Source: Volvariella volvacea V23
Taxonomy: Eukaryota; Basidiomycota; Agaricomycetes; Agaricales; Pluteaceae
Direction of reading: 5' to 3'
DNA: 64,000 nt
Assembly (NCBI GenBank): GCA_000349905.1
Contig: KB722774.1
Span: 1-64,000, forward strand
Shown: positions 1 to 64,000 of the stretch, piece after piece
Layout of the letters: each line of letters opens with the position of its first letter
Position numbering within the stretch: position 1 is the stretch's first letter
Notes under the pieces: model-generated
What the model saw: the letters and a program-made list of their open reading frames with translations, nothing else
Told to the model about the DNA's origin: nothing
Databases searched by the model: none
Program-made: the position numbers and the translations under genes

Positions 1-1
1 T

Positions 2-1720
2 CATGTTCCAGTCGGAAGGAAACAGACAGAAACACCATCAAAAGAAGGCTCTGCTACCCCTGGCGTTCAGTTTGACAATCCTGTAGAAGCACAACGTGCA
101 AAGATTGATGCTAGGCTTCGAGAACTCGCAGAGGAAGCAATAAACCTGCGAACACAGCGCAATCAACTTGCTCCCATCTCCCGGCTTCCTCCAGAACTCT
201 TTTCAAAAATAGTTCGCAACTGCATAGATTTTGATCCATGGCCAATCTATAGTTCGCGTTCTGAATCCAGTTTCCTGCGAGTATATGGACAACATCTCAT
301 TCTTGCGAGTGTTTGCAGCAGCTGGAGGAAGATGGTCCTCGGCGACTGCATATTGTGGGGCGAGATCAGAGAGCCGTTCCTCAAGTTAATGCCTATACTC
401 CTCGAACGATCCGGAATGGCGCCCCTATCCATCTCTCTCAGATGGATGGAGGAGTGTTCAGATGAACTCATCGACCGCACTCTGGAACTTGTTGCAAAGC
501 ATCACAATCGTGTACAACATCTTTCCCTTGACCTGGAGTATACCGACGATGAGATCGCCGTACTTTGGAAATCGGCACCGATCCTTACTTACTGTCAGTT
601 CTTTGACGGTGGCATCGTTCTTCCTCCAAATCGTACTTTATTTAATGGGTCTGCACCTCGTCTAACGGCCCTCGAACTAGAGAAAGTCGAGTTTTCATGG
701 GACTTACCAGTCCTTCGCAGTATGCCCATGCTTAAAGAACTCAAGGTGTCATACCCAGGATCCAGACCCACACAGCGCGAATTATGGGAGATTCTCTCCT
801 CTATGCCAAATCTTGAAGACCTCAACCTTTGCGAAGCATTGCCGATACCTGGTGACGTCACGCCTTCCATCGTCGCACTTGCCCATCTCCGCGGTTTCGT
901 CCTCAGAGGAACCTCACTGGAATGCTCCTCATTCCTCTGCTGGGTGTCACATGAGAAGGCAACTAGTTTTTCAGTCTCCTGCTCTGATGCCCCACAAGAT
1001 GGTGCGCATCACACCCTCCAACCCCATATATCAAGACTGTGCAACCAGCACGATTCCTGGGGACCAATGAGATATCTCATATTCGAATACTACCCTAATG
1101 ATTATGTGGAATTGGAATCCTGCTACTCCATCCATATCGAATTCACCAACCGAGGTGACGAAATATGGCCTCCAGTATTTTGGTTCCAGTGGGATTTCCC
1201 ACAGGATGACGACGCTCTACCCAGTGACTTTATCCAAATGCTATTCCAATCGTTACCGGTGCTTGGCTGTAAGGAATTCATATCATATTTTCCGTTGACA
1301 TCGACGGATTGGGCCCAATGTGCGAACAACATGCTACAACTCGAGGATTTAAGACTTAAAGCGCTAGATCCCCAACTGTCACCCTTCACATTGCTGCCCC
1401 TTCTGGATCTCATAATCGCTTCTGGCGCATCCTCTACTCGACCGGACAGTCTTGACTCCATGGATCGACATACTCCATTTCCCAAGTTGGAGAGCATTGA
1501 GGTAGAGGGGAATGCCGTTAAACACTATTTGGAGAAATTCCTACGGATGTTGGAGGTCAGGAAGGATCAGAACTGCAGGTTGAAGAAGGTAACCGTGCAG
1601 ACGAATGGGAAATGGGGCCAAGAATATTCTCGGGAGCTTAAAACGCGTGTGGAGAAGCAGGGTTTAGTAGAGCGGTTCATCGTTTGGGGCCTGCGCGATG
1701 GAGGGGACTTGGACTCTTGA
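2..1720 (+). CDS. F-box protein with LRR-like C-terminal region (5' partial)
   Basis: The frame is open from base 2 to the TGA at 1720, so the gene starts left of the window. The visible part has a short N-terminal helix ending LRTQRNQLAPISRLPPELF, which is an F-box (about 55-100 residues from the visible start), then the VCSSWRKMVLGD core typical of agaricomycete F-box proteins. About 430 residues of degenerate leucine-rich sequence follow. F-box proteins of this kind are presumed substrate receptors of SCF ubiquitin ligases, binding Skp1 through the F-box; the target is unknown. It is the same family as the genes at 5538-7247, 54953-56638 and 59152-60738, sharing landmarks such as SWDLPVLRS and a Cys-rich EC.SFL motif. 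No intron is seen. The ATG at 332 lies inside the F-box and is not the true start. Confidence 0.85.
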   Translation, partial: HVPVGRKQTETPSKEGSATPGVQFDNPVEAQRAKIDARLRELAEEAINLRTQRNQLAPISRLPPELFSKIVRNCIDFDPWPIYSSRSESSFLRVYGQHLILASVCSSWRKMVLGDCILWGEIREPFLKLMPILLERSGMAPLSISLRWMEECSDELIDRTLELVAKHHNRVQHLSLDLEYTDDEIAVLWKSAPILTYCQFFDGGIVLPPNRTLFNGSAPRLTALELEKVEFSWDLPVLRSMPMLKELKVSYPGSRPTQRELWEILSSMPNLEDLNLCEALPIPGDVTPSIVALAHLRGFVLRGTSLECSSFLCWVSHEKATSFSVSCSDAPQDGAHHTLQPHISRLCNQHDSWGPMRYLIFEYYPNDYVELESCYSIHIEFTNRGDEIWPPVFWFQWDFPQDDDALPSDFIQMLFQSLPVLGCKEFISYFPLTSTDWAQCANNMLQLEDLRLKALDPQLSPFTLLPLLDLIIASGASSTRPDSLDSMDRHTPFPKLESIEVEGNAVKHYLEKFLRMLEVRKDQNCRLKKVTVQTNGKWGQEYSRELKTRVEKQGLVERFIVWGLRDGGDLDS

Positions 1721-2177
1721 ATTGTCTTCTTTGAGGGTCATTGCTCGCAGAAGGGCGTCTGAGGTTTAGTGGACAAAGAATCATGTGACTAGTCTATCAA
1801 TGCAATACAAATATACCGGTGGATCACCCAACGGGCTTCCATGAAACGTCCAACGGATTGCCTCCATCGACTAGTGTGCACATCGAGGTACTCTCATCGC
1901 TCAGCACGTTTCTCTCTGATGTTAGGTATCACAAGACGGTCTTTGTATAATACATGAATTCCCTGTCAACATGGACGCCCTGTATTCCATTATTGAGGTA
2001 CGTTATTGGAGGGAATGTAGCAGTCTTCTGTCGTGCGATGTAGGGCATTTGTGACGTCCACTTACAATCTTAAAGCAAATATGAGAAAAGGATAGAATAC
2101 ATGCATAGAAGGGTATCGCAAAAGGATAATGTCCACTCGTACAGAATAGACTCAGGTAAGAATATATCGACCCTCTT
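1721..2177. other. Intergenic, nothing recognised
   Basis: A 457-bp gap between the F-box gene and the decayed minus-strand gene. It holds no ORF of interest and no repeat or RNA gene that I can see. Confidence 0.5.
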
Positions 2178-3448
2178 TCAGGCTGGCTGATCGTTGCTTG
2201 CTTGTTCTGAGTGGCATGTCATCACCCACGTCTCAATGCCTTCGTTTATCGTCTCTTCATCAAGCTCTGAATCCTCTTCCAATGAGTCTTCCTCTAGAGT
2301 GCCAGACTCCGAGTCCGATGACGTGTCATCACTTGAAGGGACCCTGATGCCGTCCATTCGACGCCTGTATTCGCACATTGTGCATCTCGTCGTAGTTCAA
2401 CGTGTCCTACTCCTGAAGCAAGGACCGGAACACTGATCGCTTGTCCCTTGAGGTGCTTTCAATAGCTTCTGTGCTGAATACCCTGGTATGCGCCTACGAC
2501 GAAATCGAGAAATGAAGCCGTCTGGTGGGTGAGATCCAAACCAACACGTATGGAATAGTATTAGAGGGCAGATGTAGGGGATGATATCTGTGCATGGTAG
2601 GTCCAGAGTATGGCTGATGCATGTGATGAGGTCATTATAACTCAGGTGGAGCATTTTTGCGACAGCATCACACAGCACGTAGTGTGGTTTGAGTCGCAAT
2701 TTCAATGGAGGCAAGGTGGAGAAAGGAGGAACGTATGGGGTCGAGGCGTTGGTTGTGAGTTGATTTGCGCATCTAATGGGCGGTAGGGAAAGATCTAAAG
2801 GGATTACCCTATATTCGAATACTATTTCGTCTCGGTAGACCTACGAAAGGTGATTGATCAGCGTCGACATAGACTCATAAGAAAACCCATACCTCGTCTA
2901 TGGAAGGACGATCTAGTCCTTTTATATCTTCTACTTTGAGCATATACGTCTCGAGGTCATTAATGAGGGTTAAAGGGGGAAGCAATAGCCACAGCCCTCC
3001 ATCGAAGTACCTGGCCCAATCCACTTGTACTAGCGGGGTTGAGTTGAGCGAGCAACGGAATATGGAGACGATTTACAATAGAATAAATTCTCCGGCGTAT
3101 TCGGATTTATAGTCCCATGCTTCATCCCCCATGCCCACTCGAGACGTGTAAGCTATGGTATCGTCAGAGGTAATCAAGCATTCGAGGGTTTGCCACCAAC
3201 CAGTATTTCCTCCTTCCAAAGTTGTGGGCGGAGCATGTAGCACTTCGATATCGAAGATGATCGTCCTGTCAGAGCACACAGTACAGAAGAGCTCGTTGGT
3301 GGCACAGTGCGCTCGCGTCGCCGGTCTTTACCTGTTGTTGATTCCAGTCGACATGGAGCTCACCATACATACTTGGAGCAAGTAGCTCACGTTTATTCGG
3401 ATTAGAGTCGTCCACGCTTACGCGCATAGGGGATTTTGCGTGTTTCAT
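2178..3448 (-). pseudogene. Hypothetical protein gene with two in-frame stops
   Basis: A minus-strand gene of unknown function. Exon 1 ends ELHVDWNQQQ; a 40-nt intron then leads to LFCTVCSDRTIIFDIEVLHA, and a second intron (gtatgggt..cgtag) precedes VYRDEIVFEYR. The coding frame continues to an acidic tail rich in Ser, Asp and Glu that ends ASNDQPA. Two stops interrupt one continuous frame: TAA after EFILL (about 3073), and TGA after FRSRTR (2397-2399), just before RCTMCEYRRRMDG. Each is one C-to-T change from a sense codon (CAA, CGA) that would suit the surrounding sequence. Cys pairs around both ends suggest metal binding, but I do not recognise the family. The start is taken at the first in-frame ATG. 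Read here as a recently inactivated gene; undetected introns spanning the stops are the alternative. Confidence 0.5.
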
Positions 3449-3839
3449 TTGCTCTGAGTTAGCAGTTGGTGGGAGGAAGGTTAAACTTAACGTTGTCACG
3501 TCTAGTCACGAGTGACATCGGTAATAGCCGGCCACGCCAATTTACAATGCACTCTGGTGCATTCCTACTAAGCCTTAGGCATACAAAAGTTGGGAATTAC
3601 TTGTGCGTCGGTGCACTCAATACGGGTATGCATACTCACTCATTGGGTCTTGAGCTCTTCTGCTGGCATAACTTGTCAAGTCGCGTGTATTTCTGATGCT
3701 CAAAGTTCAGAAAGGGCGTGTGCTGATTTGGTTGATGCAGCGCGTGGGCATCATGATAAGCTTAAAACATGCACCTACCGCGATTAATACCTTTCTTCTC
3801 TTTCTCTTTCTCTTTCTCATTGAGCTCGTTTAACACCCC
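3449..3839. other. Intergenic with CT-rich tract
   Basis: The gap holds a pyrimidine-rich tract at about 3788-3820, made of repeated TTTCTC units, that ends about 20 bp before the ATG at 3840. CT-rich tracts just upstream of the start are common in strongly expressed filamentous-fungal promoters. Confidence 0.4.
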
Positions 3840-4142
3840 ATGCCTCGTAGTCGCAATACCAAGAGTGCAAGAAGCTCAAAGTCCGTCCCTGTTGACGATC
3901 AGACGAAGGACAAAGACCCACCAAAACATTCCTATGGTCGGCACGAAGGAATGGGAGTACTCAATCATCTCGCAATCACAGGAAGCAGTCACCACACTTC
4001 ATCCACGAGTCCCGCCTCAGCCGCGAGTGAAGATGTCGACTCAGCAGAGCAAGCGAGCTATGAAGCCACCCCGAGCTCAGAATCTACTGCCCATGCACAG
4101 CCTATTGCCCATCGTAGATCGAGGCGAAGTCGCATTTCATAG
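3840..4142 (+). CDS. Small Ser-rich, Arg-ended hypothetical protein
   Basis: A 100-residue ORF starting MPRSRNTKSARSSKS and ending RRSRRSRIS. It is rich in Ser, Thr, Ala, Glu and His with basic clusters at both ends, and shows no hydrophobic segment or known domain. It is low-complexity and probably disordered, which could fit a small nuclear protein, but that is only a guess from composition. Support for expression is the CT-rich tract immediately upstream. The overlapping frame at 3769-4209 has a composition unlike a globular protein and was not chosen. It may be a chance ORF. Confidence 0.35.
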   Translation: MPRSRNTKSARSSKSVPVDDQTKDKDPPKHSYGRHEGMGVLNHLAITGSSHHTSSTSPASAASEDVDSAEQASYEATPSSESTAHAQPIAHRRSRRSRIS

Positions 4143-4189
4143 TAACGAAGATCTAGTTTGTGGTATGAGCCCCATTTCTGTTGAACTTT

Positions 4190-5200
4190 TCAGGTATCGG
4201 AAATGCTAGGTTGAAAGAGTTGGGCGAGCTGGACATCGTCTTCTAGGCTATCGGTACGCGCCATATGGAGGTGCTTTAAACGATTAAGTAGAGTCCAGCT
4301 AAGGACAGATCGGCATTCCTTTGCGGTCCCTACTATGTCAATATGGGTAAGATAGGAGAGTTCGAGCCGAGGCGGGACGCGACCAGTGTCAAATGGTGCA
4401 GGCAAAGCACAAATCAGGGATAATTGCTACAGGTTGGGCATTGACTGGATGATGGCATACAACTGCTCTAGTGAGGGTTTATTCCCTGGCATTTAGGTTT
4501 CCAACCTCTCGACCAAGGGCATCCTGTGAAGGACGAACAAATCCCATGAAAATGTAACATTCTACATGTCGAGAGGTAATGCATGGTGCTATTCCATCGA
4601 ACAAGACGCGGTTAGGTGGAGTAAGAATAGTGCCATCTTCAAGGTTGAGATACATCAGGTTTGGGGCAAGTTTCCAGAGGAGCGAGTCTGTTTTGATCTC
4701 GAGATATTCAAGACGAATGGAGAGGCGCCGTATGCAATCATGTTGTCTCGAGATGTACTCAAGAGCCTTGTTCGTAATGTCTGATGGGATGTTTCTCGTA
4801 TGGCGAAGAGAAACAGATAGTGCGGCAGCTCCAGATCGTATCAAGAGTTCAGGCACCAAATCAAGGCAGGACTCCTTAATTTCGGTCCACAATGAGTGAT
4901 CTCCAAGGACCATACACCTCCAGCTCCCACATACACTGGCCAAAATTATGTGACCTCCATAAACCCCACGAAATGAGCTATGTGGTTCACCATTCCACAA
5001 CTCCCAATCGTCATCTGCTACTGGAGGAAGATCGCATCGAAAGATCCTTGAGAAATTTTCAACTGGGAGACGTGAAATTGGTGCGAGCATGTTACATTCC
5101 CGTCTGTAACAACCTTGCCTGCTCAGCTAGTTCTCGAAGTTTGGTAGTGATTATATCGCATTGTGCTTGGGCAGGGTCGTCTTTATCGCTAGGCAGGGCC
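4190..5200 (-). pseudogene. F-box/LRR-like pseudogene
   Basis: A decayed member of the window's F-box family. An N-terminal coil (LRELAEQARLLQT, about 5110-5150) is followed by a one-base frameshift before MLAPISRLPVENFSRIF, the F-box. The next 600 bp are readable with family landmarks (ASVCGSWRCMVLGDHSLW, PPNRVLFDG). After CITSRHVECYIFMGF the frame is lost near 4510. A fragment matching the middle repeats (LSYLTHIDIVGTAKECRSVL) is found at 4190-4405 in a shifted frame. The whole C-terminal third present in intact copies is missing. At least two frameshifts and a 3' truncation make a functional product unlikely. It lies head to tail with the intact copy at 5538-7247. Confidence 0.75.
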
Positions 5201-5537
5201 GAGCTGGTATTTAAACCGAAGAACGTCACACGCGACAATGTGATGATGATTCAGATGATGATTCTCATTGTTACGTCTAAACCTTTCTTGCTGTATCCTG
5301 CTCCCATTCCCAACGGTCGCCAGCCAGTCGCTCTGCTCGAGATACATGCTTCGAGGTGCAACTAATTCTTGCGCATGTGCAAGAAAAACTAGAACATAAC
5401 ACGAATCGTCGTTAAATACCAGCCACAAGGATGAGCGCCCTCTAAATAAATGCGTACAACCACAGAGCCTTACGCTTCATGATACAAAATCCAGTCCCAA
5501 TAATACAAAGGCAGTTCAGCACGCCTCTCCAACCTCA
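5201..5537. other. Intergenic, nothing recognised
   Basis: Short spacer between the F-box pseudogene and the 3' end of the next F-box gene. I see no gene, repeat or regulatory element in it. Confidence 0.4.
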
Positions 5538-7247
5538 TCACTTGACCCAAAACCGCCTCACAGTCCCCAACTCCTCCGCCCCCTCCTTCAACGCCAAAAT
5601 ATGCGCCAACGTCGGATGCTTCGACGCCCTCCAAACGACCACATCGTCCAGCGCACAATTCGCATCCTTCCGCTCCTGCAGCCAGACCACCAGCCGCTTC
5701 CACCACCGCTCGATGCACGTCGCGTCCACCTCCACCCGCATCAGCTTCGGGAACGGCACGTCCTGCGCCGATGCGGTGCGATGTTTCTGTTTACCCAGGG
5801 AGGTGGGCGCGGGCCAGGCTTTGAGTGCCTCGAGGAGGGGCTCGAAGAGGTTGGTGCATTGGAGGCCTTCGCGGCCGGTGACGCACAGCGCTTCGAGCTG
5901 GGGCATGTGCCGGACGCATTCGCTCCAGTCTTCGGGTGTAAGCGATTCGTGACATATAAAGTTTTTACAGTGGGATAGAGGTAAGAGCTTAATTACCCCG
6001 CAGATGAAGCCCTTCAGAAGGGGTGTATTGCCTATATGGATCCACTTTAATCGAATATGCTGCCATACCCCATGACCTGGTCGGGTGTGATTGTAAGATA
6101 CGTTGATCGTGTAACTGGCCTCTCGGTATTCCGAGAGGAAAATTTGTGTGATCGGACCTCGCTCGTTGCAGGGCTTGGATATCGTAGTTACGCTCTGCTG
6201 GGCGAGATGTGCGTTGCCATCGAAAAAGGTCAGATTGAAGTGTTGTGTATGCTCAAATGATGCCCAGTCGAGGAAGGTGTGTATTTCGGATGAAGTTCCT
6301 TTGAGATCGACTGTAATAACGGACTCTTTCAAGGTTTCGGGTATGGGGTGGTTATCGCCGGTGGGGGTTGGCAATGCGTTTTCAAATGTCAACCGCTGTA
6401 AGTTTGGCAGAGCCGAGAGAACGATGTATAGTTGCTGGTATGTAGGCCTGTTATCTGGATTTAAAATCTCCAGATGATTGACAGAAGACAGACTGGGAAG
6501 TGAAAGTAGATCCCACGAGCTCTCTACTTCGCAGAACTTGATGGAAGCCAGGCGTGGTGCCGATCCAGCGAACAGAGAGCGACCCACAGGTGGAACAAAA
6601 CCTCCCCAGGATAATGTACAACTCTCCAGAATAGGGGCGGGTTCCCAAAGTACTGAAACCCTCCAATCTTGAATAGAATATGAGCTCAGGATGATGTTGA
6701 GGTGTCGGATGCGATGACGTTGTTCAGCAATCAGTTCGAGAGAAGAACTAATCAGCTCGTCGGGGCACGTCGAGAATGAGCCTGAAAGCTGTAGAAAGAC
6801 TGAGAGCGGTATAGCCCCTGATCTGTTGATGAGCTCGGGCGCTAAATCAAGATAGGCGTCGCTGATGATGAGCATCGCCCAAAGTCTGTGATCTCCGAGG
6901 ACCAAGTTCCTCCAACTCCTGCATACACTAGATAGCGTCATGTGCATCCCATAAATCAACCCAAAGGACAAAACCTCTTCATCGACATCCTTCTGTGAGG
7001 GGAGGGAGAATGAATACGGTATGCAATGCTGAGCGATGATCGAGAAGATCTCTGGTGGAAGACGAGAAATGGGTGCAAGTTGGTTGCGTTGGGTTCGAAG
7101 GTCCCTTGCCTCCTTGTCAAGGAATTGAAGCCTGGCATCGATTTTATCGCGTAGAGCTTGTTCAGAATGGTCATTGTTGGCGAGTGGCTCGGATGTCTCA
7201 AATGGAGCGGTGGGGCTATCCCTTGAGACCCTGCGTTTATGATTCAC
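5538..7247 (-). CDS. F-box protein with LRR-like C-terminal region
   Basis: An uninterrupted 569-residue ORF, the fullest-length intact family member here. About 28 residues of Ser/Pro-rich leader are followed by ALRDKIDARLQFLDKEARDL (predicted helix, residues about 31-50), the F-box NQLAPISRLPPEIFSIIAQH (about 56-75), and SVCRSWRNLVLGDHRLW. Degenerate leucine-rich repeats run to the end, with the motif PFPKL followed by a Val/Asp strand near residue 500. Expected role is substrate recognition in an SCF E3 ligase, with the repeats as the variable target-binding part; the substrate cannot be inferred. No introns are needed. The start is supported by alignment of the helix with the copies at 59152-60738 and 62889. 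Confidence 0.88.
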   Translation of the reverse strand: MNHKRRVSRDSPTAPFETSEPLANNDHSEQALRDKIDARLQFLDKEARDLRTQRNQLAPISRLPPEIFSIIAQHCIPYSFSLPSQKDVDEEVLSFGLIYGMHMTLSSVCRSWRNLVLGDHRLWAMLIISDAYLDLAPELINRSGAIPLSVFLQLSGSFSTCPDELISSSLELIAEQRHRIRHLNIILSSYSIQDWRVSVLWEPAPILESCTLSWGGFVPPVGRSLFAGSAPRLASIKFCEVESSWDLLSLPSLSSVNHLEILNPDNRPTYQQLYIVLSALPNLQRLTFENALPTPTGDNHPIPETLKESVITVDLKGTSSEIHTFLDWASFEHTQHFNLTFFDGNAHLAQQSVTTISKPCNERGPITQIFLSEYREASYTINVSYNHTRPGHGVWQHIRLKWIHIGNTPLLKGFICGVIKLLPLSHCKNFICHESLTPEDWSECVRHMPQLEALCVTGREGLQCTNLFEPLLEALKAWPAPTSLGKQKHRTASAQDVPFPKLMRVEVDATCIERWWKRLVVWLQERKDANCALDDVVVWRASKHPTLAHILALKEGAEELGTVRRFWVK

Positions 7248-8099
7248 TACACCTTGTGAATTCGCAGCCTCTCGACGCGGAATTGGTCTTACTGTGAGGT
7301 GCTAGTACGATTTGCTAGGCTGATGGAAGAAGAAAGCTGGTAAACATTCAAACGCTGCCGGCCACGCGCCCTAGACCCACATGAGAGTCACGCGTCACTC
7401 GTATACGCGCGCTTTCCAACTGTTTCATTTCCGATGCTGAGCGCTGAGGACCAACTCGTGCGTATGGGGTTATCAGGTAGCGGGGAGTTGCAATGTCGAT
7501 GGTGTTGTCGTTGAAGGGGAATTACCACACGTGACTCTACGATCCTATACGTTCTCGCTTAAGGATGGGTTCTGACATGGCGCAGAACATGGCAGGAATA
7601 CAGAGACAAAATATGGAGTGCACCGAAAAGGAAAAACAATGGGCGAGTTGCAGATACTTTGCACATGGAAATAGTATACAGCATTGGGGCACGAGGCTGC
7701 ATAACATCCGCGGGGCGGAATTGCTAATGGGGTGGATGCATGAGCATGTCAATTTTGCTTTCAAGAACTCTGCCATTTAGCTTCATTTGTGTAATATTGC
7801 CATCAGCCTGAGTGGTGCTAGCTGCTTCGGTTGACGACAATGCCGAGAGTCTCGTTCCTGGCTCTACTTGCACCCAGCTTTTTTATACGGCATTACAGTG
7901 AAAATCCTGCCTTTGTTATACTGAAGAACGGCACAAAGGAGCTTAGGATGAACTCCCTGTCGCGCGCGAGACGTCCAAAACTTGTCCAAAACGCGCAAAC
8001 GCGAGTGTGACGCGCGTGGCTTGAGAGCGGGTGTCACGGTCACATGACCCAAACGCGGTTTGGATCCCAATTTCAGGGCTGAATTTCAAGGGGGCAACG
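7248..8099. other. Divergent intergenic region between F-box gene and kinesin
   Basis: An 852-bp region upstream of both neighbouring genes. It holds no convincing gene: the ORFs at 7537-7780 on both strands have no recognisable features. It does hold clustered ACGCG motifs near 7990-8057, annotated separately, and an ACGCGT at 7390-7395 nearer the F-box gene. Confidence 0.5.
7991..8057. promoter_or_regulatory. Cluster of ACGCG (MCB-like) motifs upstream of kinesin
   Basis: Five ACGCG/CGCGT cores lie within 67 bp (7991, 7999, 8010, 8013 on the reverse strand, 8053), ending 43 bp before the kinesin ATG. ACGCG is the core of the MluI cell-cycle box bound by MBF in yeasts. A role in cell-cycle timing of this mitotic motor is inference. 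Confidence 0.4.
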
Positions 8100-10634
8100 A
8101 TGCCTGCAAAATCTCGCTTACCGCGCCTTCAATCTTCACCACCACCAACCCGCATCCCGGCCCCCAAGATGGCTGGCCTCAAACGAAAAGCAGTGGACGA
8201 CGAAGAGGACCAGGAGGAGCAGCAGCCGCGCAAGGTGCCTGCCATCGCCGCGGCAGGAAACGCGAATAGGCCGATCAAACCTTTGCAGCAGAGGGCGACA
8301 CGGTCTGTAAGCGCTGCGGCTTCGACGAGGACGGGGATAGCACGGCCTGCAGCAGGAGCAGCAGCGTCGACGGCAGCACGGAACGGACCGGCAGGGAGAC
8401 AGCCTACTACCAGGGGGACAATGGCCACACGGTCAACGACAAGAGGGAAAAGCGCGCCACTGCCCACTGCAGCAGCCCGACCGCTCGCCAAATCAACAAC
8501 GGCAGCCCGTGCTCCCGGCGGACGAGGAACAACTCTGGGACCCATCCAACGTGGTGGGAGTGTTGCACAGGGGGCCATGCGAATCGGCGAACTCCAAACT
8601 CAGCTTGGGAGCATTGAGAACGCAAGAGCAGCTGACAATGCGCGTCTGTCGGCGGAAATGGCTGCTGAACGAGCAAAGGTGGCCGAGCTGCAGGCGAATC
8701 ATATGGCTGTCACGCAGGAGCTAGCGTTGGCGCGTTCTCAGGAACTCAATCAGCGTCGGGAGCTACATGCCGCGAGCGATATCATTGAAGACCTCAAGAA
8801 GAAGCATGAGGGAGAGATAATGGAGCTGGAGCAAGATTCGAGGAGGAAAGCCAAGGAGATTCGAGAGCTGACGGAGGATCTGAGAGTTTGTCGGCAAGAT
8901 TTGGATAGGGAGAGGGCGACCGTTTCCGCGCTCAAAGTGACAGTATCACAGCAATCTACCGCCCATCTCACACTGACATCGCAAAACAACGCGTTGCAAG
9001 CCCAAAATAGTGCACTACAGTCGCAACTGGACACGTACTCTCAGAACGTTTCAGACCTCGCCCTCAAACTCGAATACGCTCAGAAGGAGATTGAGAAGCT
9101 AAAGATAGAGGCAATGGAGAGCGAGGCAGTGAGGAGGAAGCTGCACAATATGGTGCAGGAGCTGAAAGGGAACATTCGAGTGTTCTGTCGTGTGCGGCCT
9201 GTCCTGTCATCAGATCTACCGAGTGGCACTCTTCCACCAGCAGAAGTGGAACGAAGAAAGAAAGACCTCCAAGCGAATATGACCTTCCCCGATAAGTTCA
9301 ACAGGAGGGAGATTGCAGTGGAGCAGATTAGCGAAAGCGCCACTGGTCAGGAGAGACGGGAGGTTTACAACTTCAACTTTGATCGGGTATGCTCCTCATC
9401 ATACTGCACATCAGCACTGTTGACACCCCTGCATTTCTAGGTCTTTGAACCTGACAGTACACAAGCAGAGGTATTCGAGGAGGTCTCGCAGCTCGCACAG
9501 AGCTGTATAGATGGCTACAACGTCTGCATCTTCGCCTATGGCCAGACCGGTTCTGGCAAATCGTTCACGATGGAGGGTGGCTCGGTGCGTGACTACTCTC
9601 CTCTTTTTCCGCACTGCAACTGAACCATCTACTAGACCGACACAACATGCGGTATGATCCCACGAGCAGTCGAGCAAGTCTTCCGCGTCGCAGAGTTCAT
9701 GAAGACCAAAGGGTGGGAATACAAACTAGAGGGCCAATTCCTCGAAATCGTAAGCCTCACACTCCCCTCCTCCCCTCTGGCCAGTTTTGCTCAGTGGCAC
9801 GCATGCATGTGTAGTACAACGAGACCATCAACGACCTCCTCGGCAAACACGAGTTCGACAAAAAGAAGCACGAGATCAAGCACGACCCCAAGACCGGCTC
9901 GACGCGCGTCACGGACGTGAACGTCGTCCCCCTCCACTCGCCCTCTCAGGTCCGTTCTCTGCTCGCCCTAGCCCAATCCCGCCGGAGTGTGGCCTCGACA
10001 CTCGTCAACGAGCGTTCCTCGCGTTCCCATTCCGTGTTTACGCTACGGATATCGGGTGTGCATGTCGGACTGCCTGCGTCCTCCGGGGACAGCAGCGCTG
10101 AGGGTGTCAGCGTAGCCGTAGCGGGTACCGGAGAGAAATGCGAGGGAAGTCTGAATCTGGTGGACCTAGCCGGTAGCGAGAGGCTAAACGTCAGCTTCGC
10201 AAACGGGGCGGATAAAGAGCGCGTCCGAGAAACGCAAAACATCAATAAGAGTCTTAGCGCGCTCGGAGACGTTATTGCTGCTTTGGGAGAAAAGGCGGAC
10301 AAGGCGGATAAGCATATTCCGTATAGAAACTCAAAGGTGAGGTGTTTTTGCTTTAGTGAGCTGAGCTTCGCGGGACTGCGGTTTTGCTGATTGTTGGGTT
10401 GATTTTAGTTGACGTTTTTGCTGCAAAATTCGTTGAGTGGGAATTCGAAGACGTTGATGATTCTCAATGTGTCGCCGTTGGCGACGCATTTGCAAGAGTC
10501 TTTGACTTCGCTGCGGTTCGCCACCAAGGTATGTTATGCCCTTTTATATTGACTTGGGGAGGCATCTGATATCCATCCGTAACTAGGTGAACAACACGCA
10601 AATAGGCACAGCGAAGAAGCAAGTCAAGTCATAA
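8100..10634 (+). CDS. Kinesin-14, C-terminal minus-end-directed motor
   Basis: Six exons joined by five short introns (9387-9440, 9585-9635, 9750-9814, 10337-10408, 10529-10586) give 744 residues. Residues 1-160 are basic, Ala/Thr/Arg-rich and likely microtubule-binding. Residues about 165-345 form a heptad-rich coiled coil. The motor follows, starting at the neck [10 protein letters not shown], with P-loop GQTGSGKS, switch [10 protein letters not shown], switch [10 protein letters not shown], and [10 protein letters not shown] split by intron 4. A motor placed at the C-terminus after a coiled coil defines kinesin-14 (Kar3/KlpA/Ncd), which crosslinks and slides spindle microtubules towards minus ends. 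The start at 8100 is preferred over the in-frame ATG at 8031, because the latter lies within the promoter-like ACGCG cluster. All catalytic motifs are intact. Confidence 0.93.
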
Positions 10635-11097
10635 CCTTGGTTGTTTATATGATTTCCACGGGCGCTCTCTTGAGAAACCTCACCACACTCGCAGAGCACC
10701 CTACCCTCTAACCATTTGTAGTCATCACGCGCGTTATCATACCCCTCCCGCTCTGCTCCCTCGTTGACCGCAGTTATTCACCTCGTCAGGCTTTGTGGTT
10801 GCCATACCGACTCGTCAAGCGTATCTCTGTGTATAATGTAGTTTGCATTGACTTTATTTTGGATAGCTTTCTGAGAATGCATCTTTCTGGACTATAAACT
10901 CTATACTTCCCGCTGACACTTTCCCTCGTGGAACTTTGTGAGCGAGTGACTGCAAGTGGTAGCATTGATAATAAACAAGACAAACTACATCAGAACCAAG
11001 AACACAAAGCGTAGAACAAAGCAGAGTACGATAAATGGTATCAAGCGTCCAAGTTTATCTCGAACCTCTAAAACCGGAATAAATACCATAAAGTGGC
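10635..11097. other. Convergent 3' intergenic region
   Basis: Spacer of 463 bp between the 3' ends of the kinesin and the first P450. It is AT-richer than the genes, as expected for overlapping 3' UTRs and terminators. No gene recognised. Confidence 0.4.
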
Positions 11098-13188
11098 CTA
11101 GATATCACGGTACTTGGCGTTCCATCTCCTGTCCTCCTCGGGCAAATCCAGCTCATAAGGAGCCAGATGCTCAGCGACGCTTGTGAATTCTTTTTGGATC
11201 AAATCGATGTGGTTTTGGGAACGGGGTTTGATGCGGATGGGGCAGAAATCTGGGATGGCGGTGATGCCCTGTAACAGCGCGGTACATTAGTGCATCTAGT
11301 TGTGGAGCGACGAGATGTGTGGAGGATGAACGCACGGGAGAGTGTTTATCAAGGTCTGGGAAGACTTCTTTGCCGGTCTTGGGGTCGATGTGGGGCAGGA
11401 AGTCGAATGCCCATACCCAAAGGGCAAGGTTCATTTCCTATGTAGACTAGAGTGAGCAAACTCGCAACGTATTGGTGAGGATGAGGTGTCTACGTACCAT
11501 CGAGGTCTTGGCGAAAGTAACACCGGGACATACACGACGGCCACCACCGAATAGTAGGTTCGCTTTACGCGCTGGGTCATCTTCGACGTCTGGCCTCACG
11601 CCGAGAGGGTGCTTGAGGAATCGTTCGGGTATGAATTGGTCGGGTCTGTCAAAGTACTTTTCGTCGTGGAAGATACGGCCTACCGGGATAAATTCAGTGA
11701 GATCGATTTCATTTCTAAAGTGAAAATATGGAAACGCACGGAGGTTCATGAAGAGAACTGTGCCTTTGGGGTAGAAATAACCGTCAATAACTTCATCTTG
11801 AACCATCTCGTGGGGAAGACCAAGGTTAGCTACCGGACGGTATCGGAGGACTTCTTCGATGAAGGCATTTAGGTAAGGGAGGTTTGGAATGTCGTCCCAT
11901 CTGGGAGTACGTTGGTTCCCAACTACTCGGTCAATTTCAGCTCGAATCTTCTTTTGTGCTTCAGGGAATGAGACCAGGCAAAGGGCGATGCCTTGAAGAG
12001 TAGCTGAGGTCGTGTCGGATCCTTCGAGTAGTGTGCCACCGATGTTGCTGTGGCCATCCGTTAATTATCAGTCCCAGGAGCTGGAAACGAACTTACGTTA
12101 ATAGTTCTCTTGTCGTAAGTCCCAAGTCCTTGGCATTTTGTACGGCGTCCTCCATGAAACAATCGGCACTCAAACCTCTTGCCAATCGCTTCTCGACCAT
12201 AACCAAAAGTCTTTCATACAATTCTTCGTGTAGCTTGCGGACATGGTTGGCTGTTCGCTTCCAACCTGCCCATCGCTCAGGAATGTATTTGAGGATAGGG
12301 AAGATGTCAACGGGAGGTGCAGTTCCGAATTCGAGAGCGTTCATGAACATCCTTTGGACGTGGAGGAATTCGGCGATATCTTTGGAGCGATAGTTGGTGC
12401 CACGTGAACCGTAGATGACAGCCATTGCAAACGAGGTGGTGTATCGTGGAATGTGTTCATACCAGTTCTAATTCGTTCAAGCGAGCGACGATTCCTCCGT
12501 CAATTTAACTGCCTTGCACAAAATTGGATGTCTAGACTTACCTCTGGATCGTGGCAGAATTCCCACATAAGCTGAACAGCTTCAGCCCTTTGGAGATCCT
12601 TCTTTTTCCTCAAGTTTTCGTTGTTGATACTTTGAGCGGAAGGCTTTCGGAGAATCTTCCATGTTTCTCCGGCTGATGCGGCAAAGATCAGCAAGGTATT
12701 TAGATTCACTTAAAGGCACTTACCAGTGTGGCCAGTCCCAAGGTTCATGTCGTTAGGTGTGATCATGTCTGCAATGGTAGATTTGGGCCGATTGGAGGTA
12801 GACCAACTGTGCTTTTCGAATACTTCTCGAACAGCCGAAGGAGAGTTGAGTACAATGATTGGTAGTTGGAACACCTTCAACGAGAAGATGTCACCATACT
12901 CGCGGGCTATCACAACATTAGGTCGCTATAATTCGCGATTGTTACTTTTGGAAACTCACCCCACTCTGTGAACTTCAAATGTGGTCTTTCGCGCGGGAAG
13001 GTGAGGGCATTGCCAAAGAATGGGAGAGCACGTGGGCCAGGAGGCATACCACGATGTCTCAATCCCGACGCGAAAGCACCATAAACATAGTAGAGTAAAA
13101 GACCTCCACCCGCGAGGACTGCGAGTTGAACAAAGTTGGAATACTCCTTGAATTGAGTCACTGCAAGGTCTAACGAGGGGAGAGTCAT
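11098..13188 (-). CDS. Cytochrome P450 monooxygenase (cluster P450 A)
   Basis: Eight exons (12960-13188, 12724-12906, 12542-12672, 12097-12467, 11740-12047, 11498-11679, 11336-11437, 11098-11268) join in phase to 558 residues. An N-terminal membrane anchor (about residues 18-40) is followed by the proline hinge RGMPPGPRALPFFGNAL. The I-helix has GSDTTSATL, the K-helix ExxR is EVLR in EEVLRYRPV, and the heme ligand motif is FGGGRRVCPG. The product is an ER-anchored heme-thiolate monooxygenase using electrons from cytochrome P450 reductase. It resembles OrdA-like secondary-metabolism P450s and is a paralog of the P450s at 21797 and 26050, with nearly identical exon lengths to the former. Its place beside a TRI5-type terpene synthase suggests oxidation of a terpene scaffold. 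A TATA-like TATATG/TATAAG element lies about 45 bp upstream of the ATG. Confidence 0.92.
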
Positions 13189-14502
13189 TATAGTGGAGAT
13201 TGTATGGGGGCAGCAATCCTCTCTCCAAGAACTTATATGATTCGTTGATCCTCCGCAATGTATATTTCCACGAACCGAGAGGGAAGATTGAGCATGGATA
13301 GTGGGCCGAAGGGTCAAATCGAACTGATTGAGTGCTGTATCAGGCGCGGGTCTTTTGACCCATTTAGCCATAAAATTGATTTTTCCCGACGTACAATAAG
13401 GGATGGGTACGCCTGATGCACACAAGTTCAGTGTAAACAGCGAAGGCGTGAGGGGATCTGGACATTGGATGCCAAGTTGGTATTAGCTGCGGTGATTGAC
13501 TAACGCAAGGCGGACTGCCACCTGTCTTTGAACGCTTTGACGAGGTCAATTTGCCATACGGGAATTAGTGCACAGACGGCCGCATATGTAGCTGGTGCTA
13601 TCTCTCCGATGTTATAGTATCTGGTATCAGTGATGATGGTGGTTTGGTTCGGAACCGATTCCCATTTCTGTTTGTTCTTGCATGTTTGGTCACCACCCCA
13701 TCGTTCTCTTCATCATTTCCCCATGGACCGAGAGAACACGCTCACTTCATCTGCGGAATGGGCAGGCTTGCCAGCTGCTTTGCACGGCAACCGAACAGAC
13801 CAATTTCATTGAATCACCAACCTAGCGGGCTTCGTTCCCACATAGATATCATAGCGCTACTGGCATAATTGGACTCCTCTTAATGAAATTCTCTGATGCG
13901 CTAATCATATACCATTTTTAGATCGTATGATCACCATATGTTGCAGATCCTTCCTCGTACTATCCATTCACGTTTGTATCACCTAACGCCGAATAGTGTC
14001 ATCTATACGCTGCCTGATTGGGTGAAGAGAGGTGCTACACGTCCAATATACACTCTGGTGTGAGTCCCTTTCCCTTTTCTCCTTATGGCATTGCATCCGA
14101 CTCCTACTGTCAGTCAGCGCGAGCATCGTCAATAGAATGAGCTTTTAGTCTCCAAGTTCTTGAATCTGTTATTGCTTACGGGCAAACCATCAACATGGTT
14201 CCCGCAGTACTCTTATTACACGCACAACCCATTCAATAATTGTATTGGATCCGACGACAATGGAATGACACACCGTGTGCGATTCCACCTTACCGGGTCA
14301 CCGTGCGTGGTTATGCGGAGAATTATGCTTCTTTTCAGCCAATAATACTCGAGTTCGATGAATATCGACTAATATTGATCGTTGATGAGTGGCGCAAAGC
14401 CACTCTTCGGTTCAAGGTAATCAAGAAGTCATTGCGACTTAATAGTACCTCGGGTTCCAGCAGAATGCTTGTTCCGTTTTTGCTATCCTAACTTCTACTG
14501 TC
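13189..14502. other. Divergent promoter region between P450 A and P450 B
   Basis: A 1.3-kb region separating two P450 genes transcribed away from each other, so it should hold both promoters. The ORFs at 13364-13868 and 14160-14491 look like chance frames. No repeats were noticed. Confidence 0.45.
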
Positions 14503-16843
14503 ATGCTGAACGTTTCGACGGTCGTTGGTGCAGTGACACTATGGGCAATCTGGAAGTTGTGGTGTCGCATTGTGGTGAAGTCGCCCATGAAAACGCTAGA
14601 TGGCCCGCCGGCGCTATCCTTCGTGACTGGTACGCCGCCCTGTGGATACGGAACATCCTACACTCAAAATTATCTTCCTAGGAAACATCACTCAAATGAA
14701 TGACCCGGATGGTTTGGCTTTCAATAGGATGATAGTAGACAAGTACGGAGGCGCTGCAAAGATCTACGGTTTTCTCGGGGTACGCCGGTTGCTCCCTGAC
14801 ACACGCACCTGAGTGCTTATCTATTTCATGACTGCAGGACGAGCAAATATATTTTTCTGACCCCCTTGCCCTAAGACACATAGTCGTAAAAAACCAGAAC
14901 ATTTTCGATGAAACAAACGTTTTCCTTGAGTGCGAACAATTCGCTATCGAAATTTTAATTTGAACCTCACCTTGAGTCGCCAGGATTAATCGAGTTATGT
15001 TTGGGGACGCGTTAACAGCGGTCAAAGGTCTGTCACCTCAGGCTTCTAACGCCGACGCCTCTTCTTAACCATCTCCTCCAGGCTTCCATCACAAAAAACA
15101 ACGGCGCATCCTGAATCCAGCTTTCGCAGCCTCACATATGCGTGACCTGGTCCCTATTGTATCAAACATAGTTGTTCAGGTAGGCTACCGCGCTGGATTA
15201 AGGGATCATGAAGAAGGCTAAATGACCCTTGGGTAGATGTCTGATCTCATCGAGCGGGCCGTCAGGCGTGGGGAGACAACAGTAAACGCCTTGGACATTA
15301 TGTGGCGCACAGGAATTGAGACCCTAGGCCATGCAGGTCTTGGATATTCTTTCGACGCGCTAAATGAGACGAAGCGCAGCGTATACACAGATTCAGTGAA
15401 AGACATGTTGTAAGTGACAGTTAACTCCGCCCAGCTCGATAAGCACGCTAACTGTCAATAGCCCCACATTAGACAAGATGGGAATACTATTGCTCTTCCT
15501 GCCTCTTGTCTCGCGCCTCGGGTCAGAAGCGTTCAGACAAAGGTTTATCAGGTCCATCCCGTGGCAGAAGCTCAAGGACTGTATTAGGCTCGTGGACATC
15601 ATCGACGACAACGGGAGGAAGGTGTTGTCCAAGGGTCGAGCTGCTCTTGCGCTTGGCGATGACGCCAATTCCCAAAGAATCGGAAAGGGCAAGGACATCA
15701 TGACCCTACTACGTAAGCACTCCACTTCAAAACCTACACTGAATGCTTATCGAGGTGTTGTCATGCCGTAGTAAAGGCTAATGAATTGGCATCTGAGTCT
15801 GATCGTTTACCCGACGCAGAAGTTATTGCCCAAATCAAGTAAGATCTGCTGCTCGCTTGCCACTCTAGATCTGGGACGAGCGTTGGGCTGACTTGCCTGT
15901 AGCTTGCTAATTTTTGCATCTGCGGATACAACGTCCAGCACCATGACCAAAGCAATGGAGCACCTGTCTAGGAATCCTGATGTTCAGGAACGCTTAAGAC
16001 GAGAAATTTTAGATGCGGTTCCAGACATTGGGGCAATGACCTATGATACATTGGAGAACATGCCACTGTTATCTGCAGTAATCAAGGAGACCCTTCGCCT
16101 GTAAGTCATCGGCATCACCTTGCACGCCTACCTAAGTGGCTCAAACTTTTCAGGAATCCTCCTGTTATCAAAATGGAGAGAACGTAAGTTCCTCCACAAG
16201 CCTATATCTTCACAAACGTAACATACTAACGCCACTTGTTAGCGCGACAGAAGATACCGTTGTCCCTCTATATTTCCCGGTGATAGGTACTGATGGGAAA
16301 CCTATTACCGAAGTGCACGTTCGAAAGAATCAAAACGTTATCATTGGGATAGGGAATGTAAACCGCCATAAACGCATTTGGGGCCCTGATGCAGATGAAT
16401 GGAAGCCTGATCGTTGGTTGAAGCCCCTCCCTGAATCCGTTACAGACGCCCATATTCCTGGTATTGTTCCTCACATGTACGTCAAAGTCGGTGGTTATAT
16501 TGGAACGGGTTGACTGAGCGCATCGCTTCTAGTATGTCGTTCTTGGCTGGAGAACGTGCATGCATGTAAGTCTTGGCCCTGCCAGCCAAATCCTAATTTA
16601 CTGACGATGTCATTCAGTGGTTATGCCTTTGCTTTGACGGAAATGAGTAGGTCCCCTTCATGGCTCCAGGTCCGCCGATCTGTCTCACACGACATCACAG
16701 AGGTCATCCTATCGATTTTCATTTCGAGGTTCCACTTCTCCCCCAGCGACAAGCCTGTATCGTGGAAACTTGGAGCTGGAACACAGTACCCTGTGGTTCC
16801 CGGAAAGGGCTCACAGCTCCCACTAGAAGTCGGCCTTGTATAG
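14503..16843 (+). CDS. Cytochrome P450 monooxygenase, second family (cluster P450 B)
   Basis: A strongly split gene with about eleven exons and introns of about 50-60 nt. Exon 1 encodes a membrane anchor followed by KTLDGPPALSFVTG; later exons read NITQMNDPDGLAF, FHHKKQRRILNPAF (helix C region) and FASADTTSS (I-helix oxygen-binding motif, with Ser in place of the usual Gly). They continue with ETLRL (ExxR) split by an intron, NVNRHKRIWGPDADEWKPDRW, and the heme-binding FLAGERACIG. An intron directly after the cysteine loop, and another after ALTEM, must be removed to reach the C-terminus ending LPLEVGLV. The family differs from the three OrdA-like P450s nearby and resembles agaricomycete P450s with the GPP.P.F..GN N-terminus. 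It probably acts on the same pathway by position. All key residues are present, so it appears functional. Confidence 0.85.
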
Positions 16844-19218
16844 AGCACGGAAAGTAGTTCTGTCGTTTAATTTGCTTCATTTAAATATTATCGCCTCCTG
16901 TGATCACGGAAGAGCTGCATACAATACTGGAGCTTGCGAGACGCTGGTCTTATCAAATAATTCCTCTATAAGTGACTTGTAGCATGAATACTTCCAATAG
17001 CATCAGGCATCTTGTTTAATAGAGCGCCCGCAAATAAGGTCACAGGCCCTGCACCTTGTCCTGCACAGTTAGTACTACACCTCGACCCTATCTAATGCGA
17101 CTTTCCCATGGCCACATTAATGTAGATTTACGGTATTATCCGGCGGAGTTGTCGTCGGAGTCCTATTTTTCTTCTTGACCCGTCGCATTCTCGGCTTTTT
17201 CCCAACGCGTAATATATCATGCGCGTCACCCACACCGACACAATGTTACTTAACCAGGACAGCACCGACACCGACATTCCTTATCGTCCACTAGGAACTT
17301 CACAACCAACGCGCCCAGTACATTTTCATCAGTATTCAAGTCCCTTGCACAATCATAAACCTTCTTGTCTTGCCTGCGTCGGGAACACTTAAACTAGTTA
17401 ACGATAGGTCGCAGGGCCTGACCAATCTGAGCTCGCCATCACAATGAACTCGACCGTATTGTCCTTGTATCAAATAACTCGGCTGAAACACTTTCCTTTG
17501 CTTCTCCGTCATTCCTGGGTGTGTTCTCTCATTGTCCCGATTACATGCATTCAACACACCACCTTTCCCTCTTCCACAGGTTCTCACCTTGACCATTCAC
17601 CCCATCAAGCATTATCCGTGCTTCGCAGCACTGTGCTAACCCTGGATCCTGGAGCATTCGTCGGCAGTTTTCCTCAACGAATACTCAGTCTCCTCACCAC
17701 GAAGGTGGCTAACCTTCTGGTTTTGAGCTCTGCTATAGATTTGGATAGACGACTCGGATAGAACCACTTCAGCTTCAATTGCTCAAAAACGAGTTCAGGA
17801 GCGAACCCGGTACCAAGGAGTCACTGGCGCATCAGCGACACGGATTTATTCCAGAGGGTTTGATGCTGTGGATTTCGAACCCGACGAACTCTGTTGGTAG
17901 TTGCTAAAATCCCTTGACGCTCCACACGACGTCGCAAAGGGCCGAAAATTAGGGCTCGTAGGGCAAGTGAAAAGTCGCGTGGGCATTTTGGCTCTGATAG
18001 TATGATGTCATCAATAGTATCGACGCTGCGACCCTCGACGTCGCTGCTTCAGCCTTCTTCTTTGTGATTCAGGTGAGGGTTCTGCTCCAACTTGCCAAAC
18101 ATCCTGCAGGAGCATGCAGCGTTGAGCAGATTTCTACACATAGGCATACCCATTCGTGTGGTAACAGAGTCGCTCACACGCATGCCAAAACAACCCGACT
18201 TCTAGCTATCTAGGCCAACACCTGATGTATATGCCCGGCGTGCCCGGAAGAGCTCAGCAGGTGCGCCTAGTTATGCCTATGTAATCCGGTTACAGTGACT
18301 TACTCCTTGAATATGATAAGCTTTATGCTGGAGGTTCAAATGGTCTCTTGCTCAGAATAATGTGTTTGTAGTTCGTCGTGGTATTTTATTTTCAATCCCG
18401 TTGAATTGATTTCTGACTTGTGGTTTTCACTGATGGATTATTTGGCTTTGGCTGATTACAGGGTGACAATTCGCTGTATTGCGTGAATCGCCTATCCTGA
18501 ATAATTTCAAGTATAGGCCTGTCATAGGGTCTCCATTAAGCAGTTTCACAATATGCTTCGTGACTTTCCTTGTGCATTCCAGCGAGGCTCACCCTTAGAT
18601 GAAAAAGTTTGAGGCCCGCGTATATCCCTTCCTTCAGCGTGTGTTTTCGATCAAAAAATTGTGTGCAACATTCAGGTAGCGGCTAAACCCGTGCACAAAC
18701 ATAGTCTGACTGGCATGTTTTTATCGCACATAATCGTCGACAAAATATAGGTGCACATAGATTAGATGAGGGGACGTATACTTGGCTTACAAACCCATAA
18801 ACTCGAGGCCAGCTCAATTGGTTTGCGGAGGCCAAAGGAGATAGTAGTGATAACATATTTCTCTGCGTAGTATCTTCTGTAGCCGACTATCTGCACGTTG
18901 CAAACCAGTTCCTACTGGAGCGGGATCAACTCTGTTGGACTTCGAGTGGAGAGGGTCGCAAACAATCATTGACTTCTTGATGATCCCCACTAAGAAAGCG
19001 GTAGGGGTAGATGCGTTTGGGATCCTACGCAAGTGATGGCTAACCCTCGCCCTTTGTCACGAGCCGATTGAACCCCTGAAAGTTAATGTCGATTCGGATA
19101 ATCGGGGTGCGATACCTACATGCAAGTAGAGAGGTTTTCTAATTACTTATAGTTGGTTGTAGATGGGTTCCTCCTCAGAACGCTCTTCACTCCTTCCGCT
19201 TGAACTCACCTCATCACT
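16844..19218. other. 2.4-kb gap, no intact gene, possible relic
   Basis: No intact gene could be read. A short plus-strand stretch near 17130-17210 reads as a hydrophobic segment (LSGGVVVGVLFFFLTRRI) with no matching downstream frame. Another near 17860-18050 has coding-like codons broken by stops. Both are compatible with remnants of a lost gene but no family can be named. ORFs at 17336-17761 on both strands look fortuitous. Confidence 0.35.
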
Positions 19219-20380
19219 ATGGTTTTCTCCTGGCTACACACGTTTATCTGGTATGCTGTCTCATACCTATGGCAGGTCATCTACAATATCTTCTCGCCCC
19301 CCAAGGTGTGTCGTGGTCCTCCTAAGCATTGCTTTCGATACTGACGATGTAATTCAGCCCGACCTCGTGCAAACACGGGATACCATCGTTTCCTTCCTAA
19401 AACGCTGTAACCTTCCGTTCCCTGTGGTTCCATACGACAAGGAGTTTGAAGAGCAATGCAATGAGTTTTGTCGACGCCGTGGGTACCCTTTGAAGGGGAA
19501 GCACGGAATTGGCGGGCCATTCATGGTATGCGGCGTGGTCATGGCAAGAAGCGCATACGGGCACCTCCCCAACATCGATAACCAGATCTACGTCTCCGTT
19601 TACACCGCCTTCCTCGTCTATCTGGATGACGTCTTCAATAAGGACATCACTTTAGTCCGAGACTTCAACGAGAAGTTCATCGCCAACAAGCCGCAGGCCA
19701 ACAAAACTTTGGACGGATTTGCACATATGCTGCGGGAAGATACGCCAAGGTTGTTCCACAAGGTCGTCTCCAATATCATCATCACATCGACCTTGAATCT
19801 GGTCACAGCGTTGCTGCTGGAGAACGAGACGCAAGGCATGAAGGTCAGTACTTACCAAGGAGACCTCCAAATTAGCAAGCTAACGCAGACCATAGCTCCA
19901 ACATAGTGCCGTAGGGTACCCTACTTTCTCTCGCGTGATGTCCGGAGCATCAGAGGCCTACGCTCTCTTCTCTTTCCCTAAGGAGCTTCCTTTGCAATCC
20001 TTTATTCAAGCGTTGCCCGAGATGATGATCTACATCAACAACGGAAAGTGAGCACACGAGAGTTTTCGAGCATTTGGACTCAGCTAATTATTCCGCCATC
20101 AAGTGATATCCTATCATTCTACAAAGAAGATAGCGACGGCGAAACTGTCAATCGACCATCATGGTTGGCGGAGTGCCATCAAGTTAGCAAGAATAAAGCC
20201 CTCAAGATGCTCGAGGACGCCGCGGTTGAAGCGCACACCCGCATACTCCAGACATTGAAACCGCACCAGGGTGCATATGAAGCTTATAGCGCGTTCAGTA
20301 AAGGCTATATTGGCTTCCACTCCGGCCTACAAAGGTACAGGCTGCATGAATTGAACCTCGGAGAGAAAGGAAATGCGTAA
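19219..20380 (+). CDS. TRI5-type sesquiterpene synthase (trichodiene synthase family)
   Basis: Four exons (19219-19305, 19358-19843, 19896-20047, 20104-20380) give 333 residues. Exon 1 encodes a hydrophobic N-terminus (MVFSWLHTFIWYAVSYLWQV) not expected in a soluble cyclase. The catalytic domain has an aspartate-rich motif YLDDVFNKD, a complete Mg2+-binding NSE motif NDILSFYKE (N-D-x-x-S-x-x-x-E) created across intron 3, and a C-terminal RYRLHEL matching the diphosphate-sensing Arg-Tyr of the family. Class I terpene synthases of this type ionise farnesyl diphosphate and cyclise it. Fungal TRI5 makes trichodiene, but basidiomycete homologs give varied products, so the product is not assigned. 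The last acceptor (aag) is weak but restores the NSE motif. It sits centrally among four P450s. A longer ORF starting at 19163 lacks alignment support. Confidence 0.88.
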
Positions 20381-21796
20381 TCGCCTACGAAAATCATCCA
20401 CGGTTTACACCACCCGCCATCGTGCGGGAGCAGCATGCTGTTTTGTACACTGTCTTTTTTTTAGATAGATATCATCAGATGTAATTTTGATTGCCATTCC
20501 GCAATGCATTGGTCACTTCCCCCAACATTTGAAGACCTGCGGGTCTCTGGAATCTGGAACTTTAGATTGATTGACTGTTACCCGAGTGATAGCGATGAAT
20601 GGACATCAAAGAAGCGAAGGTCCTAAACAAATTGATTTGTCCTTGTTTTGTATTCCACGCAACAACCATGCACAAACAAAAAGACTCGAAATTCCTACTC
20701 TTTCTTGGCCTCGTGTTTGGAGATTAAAGCCAGTTTGAACTTAATCTCCGGACAAGAAGGAATAGGAGCTATCTCGTGTCTGCAAGTGTAAAAAATCCTT
20801 TCTTATATTGACTTTTGCCCAGGAAAAAACTGGTAGGCTTGTTGGCGCATTACAGTAATGCTAGTAGTATTCACTCCTAAATTCACATCTGTCATCGCAG
20901 GGGACACTTGCTTTAAGACATCAAATAATGGAGGAGGTCGTTATCAGTGAACTTTTTACTTTCGGCCTTCGCCAGTGGATCAATTCACCAAACGTCATGG
21001 CCAACTTTCCAAAAAGACCTTTACCCCAAAGGGCATCAGAAATATGGGAATTTGATGTGACTGACAACCATTTGGGGTGACACGAAGACATCATACAGTA
21101 AGGTGCTATTGCACTGAATGACACCCTTGAGACGAGGTGGTTGACCGAATGAAGTCATACTACGTAAGCATGCCACGTGTCCATCCTGAAGTGGGTGACC
21201 CCAAAGAGTGGTAGGTGTTCGCACTAAGTTTGTGGCCCCTGAACTTACTCGAGCGACGCGGAAGGGCAGATAAATCGACACAAGAGCGGTAGCACATGGT
21301 GAATGCACTGCGGATTCGATTGTGTTGCGATCATCTACCGGAGATAAGTTGACAGCGCCAATCCAACCCCATATATTGATCTTCTTTTAGCGCTCGTCGA
21401 CCATACATCACACCAACCTGAGTTATCTAAACTGACTTAGCAGTGTCCATCATCCTCTTAGTGATCTATGAGCGGGGGCGGGCACCATTCTGCAGGTGCA
21501 CGTTCCCTACGCCAAATGGCTGGTTAACCCCCTTCGAATATAGACACTCGTTGAGCGTGCAGGGGGTGCGATTCGGTTTGATTTGCAGTTCTAATCAGAT
21601 GCGAGGAACAAATGACCTACCCGCCGTGATGGCCGCCGTTCATGCTCCTTAGTGGTGTCCTTTGAATATCGATTTCTTAATTGCGTACAATTCCCGTCTC
21701 ACAAATCCTTTGCGTTACTCGCAACAGCTTTTCAGGCTCCAGACACCATGTGTCTACTATAAAGTTCTTCAAACAGCTCCGCGCCTCATTCACGAC
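20381..21796. other. Intergenic upstream of P450 C
   Basis: A 1.4-kb gap containing the promoter of the next P450. The ORFs at 20921-21308 and 21443-21652 have no recognisable features. Nothing else was identified apart from the TATA element listed separately. Confidence 0.45.
21758..21763 (+). promoter_or_regulatory. TATA box of P450 C
   Basis: TATAAA ending 33 bp before the ATG at 21797. It supports that ATG over the in-frame ATG at 21662, which lies upstream of the element. Confidence 0.5.
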
Positions 21797-23781
21797 ATGT
21801 CAACTCCTATACTGGACCTAGCATCGTATCCCCCTCCCGCACAGGCAGCCATCGTTCTCGGTGTGGGTGTGGTAGCTTACTATGGGTACAAAATCTTCAC
21901 CATGGGGCTACGACAAAGGGGCCTGCCTCCAGGTCCTCCCGCGCTGCCGATAATTGGCAACTTGCTTGTCTTTCCTCGCGCCCTGCCTCACTTTCAATTC
22001 ACAGAATGGGGTGAGTAAATACCTTTGGCTATACTTTCTATTTTACTGAGATCAGACAGCGAGAGAGTATGGCGACGTATTCTCCCTCAAGGTGTTGGGT
22101 CAAACAATGATTGTTCTAAATTCGCCGAACGTGGTCAGAGAGATCTTCGAGAGGAGGAGTTTGGCAAGTTGCAACCGTCCCAAGTCTACCATTGCCGATA
22201 TTATTACGCCCAACAACTTGAACCTTGGAACTGGTCGCTTTGGTACGCATCTAGCCTAAACCAACGTTTCTTTCCTTGGACTAATCAGAGATTTCAGCAA
22301 ACGAGGCATGGAAGGCTCTTAGAAAGGCGTCTGCTCAATGTTTGAGCAACGAAAATTTGAGGAAGAAGCGTGACTTCCAGAAGGCTGAGGCAACTCAGAT
22401 GATGTTTGACTTCTACAATGATCCCGATGTGAGTTTCCATGATCTAATACTCTCTTTCGCCAATCTAAATTATATCAGAACTGGTACCACCACATCTCGC
22501 GATTCACAACTTCATACGCCATGGGTCTCGTCTATGGTCTCCGAAATACCAGTTTCAAATCAAAGGACGTCTCAGACTTCTTGACCGCTCAACGACTCTT
22601 CATGGAAGCGCTCGAATTCGGAACTATGCCCCCCGTCGATCTCATTCCCATCCTGAAATACGTTCCAGAATACTTTGCGGGGTGGAAGAGACAAGCTAAC
22701 TACATCAAGTCACTTCATGACGAGTTGTATGGTCGCTTGGTCGATAGGGTTGAAGAACGAATGAAGAAGGGGTTGAGTATTGAATCATTCATGGAAGAAG
22801 CCATTACCAAGCAGCAACAATGGGGATTCAAGACCAGGGACTACTTGACGTGAGCTCTGGCCACCTTTTGGGTTTGAACCAGTCATTTTCTAACTGCTGC
22901 AACCACCAGAAACTTCGGTGGTACTCTCTTGGAAGGATCAGACACCTCGTCCGCAACTCTTCAATACATCGTCATGTGCTTGGTTGCATACCCTGAAAAG
23001 CAGAAGAAGGCTCAAGAAGAAGTTGATCGTGTTGTTGGTTCACAGAGAGCTCCAACATGGGACGACATTCCCAACCTTCCTTATGTTCGGGCCCTCATCG
23101 AAGAAGTTCAGCGCTTCCGCCCTGTCGCAAACCTCGGCCTCCCGCACGAGATGGTCCGCGATGAAATTGTCGACGGTCACCTCTACCCCAAGGATGCTGT
23201 TCTCTGGATGAACTTGTGTACGTTTCGCCTCTTTAGTGATAGTCCTCAAAGGTTGATTTCGAACAGACATGATCTTCCACGACGAGAGGTACTTTGAGAA
23301 CCCGCACGACTTTGTCCCTGAACGATTCCTGCAACATCCTCTTGGCGTACGACCCGATATCGAAGACGACCCAGGACGTCGCGCCAACATGCTCTTCGGC
23401 GGCGGTCGACGCGTCTGCCCTGGCATCACATTCGCAAAGACGTCCATGGAGATGAACACCGTCAACTGGCTCTGGGCGTTCGATTTCCTTCCTGACGTTG
23501 ATCCCAAGACTGGAAAAGAGATTTATCCTTCCGTCAACGACTACGCATCTGTATGTGCATCATGCGCTTACGTTCGTTCCCGCTGCTGACAGGTTGATAA
23601 ACAGGGCATCACTGCTACACCCCAGCCATTCAAGTGCCGCATCAAGCCCCGTTCTGCTGCCAAGGCAGACATGATCCAAAAGGAATTTTCTCAAGCGGCG
23701 GAGCACCTCATTCCTTTCGAGCTGGACCTTTCTAAGGAGGATAAGGAATTCAATGCCAAGTACCGTGATGTGCAGCACTAG
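21797..23781 (+). CDS. Cytochrome P450 monooxygenase (cluster P450 C)
   Basis: Seven exons (21797-22010, 22060-22242, 22298-22428, 22479-22849, 22910-23217, 23267-23550, 23605-23781) join to 555 residues. A membrane anchor near residues 15-32 is followed by RQRGLPPGPPALPIIGN. The I-helix has GSDTSSATL, the ExxR motif is EVQR in EEVQRFRPV, and the heme loop is FGGGRRVCPG. It is the closest paralog of P450 A: exons 2-5 have exactly the same lengths (183, 131, 371, 308 nt). Exon 6 here (284 nt) equals the sum of exons 6 and 7 there (182 + 102), so one intron differs by clean loss or gain. Expected to oxidise a terpenoid intermediate in the cluster. The start at 21797 is chosen by TATA position and alignment with paralog A. 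Confidence 0.93.
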
Positions 23782-24042
23782 ATACCCACTACATACGTAA
23801 TTACCCTAAACACATGCATGCTCCCCTACCTCGTTCCAGACTTAGCCTATAAGTTTTTGTTTAGGTTTCAATTTTGGGAATTTATCGGGTTTGTGTTTTC
23901 TGCGGCTATTGTCCACTATTTTTCCGAAGAGCTTGCGATGATTTTAAGGATTTGGTACAATGGGTTGCGGAGGATTTGACTGCTGTGGGATGTATATCTA
24001 AGCACTCTCCTGCAGAGATCTCACGCACAACTCTAAATTTTG

Positions 24043-24065
24043 CAATACTGTTGCGAACAGTATTG
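24043..24065. terminator. Perfect hairpin downstream of P450 C
   Basis: CAATACTGTT and its exact reverse complement AACAGTATTG are separated by GCG, giving a 10-bp stem with a 3-nt loop, 262 bp after the stop of P450 C. It could be a 3' processing or structural element; function unknown. Confidence 0.3.
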
Positions 24066-24364
24066 ATATGGCTATTTCTCCTCTCGTGACTCCAGAAGCG
24101 AGCTGCATTTAATAAATATAGATGAATTGGAAAAGATACATAAAAGCGACCTACCAGGGGTATAGTAAGTACCAGACTACTATGGCAACTGTCGAGGTTG
24201 GTCCTGAAGGCAGAGGAGATAGTACGTAGGAAGGATAAACAATCTTTAGTAGTGGAGGGATGTATCAGGGGAATAAAAGGATGTGAATAAGGTGGGTTGT
24301 CCAGGAAGTGCAAATGTTACAGCACTCGTCGGAAATTGGAGTCAATGAGGGCACTAGCATTACC

Positions 24365-25110
24365 TCCCACAAGGTTCGAAGGCGACCGCGTAGGCCGGGG
24401 GATAGACATTGTGTTTGTTGAGGAAGCGTGTCGACAGGCTCGAGGCTGATATTGTGGAGCGGGACTTCTATATACGGAGCATGGCGCAGTGGGCACAGCC
24501 AAAAACGGGTCGTTGTTCAACACAGCCATTTATCTGCTGATAGAAGGCGCGGTTAAGCCGGGTGAGCTCCCAGGTTGTAATGTGATGTTGATGTCGAGGA
24601 ATGAAGATAAGCTGAAATCAACACCTGGAAAGGGCAAGATGGCGCTTCTCCAAACACTAGGCTTCAGACTTGTGGGAAGCTATCCTCGCAAGGGCGCGAC
24701 GTCGTCACTGCCAGGGTCCCGCTCCTGCTCGAAGCCGGCGGAATCGACCCTTCTAGGGTACGAACCAGGCGGTGGAGCGCCTTCCCATAAGTCTGAAGCC
24801 TGTTTGAAGAAGCGCCATCGGTCCTTTTTCGGGTGTTGAGAACGGGCCATCTTTCAGCTTATCTTCATTCCTCGACATCAACACCCCATTGCAGCCTGGG
24901 AGCTCACCGGATCCCGATTGAAATGCGCCTTCTACTGACAAATCAATAACTGGATTGGACGACGACCCGTTTTTGACCGTGCCCACTGCGCCATGTCCCG
25001 TATGTAGAAGTCCCACTCCACGCCATCAACCTCGAACCTATCTGCGTACTTCCTCAACAAACACGACGTCTACACTCCAGCTTACACGGTCGCCTTTGAG
25101 CCTTATGGGA
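24365..25110. repeat. Imperfect inverted repeat (arms about 315-330 bp)
   Basis: The left arm (about 24365-24679) matches the reverse complement of the right arm (about 24781-25110) with small indels and a 101-bp spacer. Landmarks found in both arms are ATGGCGCAGTGGGCAC, AAAAACGGGTCG, GATGTCGAGGAATGAAGATA and AAGGCGACCG. Both arms translate to related peptides (MSRNEDKLK; FLNKH.VY.PAY.VAFEP), so this may be a duplicated, inverted gene fragment. The first peptide loosely recalls a short-chain dehydrogenase segment, but this is too weak for assignment. No terminal features of a transposon were identified. Confidence 0.7.
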
Positions 25111-26049
25111 ACGAATCGTTTATGACTCGGACACATCAACGCACAGGTGATGCGGACGAGTTGATTCAAAGGCGTTCACACCATGAAGTCTTCCGACAAG
25201 TAAAGGGAAAGCAAGAACTTGCGCCATGATCACGTCGAAGGCACCTCAGTGCGGTCGAACCCTTTACCTGTAGCTCCACTCCAATCATAGCAAATTTGCG
25301 TTGACTTTTTAGACTGTATGAGTGGTTATCTACCTGCGTACCCCTTTTGTGATGTCATAGTGCAGCTTCTTTCTTATCATTAGTTTTATGGCGCGGGTGA
25401 GTGTACAGAGTAGAGTAGAAATCGCGGCAAATCCCAGGAGGTTTATAGTGGTGTGCGAATTAACTAAGACGTAAAATGCTTAATGGCTGTGGACCTCTCT
25501 CCAAGCTGGAGTCGGGTGATTGTCCTCTACGCCTCCTAAAAATCGATATTAATATGAATATCTCAAGTTGTTCTCACTTACTGGCGATAAGCGAGGCAAC
25601 AGATCGTTATATCCATTTGGCCCACTTTTTCACGAGCGCCCATCACCATCATCCGCAACCCCATCTCAAAATAACCGCATAAGTCAATGTCAGCGGAATC
25701 AACACGCGAATGGGTGTGCCGGCGTAGATGAAGATTGGAACGGTTCGGTCTGCGCCGCGCACCAGCGCAAAGGAAAAACTGCAACCGCCAAGATGTGCAA
25801 AGTCTCTTTTATCTCGGGGATACTCTAACTGGTACGCATACTATAGTACCGACCCCGCACTCCCCATCTTATTCTACACGGAGATATTTCGACATCATGG
25901 CCTGGCATATCCAATGCGGATGAACACATGTCAAGACACACCCATTAAATTAACCAAGACCAAAAAAAAATACAAGCGTAACAAGCACGATGATCCAGAT
26001 TGGACGAGACTCTTCTAGCCACTATCACAAAACCCCAATATCCGAGTCA
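25111..26049. other. Intergenic, no intact gene
   Basis: Remainder of the gap between the inverted repeat and P450 D. A short open stretch just outside the right arm (25040-25230) continues the arm's peptide frame (EPYGNESFMTRTHQRTGDAD) before a stop. It suggests that the repeat derives from a coding fragment. An A-rich run lies at 25964-25972. Confidence 0.4.
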
Positions 26050-28354
26050 CTAATTCAGACTCGCAGCAACAGATGCCCGCAGAGTGCGGATGTACTCCTC
26101 GTCAGCCTTGGACAGGTTAATCTCATACGGCGCGAGATGAACCGCTTGAGCGAGGAACTCTCTCTTGATGATGTTAACCTTCTCTTCCGACCTCGGTGTG
26201 ATCGTGCACTTGAACGGAAGCGGGGTTGCGTTCACGCCCTAAATGTGGCAACAACAACAATAAATACGCGAATCGGTTAATAAGCGTCGCCGTTGCGCTA
26301 TGACTACCGCTGAAGCAGGAGCAGACGCACCTCGGTGTACGCCCATATATCCGGCTGCACGATGCCCTTGGTGACGGGATCCCTTGCGGGCGTAAAGTTG
26401 AATGCCCAAATGAAGTTTGCCGCATTGATTTCCTGTCAAAAAGACGTGTATAGAACAGAACAGAGAGTCAGCCGAACGTGATGATCGCATCAGCCATCTC
26501 CTGTCAAACCACCACGCCAGCACAGCAACCACGTCGCACTCGTCATCGTGGGCGAAAGAAGCCCGAACAAGTGGCCCATCCAGGGACAGGCAAGTGGACC
26601 CATTACTGGCGAGATAAGAAGGATGGCAATGACAAGACAAAAACTTACAATGCCACCGCGCCCTAATTTGACTCCAGGGCAAACGCGCCGGCCTGCGCCG
26701 AACAGCATGTTGTCTCTCCGAGCCGGGTCGTCGGGGACGTCGGTGCGGACGCCGAGGGGGTGTTTGAGGTAGCGTTCTGGTTTGAATACTTCTGGTTCGT
26801 CAAAGTATCTTGGGTCGTGGAAGATGGCCCCTGGGGGGGTTGAGAGTCAGGATTGACGAAGAAGGGTGGAGTTTGGCTTACAGAGGTTCATGAAGAGTGC
26901 AGAGTCTTTGGGGAAGAGCATTCCGTTTATCTAACGATTGAGTCAGCGATAATCTAAGAAGTACGGGAAATGCTTACCACTTCGTCTTTGGCCATGGCAT
27001 GGGGGATGGCCAAGGGACCCACAGGCCGGAAGCGGAAAGACTAGCAAAGCGAACGTGAGTTGATGCAAAGCACATGAACGCAGACTACCTACCTCTTGCA
27101 CCAGCGCACGAAGATACGGTAGATCATCAAGATCCTCCCACGTCGGCGTCCTATGGGTGCCCACGACCGCGTCCATCTCCTCCTGAGCGCGTTTCTGCAC
27201 CTCGGGATACGCGACCAAGAGAAGAATGATCCCTTGGAGAATGCCAGAAGACGTGTCGGAGCCTTCGAGTAACGTCCCACCAAGGTTCCTGAACGCCAAA
27301 TCAGCCGCTGGACCTGAACCGATCGTCCCACACGCACCTCAGCATCGAGTCTGACAAGCCCCATTGCTTCTGATTCTTATACGCCTCCTCCATAAACGAC
27401 CCGTTTTCGACGCCACCATCGACCCTCTTCCTCACCATACTGACCAAATGGCCAAACAGCTCCTCCTGCCTACGCTTAACATCCAGCACTTGCTGCTTCC
27501 AACCGGCCCACTTGTCAGGCACCCAGTTTAGGACGGGAAAGATATCGACCGGCGGCAGCTTGCCCATTTCCAGGACGTACATAAAGTCCAGCTGGACTTG
27601 GGTGAAGGTTTTGGCTTCGTAGCATGAGGAGCGGGGTGCGCGGTGGCCGTAGATGATGGCGAGGAAGAACGAGGTGGTCAGTCGGGATATGTCGTCGTAG
27701 AAGCCCTATTCACCCGCTCTGTTGAGTACAATTCATAAAGGTCGGCGAGTGGGCTTACCTCTGGATTGAGGACCATGTCGAGCATGAGGTGTGTAGCTTC
27801 GGCGCGCTGTGCGGGTCGGTATCGTTCGAGGTTGTCGGGCTTGAGCATCATCATTGCTGCTTTTCGTAGAGTCTTCCATGTTTCATCGGCTAGAGGTGTG
27901 ATTTAATCCAAATAGCCTATGAATATAGAGGATCTACGCACCATATCGTGCAGTGCCAATGTTTTCGTTATTAGGGACGATAATATCCGCAATGATACTC
28001 GCCGGTCGATTCGAACTCGTACTCTTGCGATCAATAACCTCGAATACAGCAGTCGGCGAATTGAGAACGATGATTGTCTGCGACATGATCTTCAGGGAGA
28101 ATATGTCGCCATACTCCCTCGCTACAATACGTCAGCACCTTGGTTACACGCAGGAGGGGGGTAGACCCACCCCATTCTGTAAATCGATAATGAGGCCATT
28201 TCTTTGGGAAGTCTAGAAGGTTGCCGATAATTGGTCTTCGTGGTGGACCAGGAGGCAGCATCTTGTTGGCTTTCTTTGTGTGAGCCACAAGGGCGACGTA
28301 GGTGCCTGATCCCAGGAGGAACAGCCAGACGAGGACGACTGCGATGGCTGGCAT
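26050..28354 (-). CDS. Cytochrome P450 monooxygenase (cluster P450 D)
   Basis: A multi-exon P450 of the same family as P450s A and C. The first exons are 28171-28354, 27942-28121, 27759-27889 (131 nt, identical in length to A and C), 27338-27705, then 27288 onward. Features include a membrane anchor, KMLPPGPPRRPIIGNLLDFP, an I-helix with GSDTSSGIL, and ESFR (ExxR) formed across an extra intron. HPLGVRTDV and the heme loop FGAGRRVCPG follow. The C-terminus reads ATPLPFKCTITPRSEEKVN and ends at TAG 26050-26052. The start MPAIAVVLVW is preferred over the upstream in-frame ATG at 28402, because a TATAAA at 28424-28429 would place that ATG before the expected transcript start. It is more diverged from A and C than they are from each other. 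Confidence 0.9.
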
Positions 28355-29354
28355 GGCGATTGGAGGAGAGGAGGACAGGGCAATAAGGAAATTATGGCGC
28401 ATATACCCAACAAAGCTTCTTAGTTTATAGATTTCTCCTTGCCTCACGCGAGCTTGGATTCCGCTCGCCGATGAGGGATTGATTGGTTTGCGATCTACGC
28501 GAACTAGACAACCAAATGGGGTAAGATAACTCCTGCCATGGTCGACTGTGTGCCGTTCGAGTTCGTTCCGGTGGAATGGTCAACGCATTATCCCCACATG
28601 CATCCATCCGGGGATTGAAGGACAGCGGAGTCTCGAGCCTCGCTTGGTTTTCCTACGCCAACGGTCGCGTGCTGAAGGGCTGCGGGGAGCGTTGAGGGAG
28701 GCCGACTGGCCCTGACATAGCTTTTACGGAGAGCGCCCTGTCGAAGGATGGCGTCAATGTTATTACCCAAGGGAGAGCCCCTTTCGGCGGCGCCGAGGAT
28801 TACGACGACGAAAGCTATGGAGTTGGCGCGCCCATCGGGGATTGCATTATTGGCGAGCAGATTTGCGCGACAAGCGCGCAGGCAGCGTATTACGCACATT
28901 GGTGGCGTCAGCTGCTGTGGCCACGCTGTCGCCTTCCTAAAGCGGAATCCCACGAGGGTCTTAGTCAGCGCTCGACTGACAGTTTCTCTCATGTCAGATC
29001 CTTCACGTCAGCAGCTTGGGCACGAAAATGCCTGGAAATTGTCCAGTGGGTCCCCAACTCCCTGGGCACCACAGCAGCACGCTCCAAGGGGCCTGCACAT
29101 CACCCATTCCGGAAAATTGCGCTTTCAAATGCGAAAAACAAATATGCGATGATCTTCCAGAGCAGATCTGCATTTATCAGCCACATGCACCCTGGACGCA
29201 AACATGCTTACGCCTCGTCGTGCTGTCATCGACAATTCGAAGCCTTCATGACGACTAAGCTGCACCCTGCTGTAGAAATAAAAGCTTCGACGAGAAGCAC
29301 CATGTCGCCGTCAAACCCCCAACCAAGCCTCGTCGTCTCCAACACACAGCTCCA
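28355..29354. other. Divergent intergenic region
   Basis: A 1-kb region between two divergently transcribed genes, holding the promoters of P450 D (TATAAA on the minus strand at 28424-28429) and of the FAD oxidoreductase. ORFs on both strands at 28588-29152 overlap each other and show no domain. Confidence 0.45.
28424..28429 (-). promoter_or_regulatory. TATA box of P450 D
   Basis: TATAAA on the minus strand, 70 bp upstream of the ATG at 28354 but only 22 bp from the alternative ATG at 28402. It therefore favours the downstream start. Confidence 0.4.
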
Positions 29355-30842
29355 ATGTCCGCCACAAAACAAAACGTCGTCGTCGTCGGCGGTGGAGGTG
29401 CCGGTGCACCGATCGCCAGCCTGCTCTCGCAAAAACTGGACGCGAGCAAGTACAACCTCGTCCTCGTCACCTCGCGTCCATACTTTGTCCACCTGGTGGG
29501 CACCATCCGGATGGTCGTCTCCAGCGAAGAGGCGCTGGAGGACCGCATCCTGATCCCGTACGACAAGAACTTTGCCAACGGCAACGGCCAGGTCGTCGTT
29601 GGCACCGTCGTGTCTATCGAAGAGTCCAAGTCCTCCAAGGGTGGTCATGTCGTTCTCGACAACGGCAAGACAATCGACTACTCTGTCCTCGTTTTGACGC
29701 CTGGCAGCACATGGGAGGGTCCTCTGAACCTCCCCAACACCAAGGCCGAGAACAAGGAATGGACCCACAAGTGGAGAGCCCAGTTCGCTCAATCCGACGA
29801 CATCGTCCTCGTTGGTGGTGGTGCAGTCGGCATCGGTACGCTCTCTCATCCTACTCTCTTCAACAGCACCAACCTCATCACTCTCCAGAATACGCCGGCG
29901 AAATCAAGGAGATATGGCCCGTAAGTCCCATATTCCCACACCACCACCTCGTCATCTCATCCGTTTATAGAACAAGCGCGTGACCATCGTGCACGGCGAC
30001 AAGGAGCTCCTTAACCCCACCTACCCTGACAAATGGCGCAAGGACGTCCACCGCCGCGTCGCCGAACGCGGCGTCAACCTCGTCCTCGGCGAATACGTCG
30101 ACGACTTTTCCACCCACAACGGCGCGCTCAGGACGCGCAGCGGCAAGACCATCCCCGCAGACCTCGTCGTACGTGCCCCTCCTACAGCTATCTCTATGCT
30201 TCCTTTCTCAATAACGACCATCAACTTTTGGTGGACAGGTCCCAGCGAGAGGCCCCAGACCCAACACGGCCTTCATCGCCACGCTGGGCAACGACGTCCT
30301 CACGCCCCAGGGCTTCGTCAAAGTCAAGCCCACGCTTCAGCTCGCGAGCCACCCGCGGATCTTTGCCGCCGGCGACGTGATCGACTGGAAGGAGCAAAAG
30401 CAGGTCGGCAAGTACCCCGCGCACGCCGCGGTCGTGGCGGACAACGTCGTGAGCGTGTTGAACGACGGGCAGCCGGGCAAGGTGTACAAGGGTTCGTATG
30501 AGCTGATTGTCATCACGATTGGAAAGGTGGGTAGTGCCTTTTTTTTCTTTTGCTACATTTGGGTTGTGCGACGTGGCGTGGCACTCTCGCGAGCGTGCGC
30601 TGTTGATGCCATCCCACGGGAGGGATGACAGTTCCACAATGCATCTCTTTATCCATCCACGCGAACAGTTGAATTGAACGCTAACCACCCACTCCTCTTC
30701 TTTCTTCTTCATCCAGACCCGTGGCGCAGCGTACTTCGGAGTCCTGTGGGGCCTCATCTTCGGAAACTGGGTCTCCTCGCTCATCAAGTCGAAAGATCTG
30801 ATGATCGGCATGGCGCGCAGCCGTCTAGGCTACAAGGATTAA
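29355..30842 (+). CDS. FAD-dependent NAD(P)H oxidoreductase, AIF/FSP1-like
   Basis: Five exons (29355-29835, 29889-29920, 29971-30168, 30239-30526, 30717-30842) give 374 residues. The N-terminal FAD-binding Rossmann fold carries NVVVVGGGGAGAPIA (GxGxxG). A second dinucleotide fold at about residue 155 carries DIVLVGGGAVGIEYAGEI, for NAD(P)H. RIFAAGDVIDW is the conserved flavin-contacting segment near residue 280. This order is the pyridine-nucleotide disulphide-oxidoreductase layout of AIF-like, AMID/FSP1 and type II NADH dehydrogenase proteins. The C-terminus has a hydrophobic patch (YFGVLWGLIFGNWVSSLI) that could associate with membrane. It may act in redox or quinone metabolism, or have been recruited to the adjacent terpenoid cluster; the sequence alone does not decide. 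All cofactor motifs look intact. Confidence 0.88.
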
Positions 30843-32992
30843 ATCCCCTCACTCACTCCACCTCCTGCCCCCACCTCGCCGAGTCTTATGCATGCATGCT
30901 ATGTGCTACGTACCTGAGGACGTATGCATTCCCGTACACGCCAATCATCCAGTCATTCGTGTTTTTTTCTCTTTTCTTACATCGACCCTCTGGACCTTGT
31001 CAACGACACCCCCTCATGTGCTGTATCCACCGGATCCTCCGACTCGGATCCTCTGTAGATATCGTGTAATTCCTTCCTCCCCTCTTTCTCCCTTCCTCAG
31101 GACTTTGCACCGCGTTTTCGTTTATCCACTCTTTGTGCTCGTTATCCTCTCTCAGGCTTTCTGATGTCTTGTTCCTTTGCATTTGCATACGCACGGATGA
31201 TAATATACCCTCCTTTCCTATGCTCTAATGCGAAGTGTGCACAAAAGGGTTGAGCCGTCGTTTGTCTTGGTATGCTTTGAATCTCAAGTCCTCCACTGGG
31301 TCGACACCAGCTGCTCCTCAAGTTCAAGCATTATAGCACCTCCAACCAGCATGCTCATTACAAGTCAAAGACTGGCAGCTCAAGTCGCAGTTCTGCGCTC
31401 GCATTCAATTATTAGCTGGCTCAAGCCCATGAGGATTAGGCTGTGATATCTGGCTTGGGTACAGTGAATTGTATGAACTCATGGTTCCCCGAAATATTAA
31501 TGCTCTTCGAATTGCCTTGGCATAGTCGTGGCCTGCCAGTGTAAGCGCTCAACGGACATAGGCGCCCGTGATGCGTGATGGCAGATTGTCCCGCCTGGGG
31601 TCGAGTTGCATGATATATTTGCAAGTGGCTGTTTACTGGGAACGGCCCACGTTCGTGTGATTTGAGTCGTGTTGTGTCAAAACCTAGCTAGAAGTAAGTC
31701 CTTTACTCCGAAATTGTGTTCACGCGTAGTCAATTTTTCAGGCGGCTGAACCCATACACTCGTCCATCCAAATCAGTCAAATAATGACACAAGACAAAGC
31801 GTACGCCACAGCACCAGTCCCAACGCGCACGCCCGCCTAAGCGACACTGAATATGAAATACGTACACACTCCCTTGACCAGAGTTCGATTCCATTTAGAA
31901 TAGCAAAGCTTTCTGCACCGCTCCTGCCACAGGGTCTATAAGGAGCCGTTCCCGCCGGCGCAATGACGACGGTTCGCTTCGAGTTGGAATTGCAAATGCA
32001 CCGCGAGTCGGATGCGAGGTCCAATTGCAAGTCTGGTGCGGCTCATACCGTAAGCACCGTACCAGGGTTACTGTAGACCGTACCCCGGTCAGGCAGGTGA
32101 CTGTGGAGCTCGAAATGGACATGGGCGGATAGGGATCTTCGATGTCTAGGTCTGCTGGTCGAGATTCACTATCCTGTACAGCTTCAGTGATAGTGCTATA
32201 ATAAGGAGGGGAGTTGAGGCTGAAGCCTGTAACGTCGCGGGACGTATTGTCGATGGTCGTCAAATAGATCCTCGACGGCACCTGGACTCGACTCGAAACC
32301 CAAGTGGGGCCATTGTGCGAAGAGAACCCAGTCATACGAGACCGGTCTGACCGGGCCCATCTGACAACACTCGTTCAGGCGGTGTCGAATCGTCGTCCTC
32401 CATCAGAACTGGGACCCAGCATGTCCTACGAGGTGCCCGCTCTTACATATTGGTTTGAGTCCGATCATTCATTCATGAAACCTCTGGAACGAAGCAAAAG
32501 TGGGTACGAAAACACCCAGGTGACATCGTCAGCATAGCAACTTGTAGGCTATCGCGACTGCTAAGATGCAGTGTATGTATCAGACCCAACTGCTGATCCG
32601 TAACAGGACAGTCTGAGTTGATTATCATACCGTCCCAGGTAATAGCTATGCTTGTACGGCACGACGATAGTCGGGAAACCACGTTGCGTCTGATATTGAC
32701 CGTGTAAGTGACCGATCCCCTTGGGTAATTTTGGATGTGAAATACCTACGGTAGAGATGAAGTCGCTCCTGCTCGGGTCCATCCGCTTACATTAAGCTTG
32801 GAGGTGACATGATAACCGTCAGAATAGGCATCAAGAAATGTATCACTTTCATCTACGCTGTTACCGCGGTCCAAGAGACAGGCACCCTCGATTTAACGAA
32901 GTCATATATAAGAACGCAGTTCATAATGCTTTCTTGGAGGGCTCTACCTCACCTTACTCCTCCTTGTAATCAAGCCAGATTTACGCCCATTA
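30843..32992. other. 2.1-kb gap, at most weak ORFs
   Basis: No recognised gene. The only coherent frame is minus-strand 31895-32335 (146 residues), with a Ser/Thr/Pro-rich stretch LNSPPYYSTITEAVQ and an acidic segment. It could be the tail of a fungal membrane protein, but no upstream exons could be joined with confidence. The first 300 bp are CT-rich and probably the 3' UTR of the oxidoreductase. Confidence 0.35.
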
Positions 32993-34774
32993 ATGTCACC
33001 ATTCCTCTCCTTGGCCAACGAGCTTATCCAATTAATTGGAGATGAGGTGAGTCTAAACGCCTTTCCCATCAATCCAGCAACGTGACAAGAAAGCATATTA
33101 ACATTGCCGCATGTACATCATAGCTTGGCCCAGAACGCAAAACCCTCCGTTCTGTCTGTAAACGTTTCAATTACTGTATCGAATCACAAGTGCTCTCTCA
33201 CCTAGTCTTCACTTTCAACTGTCACCGCATCCCCGAGAACCTCGGGCACCTGCGAGCGCTCGCTGCCAAAAATGAAGCATGTTCCGCATACACGCGCACA
33301 CTGGAGGTACGGTCACTAGCCCCAGGGTACGATCCCGACATCACGGGAAAACGCATTATTTACCACGACGACGGGACCTATGAGTTCGAAGAACGTCCAA
33401 AACCAACAGAGGAAGTCAGAAAAGCCGAGAAAGAGTTAGCATCATTGATCGCACCGGCCATTAATTCTATTGAAAGTCTGAGAAAATTCGTGTGGGTACC
33501 TTTTAATTTCCTTTTATGCGTCCTGTGGTCGGCGGAAACTCTCAAGTTTGCCGTTTGCTCCCGTGGTCCCCGTGGCAGGGCCTATGATATGTTGTGCTGA
33601 CTCTCCATTCGATCTTTCTGCAGGTGGACAATGCGCGATCGAGATCCTGCGGGAGTCTACGCAAGCATAATACGATCCCTTCTCGCACAGTCAACTCTCG
33701 AAGAACTCCATCTGAACATCCGGCGAAGCTGTCTTCCTCCTCTGAACTGGCACCTGTTCAAGAACCTTCGAACACTGGTTCTGATGGGATCGTGCTTCGA
33801 ATATCGACCTGCTATCGTTTGGGGCTTAGGACAAGCCATTGCCCGAAGCCCACATCTCTTGCACCTCGAGGTCGATAGTGGGCTATACTGGAACCGGGCC
33901 GACAACCCACCTACTTTGCATGACCTGTTGGGGCAAACAAGACGACCATTGGAGCTGGAGTACCTATCTCTTCGCGGCTGGGCGGTAGAGGTTGACGAAG
34001 TGATTATCCCGCATCTACGAGCCCTCAAAACACTCCGCCTGCTCAACCAGATTGGGTTAACCGACGAGGATGAGCTTCCCTGCACGCCAATATGGAGAGC
34101 CCTCCAAAGGGAGAAAATTCACCTAAAATCTATCACAACGGATGTTGTCGAGTATGCCCTCATGGACTATCTTGCATCATACGTTGGTGTCCAGGAGCTT
34201 CACTTCGCATATGTGGTATCCTTTAGGAGAATATCTGCGTACGGCACTTCCGAGCGGTTCTGGACAGAATGCCTGCCACTTCATGTCAAATCACTTCAAT
34301 CGCTTACTATCCGACCAGGACTCGAGTGCCGCTGGTGCTATGACGAACGTTGCGCCCCAATTCTGGCAAAATGCACCCAACTTCGCGAACTATCGTTATG
34401 TCTCAGTTATAATAACATCCGCAACGACACCGGGGTAAGTGGATATGCACAGCGCGAAATGGTCCAAGATAATATATACTGATCACATACTATCCGCACG
34501 TGTGTAGCTTCATCTCCTCAAAGCCGCACGCGACATCCCCACCCTCGAAAAACTTTCTATATCGCCACCTAATATCGAGATCGATCCTTCAACCATGCAA
34601 CATGGCTTCTCGCTTGCGATCGATGAAATGATCAGACGGCATGAGGCGTCGGAAGACTCGCCGCCCGTAATTTGCAATGGGCCACGAGAATACAAGGTCG
34701 CGTCGGAGCCCAGAAGTGGAAGCCTAAGATATGAAAGGATCGTTCCTCCAGGAACACTCGCGCCGGACTATTAA
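32993..34774 (+). CDS. F-box-like/LRR-like protein, second type (copy 1)
   Basis: Four exons (32993-33046, 33124-33491, 33624-34434, 34508-34774) give 499 residues. The first exon is only 54 nt and encodes MSPFLSLANELIQLIGDE. With LGPERKTLRSVCKRFNYCIE from exon 2 it forms a short F-box-like motif at the extreme N-terminus. The remainder alternates leucine-rich strands and helices (TLEELHLNI, NLRTLVLMG, LLHLEVD, LEYLSLRG), an LRR-like solenoid. Unlike the array copies there is no N-terminal helix with NQLAPIS. The paralog at 38390-40108 has the same 54-nt first exon and similar length. A role as SCF substrate adaptor is inferred from domain layout only. Confidence 0.82.
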
Positions 34775-34897
34775 ATCATTCTGGAATCAGTTATGGGACT
34801 CGTATAGAGTAGAATGTTTGTACCTTTAAACCTTATGTACCATTACCCACCTTCAGCATGTACAACTCCTTAGCGTAGATCAATGGATTATTGGGTA

Positions 34898-37092
34898 TCA
34901 AGAATTCTCCTTCCCTTTCTCCTTCCTTGTCTCGCGTCTTACGTCGCTCGTCCACTTGAAAAAGTTGCAGCGCCACTGCGGATCTACCTCTTCTCGAAGG
35001 CGCTCTGTACGGCCTTTATCATAACCTGGGCCAACTGGCCTAATCCCAATTGAATAATCCAAAATGGTGCAAATATTGAACTAAACACACCTAGAACAAA
35101 TGAAAAACGTTTTCCCCTTATTAGGACCAGGTTTAGTGACGGTATATTGCTTTGTCAGCTCTCCATGTACTTGGCACCTAGGGGGTTGGACAGGAGCTAG
35201 TAATTCGGTCCAAGCCTGCTTTTTCTTCCCATGCTCCTGAGAAGAACCCATTGACGAGTTTATCTCCTCCGCCAACGACAGTGCATAAGCTCGATCTGCC
35301 TCCTCATCAACCTCCATTGCATCGTTGGCGGCCTCAATCGTAGGCAGTTCTGAACGTTCTACCCCAACAGGCGTTGAATTTGATGGTTTGTTGAAAAAAC
35401 TAGATAGCTTCGTTTGTCCCACCGTCCTGTCATCCTTACCCGTTTTAGACTTCTTGGGGGTTTGGGATGGCGTGAACCCAGATTTGCGTTTGAGGGTGGT
35501 TGACGCTTGTTTCACAATATCTGCCGATGATAAGGACGAGGAGGGAGTGGCTATGGCTGAGTCTTGGTCATTGGCATCATCGGCTGACAGATCTATAACT
35601 GTATGAGCAGAACTTTCGACACTTGGGGCGGATACGGGAGGTGAAGACAACAGTGGTAGTGGTGATTCTGTGGCAATGAGCGAAGCTTGCGTGCCAAGGT
35701 TTTGGAACGCGACAGATGATTCTGATGGTGTAGGAGTGCCTGACGATGATGACGACGTCGATTGTTGGCCCTTCTTGAGAAAGAAAGAGTCCAATGACCT
35801 TTGTTTTCCAGAATATTCGTCCCAGAACTTGGAGGCTAATCTCGGCGGCTCTATCGACGTTGCGTTCTTTGGGACTAGCATCTCCCGTAGAACAAGGACT
35901 TCTCCTGTTTCAACGGTAATAGTGTCGTGCAAATCGAGATAGACGGGGCAGTGGTCGCTACCCTTTACATCTGCTTGGATGTCAGCAAACTTGACCCAAG
36001 GTATGAGTCCACGCGTGATGAGTATGTAGTCGATTCGGGTACCATAGTTTGAGTCACGGGCAGACAGCTTTGTGTTCCAGCCTGGAGTAGATGTTAATAA
36101 GTAATCGCACATTACCAGCGGCGGTGAGAACACACAGGTATACATTCCCTTCCTATCAGGCCAAAATTTGCGAACGATATCAATCATGGGGCCTCCAGAC
36201 CCATCCTCTGTGCCAATCCAATCCTTCAGCCAGTGGCGAGAATCCTTCTCCCAAAATCCTTCCTCACCCGTCATCCCCGCAGCCAACCCGCGGGATACCA
36301 TCAAATGACCTTCACAGTGATCCTGCACAGCAGCACACGCATTGATGTCACCTACAACAATGACCTCTCTGCCTTCACCTTCAATCAACCCTTTTACGCG
36401 TGCTTCCAGCACTCGATGAAAATCCATCTTGTACTTATCCCTTTCCTCAGTGCCATTTCCATCATTAGGGCAATAGACGTTAATGAGGACGAAGAGCCCC
36501 AAGTCTACCACGATGACCCGACCCTCGCTGTCTAGATCTTTGAAGTCCATCTCGTCCACTCCAGGACTACCAACCAAAACGTCTTCTGGATAAGCGGACG
36601 CGCAGGAGACACGCTCTTCGGGCAGAAGAGGAGGCTTCGGTTGTATCAAACCAGTCAGTCCCTCCTCCGCCTTCAATGGCAAGGCCGCGGACAAACGGAC
36701 ATATGTTGCTACTCCGGAGTAACCGGACTTTTTGACGGGGAAAGAGAAGAACGCGTGATAAGATGGTGGTAGGCCAACACTTTTAGGGAGGCCAGCCCTA
36801 GAGGACTTCATTTCTGGCGCATATATCCAGCTCCTGTTGATATGAAATGGAAATGAGCTTACCTTGGAAACATATGATGTCTGCCTGTAAGTGGTTTAGT
36901 ACATCTTCGTGGGTCTTTAGGGTGTTCCACCTAGACCTCCTGATAAGCCCAAAGCGAGCATGATCATTCCAAGAGGTGACACTAACGGGTGATATTTTGG
37001 AAGCGTACGAATGCCATTCTAGTAGAACGTTTAGCGCAAGGGACACTGCAGCTGGTGGCATTCCTTACAATGTTCCACGTCAAAATGCGCAT
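34898..37092 (-). CDS. APN2: AP endonuclease 2 (Apn2/APE2, ExoIII family) with GRF zinc finger
   Basis: Five exons (37069-37092, 36987-37018, 36863-36930, 35091-36813, 34898-35039) give 662 residues. The catalytic EEP domain begins MRILTWNINGIRTL and has DIICFQEMK (metal-binding Glu), INVYCPN, VVGDINAC (Asp/Asn pair), TRIDYIL and KGSDHCPVYLDL (catalytic Asp-His). A long low-complexity linker carries two PCNA-interacting motifs, QRSLDSFF and QTKLSSFF. The C-terminal GRF zinc finger (CQVHGE..., FFICSRPVGPGYDKGR, CNFFKW) is completed only by removing the last intron; without it the ORF ends falsely at 35081. The enzyme cleaves at abasic sites and removes 3' blocking groups in base-excision repair, recruited through PCNA. 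It is divergent from the BUD20-like gene with only 168 bp between the starts. Confidence 0.94.
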
Positions 37093-37260
37093 TCTAGCAT
37101 TCTTATTGTCCTTACACGCGCCAAGGTTGAGCGAATCGCGTCGCGGGCGATGGTGGGCGTCAGGGTTTAAGGGCGTTATTTATCCCTGCTTGCATGTGCT
37201 TGCCAAAGTAACAGCCGACCAAACTGCCTTTAGCCACCACCATCCCACGAAAACTGCTCC
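37093..37260. promoter_or_regulatory. Short bidirectional promoter, APN2 / BUD20-like
   Basis: Only 168 bp separate the two divergent start codons, so the regulatory region must be shared. No TATA-like element is evident. Confidence 0.5.
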
Positions 37261-37809
37261 ATGGGTCGTCTACGACGTTCACGAACGCATAACGCCCGTC
37301 GCGATGTCCACAGAGCAGCGCGGACAAGGGTGCGTCGGGAATTCTTCTCAAGATTTCCTGAATCTCAGACCATCATCAGGCCCGAACCAGGGACCTTGAC
37401 CAGATCCAGCTAATTGATCTGGACCCCAAAGTGCGCTTCATCAATCATTGCTTGAAATAACGTATACTCACCATGAGAATTTCATAGAATCGTGCTGCAT
37501 TAGAAGCGCAACCAATAGATTACGAAAAACCTGGCCTTGCTCAGCACTACTGCGTAGAATGTGCAAAGTAGGGCTTCGATCTCCGTCACCCTTCCATTCC
37601 TCTTGTCTGATCCGATCCCCCCCAGATACTTCGAATCTGATCATGCCCTACAGTCGCATTGGAGAAGCAAAGTTCATAAACGGCGGTGCAAGGCACTCAA
37701 AGAACCTGCGTATACAATCGAGGAATCAGAAAGAGCAGCTGGGCTCGGGCGGGAGAATAAACGGCCGACGTCTACGTCTCATACAATTGAGGTGGATCCT
37801 CTGGGGTGA
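37261..37809 (+). CDS. BUD20: BUD20/ZNF593-type C2H2 zinc-finger pre-60S factor
   Basis: Four exons (37261-37329, 37380-37430, 37488-37567, 37626-37809) give 127 residues. A basic N-terminus MGRLRRSRTHNARRDVHRAA leads to ARTRDLDQIQ. A single C2H2 finger is split by intron 3: QHYCVECAKYF, then HALQSHWRSKVHKRRCK. The tail EPAYTIEESERAAGLG is the diagnostic motif of BUD20/ZNF593, a shuttling factor that promotes nuclear export of pre-60S ribosomal subunits. The length matches the family (about 110-170 residues). Intron 2 requires the acceptor at 37487 rather than the later tag, which would give a stop. All zinc ligands are present. Confidence 0.92.
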
Positions 37810-38389
37810 AGACGACTGACCACATGCTGTGATGATGGATTACCTACAATCAAGGGTGTTGCTGGTGGTTTACATGCGTAGTTGCAAGTGATGGGCATGG
37901 CTCGTCAATAGTGAGCTTCGTTTCCCTTCTTATCCCATGCAATGTTGCGCAGGCACGGCCTTATGGTGCCTTCGTTGCGCTATACCATCTCTCTCAGAGT
38001 CTGTATTATCACCCGGTAGCCATTCCATTGCTGTATTTTACCTCGGGGCGCAAGCAAGGTTTCTCACACGCCCGGGATGATGATGTTAACCACCCGTTCC
38101 GCCCACCATCGCTTTTTCGCATTGCCAATAATGGTCAGGTACACCTACGTCCTATCACACGCTGTGGACAATGATTGAGTTTGAATTAAGTGAAGCAATT
38201 CAGTTACAGCAATTCTTTGCGTACTCGATGTATGATGGTACCACCGGCAAATAGAAAATGGACCCTGACAGCTGCCATATCGGTTGCTGGCATGGCTCTT
38301 TCTTAACCTGAAATTTACCATATGTGTCTGCATAGCTTTATCTCGTCTCTCAGCTACGCCTTCCCCTTGCACAAGAGAGAGTCCACGCA
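37810..38389. other. Intergenic, nothing recognised
   Basis: A 580-bp gap between the BUD20-like gene and the second F-box-like gene. The ORFs on both strands (37911-38174, 38145-38390) have no recognisable features. Confidence 0.4.
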
Positions 38390-40108
38390 ATGGATTACTT
38401 CTCTAACCTTCCCTTCGAGCTGAGGGAAAGGATTTTTTCCTTCGTAAGTCCTCGTCACCCCCTGTTGTTCACCTATGAAACATTCTTACAGGATGACAAT
38501 CCAAACGCTAGGTGGATGCTCAACGAAAGAGTCGCCTTCGTTTAATTTGTAAATCAGTCAACACCGTCATTGAGCCCCAAATTTTTCAAAGCTTTGTGCT
38601 CGGAGGCGACACCCAGTCGCCATATACCATTACGACAATCCTCGAGCAACTTGCTTGCGGCAAAACCAATGTCCCTTACCACATCCGAACTTTCCATTTA
38701 CATTCAATTATGCGATGTTGCGAAACACGAACAGCCCAGTGCGAAGAAATTCTTGAGGTCGCCGCGCAGAAGTACCTAAGCGCTGCTCTTTCAACCTTGG
38801 AGAACGTTTACGAGGTTACGTGAGCCTGTCCATTCTTTCATTCCATTGTCTCTAGAGTAACCCGTTCATTATTCCAGATGTAGCGGTCGATGGGATTTTC
38901 CAACATGGATCGGCCAGGTCGCCATAGATAGCCTCATATCCCTCCCACGGCTACGAATTCTCTCCTTGAGTTCGAGTACAGACGTTCTCCCTCTGCCTAA
39001 ACACCTATTCATCTCGCCACTTCAGAGTCTCACCATCGCCAGCGGGATGGGCTACCGCTTTTGGAAAAATCCGTTCACCATTCCGTCTATCTCCCGGTTT
39101 CTCGCTGGGTGCCCGAGGCTCGAGCACCTCGAGCTACACGCAATCACCGATGGTCCGAACACCAATCCCCCGCTTCTAGACTCCCTCCTCGCCGAGGATT
39201 TTATCCTCCCCCTCGACTCGATCCGCTTAACCGGCTTCCGAGTCGAATTCCACCCTCATACCCTTCAGCACTTTCGCTCGCTGACGTCGTTCGACATGTA
39301 TCAAGTCCCGGCTTCCATGTTCACCAAGAAATGCCCCAATTCCTATTCCGACTTTGACCGCATATGGAGCGTATTCAAGTCAGAAAAGATTTTCCTCAGC
39401 GAATTAATGGTTGATGCCATTTCGCACTCCCTGGTCGACTATTTGACGGCCTATTCCGGCCTAGCTTACTTACAGATCGGCGATTTTAGCGATATGGACC
39501 TCGCTGTATCGAACAAATTTGCCAAGATTTTCTTGGATGAGGTACTGCCTCGCCACGCGGAGTCATTGCAAAGCTGTTGGGTTCAAACGAAGTGGAGAAG
39601 TAAATGGTGCTACGGAGGGCATTGGAATAAGTTTCTGGAGACCGCTGAGAGGTTGGAGACTCTGGTGATCTCATTGGACCCGGACGCTACTAATGATGCT
39701 GACGACGGTTCTCTTGTGAGTTCACTTTACCTCCTACGAGATCATGATTCCTCGGCTTCTAACTCCCCTTCTTGATTCAATTGCCCCCTATTCGTCATAT
39801 AGAGGAAGCTCGTAACTTTCGTCATAAACTCGACCAATGTCCAAAGTCTCCACCTAGAAGTAGGCTGGATGAAACCAGATAACGATCACGAGCTACAAGA
39901 ATTCGAATCAGACTTTCAGCTCGTAATCGGCTCAGTCTTACTTCAATCTATCGACTTTGAGGATGAATTGCCAAACATGATCAAGAAGCTCAATCCCATC
40001 AAGGGTTGTCGCTATCGTCCATTTGCGTTAAATCGAACGTTTACGAGATGGGAACTACAGCCTCCGGAAGTTGGTGGTGAAGGATTGATGCTGGTTGAGC
40101 AGGTGTGA
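38390..40108 (+). CDS. F-box-like/LRR-like protein, second type (copy 2)
   Basis: Four exons (38390-38443, 38512-38819, 38878-39715, 39803-40108) give 501 residues. Exon 1 (54 nt) encodes MDYFSNLPFELRERIFSF and continues into VDAQRKSRLRLICKSVN, an F-box. The acceptor at 38511 is chosen because the earlier one at 38491 gives an immediate stop. LRR-like segments follow (RLRILSLS, LQSLTIASG, RLEHLELHAI). The block SEKIFLSELMVDAISHSLVD aligns with REKIHLKSITTDVVEYALMD in the 33-kb copy, showing common descent. It is probably an SCF substrate receptor, by domain only. The two copies flank the APN2-BUD20 pair. Confidence 0.82.
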
Positions 40109-41876
40109 TGGAAGACTGGAGGGCTGTGCCGATGCCCAAGTTAGATGGAAGTCTGTTCATGATTATTCCGAACCCATTTGTTGCATGATATAGGCAGGTG
40201 ACGTTCCGTGCTTGAAGGGGTCTTCTCTTGCTGATCCTACCATCGCTCCAACAGATTTTTGGATATGAGATGTGATTCAGCATAATGTCATGAACGACCT
40301 CAGGATAATAACGTTAACATCACTCATGGAATCACTTCCTTTCGCAATTACCTTAATCGTACCTTACCAATGCACGTAATCTTTTCGATCGTCGTGTCCC
40401 CACTCAGATCCGCTGTACATAACCCATCATCACTCAATGCATACCTATTTATTGGACAAGCATCCGCATCAAGCCTCTGATCATCATTAAGAAACCCTCA
40501 GCGGGGTAACCCCTGCACCGGAATCTAACCCCTCCAACAGTGTACGCCACGTTCAACCGAAATCGCGCCACTGTTATTGAGAAACCTCGAGCGAAATCTG
40601 TGCGAGACTTCACTCATACAAGATACTGGTAGATTTCCCGAAGCCCTTGCATCTCGACGTCGTTTGGTCCTTCGATCCTATAGGAAGACGTGTGAATACG
40701 GGAATGCCAATTATCCTCGGGACTTCTTTTTGATGCACACACCTCGGTATATTTCGTGCTTCGTAGCCGAGATTTTTTGGCGCTCTAGGGACTGGTTTCA
40801 TGCCCAAGCCCACAAGGGCGAATCATCTCAACCGAAGTTTCGCATTTTTATGCAGTATTCCCGTCCACACATTAGTAAGGTTGGACAAGATAGCGAATTC
40901 TCCGAGACTTAATACGCGAATACTGAGGAATGCAGGCTCCTTACGTGCATGTTACCTAGAACGGTCATTTCACGGGAACCAAAAAGCCACCGAACAATGA
41001 TTGAGCAGTTGGAACCAGGATCGCCAGTGTAACCTAGATGTTAGTCAGGCTAAAGCCCATTGCCCGACGATATCCATCATGATGACGAGGAGCGCCACAT
41101 TATGTTAAAATATCCGAGTGAACTAGTCAATCCGACTCTGTTCGACGGTAAACACCTCAAGCCATTGTAGAGATGCTCCAGTATTGATCCAGGACGAGGC
41201 TATTCTATCATAACATGTTACTTTATGATCTGCCGTAGCATTACAATGGTCCCAGTGCCCCACACCGTACCATGGTTATTTCCCGGATATCCTTCGGCTT
41301 TTAATGGGTGACTGAGAACCTCAGGGGTTGTTCCTGGATCGCCGAGATTGTGACAAGAGTGTAACGCCGTCTCTCACCCAACCAACTCCACCACATAACC
41401 ACGCGGATGATCGCTACTAGCCCACGATACTTACACTAGCGCTGCTTCTATAGCCATCAAAATTGAAGAGGATGCTAGATTTATTGGGCCCGACGCCAAG
41501 GTCGAGGATATGGCGTAAAAAATCCCAATAGTTACCACCATGTACTCGCATGATCCTGCAGAGCACATGGGACGCGATGCTTCGGCATTTCCTGTTGGCT
41601 TTTTCTCGTCTGGTCGATGTGACCTCTCCCTCTACGCACTCAGGAATAACTTCGGTGAGTAATATCCAGTAATTGATGCAATAATCCCATATCGTTCCCC
41701 TCTAGGCAGTATTGCAACAGATCGTAGAAGCGAGCTTCACCCAAGACCATTCACACGAGGATATGAGGCTGGGGCATTGTGGGGTATAAAGAGGAGCGTT
41801 TTGTTTTAATTTCGGTACGGCCAGACTTCCCTAGCCCTCGTCCACGGAAAATCGCTCATCCAACAGTGCAGCCATC
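40109..41876. other. Upstream region of GH6 with duplicated segment
   Basis: A 1.77-kb region without a recognised gene. Around 40790-41005 it resembles the sequence at about 43800-44010, most clearly TACCTAG..GGTCATTT starting at 40953 and 43967. The copies are diverged direct duplicates of the flank of the GH6 gene. The ORF at 40577-40912 overlaps this segment and is not considered real. Confidence 0.5.
41769..41790 (+). promoter_or_regulatory. GH6 core promoter: two SYGGRG sites and TATA box
   Basis: CTGGGG (41769-41774) and GTGGGG (41779-41784) fit the SYGGRG consensus of the carbon catabolite repressor CreA/Cre1. The second abuts TATAAA (41785-41790), 86 bp before the ATG. Repression of this cellulase by glucose is inferred. 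Confidence 0.5.
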
Positions 41877-43435
41877 ATGAAATACCTCAAGTCCCTTCTC
41901 CTTGCTCTTGCTGCTATTCAGCCCCTAGTTTCTGCAAGTGCTGTTCCCGTGGAGGCTTTGGAATCCCGTGCACCGCCTGCCAGCTCTGATGTTAATCCAT
42001 TCCTTGGCAAGCAATTCTATGCAAATAAGAGCTATGCGAAGAAGTTGGAGACAACTATCAATACCTTCCTTCGACGTGGCGATCTTTTGAACGCAGCACG
42101 CACACGTACTGTTCAAAGAACAGGAACGTTTGTTTGGATATCGAAGTCTGCTGACGTACGCTACTTCTCTATCCTTCATCCTTTAATCGTATTGACCTTG
42201 TTGGCGCGCACAATAGATTGCGAACATCAAACCCCTGATTCAAGAGGCCAAACTCGCCCAGCTCGTTAGCCGGAAACCCCAGGTCGTTCAGCTGGTTGTC
42301 TATAACTTGCCCGACCGTGACTGCTCCGCAAAGGCTTCGGATGGTGAATTCCACCTCGATGATGATGGTTTCAACAAATACAAGAACTTCGTCGATCGTA
42401 AGACTGATCCATGCCTTGAACGCTAGTAAACGCTAAACGACATGCATCCACTAGGAATCTCTGCTGAGCTTTCGACGAGGGATGCAAAAGATCTGACATT
42501 TGCTGTCGTCCTTGAACCAGACTCATTGGTACTTGCTTTCCCCTTTTACTGCTCTCCCTCGTGTGCTTATGCTCTTGGGATAGGGTAACCTTGTTACCAA
42601 CTTGGGAGTTCCAAAATGTGCTGGCGCCGCTCAAGCTTACAAGGATGGAGTTTCCTACCTCATTTCTAAGCTCCAACAACCTAACGTTCACCTTTACCTC
42701 GATGCTGCTCATGGCGGCTGGTTGGGTTGGGATGGAAACCTGGTAGGTGTTTGGTTGGATCTCTAAGCTTCTTTGACTGACCTACTTTCCCAATAGGAAC
42801 CCACTGCTATACTCTTCGCTGAGGTATTGCAAAATGCTGGGCCAGGTGCTCGCGTTCGCGGTGTAGCCACCAATGTTTCCAACTACAATCGTAAGTCTAT
42901 TAATCGCTTCACTAATCTCTCGACAATCACGACTTACATCAATCCCGGACAGAATACAACGCCACAGTCCGCGAACCATACACCGAATGGAACAACTCCT
43001 GGGACGAGAAGCACTACGCCAACTCCCTTGCCCCGTTCCTGACCGCCCACGGTTATCCCGCCCATTTCATTGTCGACCAAGGTCGCTCTGGGCAACACGG
43101 CCTGCGCGAAGAGTGGGGATACTGGTGCAACATCAAAGGCGCAGGATTTGGCACTCGTCCCACAACTGATACCGATGACCCATTGGTTGATGCTATCGTC
43201 TGGGTCAAGCCTGGTGGTGAATCGGATGGAACTAGTGATTCGTAAGTCCCCTTTTTATGTGCCTTATCTTGGACCCGTCTTTGATAATTGTCGTAGTACT
43301 GCCGTTCGATTCGACGAAATGTGTGTTGGACCTGCTGCGCACGTCCCTGCTCCCGAGGCTGGAGAGTGGTTCAATGACTACGTTATTGAGCTCGTGAAGA
43401 AGGCTAACCCACCTCTCCCACCCTCCTGGTTCTAA
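41877..43435 (+). CDS. GH6 cellulase (cellobiohydrolase II type), no CBM1
   Basis: Seven exons (41877-42155, 42217-42397, 42455-42528, 42584-42742, 42797-42890, 42953-43241, 43297-43435) give 404 residues. A signal peptide (MKYLKSLLLALAAIQPLVSA) is followed directly by the catalytic domain; there is no N-terminal CBM1 or linker, unlike Trichoderma Cel6A. Conserved GH6 features are YNLPDRDC (catalytic-loop Asp), VVLEPDSLGNLVTN (catalytic acid Asp), HGGWLGWDGN, and FIVDQGRSGQ with REEWGYWCN near the C-terminus. It is a secreted inverting enzyme cutting beta-1,4-glucan, usually from the non-reducing end. Lack of a binding module suggests action on soluble or amorphous substrate, or endo activity. 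The promoter has a TATA box and Cre1-like sites. A tandem pseudogene follows. Confidence 0.93.
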
Positions 43436-44029
43436 TTTGATACCAGGATGACAGGGATAGATGCGGTGGCATAGGTTTCGTGGCAGTGATTTATTCTTAT
43501 TTTCATCCAATAAGTTTAGCATGATATGCGCCCATTGGGTTTGTATTGTAGACATATATTCGAACGGATACCCTCATCCTCCAATATGTGGAGGATGAAC
43601 TGACACGCCCTCTATTCCGATTTTGGAACTATGCTATTGAATTCCCTCTCCCTGCCAACCAATGGTAGACTGTACGCTGGTCGCCTCCTGAGCCCCTTGT
43701 GCCTTGACGTCTTTTTGTTGGAAAGTGTGTGGGAACTTTTTAATTATCTTCCGTGTGCCTCGGTCAATTTCCGCTCCAAAGCTTCATGACCGAGATCTTG
43801 GCACTCCGAAGGCTAATCTCATGCTCATGCACCCAAGGAGCAATTATATCTACCGAGTTTCATGTTCGTATCCACTACGTCCATCTCTCCAATAGTCCGA
43901 ACGGACAATCAATCAAATTCACCGGGCTTTAAAGCTCCATGCGCAATTAAGTTTCTCCATGTGATGATACCTAGGAAGGTCATTTGACAGGGACTGAAAA
44001 ACCATCAAACGATACTCCAATAAAGCACC
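43436..44029. other. Spacer with duplicated GH6 flank
   Basis: Downstream region of GH6. From about 43670 to 44010 it is similar to the far-upstream flank of the intact gene (40640-41005), so it marks the tandem duplication that created the pseudogene. Confidence 0.45.
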
Positions 44030-45184
44030 TGGGAAATCTCAGATCCTTCTGCTAATCGTCTACGACTTGCTTGACCGTGATTGTCTTGCTAATTCTTCGG
44101 GTGGCGAGCTCCATCTTAACGATGATGGTTTCGGTAGATACAAGAAGTACAGTGCGTCTATCGTGAGCTCACTTGATATTTTGGACCTTAATACAGTATA
44201 AGCTCAATCGATTCCTTTCAGAAATCTCTGCCGCACTATACATGAGAGATGCTAAAGACCTGACATTCGCTCTTGGACTTAAGCACAATTCATTGGTAAA
44301 TACACTTCATTTTTCTTCATTTTTGATAGCGCTCACGACCTCGGGTAGGGTAACATTACCAACCTCAATATCTCTAAATGCGCCAACGCTACTCAAGCAT
44401 ATAAGATGAGATTTCCTACGCTATTTCTAAACTTCAGCAACCAAATGCTTACCTTTACATTGGTGGTGCTTATGGGGGTTGATCGGTCTGGGATGACAAC
44501 TTGGTGATTATCGATGAATTACTGTGAAAATACCACTAAAATGTCAATCAGGAACATATTTTCGTCCTCTTTGCTGAGATTTTGAAGACCGCCAGGCCAG
44601 GTGCTCGCGTCCGCGGTGTTGTCATTAACGTTTCAAACTACACCCGCACGCTGTCCAATAGTTTTTGGCAGCGGTGTTTGACATTTTGCGCATAGAAGAT
44701 AATGCCACTGTTCGCGAACCGTACACTGAGTGGGGCAATTCTTGGGATGAAAAGCATTCCGCTAACTCTTTCGTTCCATTCCTCACGGCCAATGGATATC
44801 CGGCACATTTCATTGTCGACCAAGGCCACGCTGGCCAATATGGGATACGTGATACCTGGGAGCCATGGTGTAAAGTAAAACAAGCTGGGTACGACACTCG
44901 CCCAACGACCGATACCGATTATCCATTGGTTGATGCCCTTGCTTGAATTAAGCCAGATGGCACTAGCGATCCGTAAGTCCTTCCTATATCTTGATTGCTA
45001 AATGTCCGTCGATGGTATGGTATTTACAGCAATGCCTTTCGATTTGATGATTCATGTGCAGGGCTTGCATCGCATTTCCCTGCTCCCGAGGCTGGAGAAT
45101 ATTTCAACTGAAGGATATTTCGATGACTACGCCTTTGAGCTTGTGAGGCGAGCTGATCCACCCCACTTACCCTCCTGGTTTTAG
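44030..45184 (+). pseudogene. GH6 cellulase pseudogene
   Basis: A diverged tandem copy of the GH6 gene, beginning abruptly at the equivalent of base 42271 of the intact gene (within exon 2). The signal peptide, exon 1 and promoter are absent. Recognisable parts are DLLDRDC, MRDAKDLTFALGL followed by KHNSL where EPDSL should be (catalytic acid lost), NATVREPYTEWGNSWDEKHS, FIVDQGHAGQ (RSG changed to HAG), and the final PHLPSWF. Frameshifts and stops occur, for example TGA in the GG.S.WDDN segment and TGA after DALA at 44944. No functional enzyme can be made. It probably arose by tandem duplication followed by deletion of the 5' part. Confidence 0.88.
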
Positions 45185-45351
45185 TCCAGTTTCTGGGTTG
45201 CTTGGAATAGATACCGTGGTGTAGGTTTGAGCTATCCCTAATCTGTGTATTATGCCAACACAATGTACGCACACTGAATTCAATTGTATAAGCACTCTTA
45301 AATGAATGGTCTCGCATATAAGCTTATACCGAAAATTCTATCCACCCGTAC

Positions 45352-45991
45352 CTATCCTTCAAAGTTCAGTCTCGCTCCCAATTTAAATCCATACCACACC
45401 GTAGCTACGATAGCCACCAAATTCAAATGAATGCTCATGGCGTGAGCCCTCGAGAACTTCTTATTCAACGCCTTCATCTCTGGGCTTTTCTCTTCCTCAT
45501 TGAATTTCCTTCCATCCCGCGTTTCTGCAATCGAATAAGGTCTATGCACGAGAGGTCAATTACCGCGCCTGCTCACCTTGGTGTACACGCTTCATCATTA
45601 CATCTGCAGTCTGAGGACCATAAATTGTTGCGTTGAGTGCCGACATGACACCTATAACTCCCAATGCCACGATGTCATACTTGCTCTCCGGCTTCCAAAA
45701 GGATCCCAATAATCCTTGGGGATGTGTTGCTGCGGTGAGTCCTACGAGCAGCAATTGCGATTTAAAATAAATGGGAAAGAGCCGCTTTTGAAGCTGCGTG
45801 AATGAGGACATTGGCAGGTACTTGAAGCAGACTTTTGTCATTACAAATGTCTAAGATGTAAGGTGCTGTTAGGCGCGAGGTCGAGAATGGAAGAACGGTA
45901 TATTACCTACCTGATAGAGTTCGGTACCAAGTAACGTCCCATAGGCTGGGAGGTGATAGGGCGCCCAATTCAAGAAGAGGTTCTTCGACAT
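45352..45991 (-). CDS. TMEM205-like membrane protein (DUF4149), copy 1
   Basis: Three exons on the minus strand. Exon 1 encodes MSKNLFLNWAPYHLPAYGTL (first membrane helix) to ELYQ. Exon 2 starts TFVMTKVCFKYLPMSSF, contains FPIYFKSQLLLVGLTA and ALGVIGVMSALNATIYGP, and ends VHQ. Exon 3 begins ETRDGRKFNEEEKSPEMKAL and ends with a fourth helix before GARLNFEG. The four-helix layout with T.ELYQTFV, LFP.YF and the N..IYGP motif is that of TMEM205/DUF4149 proteins. These are small integral membrane proteins of unclear function; the human member is linked to cisplatin resistance. It is a tandem paralog of the next gene, in the same orientation. Confidence 0.82.
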
Positions 45992-46381
45992 TCGCCTTTC
46001 ACCTTAGGATGACTCCCCGACACATTAAATGTCATTCATACCTGCTGCGCAATAAAAACATTATGAGAGTTGCACTAATAACCGATGCCGTACTACGTCC
46101 GCAGCACCTAGCTATTGATGGCCGTCTTGCATACGTAGGCGTGAAATCAAAGCACAGTATTAGGATTCTATGCCAAGTGTAAATGTTTGCTTGGGAAATG
46201 GGGATACACGCAATCCGACCTTTAAGTATGCAATTTATTGAGATAGTTGTTGGTGAGATAGTGTTACAAATGGGTGGGGAACGGAAATACAGGGCATAGG
46301 AAGTACAAAGCCAGATATCCAGTCCAAGTGCGAAACGTACGTACACTCTCATGAAACCCCGTTATCAAATGCCAGTGGTGA

Positions 46382-47057
46382 TCAGCAAGTGCCCAAGTTC
46401 AATGTTGATGCCAATCTAACCCCGTAAACTAGCGTAGAGAAGGCAGTTATCATGTTAAGATGCATGCTCATTGCATGGGCTTTGTTGAATCTCTCGTTCA
46501 AAGCTTTCATTTCATCGCTTTTGATGGAGGCCGTATGCCTTCTTCCATCTCTTTGTTCTACAGGATGCACAATTAGTCACGTAATGACGGCAAAGGGAGA
46601 CAGGAACCCAATATATGGCATGATGTGTACTTACCTTGATGTACCCTTTCCATCATCGCCTTTGAAGTTCTTGGACCATAGACAACATGGTTCATCATCG
46701 ACATCACAAAGGCAATCCCCAATGATATCCAGTCATCCGCACTCCCTATGAATGCTGGCGAAGCGATAGAGGGGGAACGTGCATAAAAACGAGTGAATGC
46801 CGTTAACGCGATTAGGCTCATCTGCGTCTTGAAGTATACAGGGAATACCGCCTTCTGCATCTGTGTTATTGCAGTTCGAGGCATTGTACGGAAGGACACG
46901 GTTGGCATGATTAATGTCTATTACACGGGTAGGTCAGCACCAGACAGGCTACTCCAGGCGGCGCACGTACTTGCCAGAACTGTGTTCCGAGTAAAAGCCC
47001 ATAAATAAGGATGTGGCAGGTTGCCATTGTTCTTGCAGCCTGTTCAGTTGTGGACAT
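46382..47057 (-). CDS. TMEM205-like membrane protein (DUF4149), copy 2
   Basis: Three exons. Exon 1 encodes MSTTEQAARTMATCHILIYG to TQFWQ. Exon 2 starts TLIMPTVSFRTMPRTAI and includes FPVYFKTQMSLIALTA and SLGIAFVMSMMNHVVYGPRT. Exon 3 runs from EQRDGRRHTASIKSDEMKAL to the fourth helix and ASTLNLGTC. It has the same exon boundaries and motif order as the 45.4-kb copy, so the two are tandem duplicates. The first-helix exon is the most diverged part. Predicted four membrane segments; function unknown. Confidence 0.82.
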
Positions 47058-48048
47058 TGTTGGGGAGGTGGGGTGGTTGGCGAGCCGACTTGCACGTTCC
47101 CACCTTTTAACTGCTCAGCCACGTTCGACTGTGCTGTGGCGAATAGTGGTTAACTCCATGTTCACATAGCCACGGACCAAGAGGTACTGCACAGTTTTAA
47201 TTGTCGTCACGAGTTCTCATTGTATTCGGTAGCGGGGTACATCATGCCGGCCTCGTGTTGGGCAAGAACGGGCAGAATGTTCTGAAGACTGTTCGAGAAG
47301 CGAATAAGGAACGACATGCCCCAGAATTTGACCAAGAGCCGTTTCTTTACCTTACCTGAGCGCCTGCGGTTCCAGGGATGCAGGGAAGCACTGAGCCTAT
47401 GATGCGATGCTGGCCTATCGACTCCGAGACCGGCGAAAGAGCGTCCCGAGCACAATTAAGGAAAGTCGCTGGAAGCGGTGAGATTGAAAGGACACGGGAT
47501 GCTGGAAGGGTATATCATGGCTCACTCAACCATTTTGGCGCGCATCAAGGGTAAAGCGCGACAATGGAGCATGGTCGTATCGGAAGCCGCGCAGATGTGT
47601 TTTGCTACAAGTAACGCGTCACTCCTGGAGCCCTGGAGAGATAGCACGTCACTTCCTTGAATTTCTCACTGCAGTCAAGCTCGGTATACGGGAAAATGAA
47701 CGATCGACTTTAATCTCTACCTGGACGATAAGCGACAATCCACAAATTTAGAAATGCGGCAATAGCTTTGCAAGCAGGTAGTCACCGGCGATGATCATGA
47801 CATTGCGGCCACAAGCAGGTCAACTACAATGGGGGGGCCGTTAACACCAGAAGCGCCGGTGCAATGGTGATTGCAGGACCTATAGGCAAACATCATGATG
47901 GTAGCAAATCATGATGCGAGATACGCGGCGTTGTTGGGTTACGGTCGTTGTGAGGCTTGTCACGTGTGACTTGCCAAATCCTCTCCACAAACACACGTAC
48001 CACGACGCGATTGTACACCAACATGCCACACAAGTCAATAAGTTGATT
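47058..48048. other. Intergenic, nothing convincing
   Basis: A 1-kb gap. ORFs at 47207-47455 and 47478-47660 show no domain, and no repeats were recognised. It should hold the promoter of the TMEM205-like copy on its left side. Confidence 0.4.
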
Positions 48049-49709
48049 ATGGAGCTCACAAAGGACGCATTCCAAACGTTACGCGATGGAATCGATGCAG
48101 AGCTCATACACCTCGAAGGAGAGAAAACGAGATCATTGTGAACACAACGAAACCAACTCCTTCCTGTTTCTCGTCTCCCACCCGAACTCTTCTTCGAGAT
48201 CTCTCATCAAGTCGTAAAGGACGATAGATGGTCTATTTCGCCCCACTGGACGACTGATTGCAATGGGTTCAGGCAACGTTTGGTCCTCATGATGGGAGTT
48301 TGTCAGCATTGGAGAAACATGATTCTCAAGGATTCCATTCTGTGGTCCTGCATTAGAGAGCCATGGATTGCGTCAACTCCAGAGCTTATCGAACGATCCG
48401 GAACAGCGCCACTAGCATTTCACATTCCGTGGTTCAATTCTTTCCGGCACCCGAGAAAGCTGCTCGAATCTATGTAGAACTCATCTCACAACAGCACCAT
48501 CGAATTGAAATCCTCAGGCTTGGACTCAGTGTCCTAGAGGACGCCAATTCATCTTCCCTTCTCTGAGACCTGCCCCAATCTTGACTCATTGTGATCTTCG
48601 TAACGGAAGAATAGACTCCTACCCAGCTCACACACTATTTGGTGGAGTAGCCCCCCACCTTACGGTTCTAGAGCTCAATAATATTAGCCTCCCATGGCAT
48701 CTCCCCTTACTTCGGGCAGTACCGCTCCTCACTTCACTTGTAAAGCACCCACGGATCGGCCGACCTTCCAATAATTGTTGACCATACTCCAGCTCATGCC
48801 GAATCTACGGGCGCTAGAGCTATACAAAGCTCTTCCTTCTCAGACATCTCCCCTTTTTGACCACTCCCCGAGAATCTTTCGGTCCCGTCTCTGCTCCCTT
48901 AACATTAAGGATCACGCACTCAATTGTGCCTTCTTCCTTGAACACACCTCGTTTGAAATCATTCCCTCATCTCTCCAGATCAGTTGTCTCCCCAGTTCTG
49001 GCCAATCCTGCAGCATTCTTCAGCCTTCCATAGCTGGGGTTTACGACTTTAATAATCAAAGCAGATCCTTTGTCCAATCACTTCAGCTGTCGGACTCCGA
49101 GTCGCCTTGGGGAGATGGCGGACACTATACCGTGATGGCGAATATCTGCAATCCCGGGCAGACAACATCCAGTTTGATCCTCCAATGGCACTATCTGGAT
49201 TTTTCCCGTCCTAGCATACACACGCTGATGCAGTTGCTACCGTTGTCGAGGTGCAGGAAGCTCACATTCCTCTCCTCATTCTCGAACGAAGAGTGGGACT
49301 CTTGCATCAAGCATCTCCCGCGATTTGAAGAGATGGCACTCTTGGGGCGGCGCATCTCGTCAGAATCTCGTGAAACCCTCCTTCGGATATTGGCTAGGGT
49401 GGACTCGGATGAATTGATTTCAGCAGGATCAGTACAAGAAGCTGCGCCCACTAGTTCACCGTATGAAATGGCACTCCCGGCGCTTAGGAGTCTCGATAGG
49501 ATATCCAAAGCGGAGATATTGGCTGGGGCTCGAGCCTCACGCATGTACTTGAGGAGAGGAAGCGAGCCGGTTGCGGTCTGGAGCGTCTTGCTATTGGATC
49601 AATGTTGGATCAGGAGGGGAATCGGGAACATTCACTTCACGAGTTTGGGAAAAGCCTTATTGAGGCGGGATTGATCAAAGAGTTTAGAGTAAGAAGGATG
49701 GAGTCCTAG
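48049..49709 (+). pseudogene. F-box/LRR-like pseudogene
   Basis: A full-length but broken family member. MELTKDAFQTLRDGIDAELI is followed by an in-frame TGA (after EKTRSL, 48139-48141). The same frame then continues TQRNQLLPVSRLPPELFFEI (F-box) and GVCQHWRNMILKDSILWSCI. A second stop and frameshift follow LLESM near 48475, with further frame changes near 48560 and 48780. The C-terminal part is open from 48775 to 49674 and ends after another shift with EFRVRRMES. The first stop is one CpG transition from CGA, the codon found in the intact copy at the window start. Multiple lesions indicate an old pseudogene. Confidence 0.85.
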
Positions 49710-50239
49710 CAGTCCGTGGCTGGAGTGTGCATTGTTGGGTGTGCGTGCGTATCTGATAGCTCGTTTTGTAATGCAGACTAAATCAGTTGCGATATAGTGT
49801 TCTCTTGCTCGTGTTTTGGGATAATTCGTACTGCATCATAGCTTCGTCATACTTATTTCCTCTACTGATTTGTTTGAATCAGCCAAAACTATATGCCGCA
49901 TCGCAGCTACTTAACATAAGCCGAGGCATGGAGGTGGTCACATTATCGTCACATCTTTTCAAGAAAACACATTGAACGCGTACCGTCTGAAACCAGTTTC
50001 TCAGCTAGAATACTCTTTCGCCCTGTTATTTTCCTCCGAACCTGTGTCAGCCTTGCGCAACAAGATCGATGCACAACTTGTGCGAAACTTGCTGAAGAAA
50101 CCAGACCATTACAAGTACAAGTATCTACCTAGTATCGTCCTGCGGGGATTTGCTTTCGAACAGTTTTTCACGAAGAACAGGTGATATCCAATGTATTCTC
50201 ATTAGATTGTCAATTGATGTCAATTTGTGCGATATAGCT
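49710..50239. other. Spacer with F-box N-terminal relic
   Basis: Between two F-box pseudogenes. At 50038-50080 a short frame reads VSALRNKIDAQLV, matching the N-terminal helix of intact F-box copies (ALRDKIDARL), but no F-box follows. It is a remnant of a further copy or of the next pseudogene. Confidence 0.45.
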
Positions 50240-51909
50240 TGAAGCTAACAAGGGTGCCATCCGGAGCCTACACGGTGTACGACTTGAGGAAATCAACAAA
50301 GAAGCAAGAGAATTGCACGAACGACGGAATGAGCTCGCACCTATTCTCCGTATTCCGACAGAATTATTCTAGCAGATCACACGTCAGTTCATAGGGAACG
50401 ATAAATGGCGTCCAGATCCGACTGGTGTGATTATTCGGGAAACGTGCCGACATCGTTTGGCCACCATGACGAGCATTTGTAGATGCTGGAGGACCTTGAT
50501 CCTGGAAGATTGCACTTTGTGGTCTTGCATCAGGGAGTCGTGTATCGGGTTAGCTCCAGAATTCATACAACGATCTGGAACGGCAGCACCAGCGATCCAT
50601 CTTCGGTGGTAGACCACACCCGAGTATTCGCCGGAGCTCGCTGATACGACTCTTCAGCTCATTTCACAGCATCTTTATCGAATTGAAAAAAGTATCCCTC
50701 CATCCTGCCCGTGAGCACTTACCTGGTCCGACTTTCCTCTGGCAGTCAGCTCCAATTATGACGCATTGCGAGCTGAGCGCTGATGGGTGGCAACATCAAT
50801 TTGTCAATGCATACTTTATCCAGTGGCGTTGCTCCGCGTCTCGCCTCCCTGGAATTACGCGACGTTCAATTCTCCTGGGATATGCCCCTTTTTTTGGCGG
50901 TTCCTACCCTCAGGTCTCTTCAGATAGCTGGCACTGAAAACCGGCCAACTCACTTCCAGTTGGCAACGATATTCCGTTCAATGCCTGGCCTACAGGGATT
51001 GAAACTCAAGGATGCCCTTCCCCTCCCACAGCTGGTAACCCTACCCAACGATCGAATCATCCTCCCTAACCCTCACTCCCTCAGCATTGCTGGCACTGTA
51101 CAGGAGTGCGCGTCATTCCTCAACTGTGCCTCTTTCAAGGATGTCTTCTCGCGCTTCAAGATCAGATGTAGAGACGACTTCCAGGGTGGTGCTTACCTCA
51201 TACTCGAGCCCTGGATAACCAGAACTGCAATGCTCATGGCAAATATGAGTCCATCGTTCAACCCCTCGAGCTGAAGGGCACTTATCTGTGTACCGCTACA
51301 GCCAGCCTTTATTATCGCGAAACCGATCCTTCACAACTAGTTCTTCGATGGGGCCATTCAAGGATAGACCAACACATAGTCCACAATCGCATGCACCCGC
51401 TCGTTCAATTACTGCCACTTTCGGGATGCAAGAAGCTCACATCCGACAGTTCGTTGTCCGATGAGGAATGGAATGTCTGCGCTGAACACCTCATGAGTCT
51501 TGAGTGTATAGAGCTGTTGGGCTGGCGCATGCTGGATTCGCACCAGTATTTGTCTCTAGTGGAGAGGTTGGCGGGGACGGAGTCGAATGCATCCACATCC
51601 GAGGGAGACAACTCGAGTAATGCCGATCCACGTCAGGTCATGTTCCCCAACTTGAAAAAGTTTGATGCGGATTATGCTTGCGAAGGGGATGAGTGGTATG
51701 ATATTGAGTGTATGCTTGAAGAGAGGAAGAATAGAGGACGGAACCTAGAATGCCTCGCTATTGGATTTGGGCCAAAGTGGAATGACGAGTGGACTGAAGA
51801 AGTTAGCGAAGATTTGACTAAAAGGGGGATAATAGAGGAGCTGGTGAAAAAAGGTCTGAGCAAATGCTACGAGAAGGAGTGGGAACATTTGTGGGGTTCG
51901 GGTTGGTGA
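50240..51909 (+). pseudogene. F-box/LRR-like pseudogene
   Basis: Starts with LEEINKEARELHERRNELAP and F-box ILRIPTELF, then an in-frame TAG (about 50370), more F-box core (SICRCWRTLILEDCTLWSCI), and a second TAG after IHLRW (about 50612). At least two frameshifts follow, around 50690 and 50800. LRR-like segments (RLASLELRDVQFSWDMPLFL) are open in 50783-51274, and the C-terminal 172 residues in 51391-51909. It is the neighbour and probable sister of the pseudogene at 48049, sharing ILKD/ILED...LWSCIRE and the order of landmarks. No functional product is expected. Confidence 0.83.
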
Positions 51910-52140
51910 GGCCCCATTCGAACCCACCCACGCCTTGAACGCCACATCCATTTGTAGTACTAGGGAAATAATACGGCGTGAAGGGATTCTCGTGCCTGGC
52001 TCTGACGATTGAGTGATGTAAACGTGTGGCAAATGCGCCTGGAGAAACTTCTTGAGATTGGGCATCAAGAATTATACAGGTACAGGTCTAATAGTACAAC
52101 ACTTAAGGTATTCAATGCAACTCATAGTCCGGCCACAGAA

Positions 52141-53449
52141 TTAATGCAGAGATCGGCGTTTGCTGCTACTACCATGACTACCCAGTCCGTTCTCCAGATC
52201 TGTGAGTACTATGTCTTGGTCAATCATTTGCAACTGTTCTACTGTACGCTTTATTGAGATGGTGCCTAACCGCAACGAGTCCGACCCGGCCCGCCCATGG
52301 TAATGTCGATCTGATCTTACCACATCCCCGACGACCTCAGAATCGCCTGCGAGCTGGATTGAATGTCCTAGACCGACACGGACAAGGATGAGCGTAGGCG
52401 CAATTCCCTAGCAGATTAAGATCATAAGTCTCAGGACGACAGATACCTCTTGCTATTTGAACTACTCACATAAATTTGCGCGGCCATATTTGACCACATC
52501 AGCTGGGCAGGATGCCCCGCTGCTATTAATCCAGTCAAGACGGCTTGCACCACGATGTACATCAACCCGGCCTCAATTGTGATCAACATCGCATTATGCA
52601 AATGTTTCTGGAGCGCTCGGTGTAACGATATCAACGTTCCTGGGTTAGGGCTTGTTCGCTTCTGCTGTTGGCTGAAGTACCAAAGACGTCCAATAACAAG
52701 TAGCGAGACTATGATGTTGAAGGCGAGAGGAAGTGCAAATGCGGATGTCCCGAGTGGAAGCATAGATCGTGGCGCAATGACGTCGTCCATGTGTGATATA
52801 CGGTACATAGATACGACGAGGACGGCTGAAACTCGGAGGTTAAGCAGGGGATTAAGTCTGTCGAGAATGGTGACTAACCAAAAAAAGACACACCAAATAA
52901 TGCATGGTACGATGAGGATATAGAGTTTTTTATGCCAGATCGTCCAACAGCGATACATCTAGACAGACGATCAGACTGTCGATGATTACAATGAGTTGAA
53001 TGAATAATTTTGACGTACGAGAACAAGCTCTCCCAGCAGGTCTGCCAAATTGAAAATCATATCTGACAATTGCTTTAGGCGGTCCTCAGACCGGTCAGCT
53101 GTTATTGATTTTATTGGCTTAGTCTATGCGAAGGTGATTGAGCTGAGTTAAGGTTTGTTTGAGATTAACCACCTACCATATCATGATACATGAATGCAAA
53201 CTTGGTCGTTACGTGCATTGTTGCAAACGTAAATAGCAAGCAACAAAAGGACAGGTAAAACTTGTGAATCGGGTCCCCTTGTCGTCTCCAAACCGTTAAA
53301 CAGAGCATCGCCAGGATGAATAGAACTACGTAGATGCCTTTCCCGAGAAACTCGTGATATGTAAATTAGTCAATTGGTCAGGACGTACCATATAGTAGCA
53401 ATTCCAGCCCAACACCGAGAATGGATGACTCAAGGAGTGTGAACGCCAT
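52141..53449 (-). CDS. Fungal seven-helix membrane protein
   Basis: A multi-exon minus-strand gene. Exon 1 encodes about 20 residues (MAFTLLESSILGVGLELLLY). The next exon reads GIYVVLFILAMLCLTVWRR and DPIHKFYLSFCCLLF, and continues with TTKFAFMYHDM. Later exons give MYRCWTIWHKKLYILIVPCI, LPLAFNIIVSLLVIGRLW and AMLITIEAGLMYIVVQAVL, and after a further intron GIAPTLILVRVGLGHSIQ. The tail ends RRSLH at TAA 52141-52143. The pattern YRCW.IW, SLL..GR.W, IEAGL.Y and GIAPTLI.VRVG is that of a very common uncharacterised agaricomycete 7TM family; ligand and coupling are unknown. The paralog at 63764 shares the exon 1/2 boundary. Confidence 0.85.
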
Positions 53450-54952
53450 ATATATTGATATGATAATGTAGTTGGAGAATGAAAAGGCGCCCAACGATCG
53501 ATGGAGGAAACTAGCTGGTACCCGGTGGGGCGGAAGGCAAGCGATTTGGGAGCACCACTAGGCCTTCAGAAGCCAAAATGAAAAGTAGGATCCGCGATTG
53601 GTGCTTCATCGGAACGGAGTTTTTATATGCTCCTATCTAGCGTCAGCTGGTCAGGTCATTTTTGACGAAAGATGGTCGAATCGGGATAGGCAGTGATAAC
53701 TTCTCGTATGCGGAGAAAGGAAGGAAAAAATAGGGTGCATAAGGTAGAACGACATTATACTGGCTGTCCGGTGGAGGATAGAAGATCATTTCCTGCCATG
53801 TCAAGCTAGTGACTGCCCTTAGCTTGATGATACTTACACACAACAATGGAATCCATACGCTCATGAGATAGGTTAATGGACCTTGAGAAGTTTGGGCGAG
53901 TTCCGCTATGGCATACTGCGACATTGTTCAATAACGGGCGTGTTAGTGATCAGTCAAGACGAACGGTACCTGACGGAGGGACATCAAGAAGGGGCAGAGA
54001 GCACAGCGCCATGCATGAGGAATGTCACTTTAGACACGAAATATATTTTGAAGGGGATAATTGATGGGACCATGTGCACCAGAGATGCCGCATGGTGCTG
54101 ACATCTAGACAGGTGGGCAAAAGCATTGATTTGCAAAGCTGGTCGTCCGAGTATGTCGGTTTTGGATGATGGAAAGTCAGCCCCAGGTAGCTTCCACTCC
54201 TACTGGTTACAGGTGTGGTGGGTTTGGGTATGTTATCGAATGAATGAATGTTGATATGATAAACATCGAAACTTGAAGTTGACAGGTTCTGACACTATTG
54301 AGTGGTTGTCATGTCTGGATGAACATACCAGATAACTCCAAGGCTTGCGGCATATATACAAATGAAGTCCATACTTGCCCGACTTTGTGCATTAATCTGG
54401 CAATGCTGTCAGGTATATAGTGATCTGGTCTGGTGTCAATCATTGGGTAGGCGTGGTTACAAATGTACTACCTACGCAATGCGATCCAGCCCGGTTGCCC
54501 GCCCTCCCGTTCAACACTCAACACTAGAGCTAAAACCATTTTCGGCAGAATAGCAGCTTTCCGGTTGTCACCAGATCTACGGTGTTTCCAGCTAGTTAGT
54601 CGTGTGCGCAAAAGCTCATCCGCTGCATTTGTTCCTCGTGTGCAGGGGCCAGCGGTACTAGTTAAGGCACCACATATGCTGTTCTCCAAACGAACCCTGA
54701 GAGTAGAGTATGGGGGATACTTTGGCGATCGGGTGACTGTGGGACTGAGGGGAAAATCGCAGTGGTTCATTTTGTCGCAAAGCAAAGACCGAGTTGTAAT
54801 TGATTCCCACATAAACTCTGCCTCACTTTCACCATTGACCGAACAAAATTCCAAGCTGGTGGGCGGTTCCCGTTTCACTGGCATGCGTCACATAGCTGCC
54901 TCATTACAATACTAATATTTATCCAACACTAAGCTGCGCACGGTAAACAACA
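53450..54952. other. 1.5-kb gap with one small membrane-like ORF
   Basis: Besides the ORF listed at 53643, both strands carry overlapping ORFs at 54463-54915. They are mirror frames of the same DNA with no family features and are not accepted as genes. Confidence 0.4.
53643..53924 (-). CDS. Small hypothetical protein with one hydrophobic segment
   Basis: A 93-residue ORF, MSQYAIAELAQTSQGPLTYL, followed by a membrane-like segment (MSVWIPLLCVSIIKL) and a Pro/Tyr-rich tail (VLPYAPYFFLPFS). It lies 194 bp upstream of the seven-helix gene on the same strand, so it could be a leftover exon of a related membrane protein. I do not recognise it, and it may be non-coding. Confidence 0.3.
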   Translation of the reverse strand: MSQYAIAELAQTSQGPLTYLMSVWIPLLCVSIIKLRAVTSLTWQEMIFYPPPDSQYNVVLPYAPYFFLPFSAYEKLSLPIPIRPSFVKNDLTS

Positions 54953-56638
54953 TCACGGTGAAAGTGGAACAATCTCAAAATGGTCAACTACGCGTGGCAT
55001 ACAAGCTCTTATCGTGGCTTCAAAGCCCCCATTTTTACCAAATGCAATCAGCCCCAGCTCGAATTTCTGCAGCCCGAAGCCCTTCTCCTTTCTGTTCCTA
55101 AGCAGACGGTATAGTATGAACCATTGATCGTCGTCGTCAAACAGATCGATACGAAGACTTTTTAGTTTTGGAAGGGGAACGACCTGAGTTGGTGGTAAGT
55201 CAGTTTGGCCGGATGGTATCGTATCCTGGATAGTGAGCGCAGCTACAATCTCCTTTACAGATGTATTCATCGTCTTGGCTTCTGTAATCAGTTCCAATAC
55301 CTCCAGCTGCGGCATGGAGCTAACAAACGCCTCCCAATCATCTGTTATGTCCTGTCGTCCTGAGAATCTCTTGCACTCAGAAAGCGGGAGTAATGGGAAA
55401 AACCATGGGATGAATGCGGAAGGTAAGTCGTAGTTCTTGACAGGCCATCTGATAATAAGCTTGTGCATTTGGCCTTTGCCTTCCTTGGGGTATCCCAGTA
55501 CACATATATTGAATATGTCGCAACCCGAAAGCTCTAGATCATATACTGATGCGATTCCGTCACCTTTGACATTCCAACGTCCTGCTAACCATGGACCAAG
55601 ATCGTAAAAGGGGCTTTCGTCCAAGAAGTCGAAAAGTTTGATTGTGAACATCACGTCTCCATTAAGTGCAGCTTTGTTAAGAAAGAAGGCGCATTTCGAG
55701 GTCGTATCCACAAGGGTGAGCTGGGAAACACGGGGAAGCGAGAGTTTTGGAAAGGAATATGTGAGAATGGGACTGAATGGCTCAGGTAACGCATCCCATA
55801 GATTCAACTTGCGAAGATTGGGAGTAGAGGCGAGAGTGACTACAAACTGGTTCCAAGTTGGTTTATTCTTTGGGTGGGCGATTTCGAGATCTTGTATCTT
55901 AGGTGCGGAGCGAAGAAGAGGTAAGTCCCATGAAAATACCACCTGATGAAGTTGTAGGACGGTAAGTTCCGGAGTTGACCCACTAAACAAGGTATAGGTC
56001 GGGTATAAAGTAATATCCCCTCCAGAGAGATAGCAATGTGATAGAGTCGGTGCAGATTCCCATAGGACTTGCAGCGAATGTGAACCCAATTTTTGAACTG
56101 ATTTCAAGTCAAGACTAAGGTCCTTGATACGGTGGCCATTGGCAGATACAAGATCAAGGGTAGCTCTGGTGGCTTCTTCGTCACAACTATTCAGTGGACA
56201 AAGTGAAATCGAGAGGGGTGCAGTCTTTGAGCGTTCAAAAAGTGCGGGGGCATGTGTTAGGTAAGACCACCGTATAGCCGTCCAGAGAATACAATCGTTG
56301 AGGATTACTCTCCGCCAGGTGGTACACACGCTCGAAATTATGAAATGGCGCCTGTATCTGTCTTGGAACCTGATACGGAATGTCATATCAATGGGTTGGT
56401 AGTAAATCTCCCCAACAAAAAATCGGATAATTCGAGTCAGGATTTCTGTGGGAAGAGTCGAAATTGGCGTGGGTGCACAACGACCAGGACGCACATCCAT
56501 AACCCCTCCTCCTATCTCGCCAGTTCGTTTGCGTAGGTTTCGAGGCTTCAGAATAATCCCGTTGCATGGTGTTTGTGCACCTTCTTGGACACCGCCAGCA
56601 ATGTCTGAGGTTACAGGATAATTTGTCGCCAGAGTCAT
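54953..56638 (-). CDS. F-box protein with LRR-like C-terminal region
   Basis: An intact single-exon gene of 561 residues from MTLATNYPVTSD. The frame extends 54 residues upstream to 56800, but that part is unlike any family N-terminus and is treated as leader. The F-box PTPISTLPTEILTRIIRFFV is followed by SSVCTTWRRVILNDCILW and LRR-like segments (LTVLQLHQVVFSWDLPLLRS, NLRKLNLWDALPEPF). The C-terminal strand KLKSLRIDLFDDDDQW is the same as in the other copies. The N-terminal helix with ALRD.ID found in other copies is replaced by a Gly/Arg-rich stretch. Presumed SCF substrate receptor. Confidence 0.85.
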   Translation of the reverse strand: MTLATNYPVTSDIAGGVQEGAQTPCNGIILKPRNLRKRTGEIGGGVMDVRPGRCAPTPISTLPTEILTRIIRFFVGEIYYQPIDMTFRIRFQDRYRRHFIISSVCTTWRRVILNDCILWTAIRWSYLTHAPALFERSKTAPLSISLCPLNSCDEEATRATLDLVSANGHRIKDLSLDLKSVQKLGSHSLQVLWESAPTLSHCYLSGGDITLYPTYTLFSGSTPELTVLQLHQVVFSWDLPLLRSAPKIQDLEIAHPKNKPTWNQFVVTLASTPNLRKLNLWDALPEPFSPILTYSFPKLSLPRVSQLTLVDTTSKCAFFLNKAALNGDVMFTIKLFDFLDESPFYDLGPWLAGRWNVKGDGIASVYDLELSGCDIFNICVLGYPKEGKGQMHKLIIRWPVKNYDLPSAFIPWFFPLLPLSECKRFSGRQDITDDWEAFVSSMPQLEVLELITEAKTMNTSVKEIVAALTIQDTIPSGQTDLPPTQVVPLPKLKSLRIDLFDDDDQWFILYRLLRNRKEKGFGLQKFELGLIAFGKNGGFEATIRACMPRVVDHFEIVPLSP

Positions 56639-57200
56639 GATATTTTTTGATTGATGAATTTGTGGCAGCCGTAAAGAAAAAGAATTGAAACCAGCAGGAG
56701 GAGTTGGTTGAAAAAGAGAGATAGCACTGAAGTGGGTCAAGATCTGGTGCTGTATGCAAGCTTGAGGTGCGCTTTTAAAAGTGCGTCCTTTGAGGCTCAC
56801 CTGCAGTTGCGTGTGACCTTAAACCCTTTGTCCTTATATCCCTTTGACTCAACTTTCAGCTATACGACATTATGCCATGGTTCTGGTAACCAGTGAGAAT
56901 TAACAACCCCTTTCATCCTTAGCTGTATTTCATATATCCACCTTTTGATTTGACTTGATACTAAATGTGCAATGCATTGATTTGAATTGCTAGCACTACC
57001 ACGCATGCAGGCAGAGCAAAAGTGTTGAAACTCGGTTGCAACAGGAGCGGAATCAAATGCGTCAAACTCGGAATACAAGTGCATCCCATTGTTACCCATA
57101 TGTACACTCAATACTCAACAAATCATTTACACGTCTACTGCTCTTCCAAGTCGTGCTCGAGCTCTAGCGAGCCCTAAATTTTGACATCAAGGTTGGCTAC
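56639..57200. other. Spacer between F-box genes
   Basis: Holds the upstream region of the 54.9-kb F-box gene and the decayed 3' end of the next copy. No separate gene recognised. Confidence 0.4.
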
Positions 57201-58713
57201 CACCTTCGCTGCATTCCGCACGACTTTCAAAACATGATCTCTACTCCAACCCAAACGACATCCCATTCCTCCTCCGAGCACAAGTAATCAACCTCGAGAT
57301 TATTCAATTGGGGGAACGAAATTCGATTTAGCATTGCCGTATTCGCTTGACTAGCAGCGTCATCAAGAACAATGCATCAACGAGGTCCTGAAACTTGTCC
57401 TCGCCCATTGTTGGAAGCGCGGAGATATAGAGGTACTGAAGGCTTGGCAAGTGATTGACGCACACTCTCCATCCCTCGGGATCAAAGAAACCTGTATGCT
57501 TGAAGTTTATGCATTCCGAGAGTGGCATGACTGAGAGTAGCCAAGGTACGAAACCTGTGGGGACGCCACGCGTCATCTGGGGTGGACTCCACTCCAGGAA
57601 CAATTTGTTTTCGGGATTTCTTGGGTGACCATGACCTGACGCGTCAATAATACAGCCGTTGACAGCGCGGGGGGTCAACACCTCGAGGGACCGAATGGGA
57701 GCTACATCTCTGCTTCCGTTTCTCCAAACACTCGAAAGCCACGTCTGGAACGCAGCGTAGGGACTGCCAATTATGTCCTCAGTGCAGCTAACACGGTATG
57801 TCAGTACCCCTTCTAGCAGAGCACAGTTGAGAAATGAAGCACAGTCGAGCGTCGTTCCGCTAATTGAGAGATAGGTGACACGAGAGAGAGCGATGGTTGC
57901 TGGAGGGTTTGAGGGATCTGCCGGGAGAGGGAGCGCCTCCAGAAACTCGAGACTTTTGAGCAAGGGCATAGACTGAAGGATACGAGCCAGGCGGTCAAAT
58001 GAAGGTCGGTCATCGGGATGAATGATCGTAAGACTTTCAAGGCAAGGAATTGAATGAAGGAGCGGCATATCCCATGAAAACCGGGTGCGGTTTAACTTGA
58101 GATAAGTCAACCGAGGTGCTAATCCAGCGAACAGTGTGGAAAAATTGTTGGGATTGAGGATGCCACCGCTAATTCGAAAATATTCCATCATTGGAGCTGG
58201 TGTCCAAAGAAAGGGAAGTGGGTGTTTGAGGCCGAACGAAAGGGTGACTGCAAGGTGTCGAATACGATCGTGATGTTCCTTGAACAGTTTTAATGCCTCT
58301 GGGATAGGCTCTTCAGCGCATACGTGTATCCACCTCAAGTCAACCTTCAATGGAGCAGCGCCAGAGCGTTCGATGAGAATGGGAGCAAAAGACAGATACG
58401 GTGCACGTATATCCGTCCATAGCGCTTGATCCTTCAACACGATGCTCCTTCAGGTCCTACAAACACTCGCAACAATCAAGTGAAGGCCATAAATCCTTGA
58501 GAACGTATCATCTCTCTTGGAGGGCATATCCTCTTCCCACACTGCAAGGCGTATGATCTTCGATAGCAATTCTGGTGGGAGATTAGAAACGGGGGAAAGG
58601 TGATTATGGGGGCTGTGTGCTTCCGGCTCTAGGTTGCAGAGTCGTGCATCGGTGTTACATAGCGCTTGGATAGATTCGGGTGCGGGCAGAGAAGTATCGC
58701 GAGTGATGGACAT
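57201..58713 (-). pseudogene. F-box/LRR-like gene with one nonsense codon and broken 3' end
   Basis: A nearly intact copy. MSITRDTSLPAPESIQALCN leads to the F-box HLSPVSNLPPELLSKIIRL and LIVASVCRT. There an in-frame TGA (58450-58452) replaces the Trp of the conserved CR.W motif, and the same frame continues RSIVLKDQALWTDIRAPYLS for 370 residues. The body keeps family landmarks (RFSWDMPLLHSIP, LEFLEALPLP). At 57328 the frame ends early after VKRIRQC. The expected C-terminal strand is found in another frame just beyond, as NNLEVDYLCSEEEWDVVW. One TGG-to-TGA change plus one frameshift point to recent inactivation. Confidence 0.8.
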
Positions 58714-59151
58714 AAGAAGTAAAATTTATTCTTTAATCCATCGGATCAGTCTATGAAAGAGCAGAAGGGGCCCAAGGTAGAAAACGCGCCCAAAGATTTC
58801 ATACACGAGCTTGGATATCTTGAATGATACTAGTGGCTTCTCACTGACACCGTAGCAAATGCGATTAGCGGGAGGGCGCATAAATCCGAACAAATAAAAT
58901 CTCTACCTAGTGGCGACATTTGAAATTCATGACAAATTTTATGAGCTCGCATTTGATGTGTGTTGACGGACACGACCGGTGGCTGCCCTTTGATCATGAG
59001 GTGATGATGCAACGAGAACCATACAAAGAGTCATGTGTCGATGAAACGCTAACAAGGACTGAGAGTACTGAGCAGCCTAGCATAACGCTGTTATCAGGAA
59101 GTATTGCCAGTTGATAGGTTATTATAATTAAAAACGACAATGAAAACCTAA
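58714..59151. other. Intergenic, nothing recognised
   Basis: A 438-bp spacer between two F-box copies on the same strand, holding the promoter of the 57.2-kb copy and the 3' region of the next gene. No other feature seen. Confidence 0.4.
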
Positions 59152-60738
59152 TCACAACTCAACAACTTCGACTTCCTTGACGATCTGCTTCATGTCCTCC
59201 TCAATCTCAGCCTTCCTACCAACAGCCAAAGTCTGAACCATACCGATCGCTACATACTCAAGGTCACACCCAGCATCCTTTCTCAGTCGCATCATATTGA
59301 TCAGCCTCTCACAACCTTCTTCTGTCGCGCGATATTCAATTATGAGATGGGTCAGCTTTGGCAACGGCGTCTGACTATTGTGAGGAATGAGCACATCAAT
59401 GAGGTCGAAGAACATCTGCAGATTTTGTTGCCCCGCTCTCCCTGGGGCAATATTCAATTCCTCCAAATCTGGTATGCTATCCGCGCACACCTGCCATTCC
59501 TCCTGTGTGAACCAAATTCTGCTTCTGAGATACGTGCACCCCTTTAGTGGCAAGGTGGAGACCAGCCAAGTGGTAAAGTTGACTGGCGGTTCTTCAACAT
59601 GGAAAAGAGGGTCCCATTCAAGCCTGCATCTTTCGTCCTCGCTAGCGACCGTAAATGAATAACTATTGGCGAAGCAACCACCAAAAATATAAAGGGAGTC
59701 GATCGAAGTTGGTGGCTGGCTCGGCTTCATCCAAACACGGGATAGCCACGGAAGCAATTTTGGATAAGTACTTGGATCGAGATCTTCGTGGAGTGTAATG
59801 TCAAAGCTTGGCTTCCGCCCAAATGAAGAGCAGTTGAGAAACGCGGAGCATGCACACACATATCCGCGAAGTGTGAGGCGCAGGAGTTGAGGAAACCGGA
59901 TTGTAGTATTAGTGGCGGGTGTCTCAAAGGCCATAGGAAAGGATTTGTCGATCGTCAATTCTTGCAAATTGGGCATAGCGGCAAAGACATTCGCCAATTG
60001 GTTTAAGCTTAGCGAGTATATTGCTCTTGCTGATACAAGTGTGAACTCTTCGAGACAAGGTAGAGAGCGTAGGAGAGGCATATCCCAGGAGAAGCAAATC
60101 GACTCAAATTGCAGGATGGTCATACGAGGGGCTGATCCACGAAATAAGTTTTGAGGAAGAGAAATACTGCTTAAGTAGTATCCCTTCAAGTTGCAATGTT
60201 CGAGATTTGGAGAGGAAACATCGAGAAATGGGAGTGGAGCGTATTCACAATACAATGTTTCAAAATCCATAGCTAGTTCTTGAATACGATGGTGATGTTG
60301 AGCAATGAGATTTAATGCGTCTCGTGTCAACTTCTTCGGCCATCCTCCCTTCCCATTGAGTAGGATGGGTAGCGCAGAAAAATCAATGGAGAGTGGTGCC
60401 ATACCAGAGCGCTCTAGGAGCAGTGGTACGAATGGGAGGTATGGCCATTCCACTTTGGTCCAAAGCATACGATCCCCTATAATGACAGCCCTCCAACTTT
60501 GGCACACACTGGCAATGATGACGTGCTGGCGATATGTGGATTGATTCCGTTCTTTTTCCCGATCGTATTCAAGGATAGTGAGACGTATGATTTTCGCAAG
60601 CACCTCCGCGGGAAGGACAGAAATAGGTGCAAGCTGGTTCCTTCGTGATTTTAGTACCCTTTCCTCCTCTGGAAGTGACAGCGTAGCGAGTTGTGCATCA
60701 ATCTGATCTCTTAGTGCTTGGATAGTGTGTGTAGACAT
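59152..60738 (-). CDS. F-box protein with LRR-like C-terminal region
   Basis: An intact 528-residue single-exon gene. MSTHTIQALRDQIDAQLATL (helix) is followed by RRNQLAPISVLPAEVLAKII (F-box, about residues 33-52) and ASVCQSWRAVIIGDRMLW. LRR-like repeats (TILQFESICFSWDMPLLRS, NLQELTIDKSF) and the C-terminal PLPKLTHLIIEYRATEEGCE complete it. It contains the EEWQVCADSIP motif that is broken by a stop in the neighbouring 61.4-62.9 kb copy. Presumed substrate-recognition subunit of an SCF ligase; the target is unknown. It is the best reference for the right-hand array. Confidence 0.88.
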   Translation of the reverse strand: MSTHTIQALRDQIDAQLATLSLPEEERVLKSRRNQLAPISVLPAEVLAKIIRLTILEYDREKERNQSTYRQHVIIASVCQSWRAVIIGDRMLWTKVEWPYLPFVPLLLERSGMAPLSIDFSALPILLNGKGGWPKKLTRDALNLIAQHHHRIQELAMDFETLYCEYAPLPFLDVSSPNLEHCNLKGYYLSSISLPQNLFRGSAPRMTILQFESICFSWDMPLLRSLPCLEEFTLVSARAIYSLSLNQLANVFAAMPNLQELTIDKSFPMAFETPATNTTIRFPQLLRLTLRGYVCACSAFLNCSSFGRKPSFDITLHEDLDPSTYPKLLPWLSRVWMKPSQPPTSIDSLYIFGGCFANSYSFTVASEDERCRLEWDPLFHVEEPPVNFTTWLVSTLPLKGCTYLRSRIWFTQEEWQVCADSIPDLEELNIAPGRAGQQNLQMFFDLIDVLIPHNSQTPLPKLTHLIIEYRATEEGCERLINMMRLRKDAGCDLEYVAIGMVQTLAVGRKAEIEEDMKQIVKEVEVVEL

Positions 60739-60973
60739 GCAGGTTAATGCTGAAGAGGTAAGTAAGACTTGAGGTCACGACGAGCCATGATGCATGACAT
60801 CATGGCAAACTGTCACAAATAGATTTTGTGTAGTTTTACTCTCTTGATGCTTGAATAGTTAGAATATGGCAAGGAAGCAAAGGTTATGCGTACTGTCGAA
60901 GCAGTAGCCTTATATTCATTATGTAGCAATTCATGGATCACGGACAAAAGGTTGACACCACCTCACCGCTTCT

Positions 60974-61450
60974 TCACCTCCCGGGCCCACGTGGAAAGCG
61001 CCCCTGGCTCCTACATACGGTCGCGAATTTCATCCATCCTGTCCTCATACCAAGACGACTCAGTCTTAGAAAGACTTTATGTGATCCATACCCTTTACTG
61101 TCCCTGTCCCATAGCATATCATAGAGCATATTCCACTTACTTTCCATGCATATGTGGTTTAATTCTAGGCCTTTCAATTTTGGAGACGATATGTTCTCGG
61201 TAGGAATGTCGTTGCTGTTGGAGCATTCGGCATATTTAGCGCTTCAGCAAAGAACGAAAAAGATGGCAAGTTCTCCCGGTTCCAATAATAAATGCATAAG
61301 GACTCCAGTCGTGGCATATTCCTAATGCATGTCCTCCATCCCTCTCGCGACAAATAATCCGAGAGGCAAAGCTGTGTGCACCTCAATAAGGCTAGGCACG
61401 GGACTAACCAATCGACAAAGCGCTCTGGTGTATTCCTTGGCCCATCGCTC
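60974..61450 (-). pseudogene. Duplicated C-terminal fragment of an F-box gene
   Basis: A partial, diverged repeat of the C-terminal part of the adjoining pseudogene. PERFVDWLVPCLALLRCTQL, YLSREGWRTCIRNMPRLESL and LKGLELNHICMESKWNMLYD correspond in order to EGFVRWAISSFPLSRCTEL, FLTREE*TLCINKMPNLETL and LKELQLQYICTEGEWSMLYS at 61500-61920. Frames differ between segments. No F-box or start is present, so this is a leftover of a tandem duplication. Confidence 0.75.
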
Positions 61451-61452
61451 CA

Positions 61453-62889
61453 CTATACTTCAATCTCGGAGTCCTTGCTGTAGGACTTTGCACCCTCCAT
61501 GCTGCGTCGGATGTCCTCAATCTTGCCTGCACTCCAGCTCGATTCCAACCACACTAATACTTTCTGCAATTCATATCCCTTGCTCCTCCTATCTCGAAGT
61601 ATGCTATAAAGCATACTCCACTCCCCCTCCGTGCAAATATATTGCAGCTGCAGCTCCTTCAATCGTGGGAATGGAATACTTCGAGGTTCCGTATTTGCAT
61701 CATCTTCGGATACCTTCAGAGCATCAATAAAGAACGAAAAGAGGGAAGCGTGCTCCAATTCTGGACATAAGCATAAAGTCTCCAGATTCGGCATCTTGTT
61801 GATGCACAGTGTTCACTCCTCTCGCGTCAAAAAATTCCGGTGCTCGAGTTCTGTGCATCGTGATAATGGAAAGGACGAGATTGCCCAACGAACAAAGCCT
61901 TCCTGTGCTGGTGGTTGCGCTGAAGCCCAGGAAAGGTCAATTTCGGCATCCGGATTGAGGTCATTGACACGGGGATAGGCTGAAACACTAGCTTCCGTTA
62001 ATAAGTATCTACCCACAGAGACGGAGACCCTCTTAATACCAGGGAATTCACAACCTTGAACTCGCCAGACATTTGATATCCAGGGCTGAAAGATGCTATA
62101 GGTATTGTCCTCGATGGGCGTATTGATCTCGATTTCCAGGCTGAGAGTCATTAAGAATGAAGTCGAGTTGAGGAAAGAAATGCATTCCGACTCAGATCCA
62201 TCCATATATAGGTCGACAAGGTGGTGGAAGGTGATGCTTGTTGGATAATGGTATGGGGATTCCAAGGGCGGTAGCGCGTTAACCAATTTCAGCGTACGCA
62301 AGTTGGGCATGGATTGGAGGGTAGTTGCTAGCTGGAGTGTGGATGGCTTAGTTTCTGGCCTTGAGATGATGAGAGATTGGAGTGAAAGTACAGCGTGAAA
62401 GAGGGACATATCCCAAGAAAACCCAGCATCGATTAATTCCAGGAAAGTCAGACGGGGAGCCGATCCACTCAGAAGCAGTTGCGGTGGATAATGGGCGATA
62501 GAACCAGATCAGAGAGAGAGGTGCATCAGTTTCGGTGCAGGGTTGAGAAGAAAGGTATGCTTGACTGAATGGTTGAGCGCGAAATTGAGCGACTTGACGC
62601 AGTGCCACTGTTCTGAGACAGCTTCCAAGGTGTTTCTGATGAATTTCTTGGGATACATCCTTAGAGCCAGGAGAGTGAAAGAGAGTGGAGCAACTCCAGA
62701 GCGCTCAAGGAGTATAGGTGAGAGTGAGCAATAGGGTATCCGGATGTCTGTCCATAAAATGTGACCTCCAAGGATTACGGTCCACCAATGCTGACAAACT
62801 GCAGAGATAATCTGGAGCCTTGTATCGATGTTTTCGCGTAAAGCGCGTATAGAATTGCATTCCAGAGAGTCAGATGCGTTGGCAGGCAT
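61453..62889 (-). pseudogene. F-box/LRR-like copy lacking the F-box, with two in-frame TGA
   Basis: One continuous frame from MPANASDSLECNSIRALREN to the TAA/TAG-free end at SEIEV is interrupted only by TGA at 62509-62511 and at 61813-61815. The second replaces the Trp of the EEW motif. The N-terminal helix ENIDTRLQ is joined directly to IISAVCQHWWTVILGGHILW. The stretch of about 55-60 residues that contains the F-box in other copies is cleanly missing. LRR-like segments are well preserved (FLELIDAGFSWDMSLFHA, NLRTLKLVNALPPLESP). Without an F-box it could not bind Skp1 even if the stops were read through. Best described as a young pseudogene with an in-frame F-box deletion. Confidence 0.8.
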
Positions 62890-63763
62890 GGTTGTGTAGG
62901 CACTGAGTGTGGACTTGTTTGGCTGCAAGTCATACGAAACCAAAGTATGTCAGCTGTCATCAACACTTGTTCTTGTCTGTGTCCCTCCGGCGTCCACACC
63001 CCCGGATCCTCTTTGGGGTAAACACCAGTCAAGCTGGCCTGCAACGAAAAGGCAGTATTTGTCGTTTCCAATGCTCGAACAATCACAACCACGTCGTATG
63101 CACGCTAGGTGGGTTTCACCGAAGATATCTCTCTGAAAATAGCACTCATGCATCACGGAAATCGTCAATCAGTCGATCCTCTACCCCTTGGCTTATCGCC
63201 ATTCTGGCATGTGGTGATGTAGCCGGCCTGTTAGGCTCACACCAAACACCGTGCTTCGGCTACTGAATGCACAACCAAACCTTTGACAACCAAAAAACTG
63301 GGACGCCGATTGTCACTTCTTCTGCCGATGCTCTGCGGTAGCGTGCCATGTGGCGTACATCATTCACATCTCCATTAACCTGCTTTCTAATCCTCGCCTA
63401 TATCCCGTAGTGTGCCGTTGAGCACGCTCTTCGTGCTCGTGCTTGCTTCTTCGAGTGGTATTTATGTCCTTCCGAATTCACCCCCTGAGCTCTCATCACT
63501 CGTTTGAAGTGATGAATCTTCGTTTTGTCATCCCCAGTGAGCTATGATAAGGATGGTCATACAATTCCCAATAGTTATATACCATTTGCGGTGATACAAA
63601 TAACTCGGGATTCACAACCCATACCTCTGCGGTATCCTGCGACCCATCTCCACCGAACACTTGACTACCAGTCTGTCATCGGTTCACGCCTTGCGCCCAC
63701 CTTGAGATCTCTCCTTCGTCCCAGACAGGGCTGTCGAGTTGGGAGTAGACCAAAAGAGAACGT
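62890..63763. other. Intergenic, nothing recognised
   Basis: An 874-bp region between the last F-box copy and the right-edge seven-helix gene. The ORFs on both strands at 62907-63266 overlap each other and have no domain. It should contain the promoter of the downstream gene. Confidence 0.4.
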
Positions 63764-64000
63764 ATGGCGTTCACAGTCGTTGAATCGTCGATCTTAGGTG
63801 TTGGTTTGGAGCTGTTACTCTATGGTACGCCTCTCTTCTCATTTATCTTGACGAAATTGGAGATCAACTGCATCTCGATACAGGCGTCTACGTCGTTCTC
63901 TACATCCTGGCGATGCTCTGTTTGACTGCTTGGAGGAGAAAAGGGGATCCGATACACAAATTCTACCTAACCTTTTGCTGCTTGCTGTTTTTACTGGCTA
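63764..64000 (+). CDS. Fungal seven-helix membrane protein (3' partial)
   Basis: Exon 1 (63764-63824) encodes MAFTVVESSILGVGLELLLY. After a 59-nt intron, exon 2 (from 63884) reads GVYVVLYILAMLCLTAWRR and DPIHKFYLTFCCLLFLL to the window edge. It is nearly identical to the start of the gene at 52141-53449, including the intron position, but on the opposite strand. It belongs to the uncharacterised agaricomycete 7TM family; the rest lies outside the window. Confidence 0.82.

Follow-up and report, generated by a model that had tools for sequence, protein, structure and literature searches.

A Candidate Sesquiterpenoid Gene Cluster Around a TRI5-Type Terpene Synthase in Volvariella volvacea

Genes of the Locus

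The analyzed window is a stretch of 64,000 nucleotides from contig KB722774.1 of Volvariella volvacea V23. A block of six genes was found in this window, encoding a TRI5-type terpene synthase, four cytochromes P450 (P450-A, P450-B, P450-C, and P450-D), and an FAD oxidoreductase. All six genes lie where the original prediction had placed them; their gene models are open, with GT-AG introns, and are separated by intergenic gaps of 1.0-2.4 kb. The models of the synthase and of the four P450s are identical to five deposited proteins of V. volvacea WC 439. The four P450 genes are intact and located within 9 kb of the synthase gene, on both sides of it.

The left boundary of the block is a kinesin gene (8025..10634, plus strand, ends approximate), whose exons match PF00225 (E 1e-42) and PF16796 (E 8.9e-16). 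The right-hand neighbor is an APE2-like exonuclease gene (35081..36895, minus strand), matching PF03372 just above and PF06839 just below the cut-off. The block had been predicted to lie between a kinesin and F-box genes; the kinesin was found, while the F-box label was not confirmed, five long ORFs among the outer genes having no Pfam match. No Rfam match at gathering scores was found within the window. A 746-bp palindrome in the interval between P450-C and P450-D was considered as a repeated mobile element and rejected, being present in a single copy in the genome at E<=1e-3.

Cytochromes P450

All four P450s belong to Pfam family PF00067. P450-A (11098..13188, minus strand; 558 aa, 8 exons, E 1e-81; P0069, AX16_005826) is a C-type paralogue of P450-C (21797..23781, plus strand; 555 aa, 7 exons, E 1.6e-72; P0068, AX16_005842), and these two proteins are sisters in the P450 tree. 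P450-D (26050..28354, minus strand; 547 aa, 10 exons, E 3.9e-70; P0086, AX16_005820) belongs to a distinct D-type subclade with support of 100/99. Pairwise identities are 63% for A/C, 51% for A/D, and 53% for C/D. P450-B (14503..16843, plus strand; 538 aa, 14 exons, E 4.1e-57; P0188, AX16_005851) is only 22-26% identical to these three over 190-239 residues, as calculated with its model before a one-intron correction. Thus, the P450s represent two families, A/C/D and B, in agreement with the original prediction. A genome search found no other locus comparable to the A/C/D family. In the NCBIfam search, P450-C and P450-B gave P450 matches only, far below the cut-off, and the synthase gave no match.

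The density of P450 genes at the locus is high: 4 genes were found against 0.058 expected per 20 kb (for a 20-kb stretch taken at random, Poisson P 4.6e-7). The background for this estimate was 103 loci in 35.39 Mb, compiled from 107 hits and 19 more picked from other searches, and these counts are lower bounds. For comparison, P450s were counted within 10 kb of 13 other terpene-synthase loci in this genome: one locus has a single P450 and the other 12 have none, again as lower bounds. Three weak TRI5-like matches were observed on contig C26 of the genome.

TRI5-Type Terpene Synthase

The core gene of the locus (19219..20380, plus strand; 4 exons) encodes a class I terpene synthase of 333 aa with a match to the Pfam family TRI5 (PF06330; E 2.6e-18, 66.5 bits against a curated cut-off of 25.2). 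The predicted NSE motif is complete (N242/S246/E250). These three residues and the RY pair (R319-Y320) are invariant in 18 of 18 aligned sequences and conserved at at least 90% in 45. A full NSE motif was found in 55 of the 67 listed synthase rows; the remainder are fragments or variants.

The Asp-rich motif is DDVFNKD rather than DDxx(D/E). Among the 67 listed rows, 43 (the present synthase and some fragments included) have DD but neither known pattern, 12 have [DN]Dxx[DE], 10 have DDxxxE, and 2 have no DD. By sequence comparison, DDVFNKD is a subfamily variant of the Asp-rich motif. Because this motif lies outside both [DN]Dxx[DE] and DDxxxE, the synthase activity is not certain.

The predicted fold is the all-helical class I one, closest to SydA, longiborneol synthase, and trichodiene synthase. 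By sequence and fold together, the nearest solved relatives are longiborneol synthase CLM1 (PDB 8h4p) and SydA (8yzx), with 21-28% identity, ahead of trichodiene synthase. An N-terminal membrane anchor was considered and rejected: the helix at residues 2-25 (pLDDT about 74-83) has only a moderate hydropathy of 1.16. An N-terminal hydropathy above 1.2 was found in only 3 of the 27 scoreable rows among the 67.

Linkage of the Genes in Other Fungi

In 21 other species, the matches listed include relatives of both the synthase and P450-C. These relatives share a contig in 13 of the species, against 0.79 expected, and have no common contig in 8. Contigs were taken as the same if their lengths were equal within one species; some of them are megabases long, and a common contig is not equivalent to adjacency. 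Rows entered in the count were 53 of 67 for the synthase, 63 of the best 120 of 399 for P450-C, and 10 of 67 for P450-B; the rows omitted were metagenome rows or, as judged by eye, rows of species without a partner. The linked species include two ascomycetes, one of them with a truncated synthase record. Only one of three synthases is linked in Plicaturopsis and only two of three in I. gibba, and the linked I. gibba synthase P0036 lacks the first N of the NSE motif. In Collybia nuda, a contig of 41.8 kb carries the synthase and both P450 subtypes, C-type and D-type.

The core module was found in Agaricales, Boletales, Gomphales, and Amylocorticiales, as well as in a few ascomycetes. The linkage of the synthase with the A/C/D family in 13 of 21 species gives good support to the predicted terpenoid biosynthetic cluster around the TRI5-type synthase, and synteny in relatives, proposed as a check, recurs at the level of contigs; the genes may also be adjacent in some of these genomes. 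For P450-B, 2 of 7 other species have a relative on the same contig as the synthase (tail P 0.009), and linkage in these two species makes P450-B a probable member of the cluster.

Origin of the Ascomycete Copies

The P450 tree was built from 48 of the best 120 of 399 rows and the first synthase tree from 52 of 67 rows. Holding the 26 basidiomycete C-type P450 rows together was rejected (p-AU 0.00045), in a test whose groups were defined post hoc, with knowledge of the tree. For the synthase, basidiomycete monophyly was not rejected when 31 ingroup rows were constrained to one group (p-AU 0.10). A second synthase test with 27 rows gave 0.00017, a result that is not clean: four basidiomycete rows were omitted, and in the unconstrained tree one of them, Exidia, falls within the group. 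A grouping of the three ascomycete synthases was also not rejected (0.61; 36 rows used). The first synthase tree has a weakly supported backbone, where two long branches meet.

The Macrophomina synthase record and the two from Colletotrichum (218, 199, and 209 aa) end at ...INNGK. This end corresponds to the start of the third intron in the V. volvacea gene, which leaves these records without the last exon, through either annotation or loss; the 209-aa record of C. sojae stops ahead of the NSE motif. For the Xylariales P450 row, the matches listed include no partner synthase.

That the ascomycete copies have a cross-phylum origin is supported by the P450 tree, and not by the synthase tree alone. 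The module was probably acquired by ascomycetes via horizontal transfer. A more specific scenario is put forward tentatively, at slightly less than even weight. Under it, a terpenoid module consisting of the TRI5-type synthase with the non-canonical Asp motif and a C-type and/or D-type P450 would have remained linked in four mushroom-forming orders. A donor lineage close to Fistulina/Dentipellis would have transferred the whole module to ascomycetes (Byssothecium and Colletotrichum; the synthase alone in Macrophomina, Diaporthe, and Xylariaceae), where it would make a related sesquiterpenoid.

Proposed Pathway and Alternative Explanations

With good confidence, the locus is interpreted as a sesquiterpenoid cluster, the core of which, the synthase and the two P450 subtypes C and D, forms an old linked module; it very probably encodes a real natural-product pathway. 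In this pathway, the substrate of the synthase, farnesyl diphosphate or possibly geranyl diphosphate, would be ionized at the DD/NSE metal site. Cyclization would follow, most likely by a bridged or bisabolyl-type route like those of characterized TRI5-like enzymes. P450-C and P450-D, as subtypes of one family, may successively oxidize the hydrocarbon. P450-A, the local C-type duplicate, could add or divert a step, and P450-B, from the other family, probably acts later as a tailoring enzyme.

The sixth gene of the block (29355..30842, plus strand; 374 aa, 5 exons, Pyr_redox_2 E 1.5e-35) encodes an FAD oxidoreductase whose best PDB matches are FSP1/AIFM2. FSP1-type enzymes reduce quinones, and quinones are found among the lagopodins; with the gene only 1.0 kb from P450-D, the four P450s and the oxidoreductase could form one five-enzyme tailoring set, in which the latter acts on a quinone or alcohol intermediate. 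This is considered unlikely, since two close paralogues of the gene, with 59-75% identity per exon, are located on other contigs (C11 and C35). Because of these paralogues and its FSP1-type appearance, the gene is probably only a neighbor and was rejected as a core gene. Thus, the predicted oxidoreductase is present, and its assignment to the pathway was not upheld.

Many mushroom terpene synthases produce unmodified volatiles. Together with the duplication of P450-A and P450-C and the 8 species lacking linkage, this speaks for a chance neighborhood of tandem P450 duplicates beside a stand-alone synthase releasing a volatile hydrocarbon that needs no tailoring. Against it stand the excess of linked species over expectation, the absence of another comparable A/C/D locus from the genome, the Collybia nuda contig, and correlated divergence, which together make it improbable. 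The Pfam family of the synthase suggests a pathway of trichothecene type, in which the hydrocarbon would be trichodiene; this is the least probable of the alternatives. Trichodiene synthase is only a distant relative, while longiborneol synthase and SydA are nearer, and for this reason the earlier caution against assuming a trichodiene-derived product was right. In the trichothecene (TRI) cluster, the partners are TRI101-, TRI12-, and TRI6-type genes.

Comparison With Known Systems

Basidiomycete TRI5-type enzymes had been described in the original prediction as little characterized, which is an overstatement. Among 517 mined TRI5-like synthases, 305 are from basidiomycetes (PMC11122449), and 25 of 172 characterized mushroom synthases belong to PF06330 (PMC10608071). 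There is also a precedent in the lagopodin cluster of Coprinopsis cinerea, which, according to PMC8594250, consists of a synthase (cop6) and two product-oxidizing P450s (cox1 and cox2); the synthase is given as C1,6-type in PMC9501842. Like the present locus, it is a mushroom cluster with P450s alongside a synthase. It has two P450s, whereas three of one family and one of another are found here, a comparison in which Cop6 and the Cox proteins are known by description. No row from Coprinopsis cinerea was found among the 67 synthase relatives.

Trichodiene synthase-like enzymes have been classified into TDTS families (PMC11122449) and as clade 4 (PMC10210940), with 79 published families; clade 4 contains 1154 sequences from 233 basidiomycete genomes (PMC10210940). 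The present synthase resembles this group, in which basidiomycete members are common, in PF06330 membership, the NSE motif, and the class I fold (predicted here). Its DDVFNKD motif would not pass the filter of PMC10210940, which requires (D/N)Dxx(D/E) or DDxxxE. Mushroom linalool synthases were rejected as nearest kin, the words trichodiene, Tri5, and Volvariella being absent from the main text of PMC7890063 in a word search. In the titles and abstract openings of the literature searched, nothing was found on the module or on terpene synthases of V. volvacea; the gene may stand in a table.

Implications

Strict DDxxD filters used in surveys could miss such synthases, and the Asp-motif variant may be the explanation. 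The recurrence of the core enzymes on a shared contig, in numerous mushrooms and two ascomycetes, defines a testable pathway family, and a product obtained from the V. volvacea genes would indicate the product class for the whole family. If the transfer is true, it would represent a multi-gene terpenoid module crossing between phyla.

Gene Content of the Locus

The analyzed genome comprises 35.39 Mb in 54 contigs, and the window covers bases 1–64,000 of contig C39, which is 180,475 bp long in the genome sequence vs. 179,223 bp in the protein collection. The TRI5-type synthase (19219–20380, +), P450-A (11098–13188, -), P450-B (14503–16843, +), P450-C (21797–23781, +), and P450-D (26050–28354, -) are identical in every residue to AX16_005825, AX16_005826, AX16_005851, AX16_005842, and AX16_005820 of Volvariella volvacea WC 439, respectively. 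All six genes of the block, including the FAD oxidoreductase gene (29355–30842, +), have open frames and GT-AG introns. The intervals are 0.46 kb from the kinesin gene to P450-A, 1.3 kb from P450-A to P450-B, 2.4 kb to the synthase, 1.4 kb to P450-C, 2.3 kb to P450-D, and 1.0 kb to the FAD gene. The FAD oxidoreductase was originally predicted to be a cluster enzyme. It resembles FSP1/AIFM2 and has two paralogues elsewhere, on contigs C11 and C35 (59–75% per exon), and is thus counted as what it quite probably is, a neighbour of the cluster.

P450-C and P450-D are separated by a 746-bp imperfect palindrome (24365–25110), with 73% identity to its own reverse complement and arms 77–95% complementary. 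A genome-wide search at E ≤ 1e-3 turned up no further copy. This element could be a source of hairpin RNA or an old inverted duplication.

Other genes were also found in the window. A piece of a GH6 cellobiohydrolase-like gene (43043–43435) matches solved cellobiohydrolases at E 3e-15, and a further piece, judged by eye, is probably located at 41835–42269; neither has a Pfam match individually. In the APE2-like protein (35081–36895, -), the endonuclease/exonuclease/phosphatase domain is barely above the cut-off and the C-terminal GRF zinc ribbon barely below it. Several long minus-strand ORFs at 54953–60774 and 5538–7301 resemble one another and F-box/LRR genes by eye. The four compared with Pfam had no match; they are possibly a local gene family.

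Distribution of P450s in the Genome

As predicted, the flanking P450s belong to two families: P450-A, -C, and -D are 51–63% identical, and P450-B, with cousins on other contigs (25–51% per piece), is apart. The genome search with P450-C, in which only the best candidates were scored, yielded 14 matches of at least 64 bits, all at the window locus. Outside it, the best match scores 63.5 bits, with 32% identity across 154 residues; identity in short off-locus pieces is up to 49%. Thus, judging by sequence, the A/C/D family is read as confined to this locus in V. volvacea. The tree of 48 P450 relatives resolves two clades: the C type (99/96), where P450-C and P450-A form a sister pair (100/99), and the D type (100/99).

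In total, at least 103 P450 loci were found in the genome, merged from 107 matches and 19 picked from two further searches. Four are located within 10 kb of the window synthase. A further 13 terpene-synthase loci were counted, 10 of them detected with PF19086 and 3 weakly TRI5-like; 12 have no counted P450 within 10 kb and one has a single P450. The three TRI5-like matches, which are distant (23–39% per exon), lie close together on contig C26 at ~231, ~242, and ~261 kb, with no counted P450 loci within 10 kb. Densely packed P450 matches on C25 (116–123 kb) and C43 (9–94 kb) are possible tandem arrays or other clusters.

Linkage in Other Species

Relatives of the synthase and of a P450 found in one species on contigs of identical size, as given by the protein search, were counted as sharing a contig. 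Among the matches listed, P450-C relatives were linked to synthase relatives in 13 of 21 other species. For P450s placed randomly in 45-Mb genomes, 0.79 species would be expected (tail 5.8e-17); for 25-Mb genomes, 1.40 (tail 1.0e-13). Linkage was found in Plicaturopsis crispa, Infundibulicybe gibba (two loci), Collybia nuda, Crucibulum laeve, Gautieria, Phlebopus FC_14, Mycena latifolia, M. rosella, M. capillaripes, M. citricolor, Pleurotus eryngii, and the ascomycetes Byssothecium circinans (a dothideomycete) and Colletotrichum sojae. The unlinked species are Collybiopsis confluens, Favolaschia, Fistulina, Gymnopus androsaceus, Hymenopellis, Mycena floridula, M. polygramma, and Tetrapyrgos. 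Among the linked mushrooms are members of Agaricales, Boletales, Gomphales, and Amylocorticiales (checked for Collybia, Phlebopus, Gautieria, and Plicaturopsis).

Both C and D types are located on the synthase contig in V. volvacea, C. nuda (41,768 bp), and Phlebopus; the four linked Mycena species have the D type there. P450-B was linked in 2 of 7 species, I. gibba and M. polygramma (expected 0.16, tail 0.009). The 415,254-bp contig of I. gibba carries the synthase, P450-C, and P450-B kinds together.

Ascomycete Copies

In two synthase trees, the ascomycete rows, except a distant Trichoderma row, cluster with Fistulina and Sphaerobolus (99/97 and 99/95). In the P450 tree, they join Fistulina and Dentipellis (100/100), nested in the C-type clade, with the D-type clade outside. 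Monophyly of all 26 basidiomycete C-type P450 rows was rejected (p-AU 0.00045), whereas monophyly of the basidiomycetes was not rejected by the synthase on its own (p-AU 0.10). In Byssothecium, the synthase record is complete at 340 aa and contains the NSE motif; the Colletotrichum and Macrophomina records end at the position of V. volvacea intron 3. Thus, transfer of the synthase and P450 pair across phyla is likely, not proven, and we infer its direction.

Relation to Known Clusters

One survey reports 517 mined TRI5-like synthases, 305 of them basidiomycete, and clusters of the active enzymes that include tailoring enzymes, P450s among them (PMC11122449). Two other papers describe PF06330 in 25 of 172 characterised mushroom synthases (PMC10608071) and the lagopodin cluster, in which one synthase is accompanied by two P450s (PMC8594250). 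Thus, this kind of cluster is already known. The word "Volvariella" is absent from the main texts of PMC9501842, PMC10608071, PMC10210940, and PMC8594250, and no publication on this synthase–P450 cluster family or its product was found by searching titles and abstract beginnings, a search that most subscription papers fall outside. The terpenoid cluster originally predicted around the TRI5-type synthase is very probably real, with particulars that are new, and its conserved core very probably consists of the synthase and two P450 subtypes.
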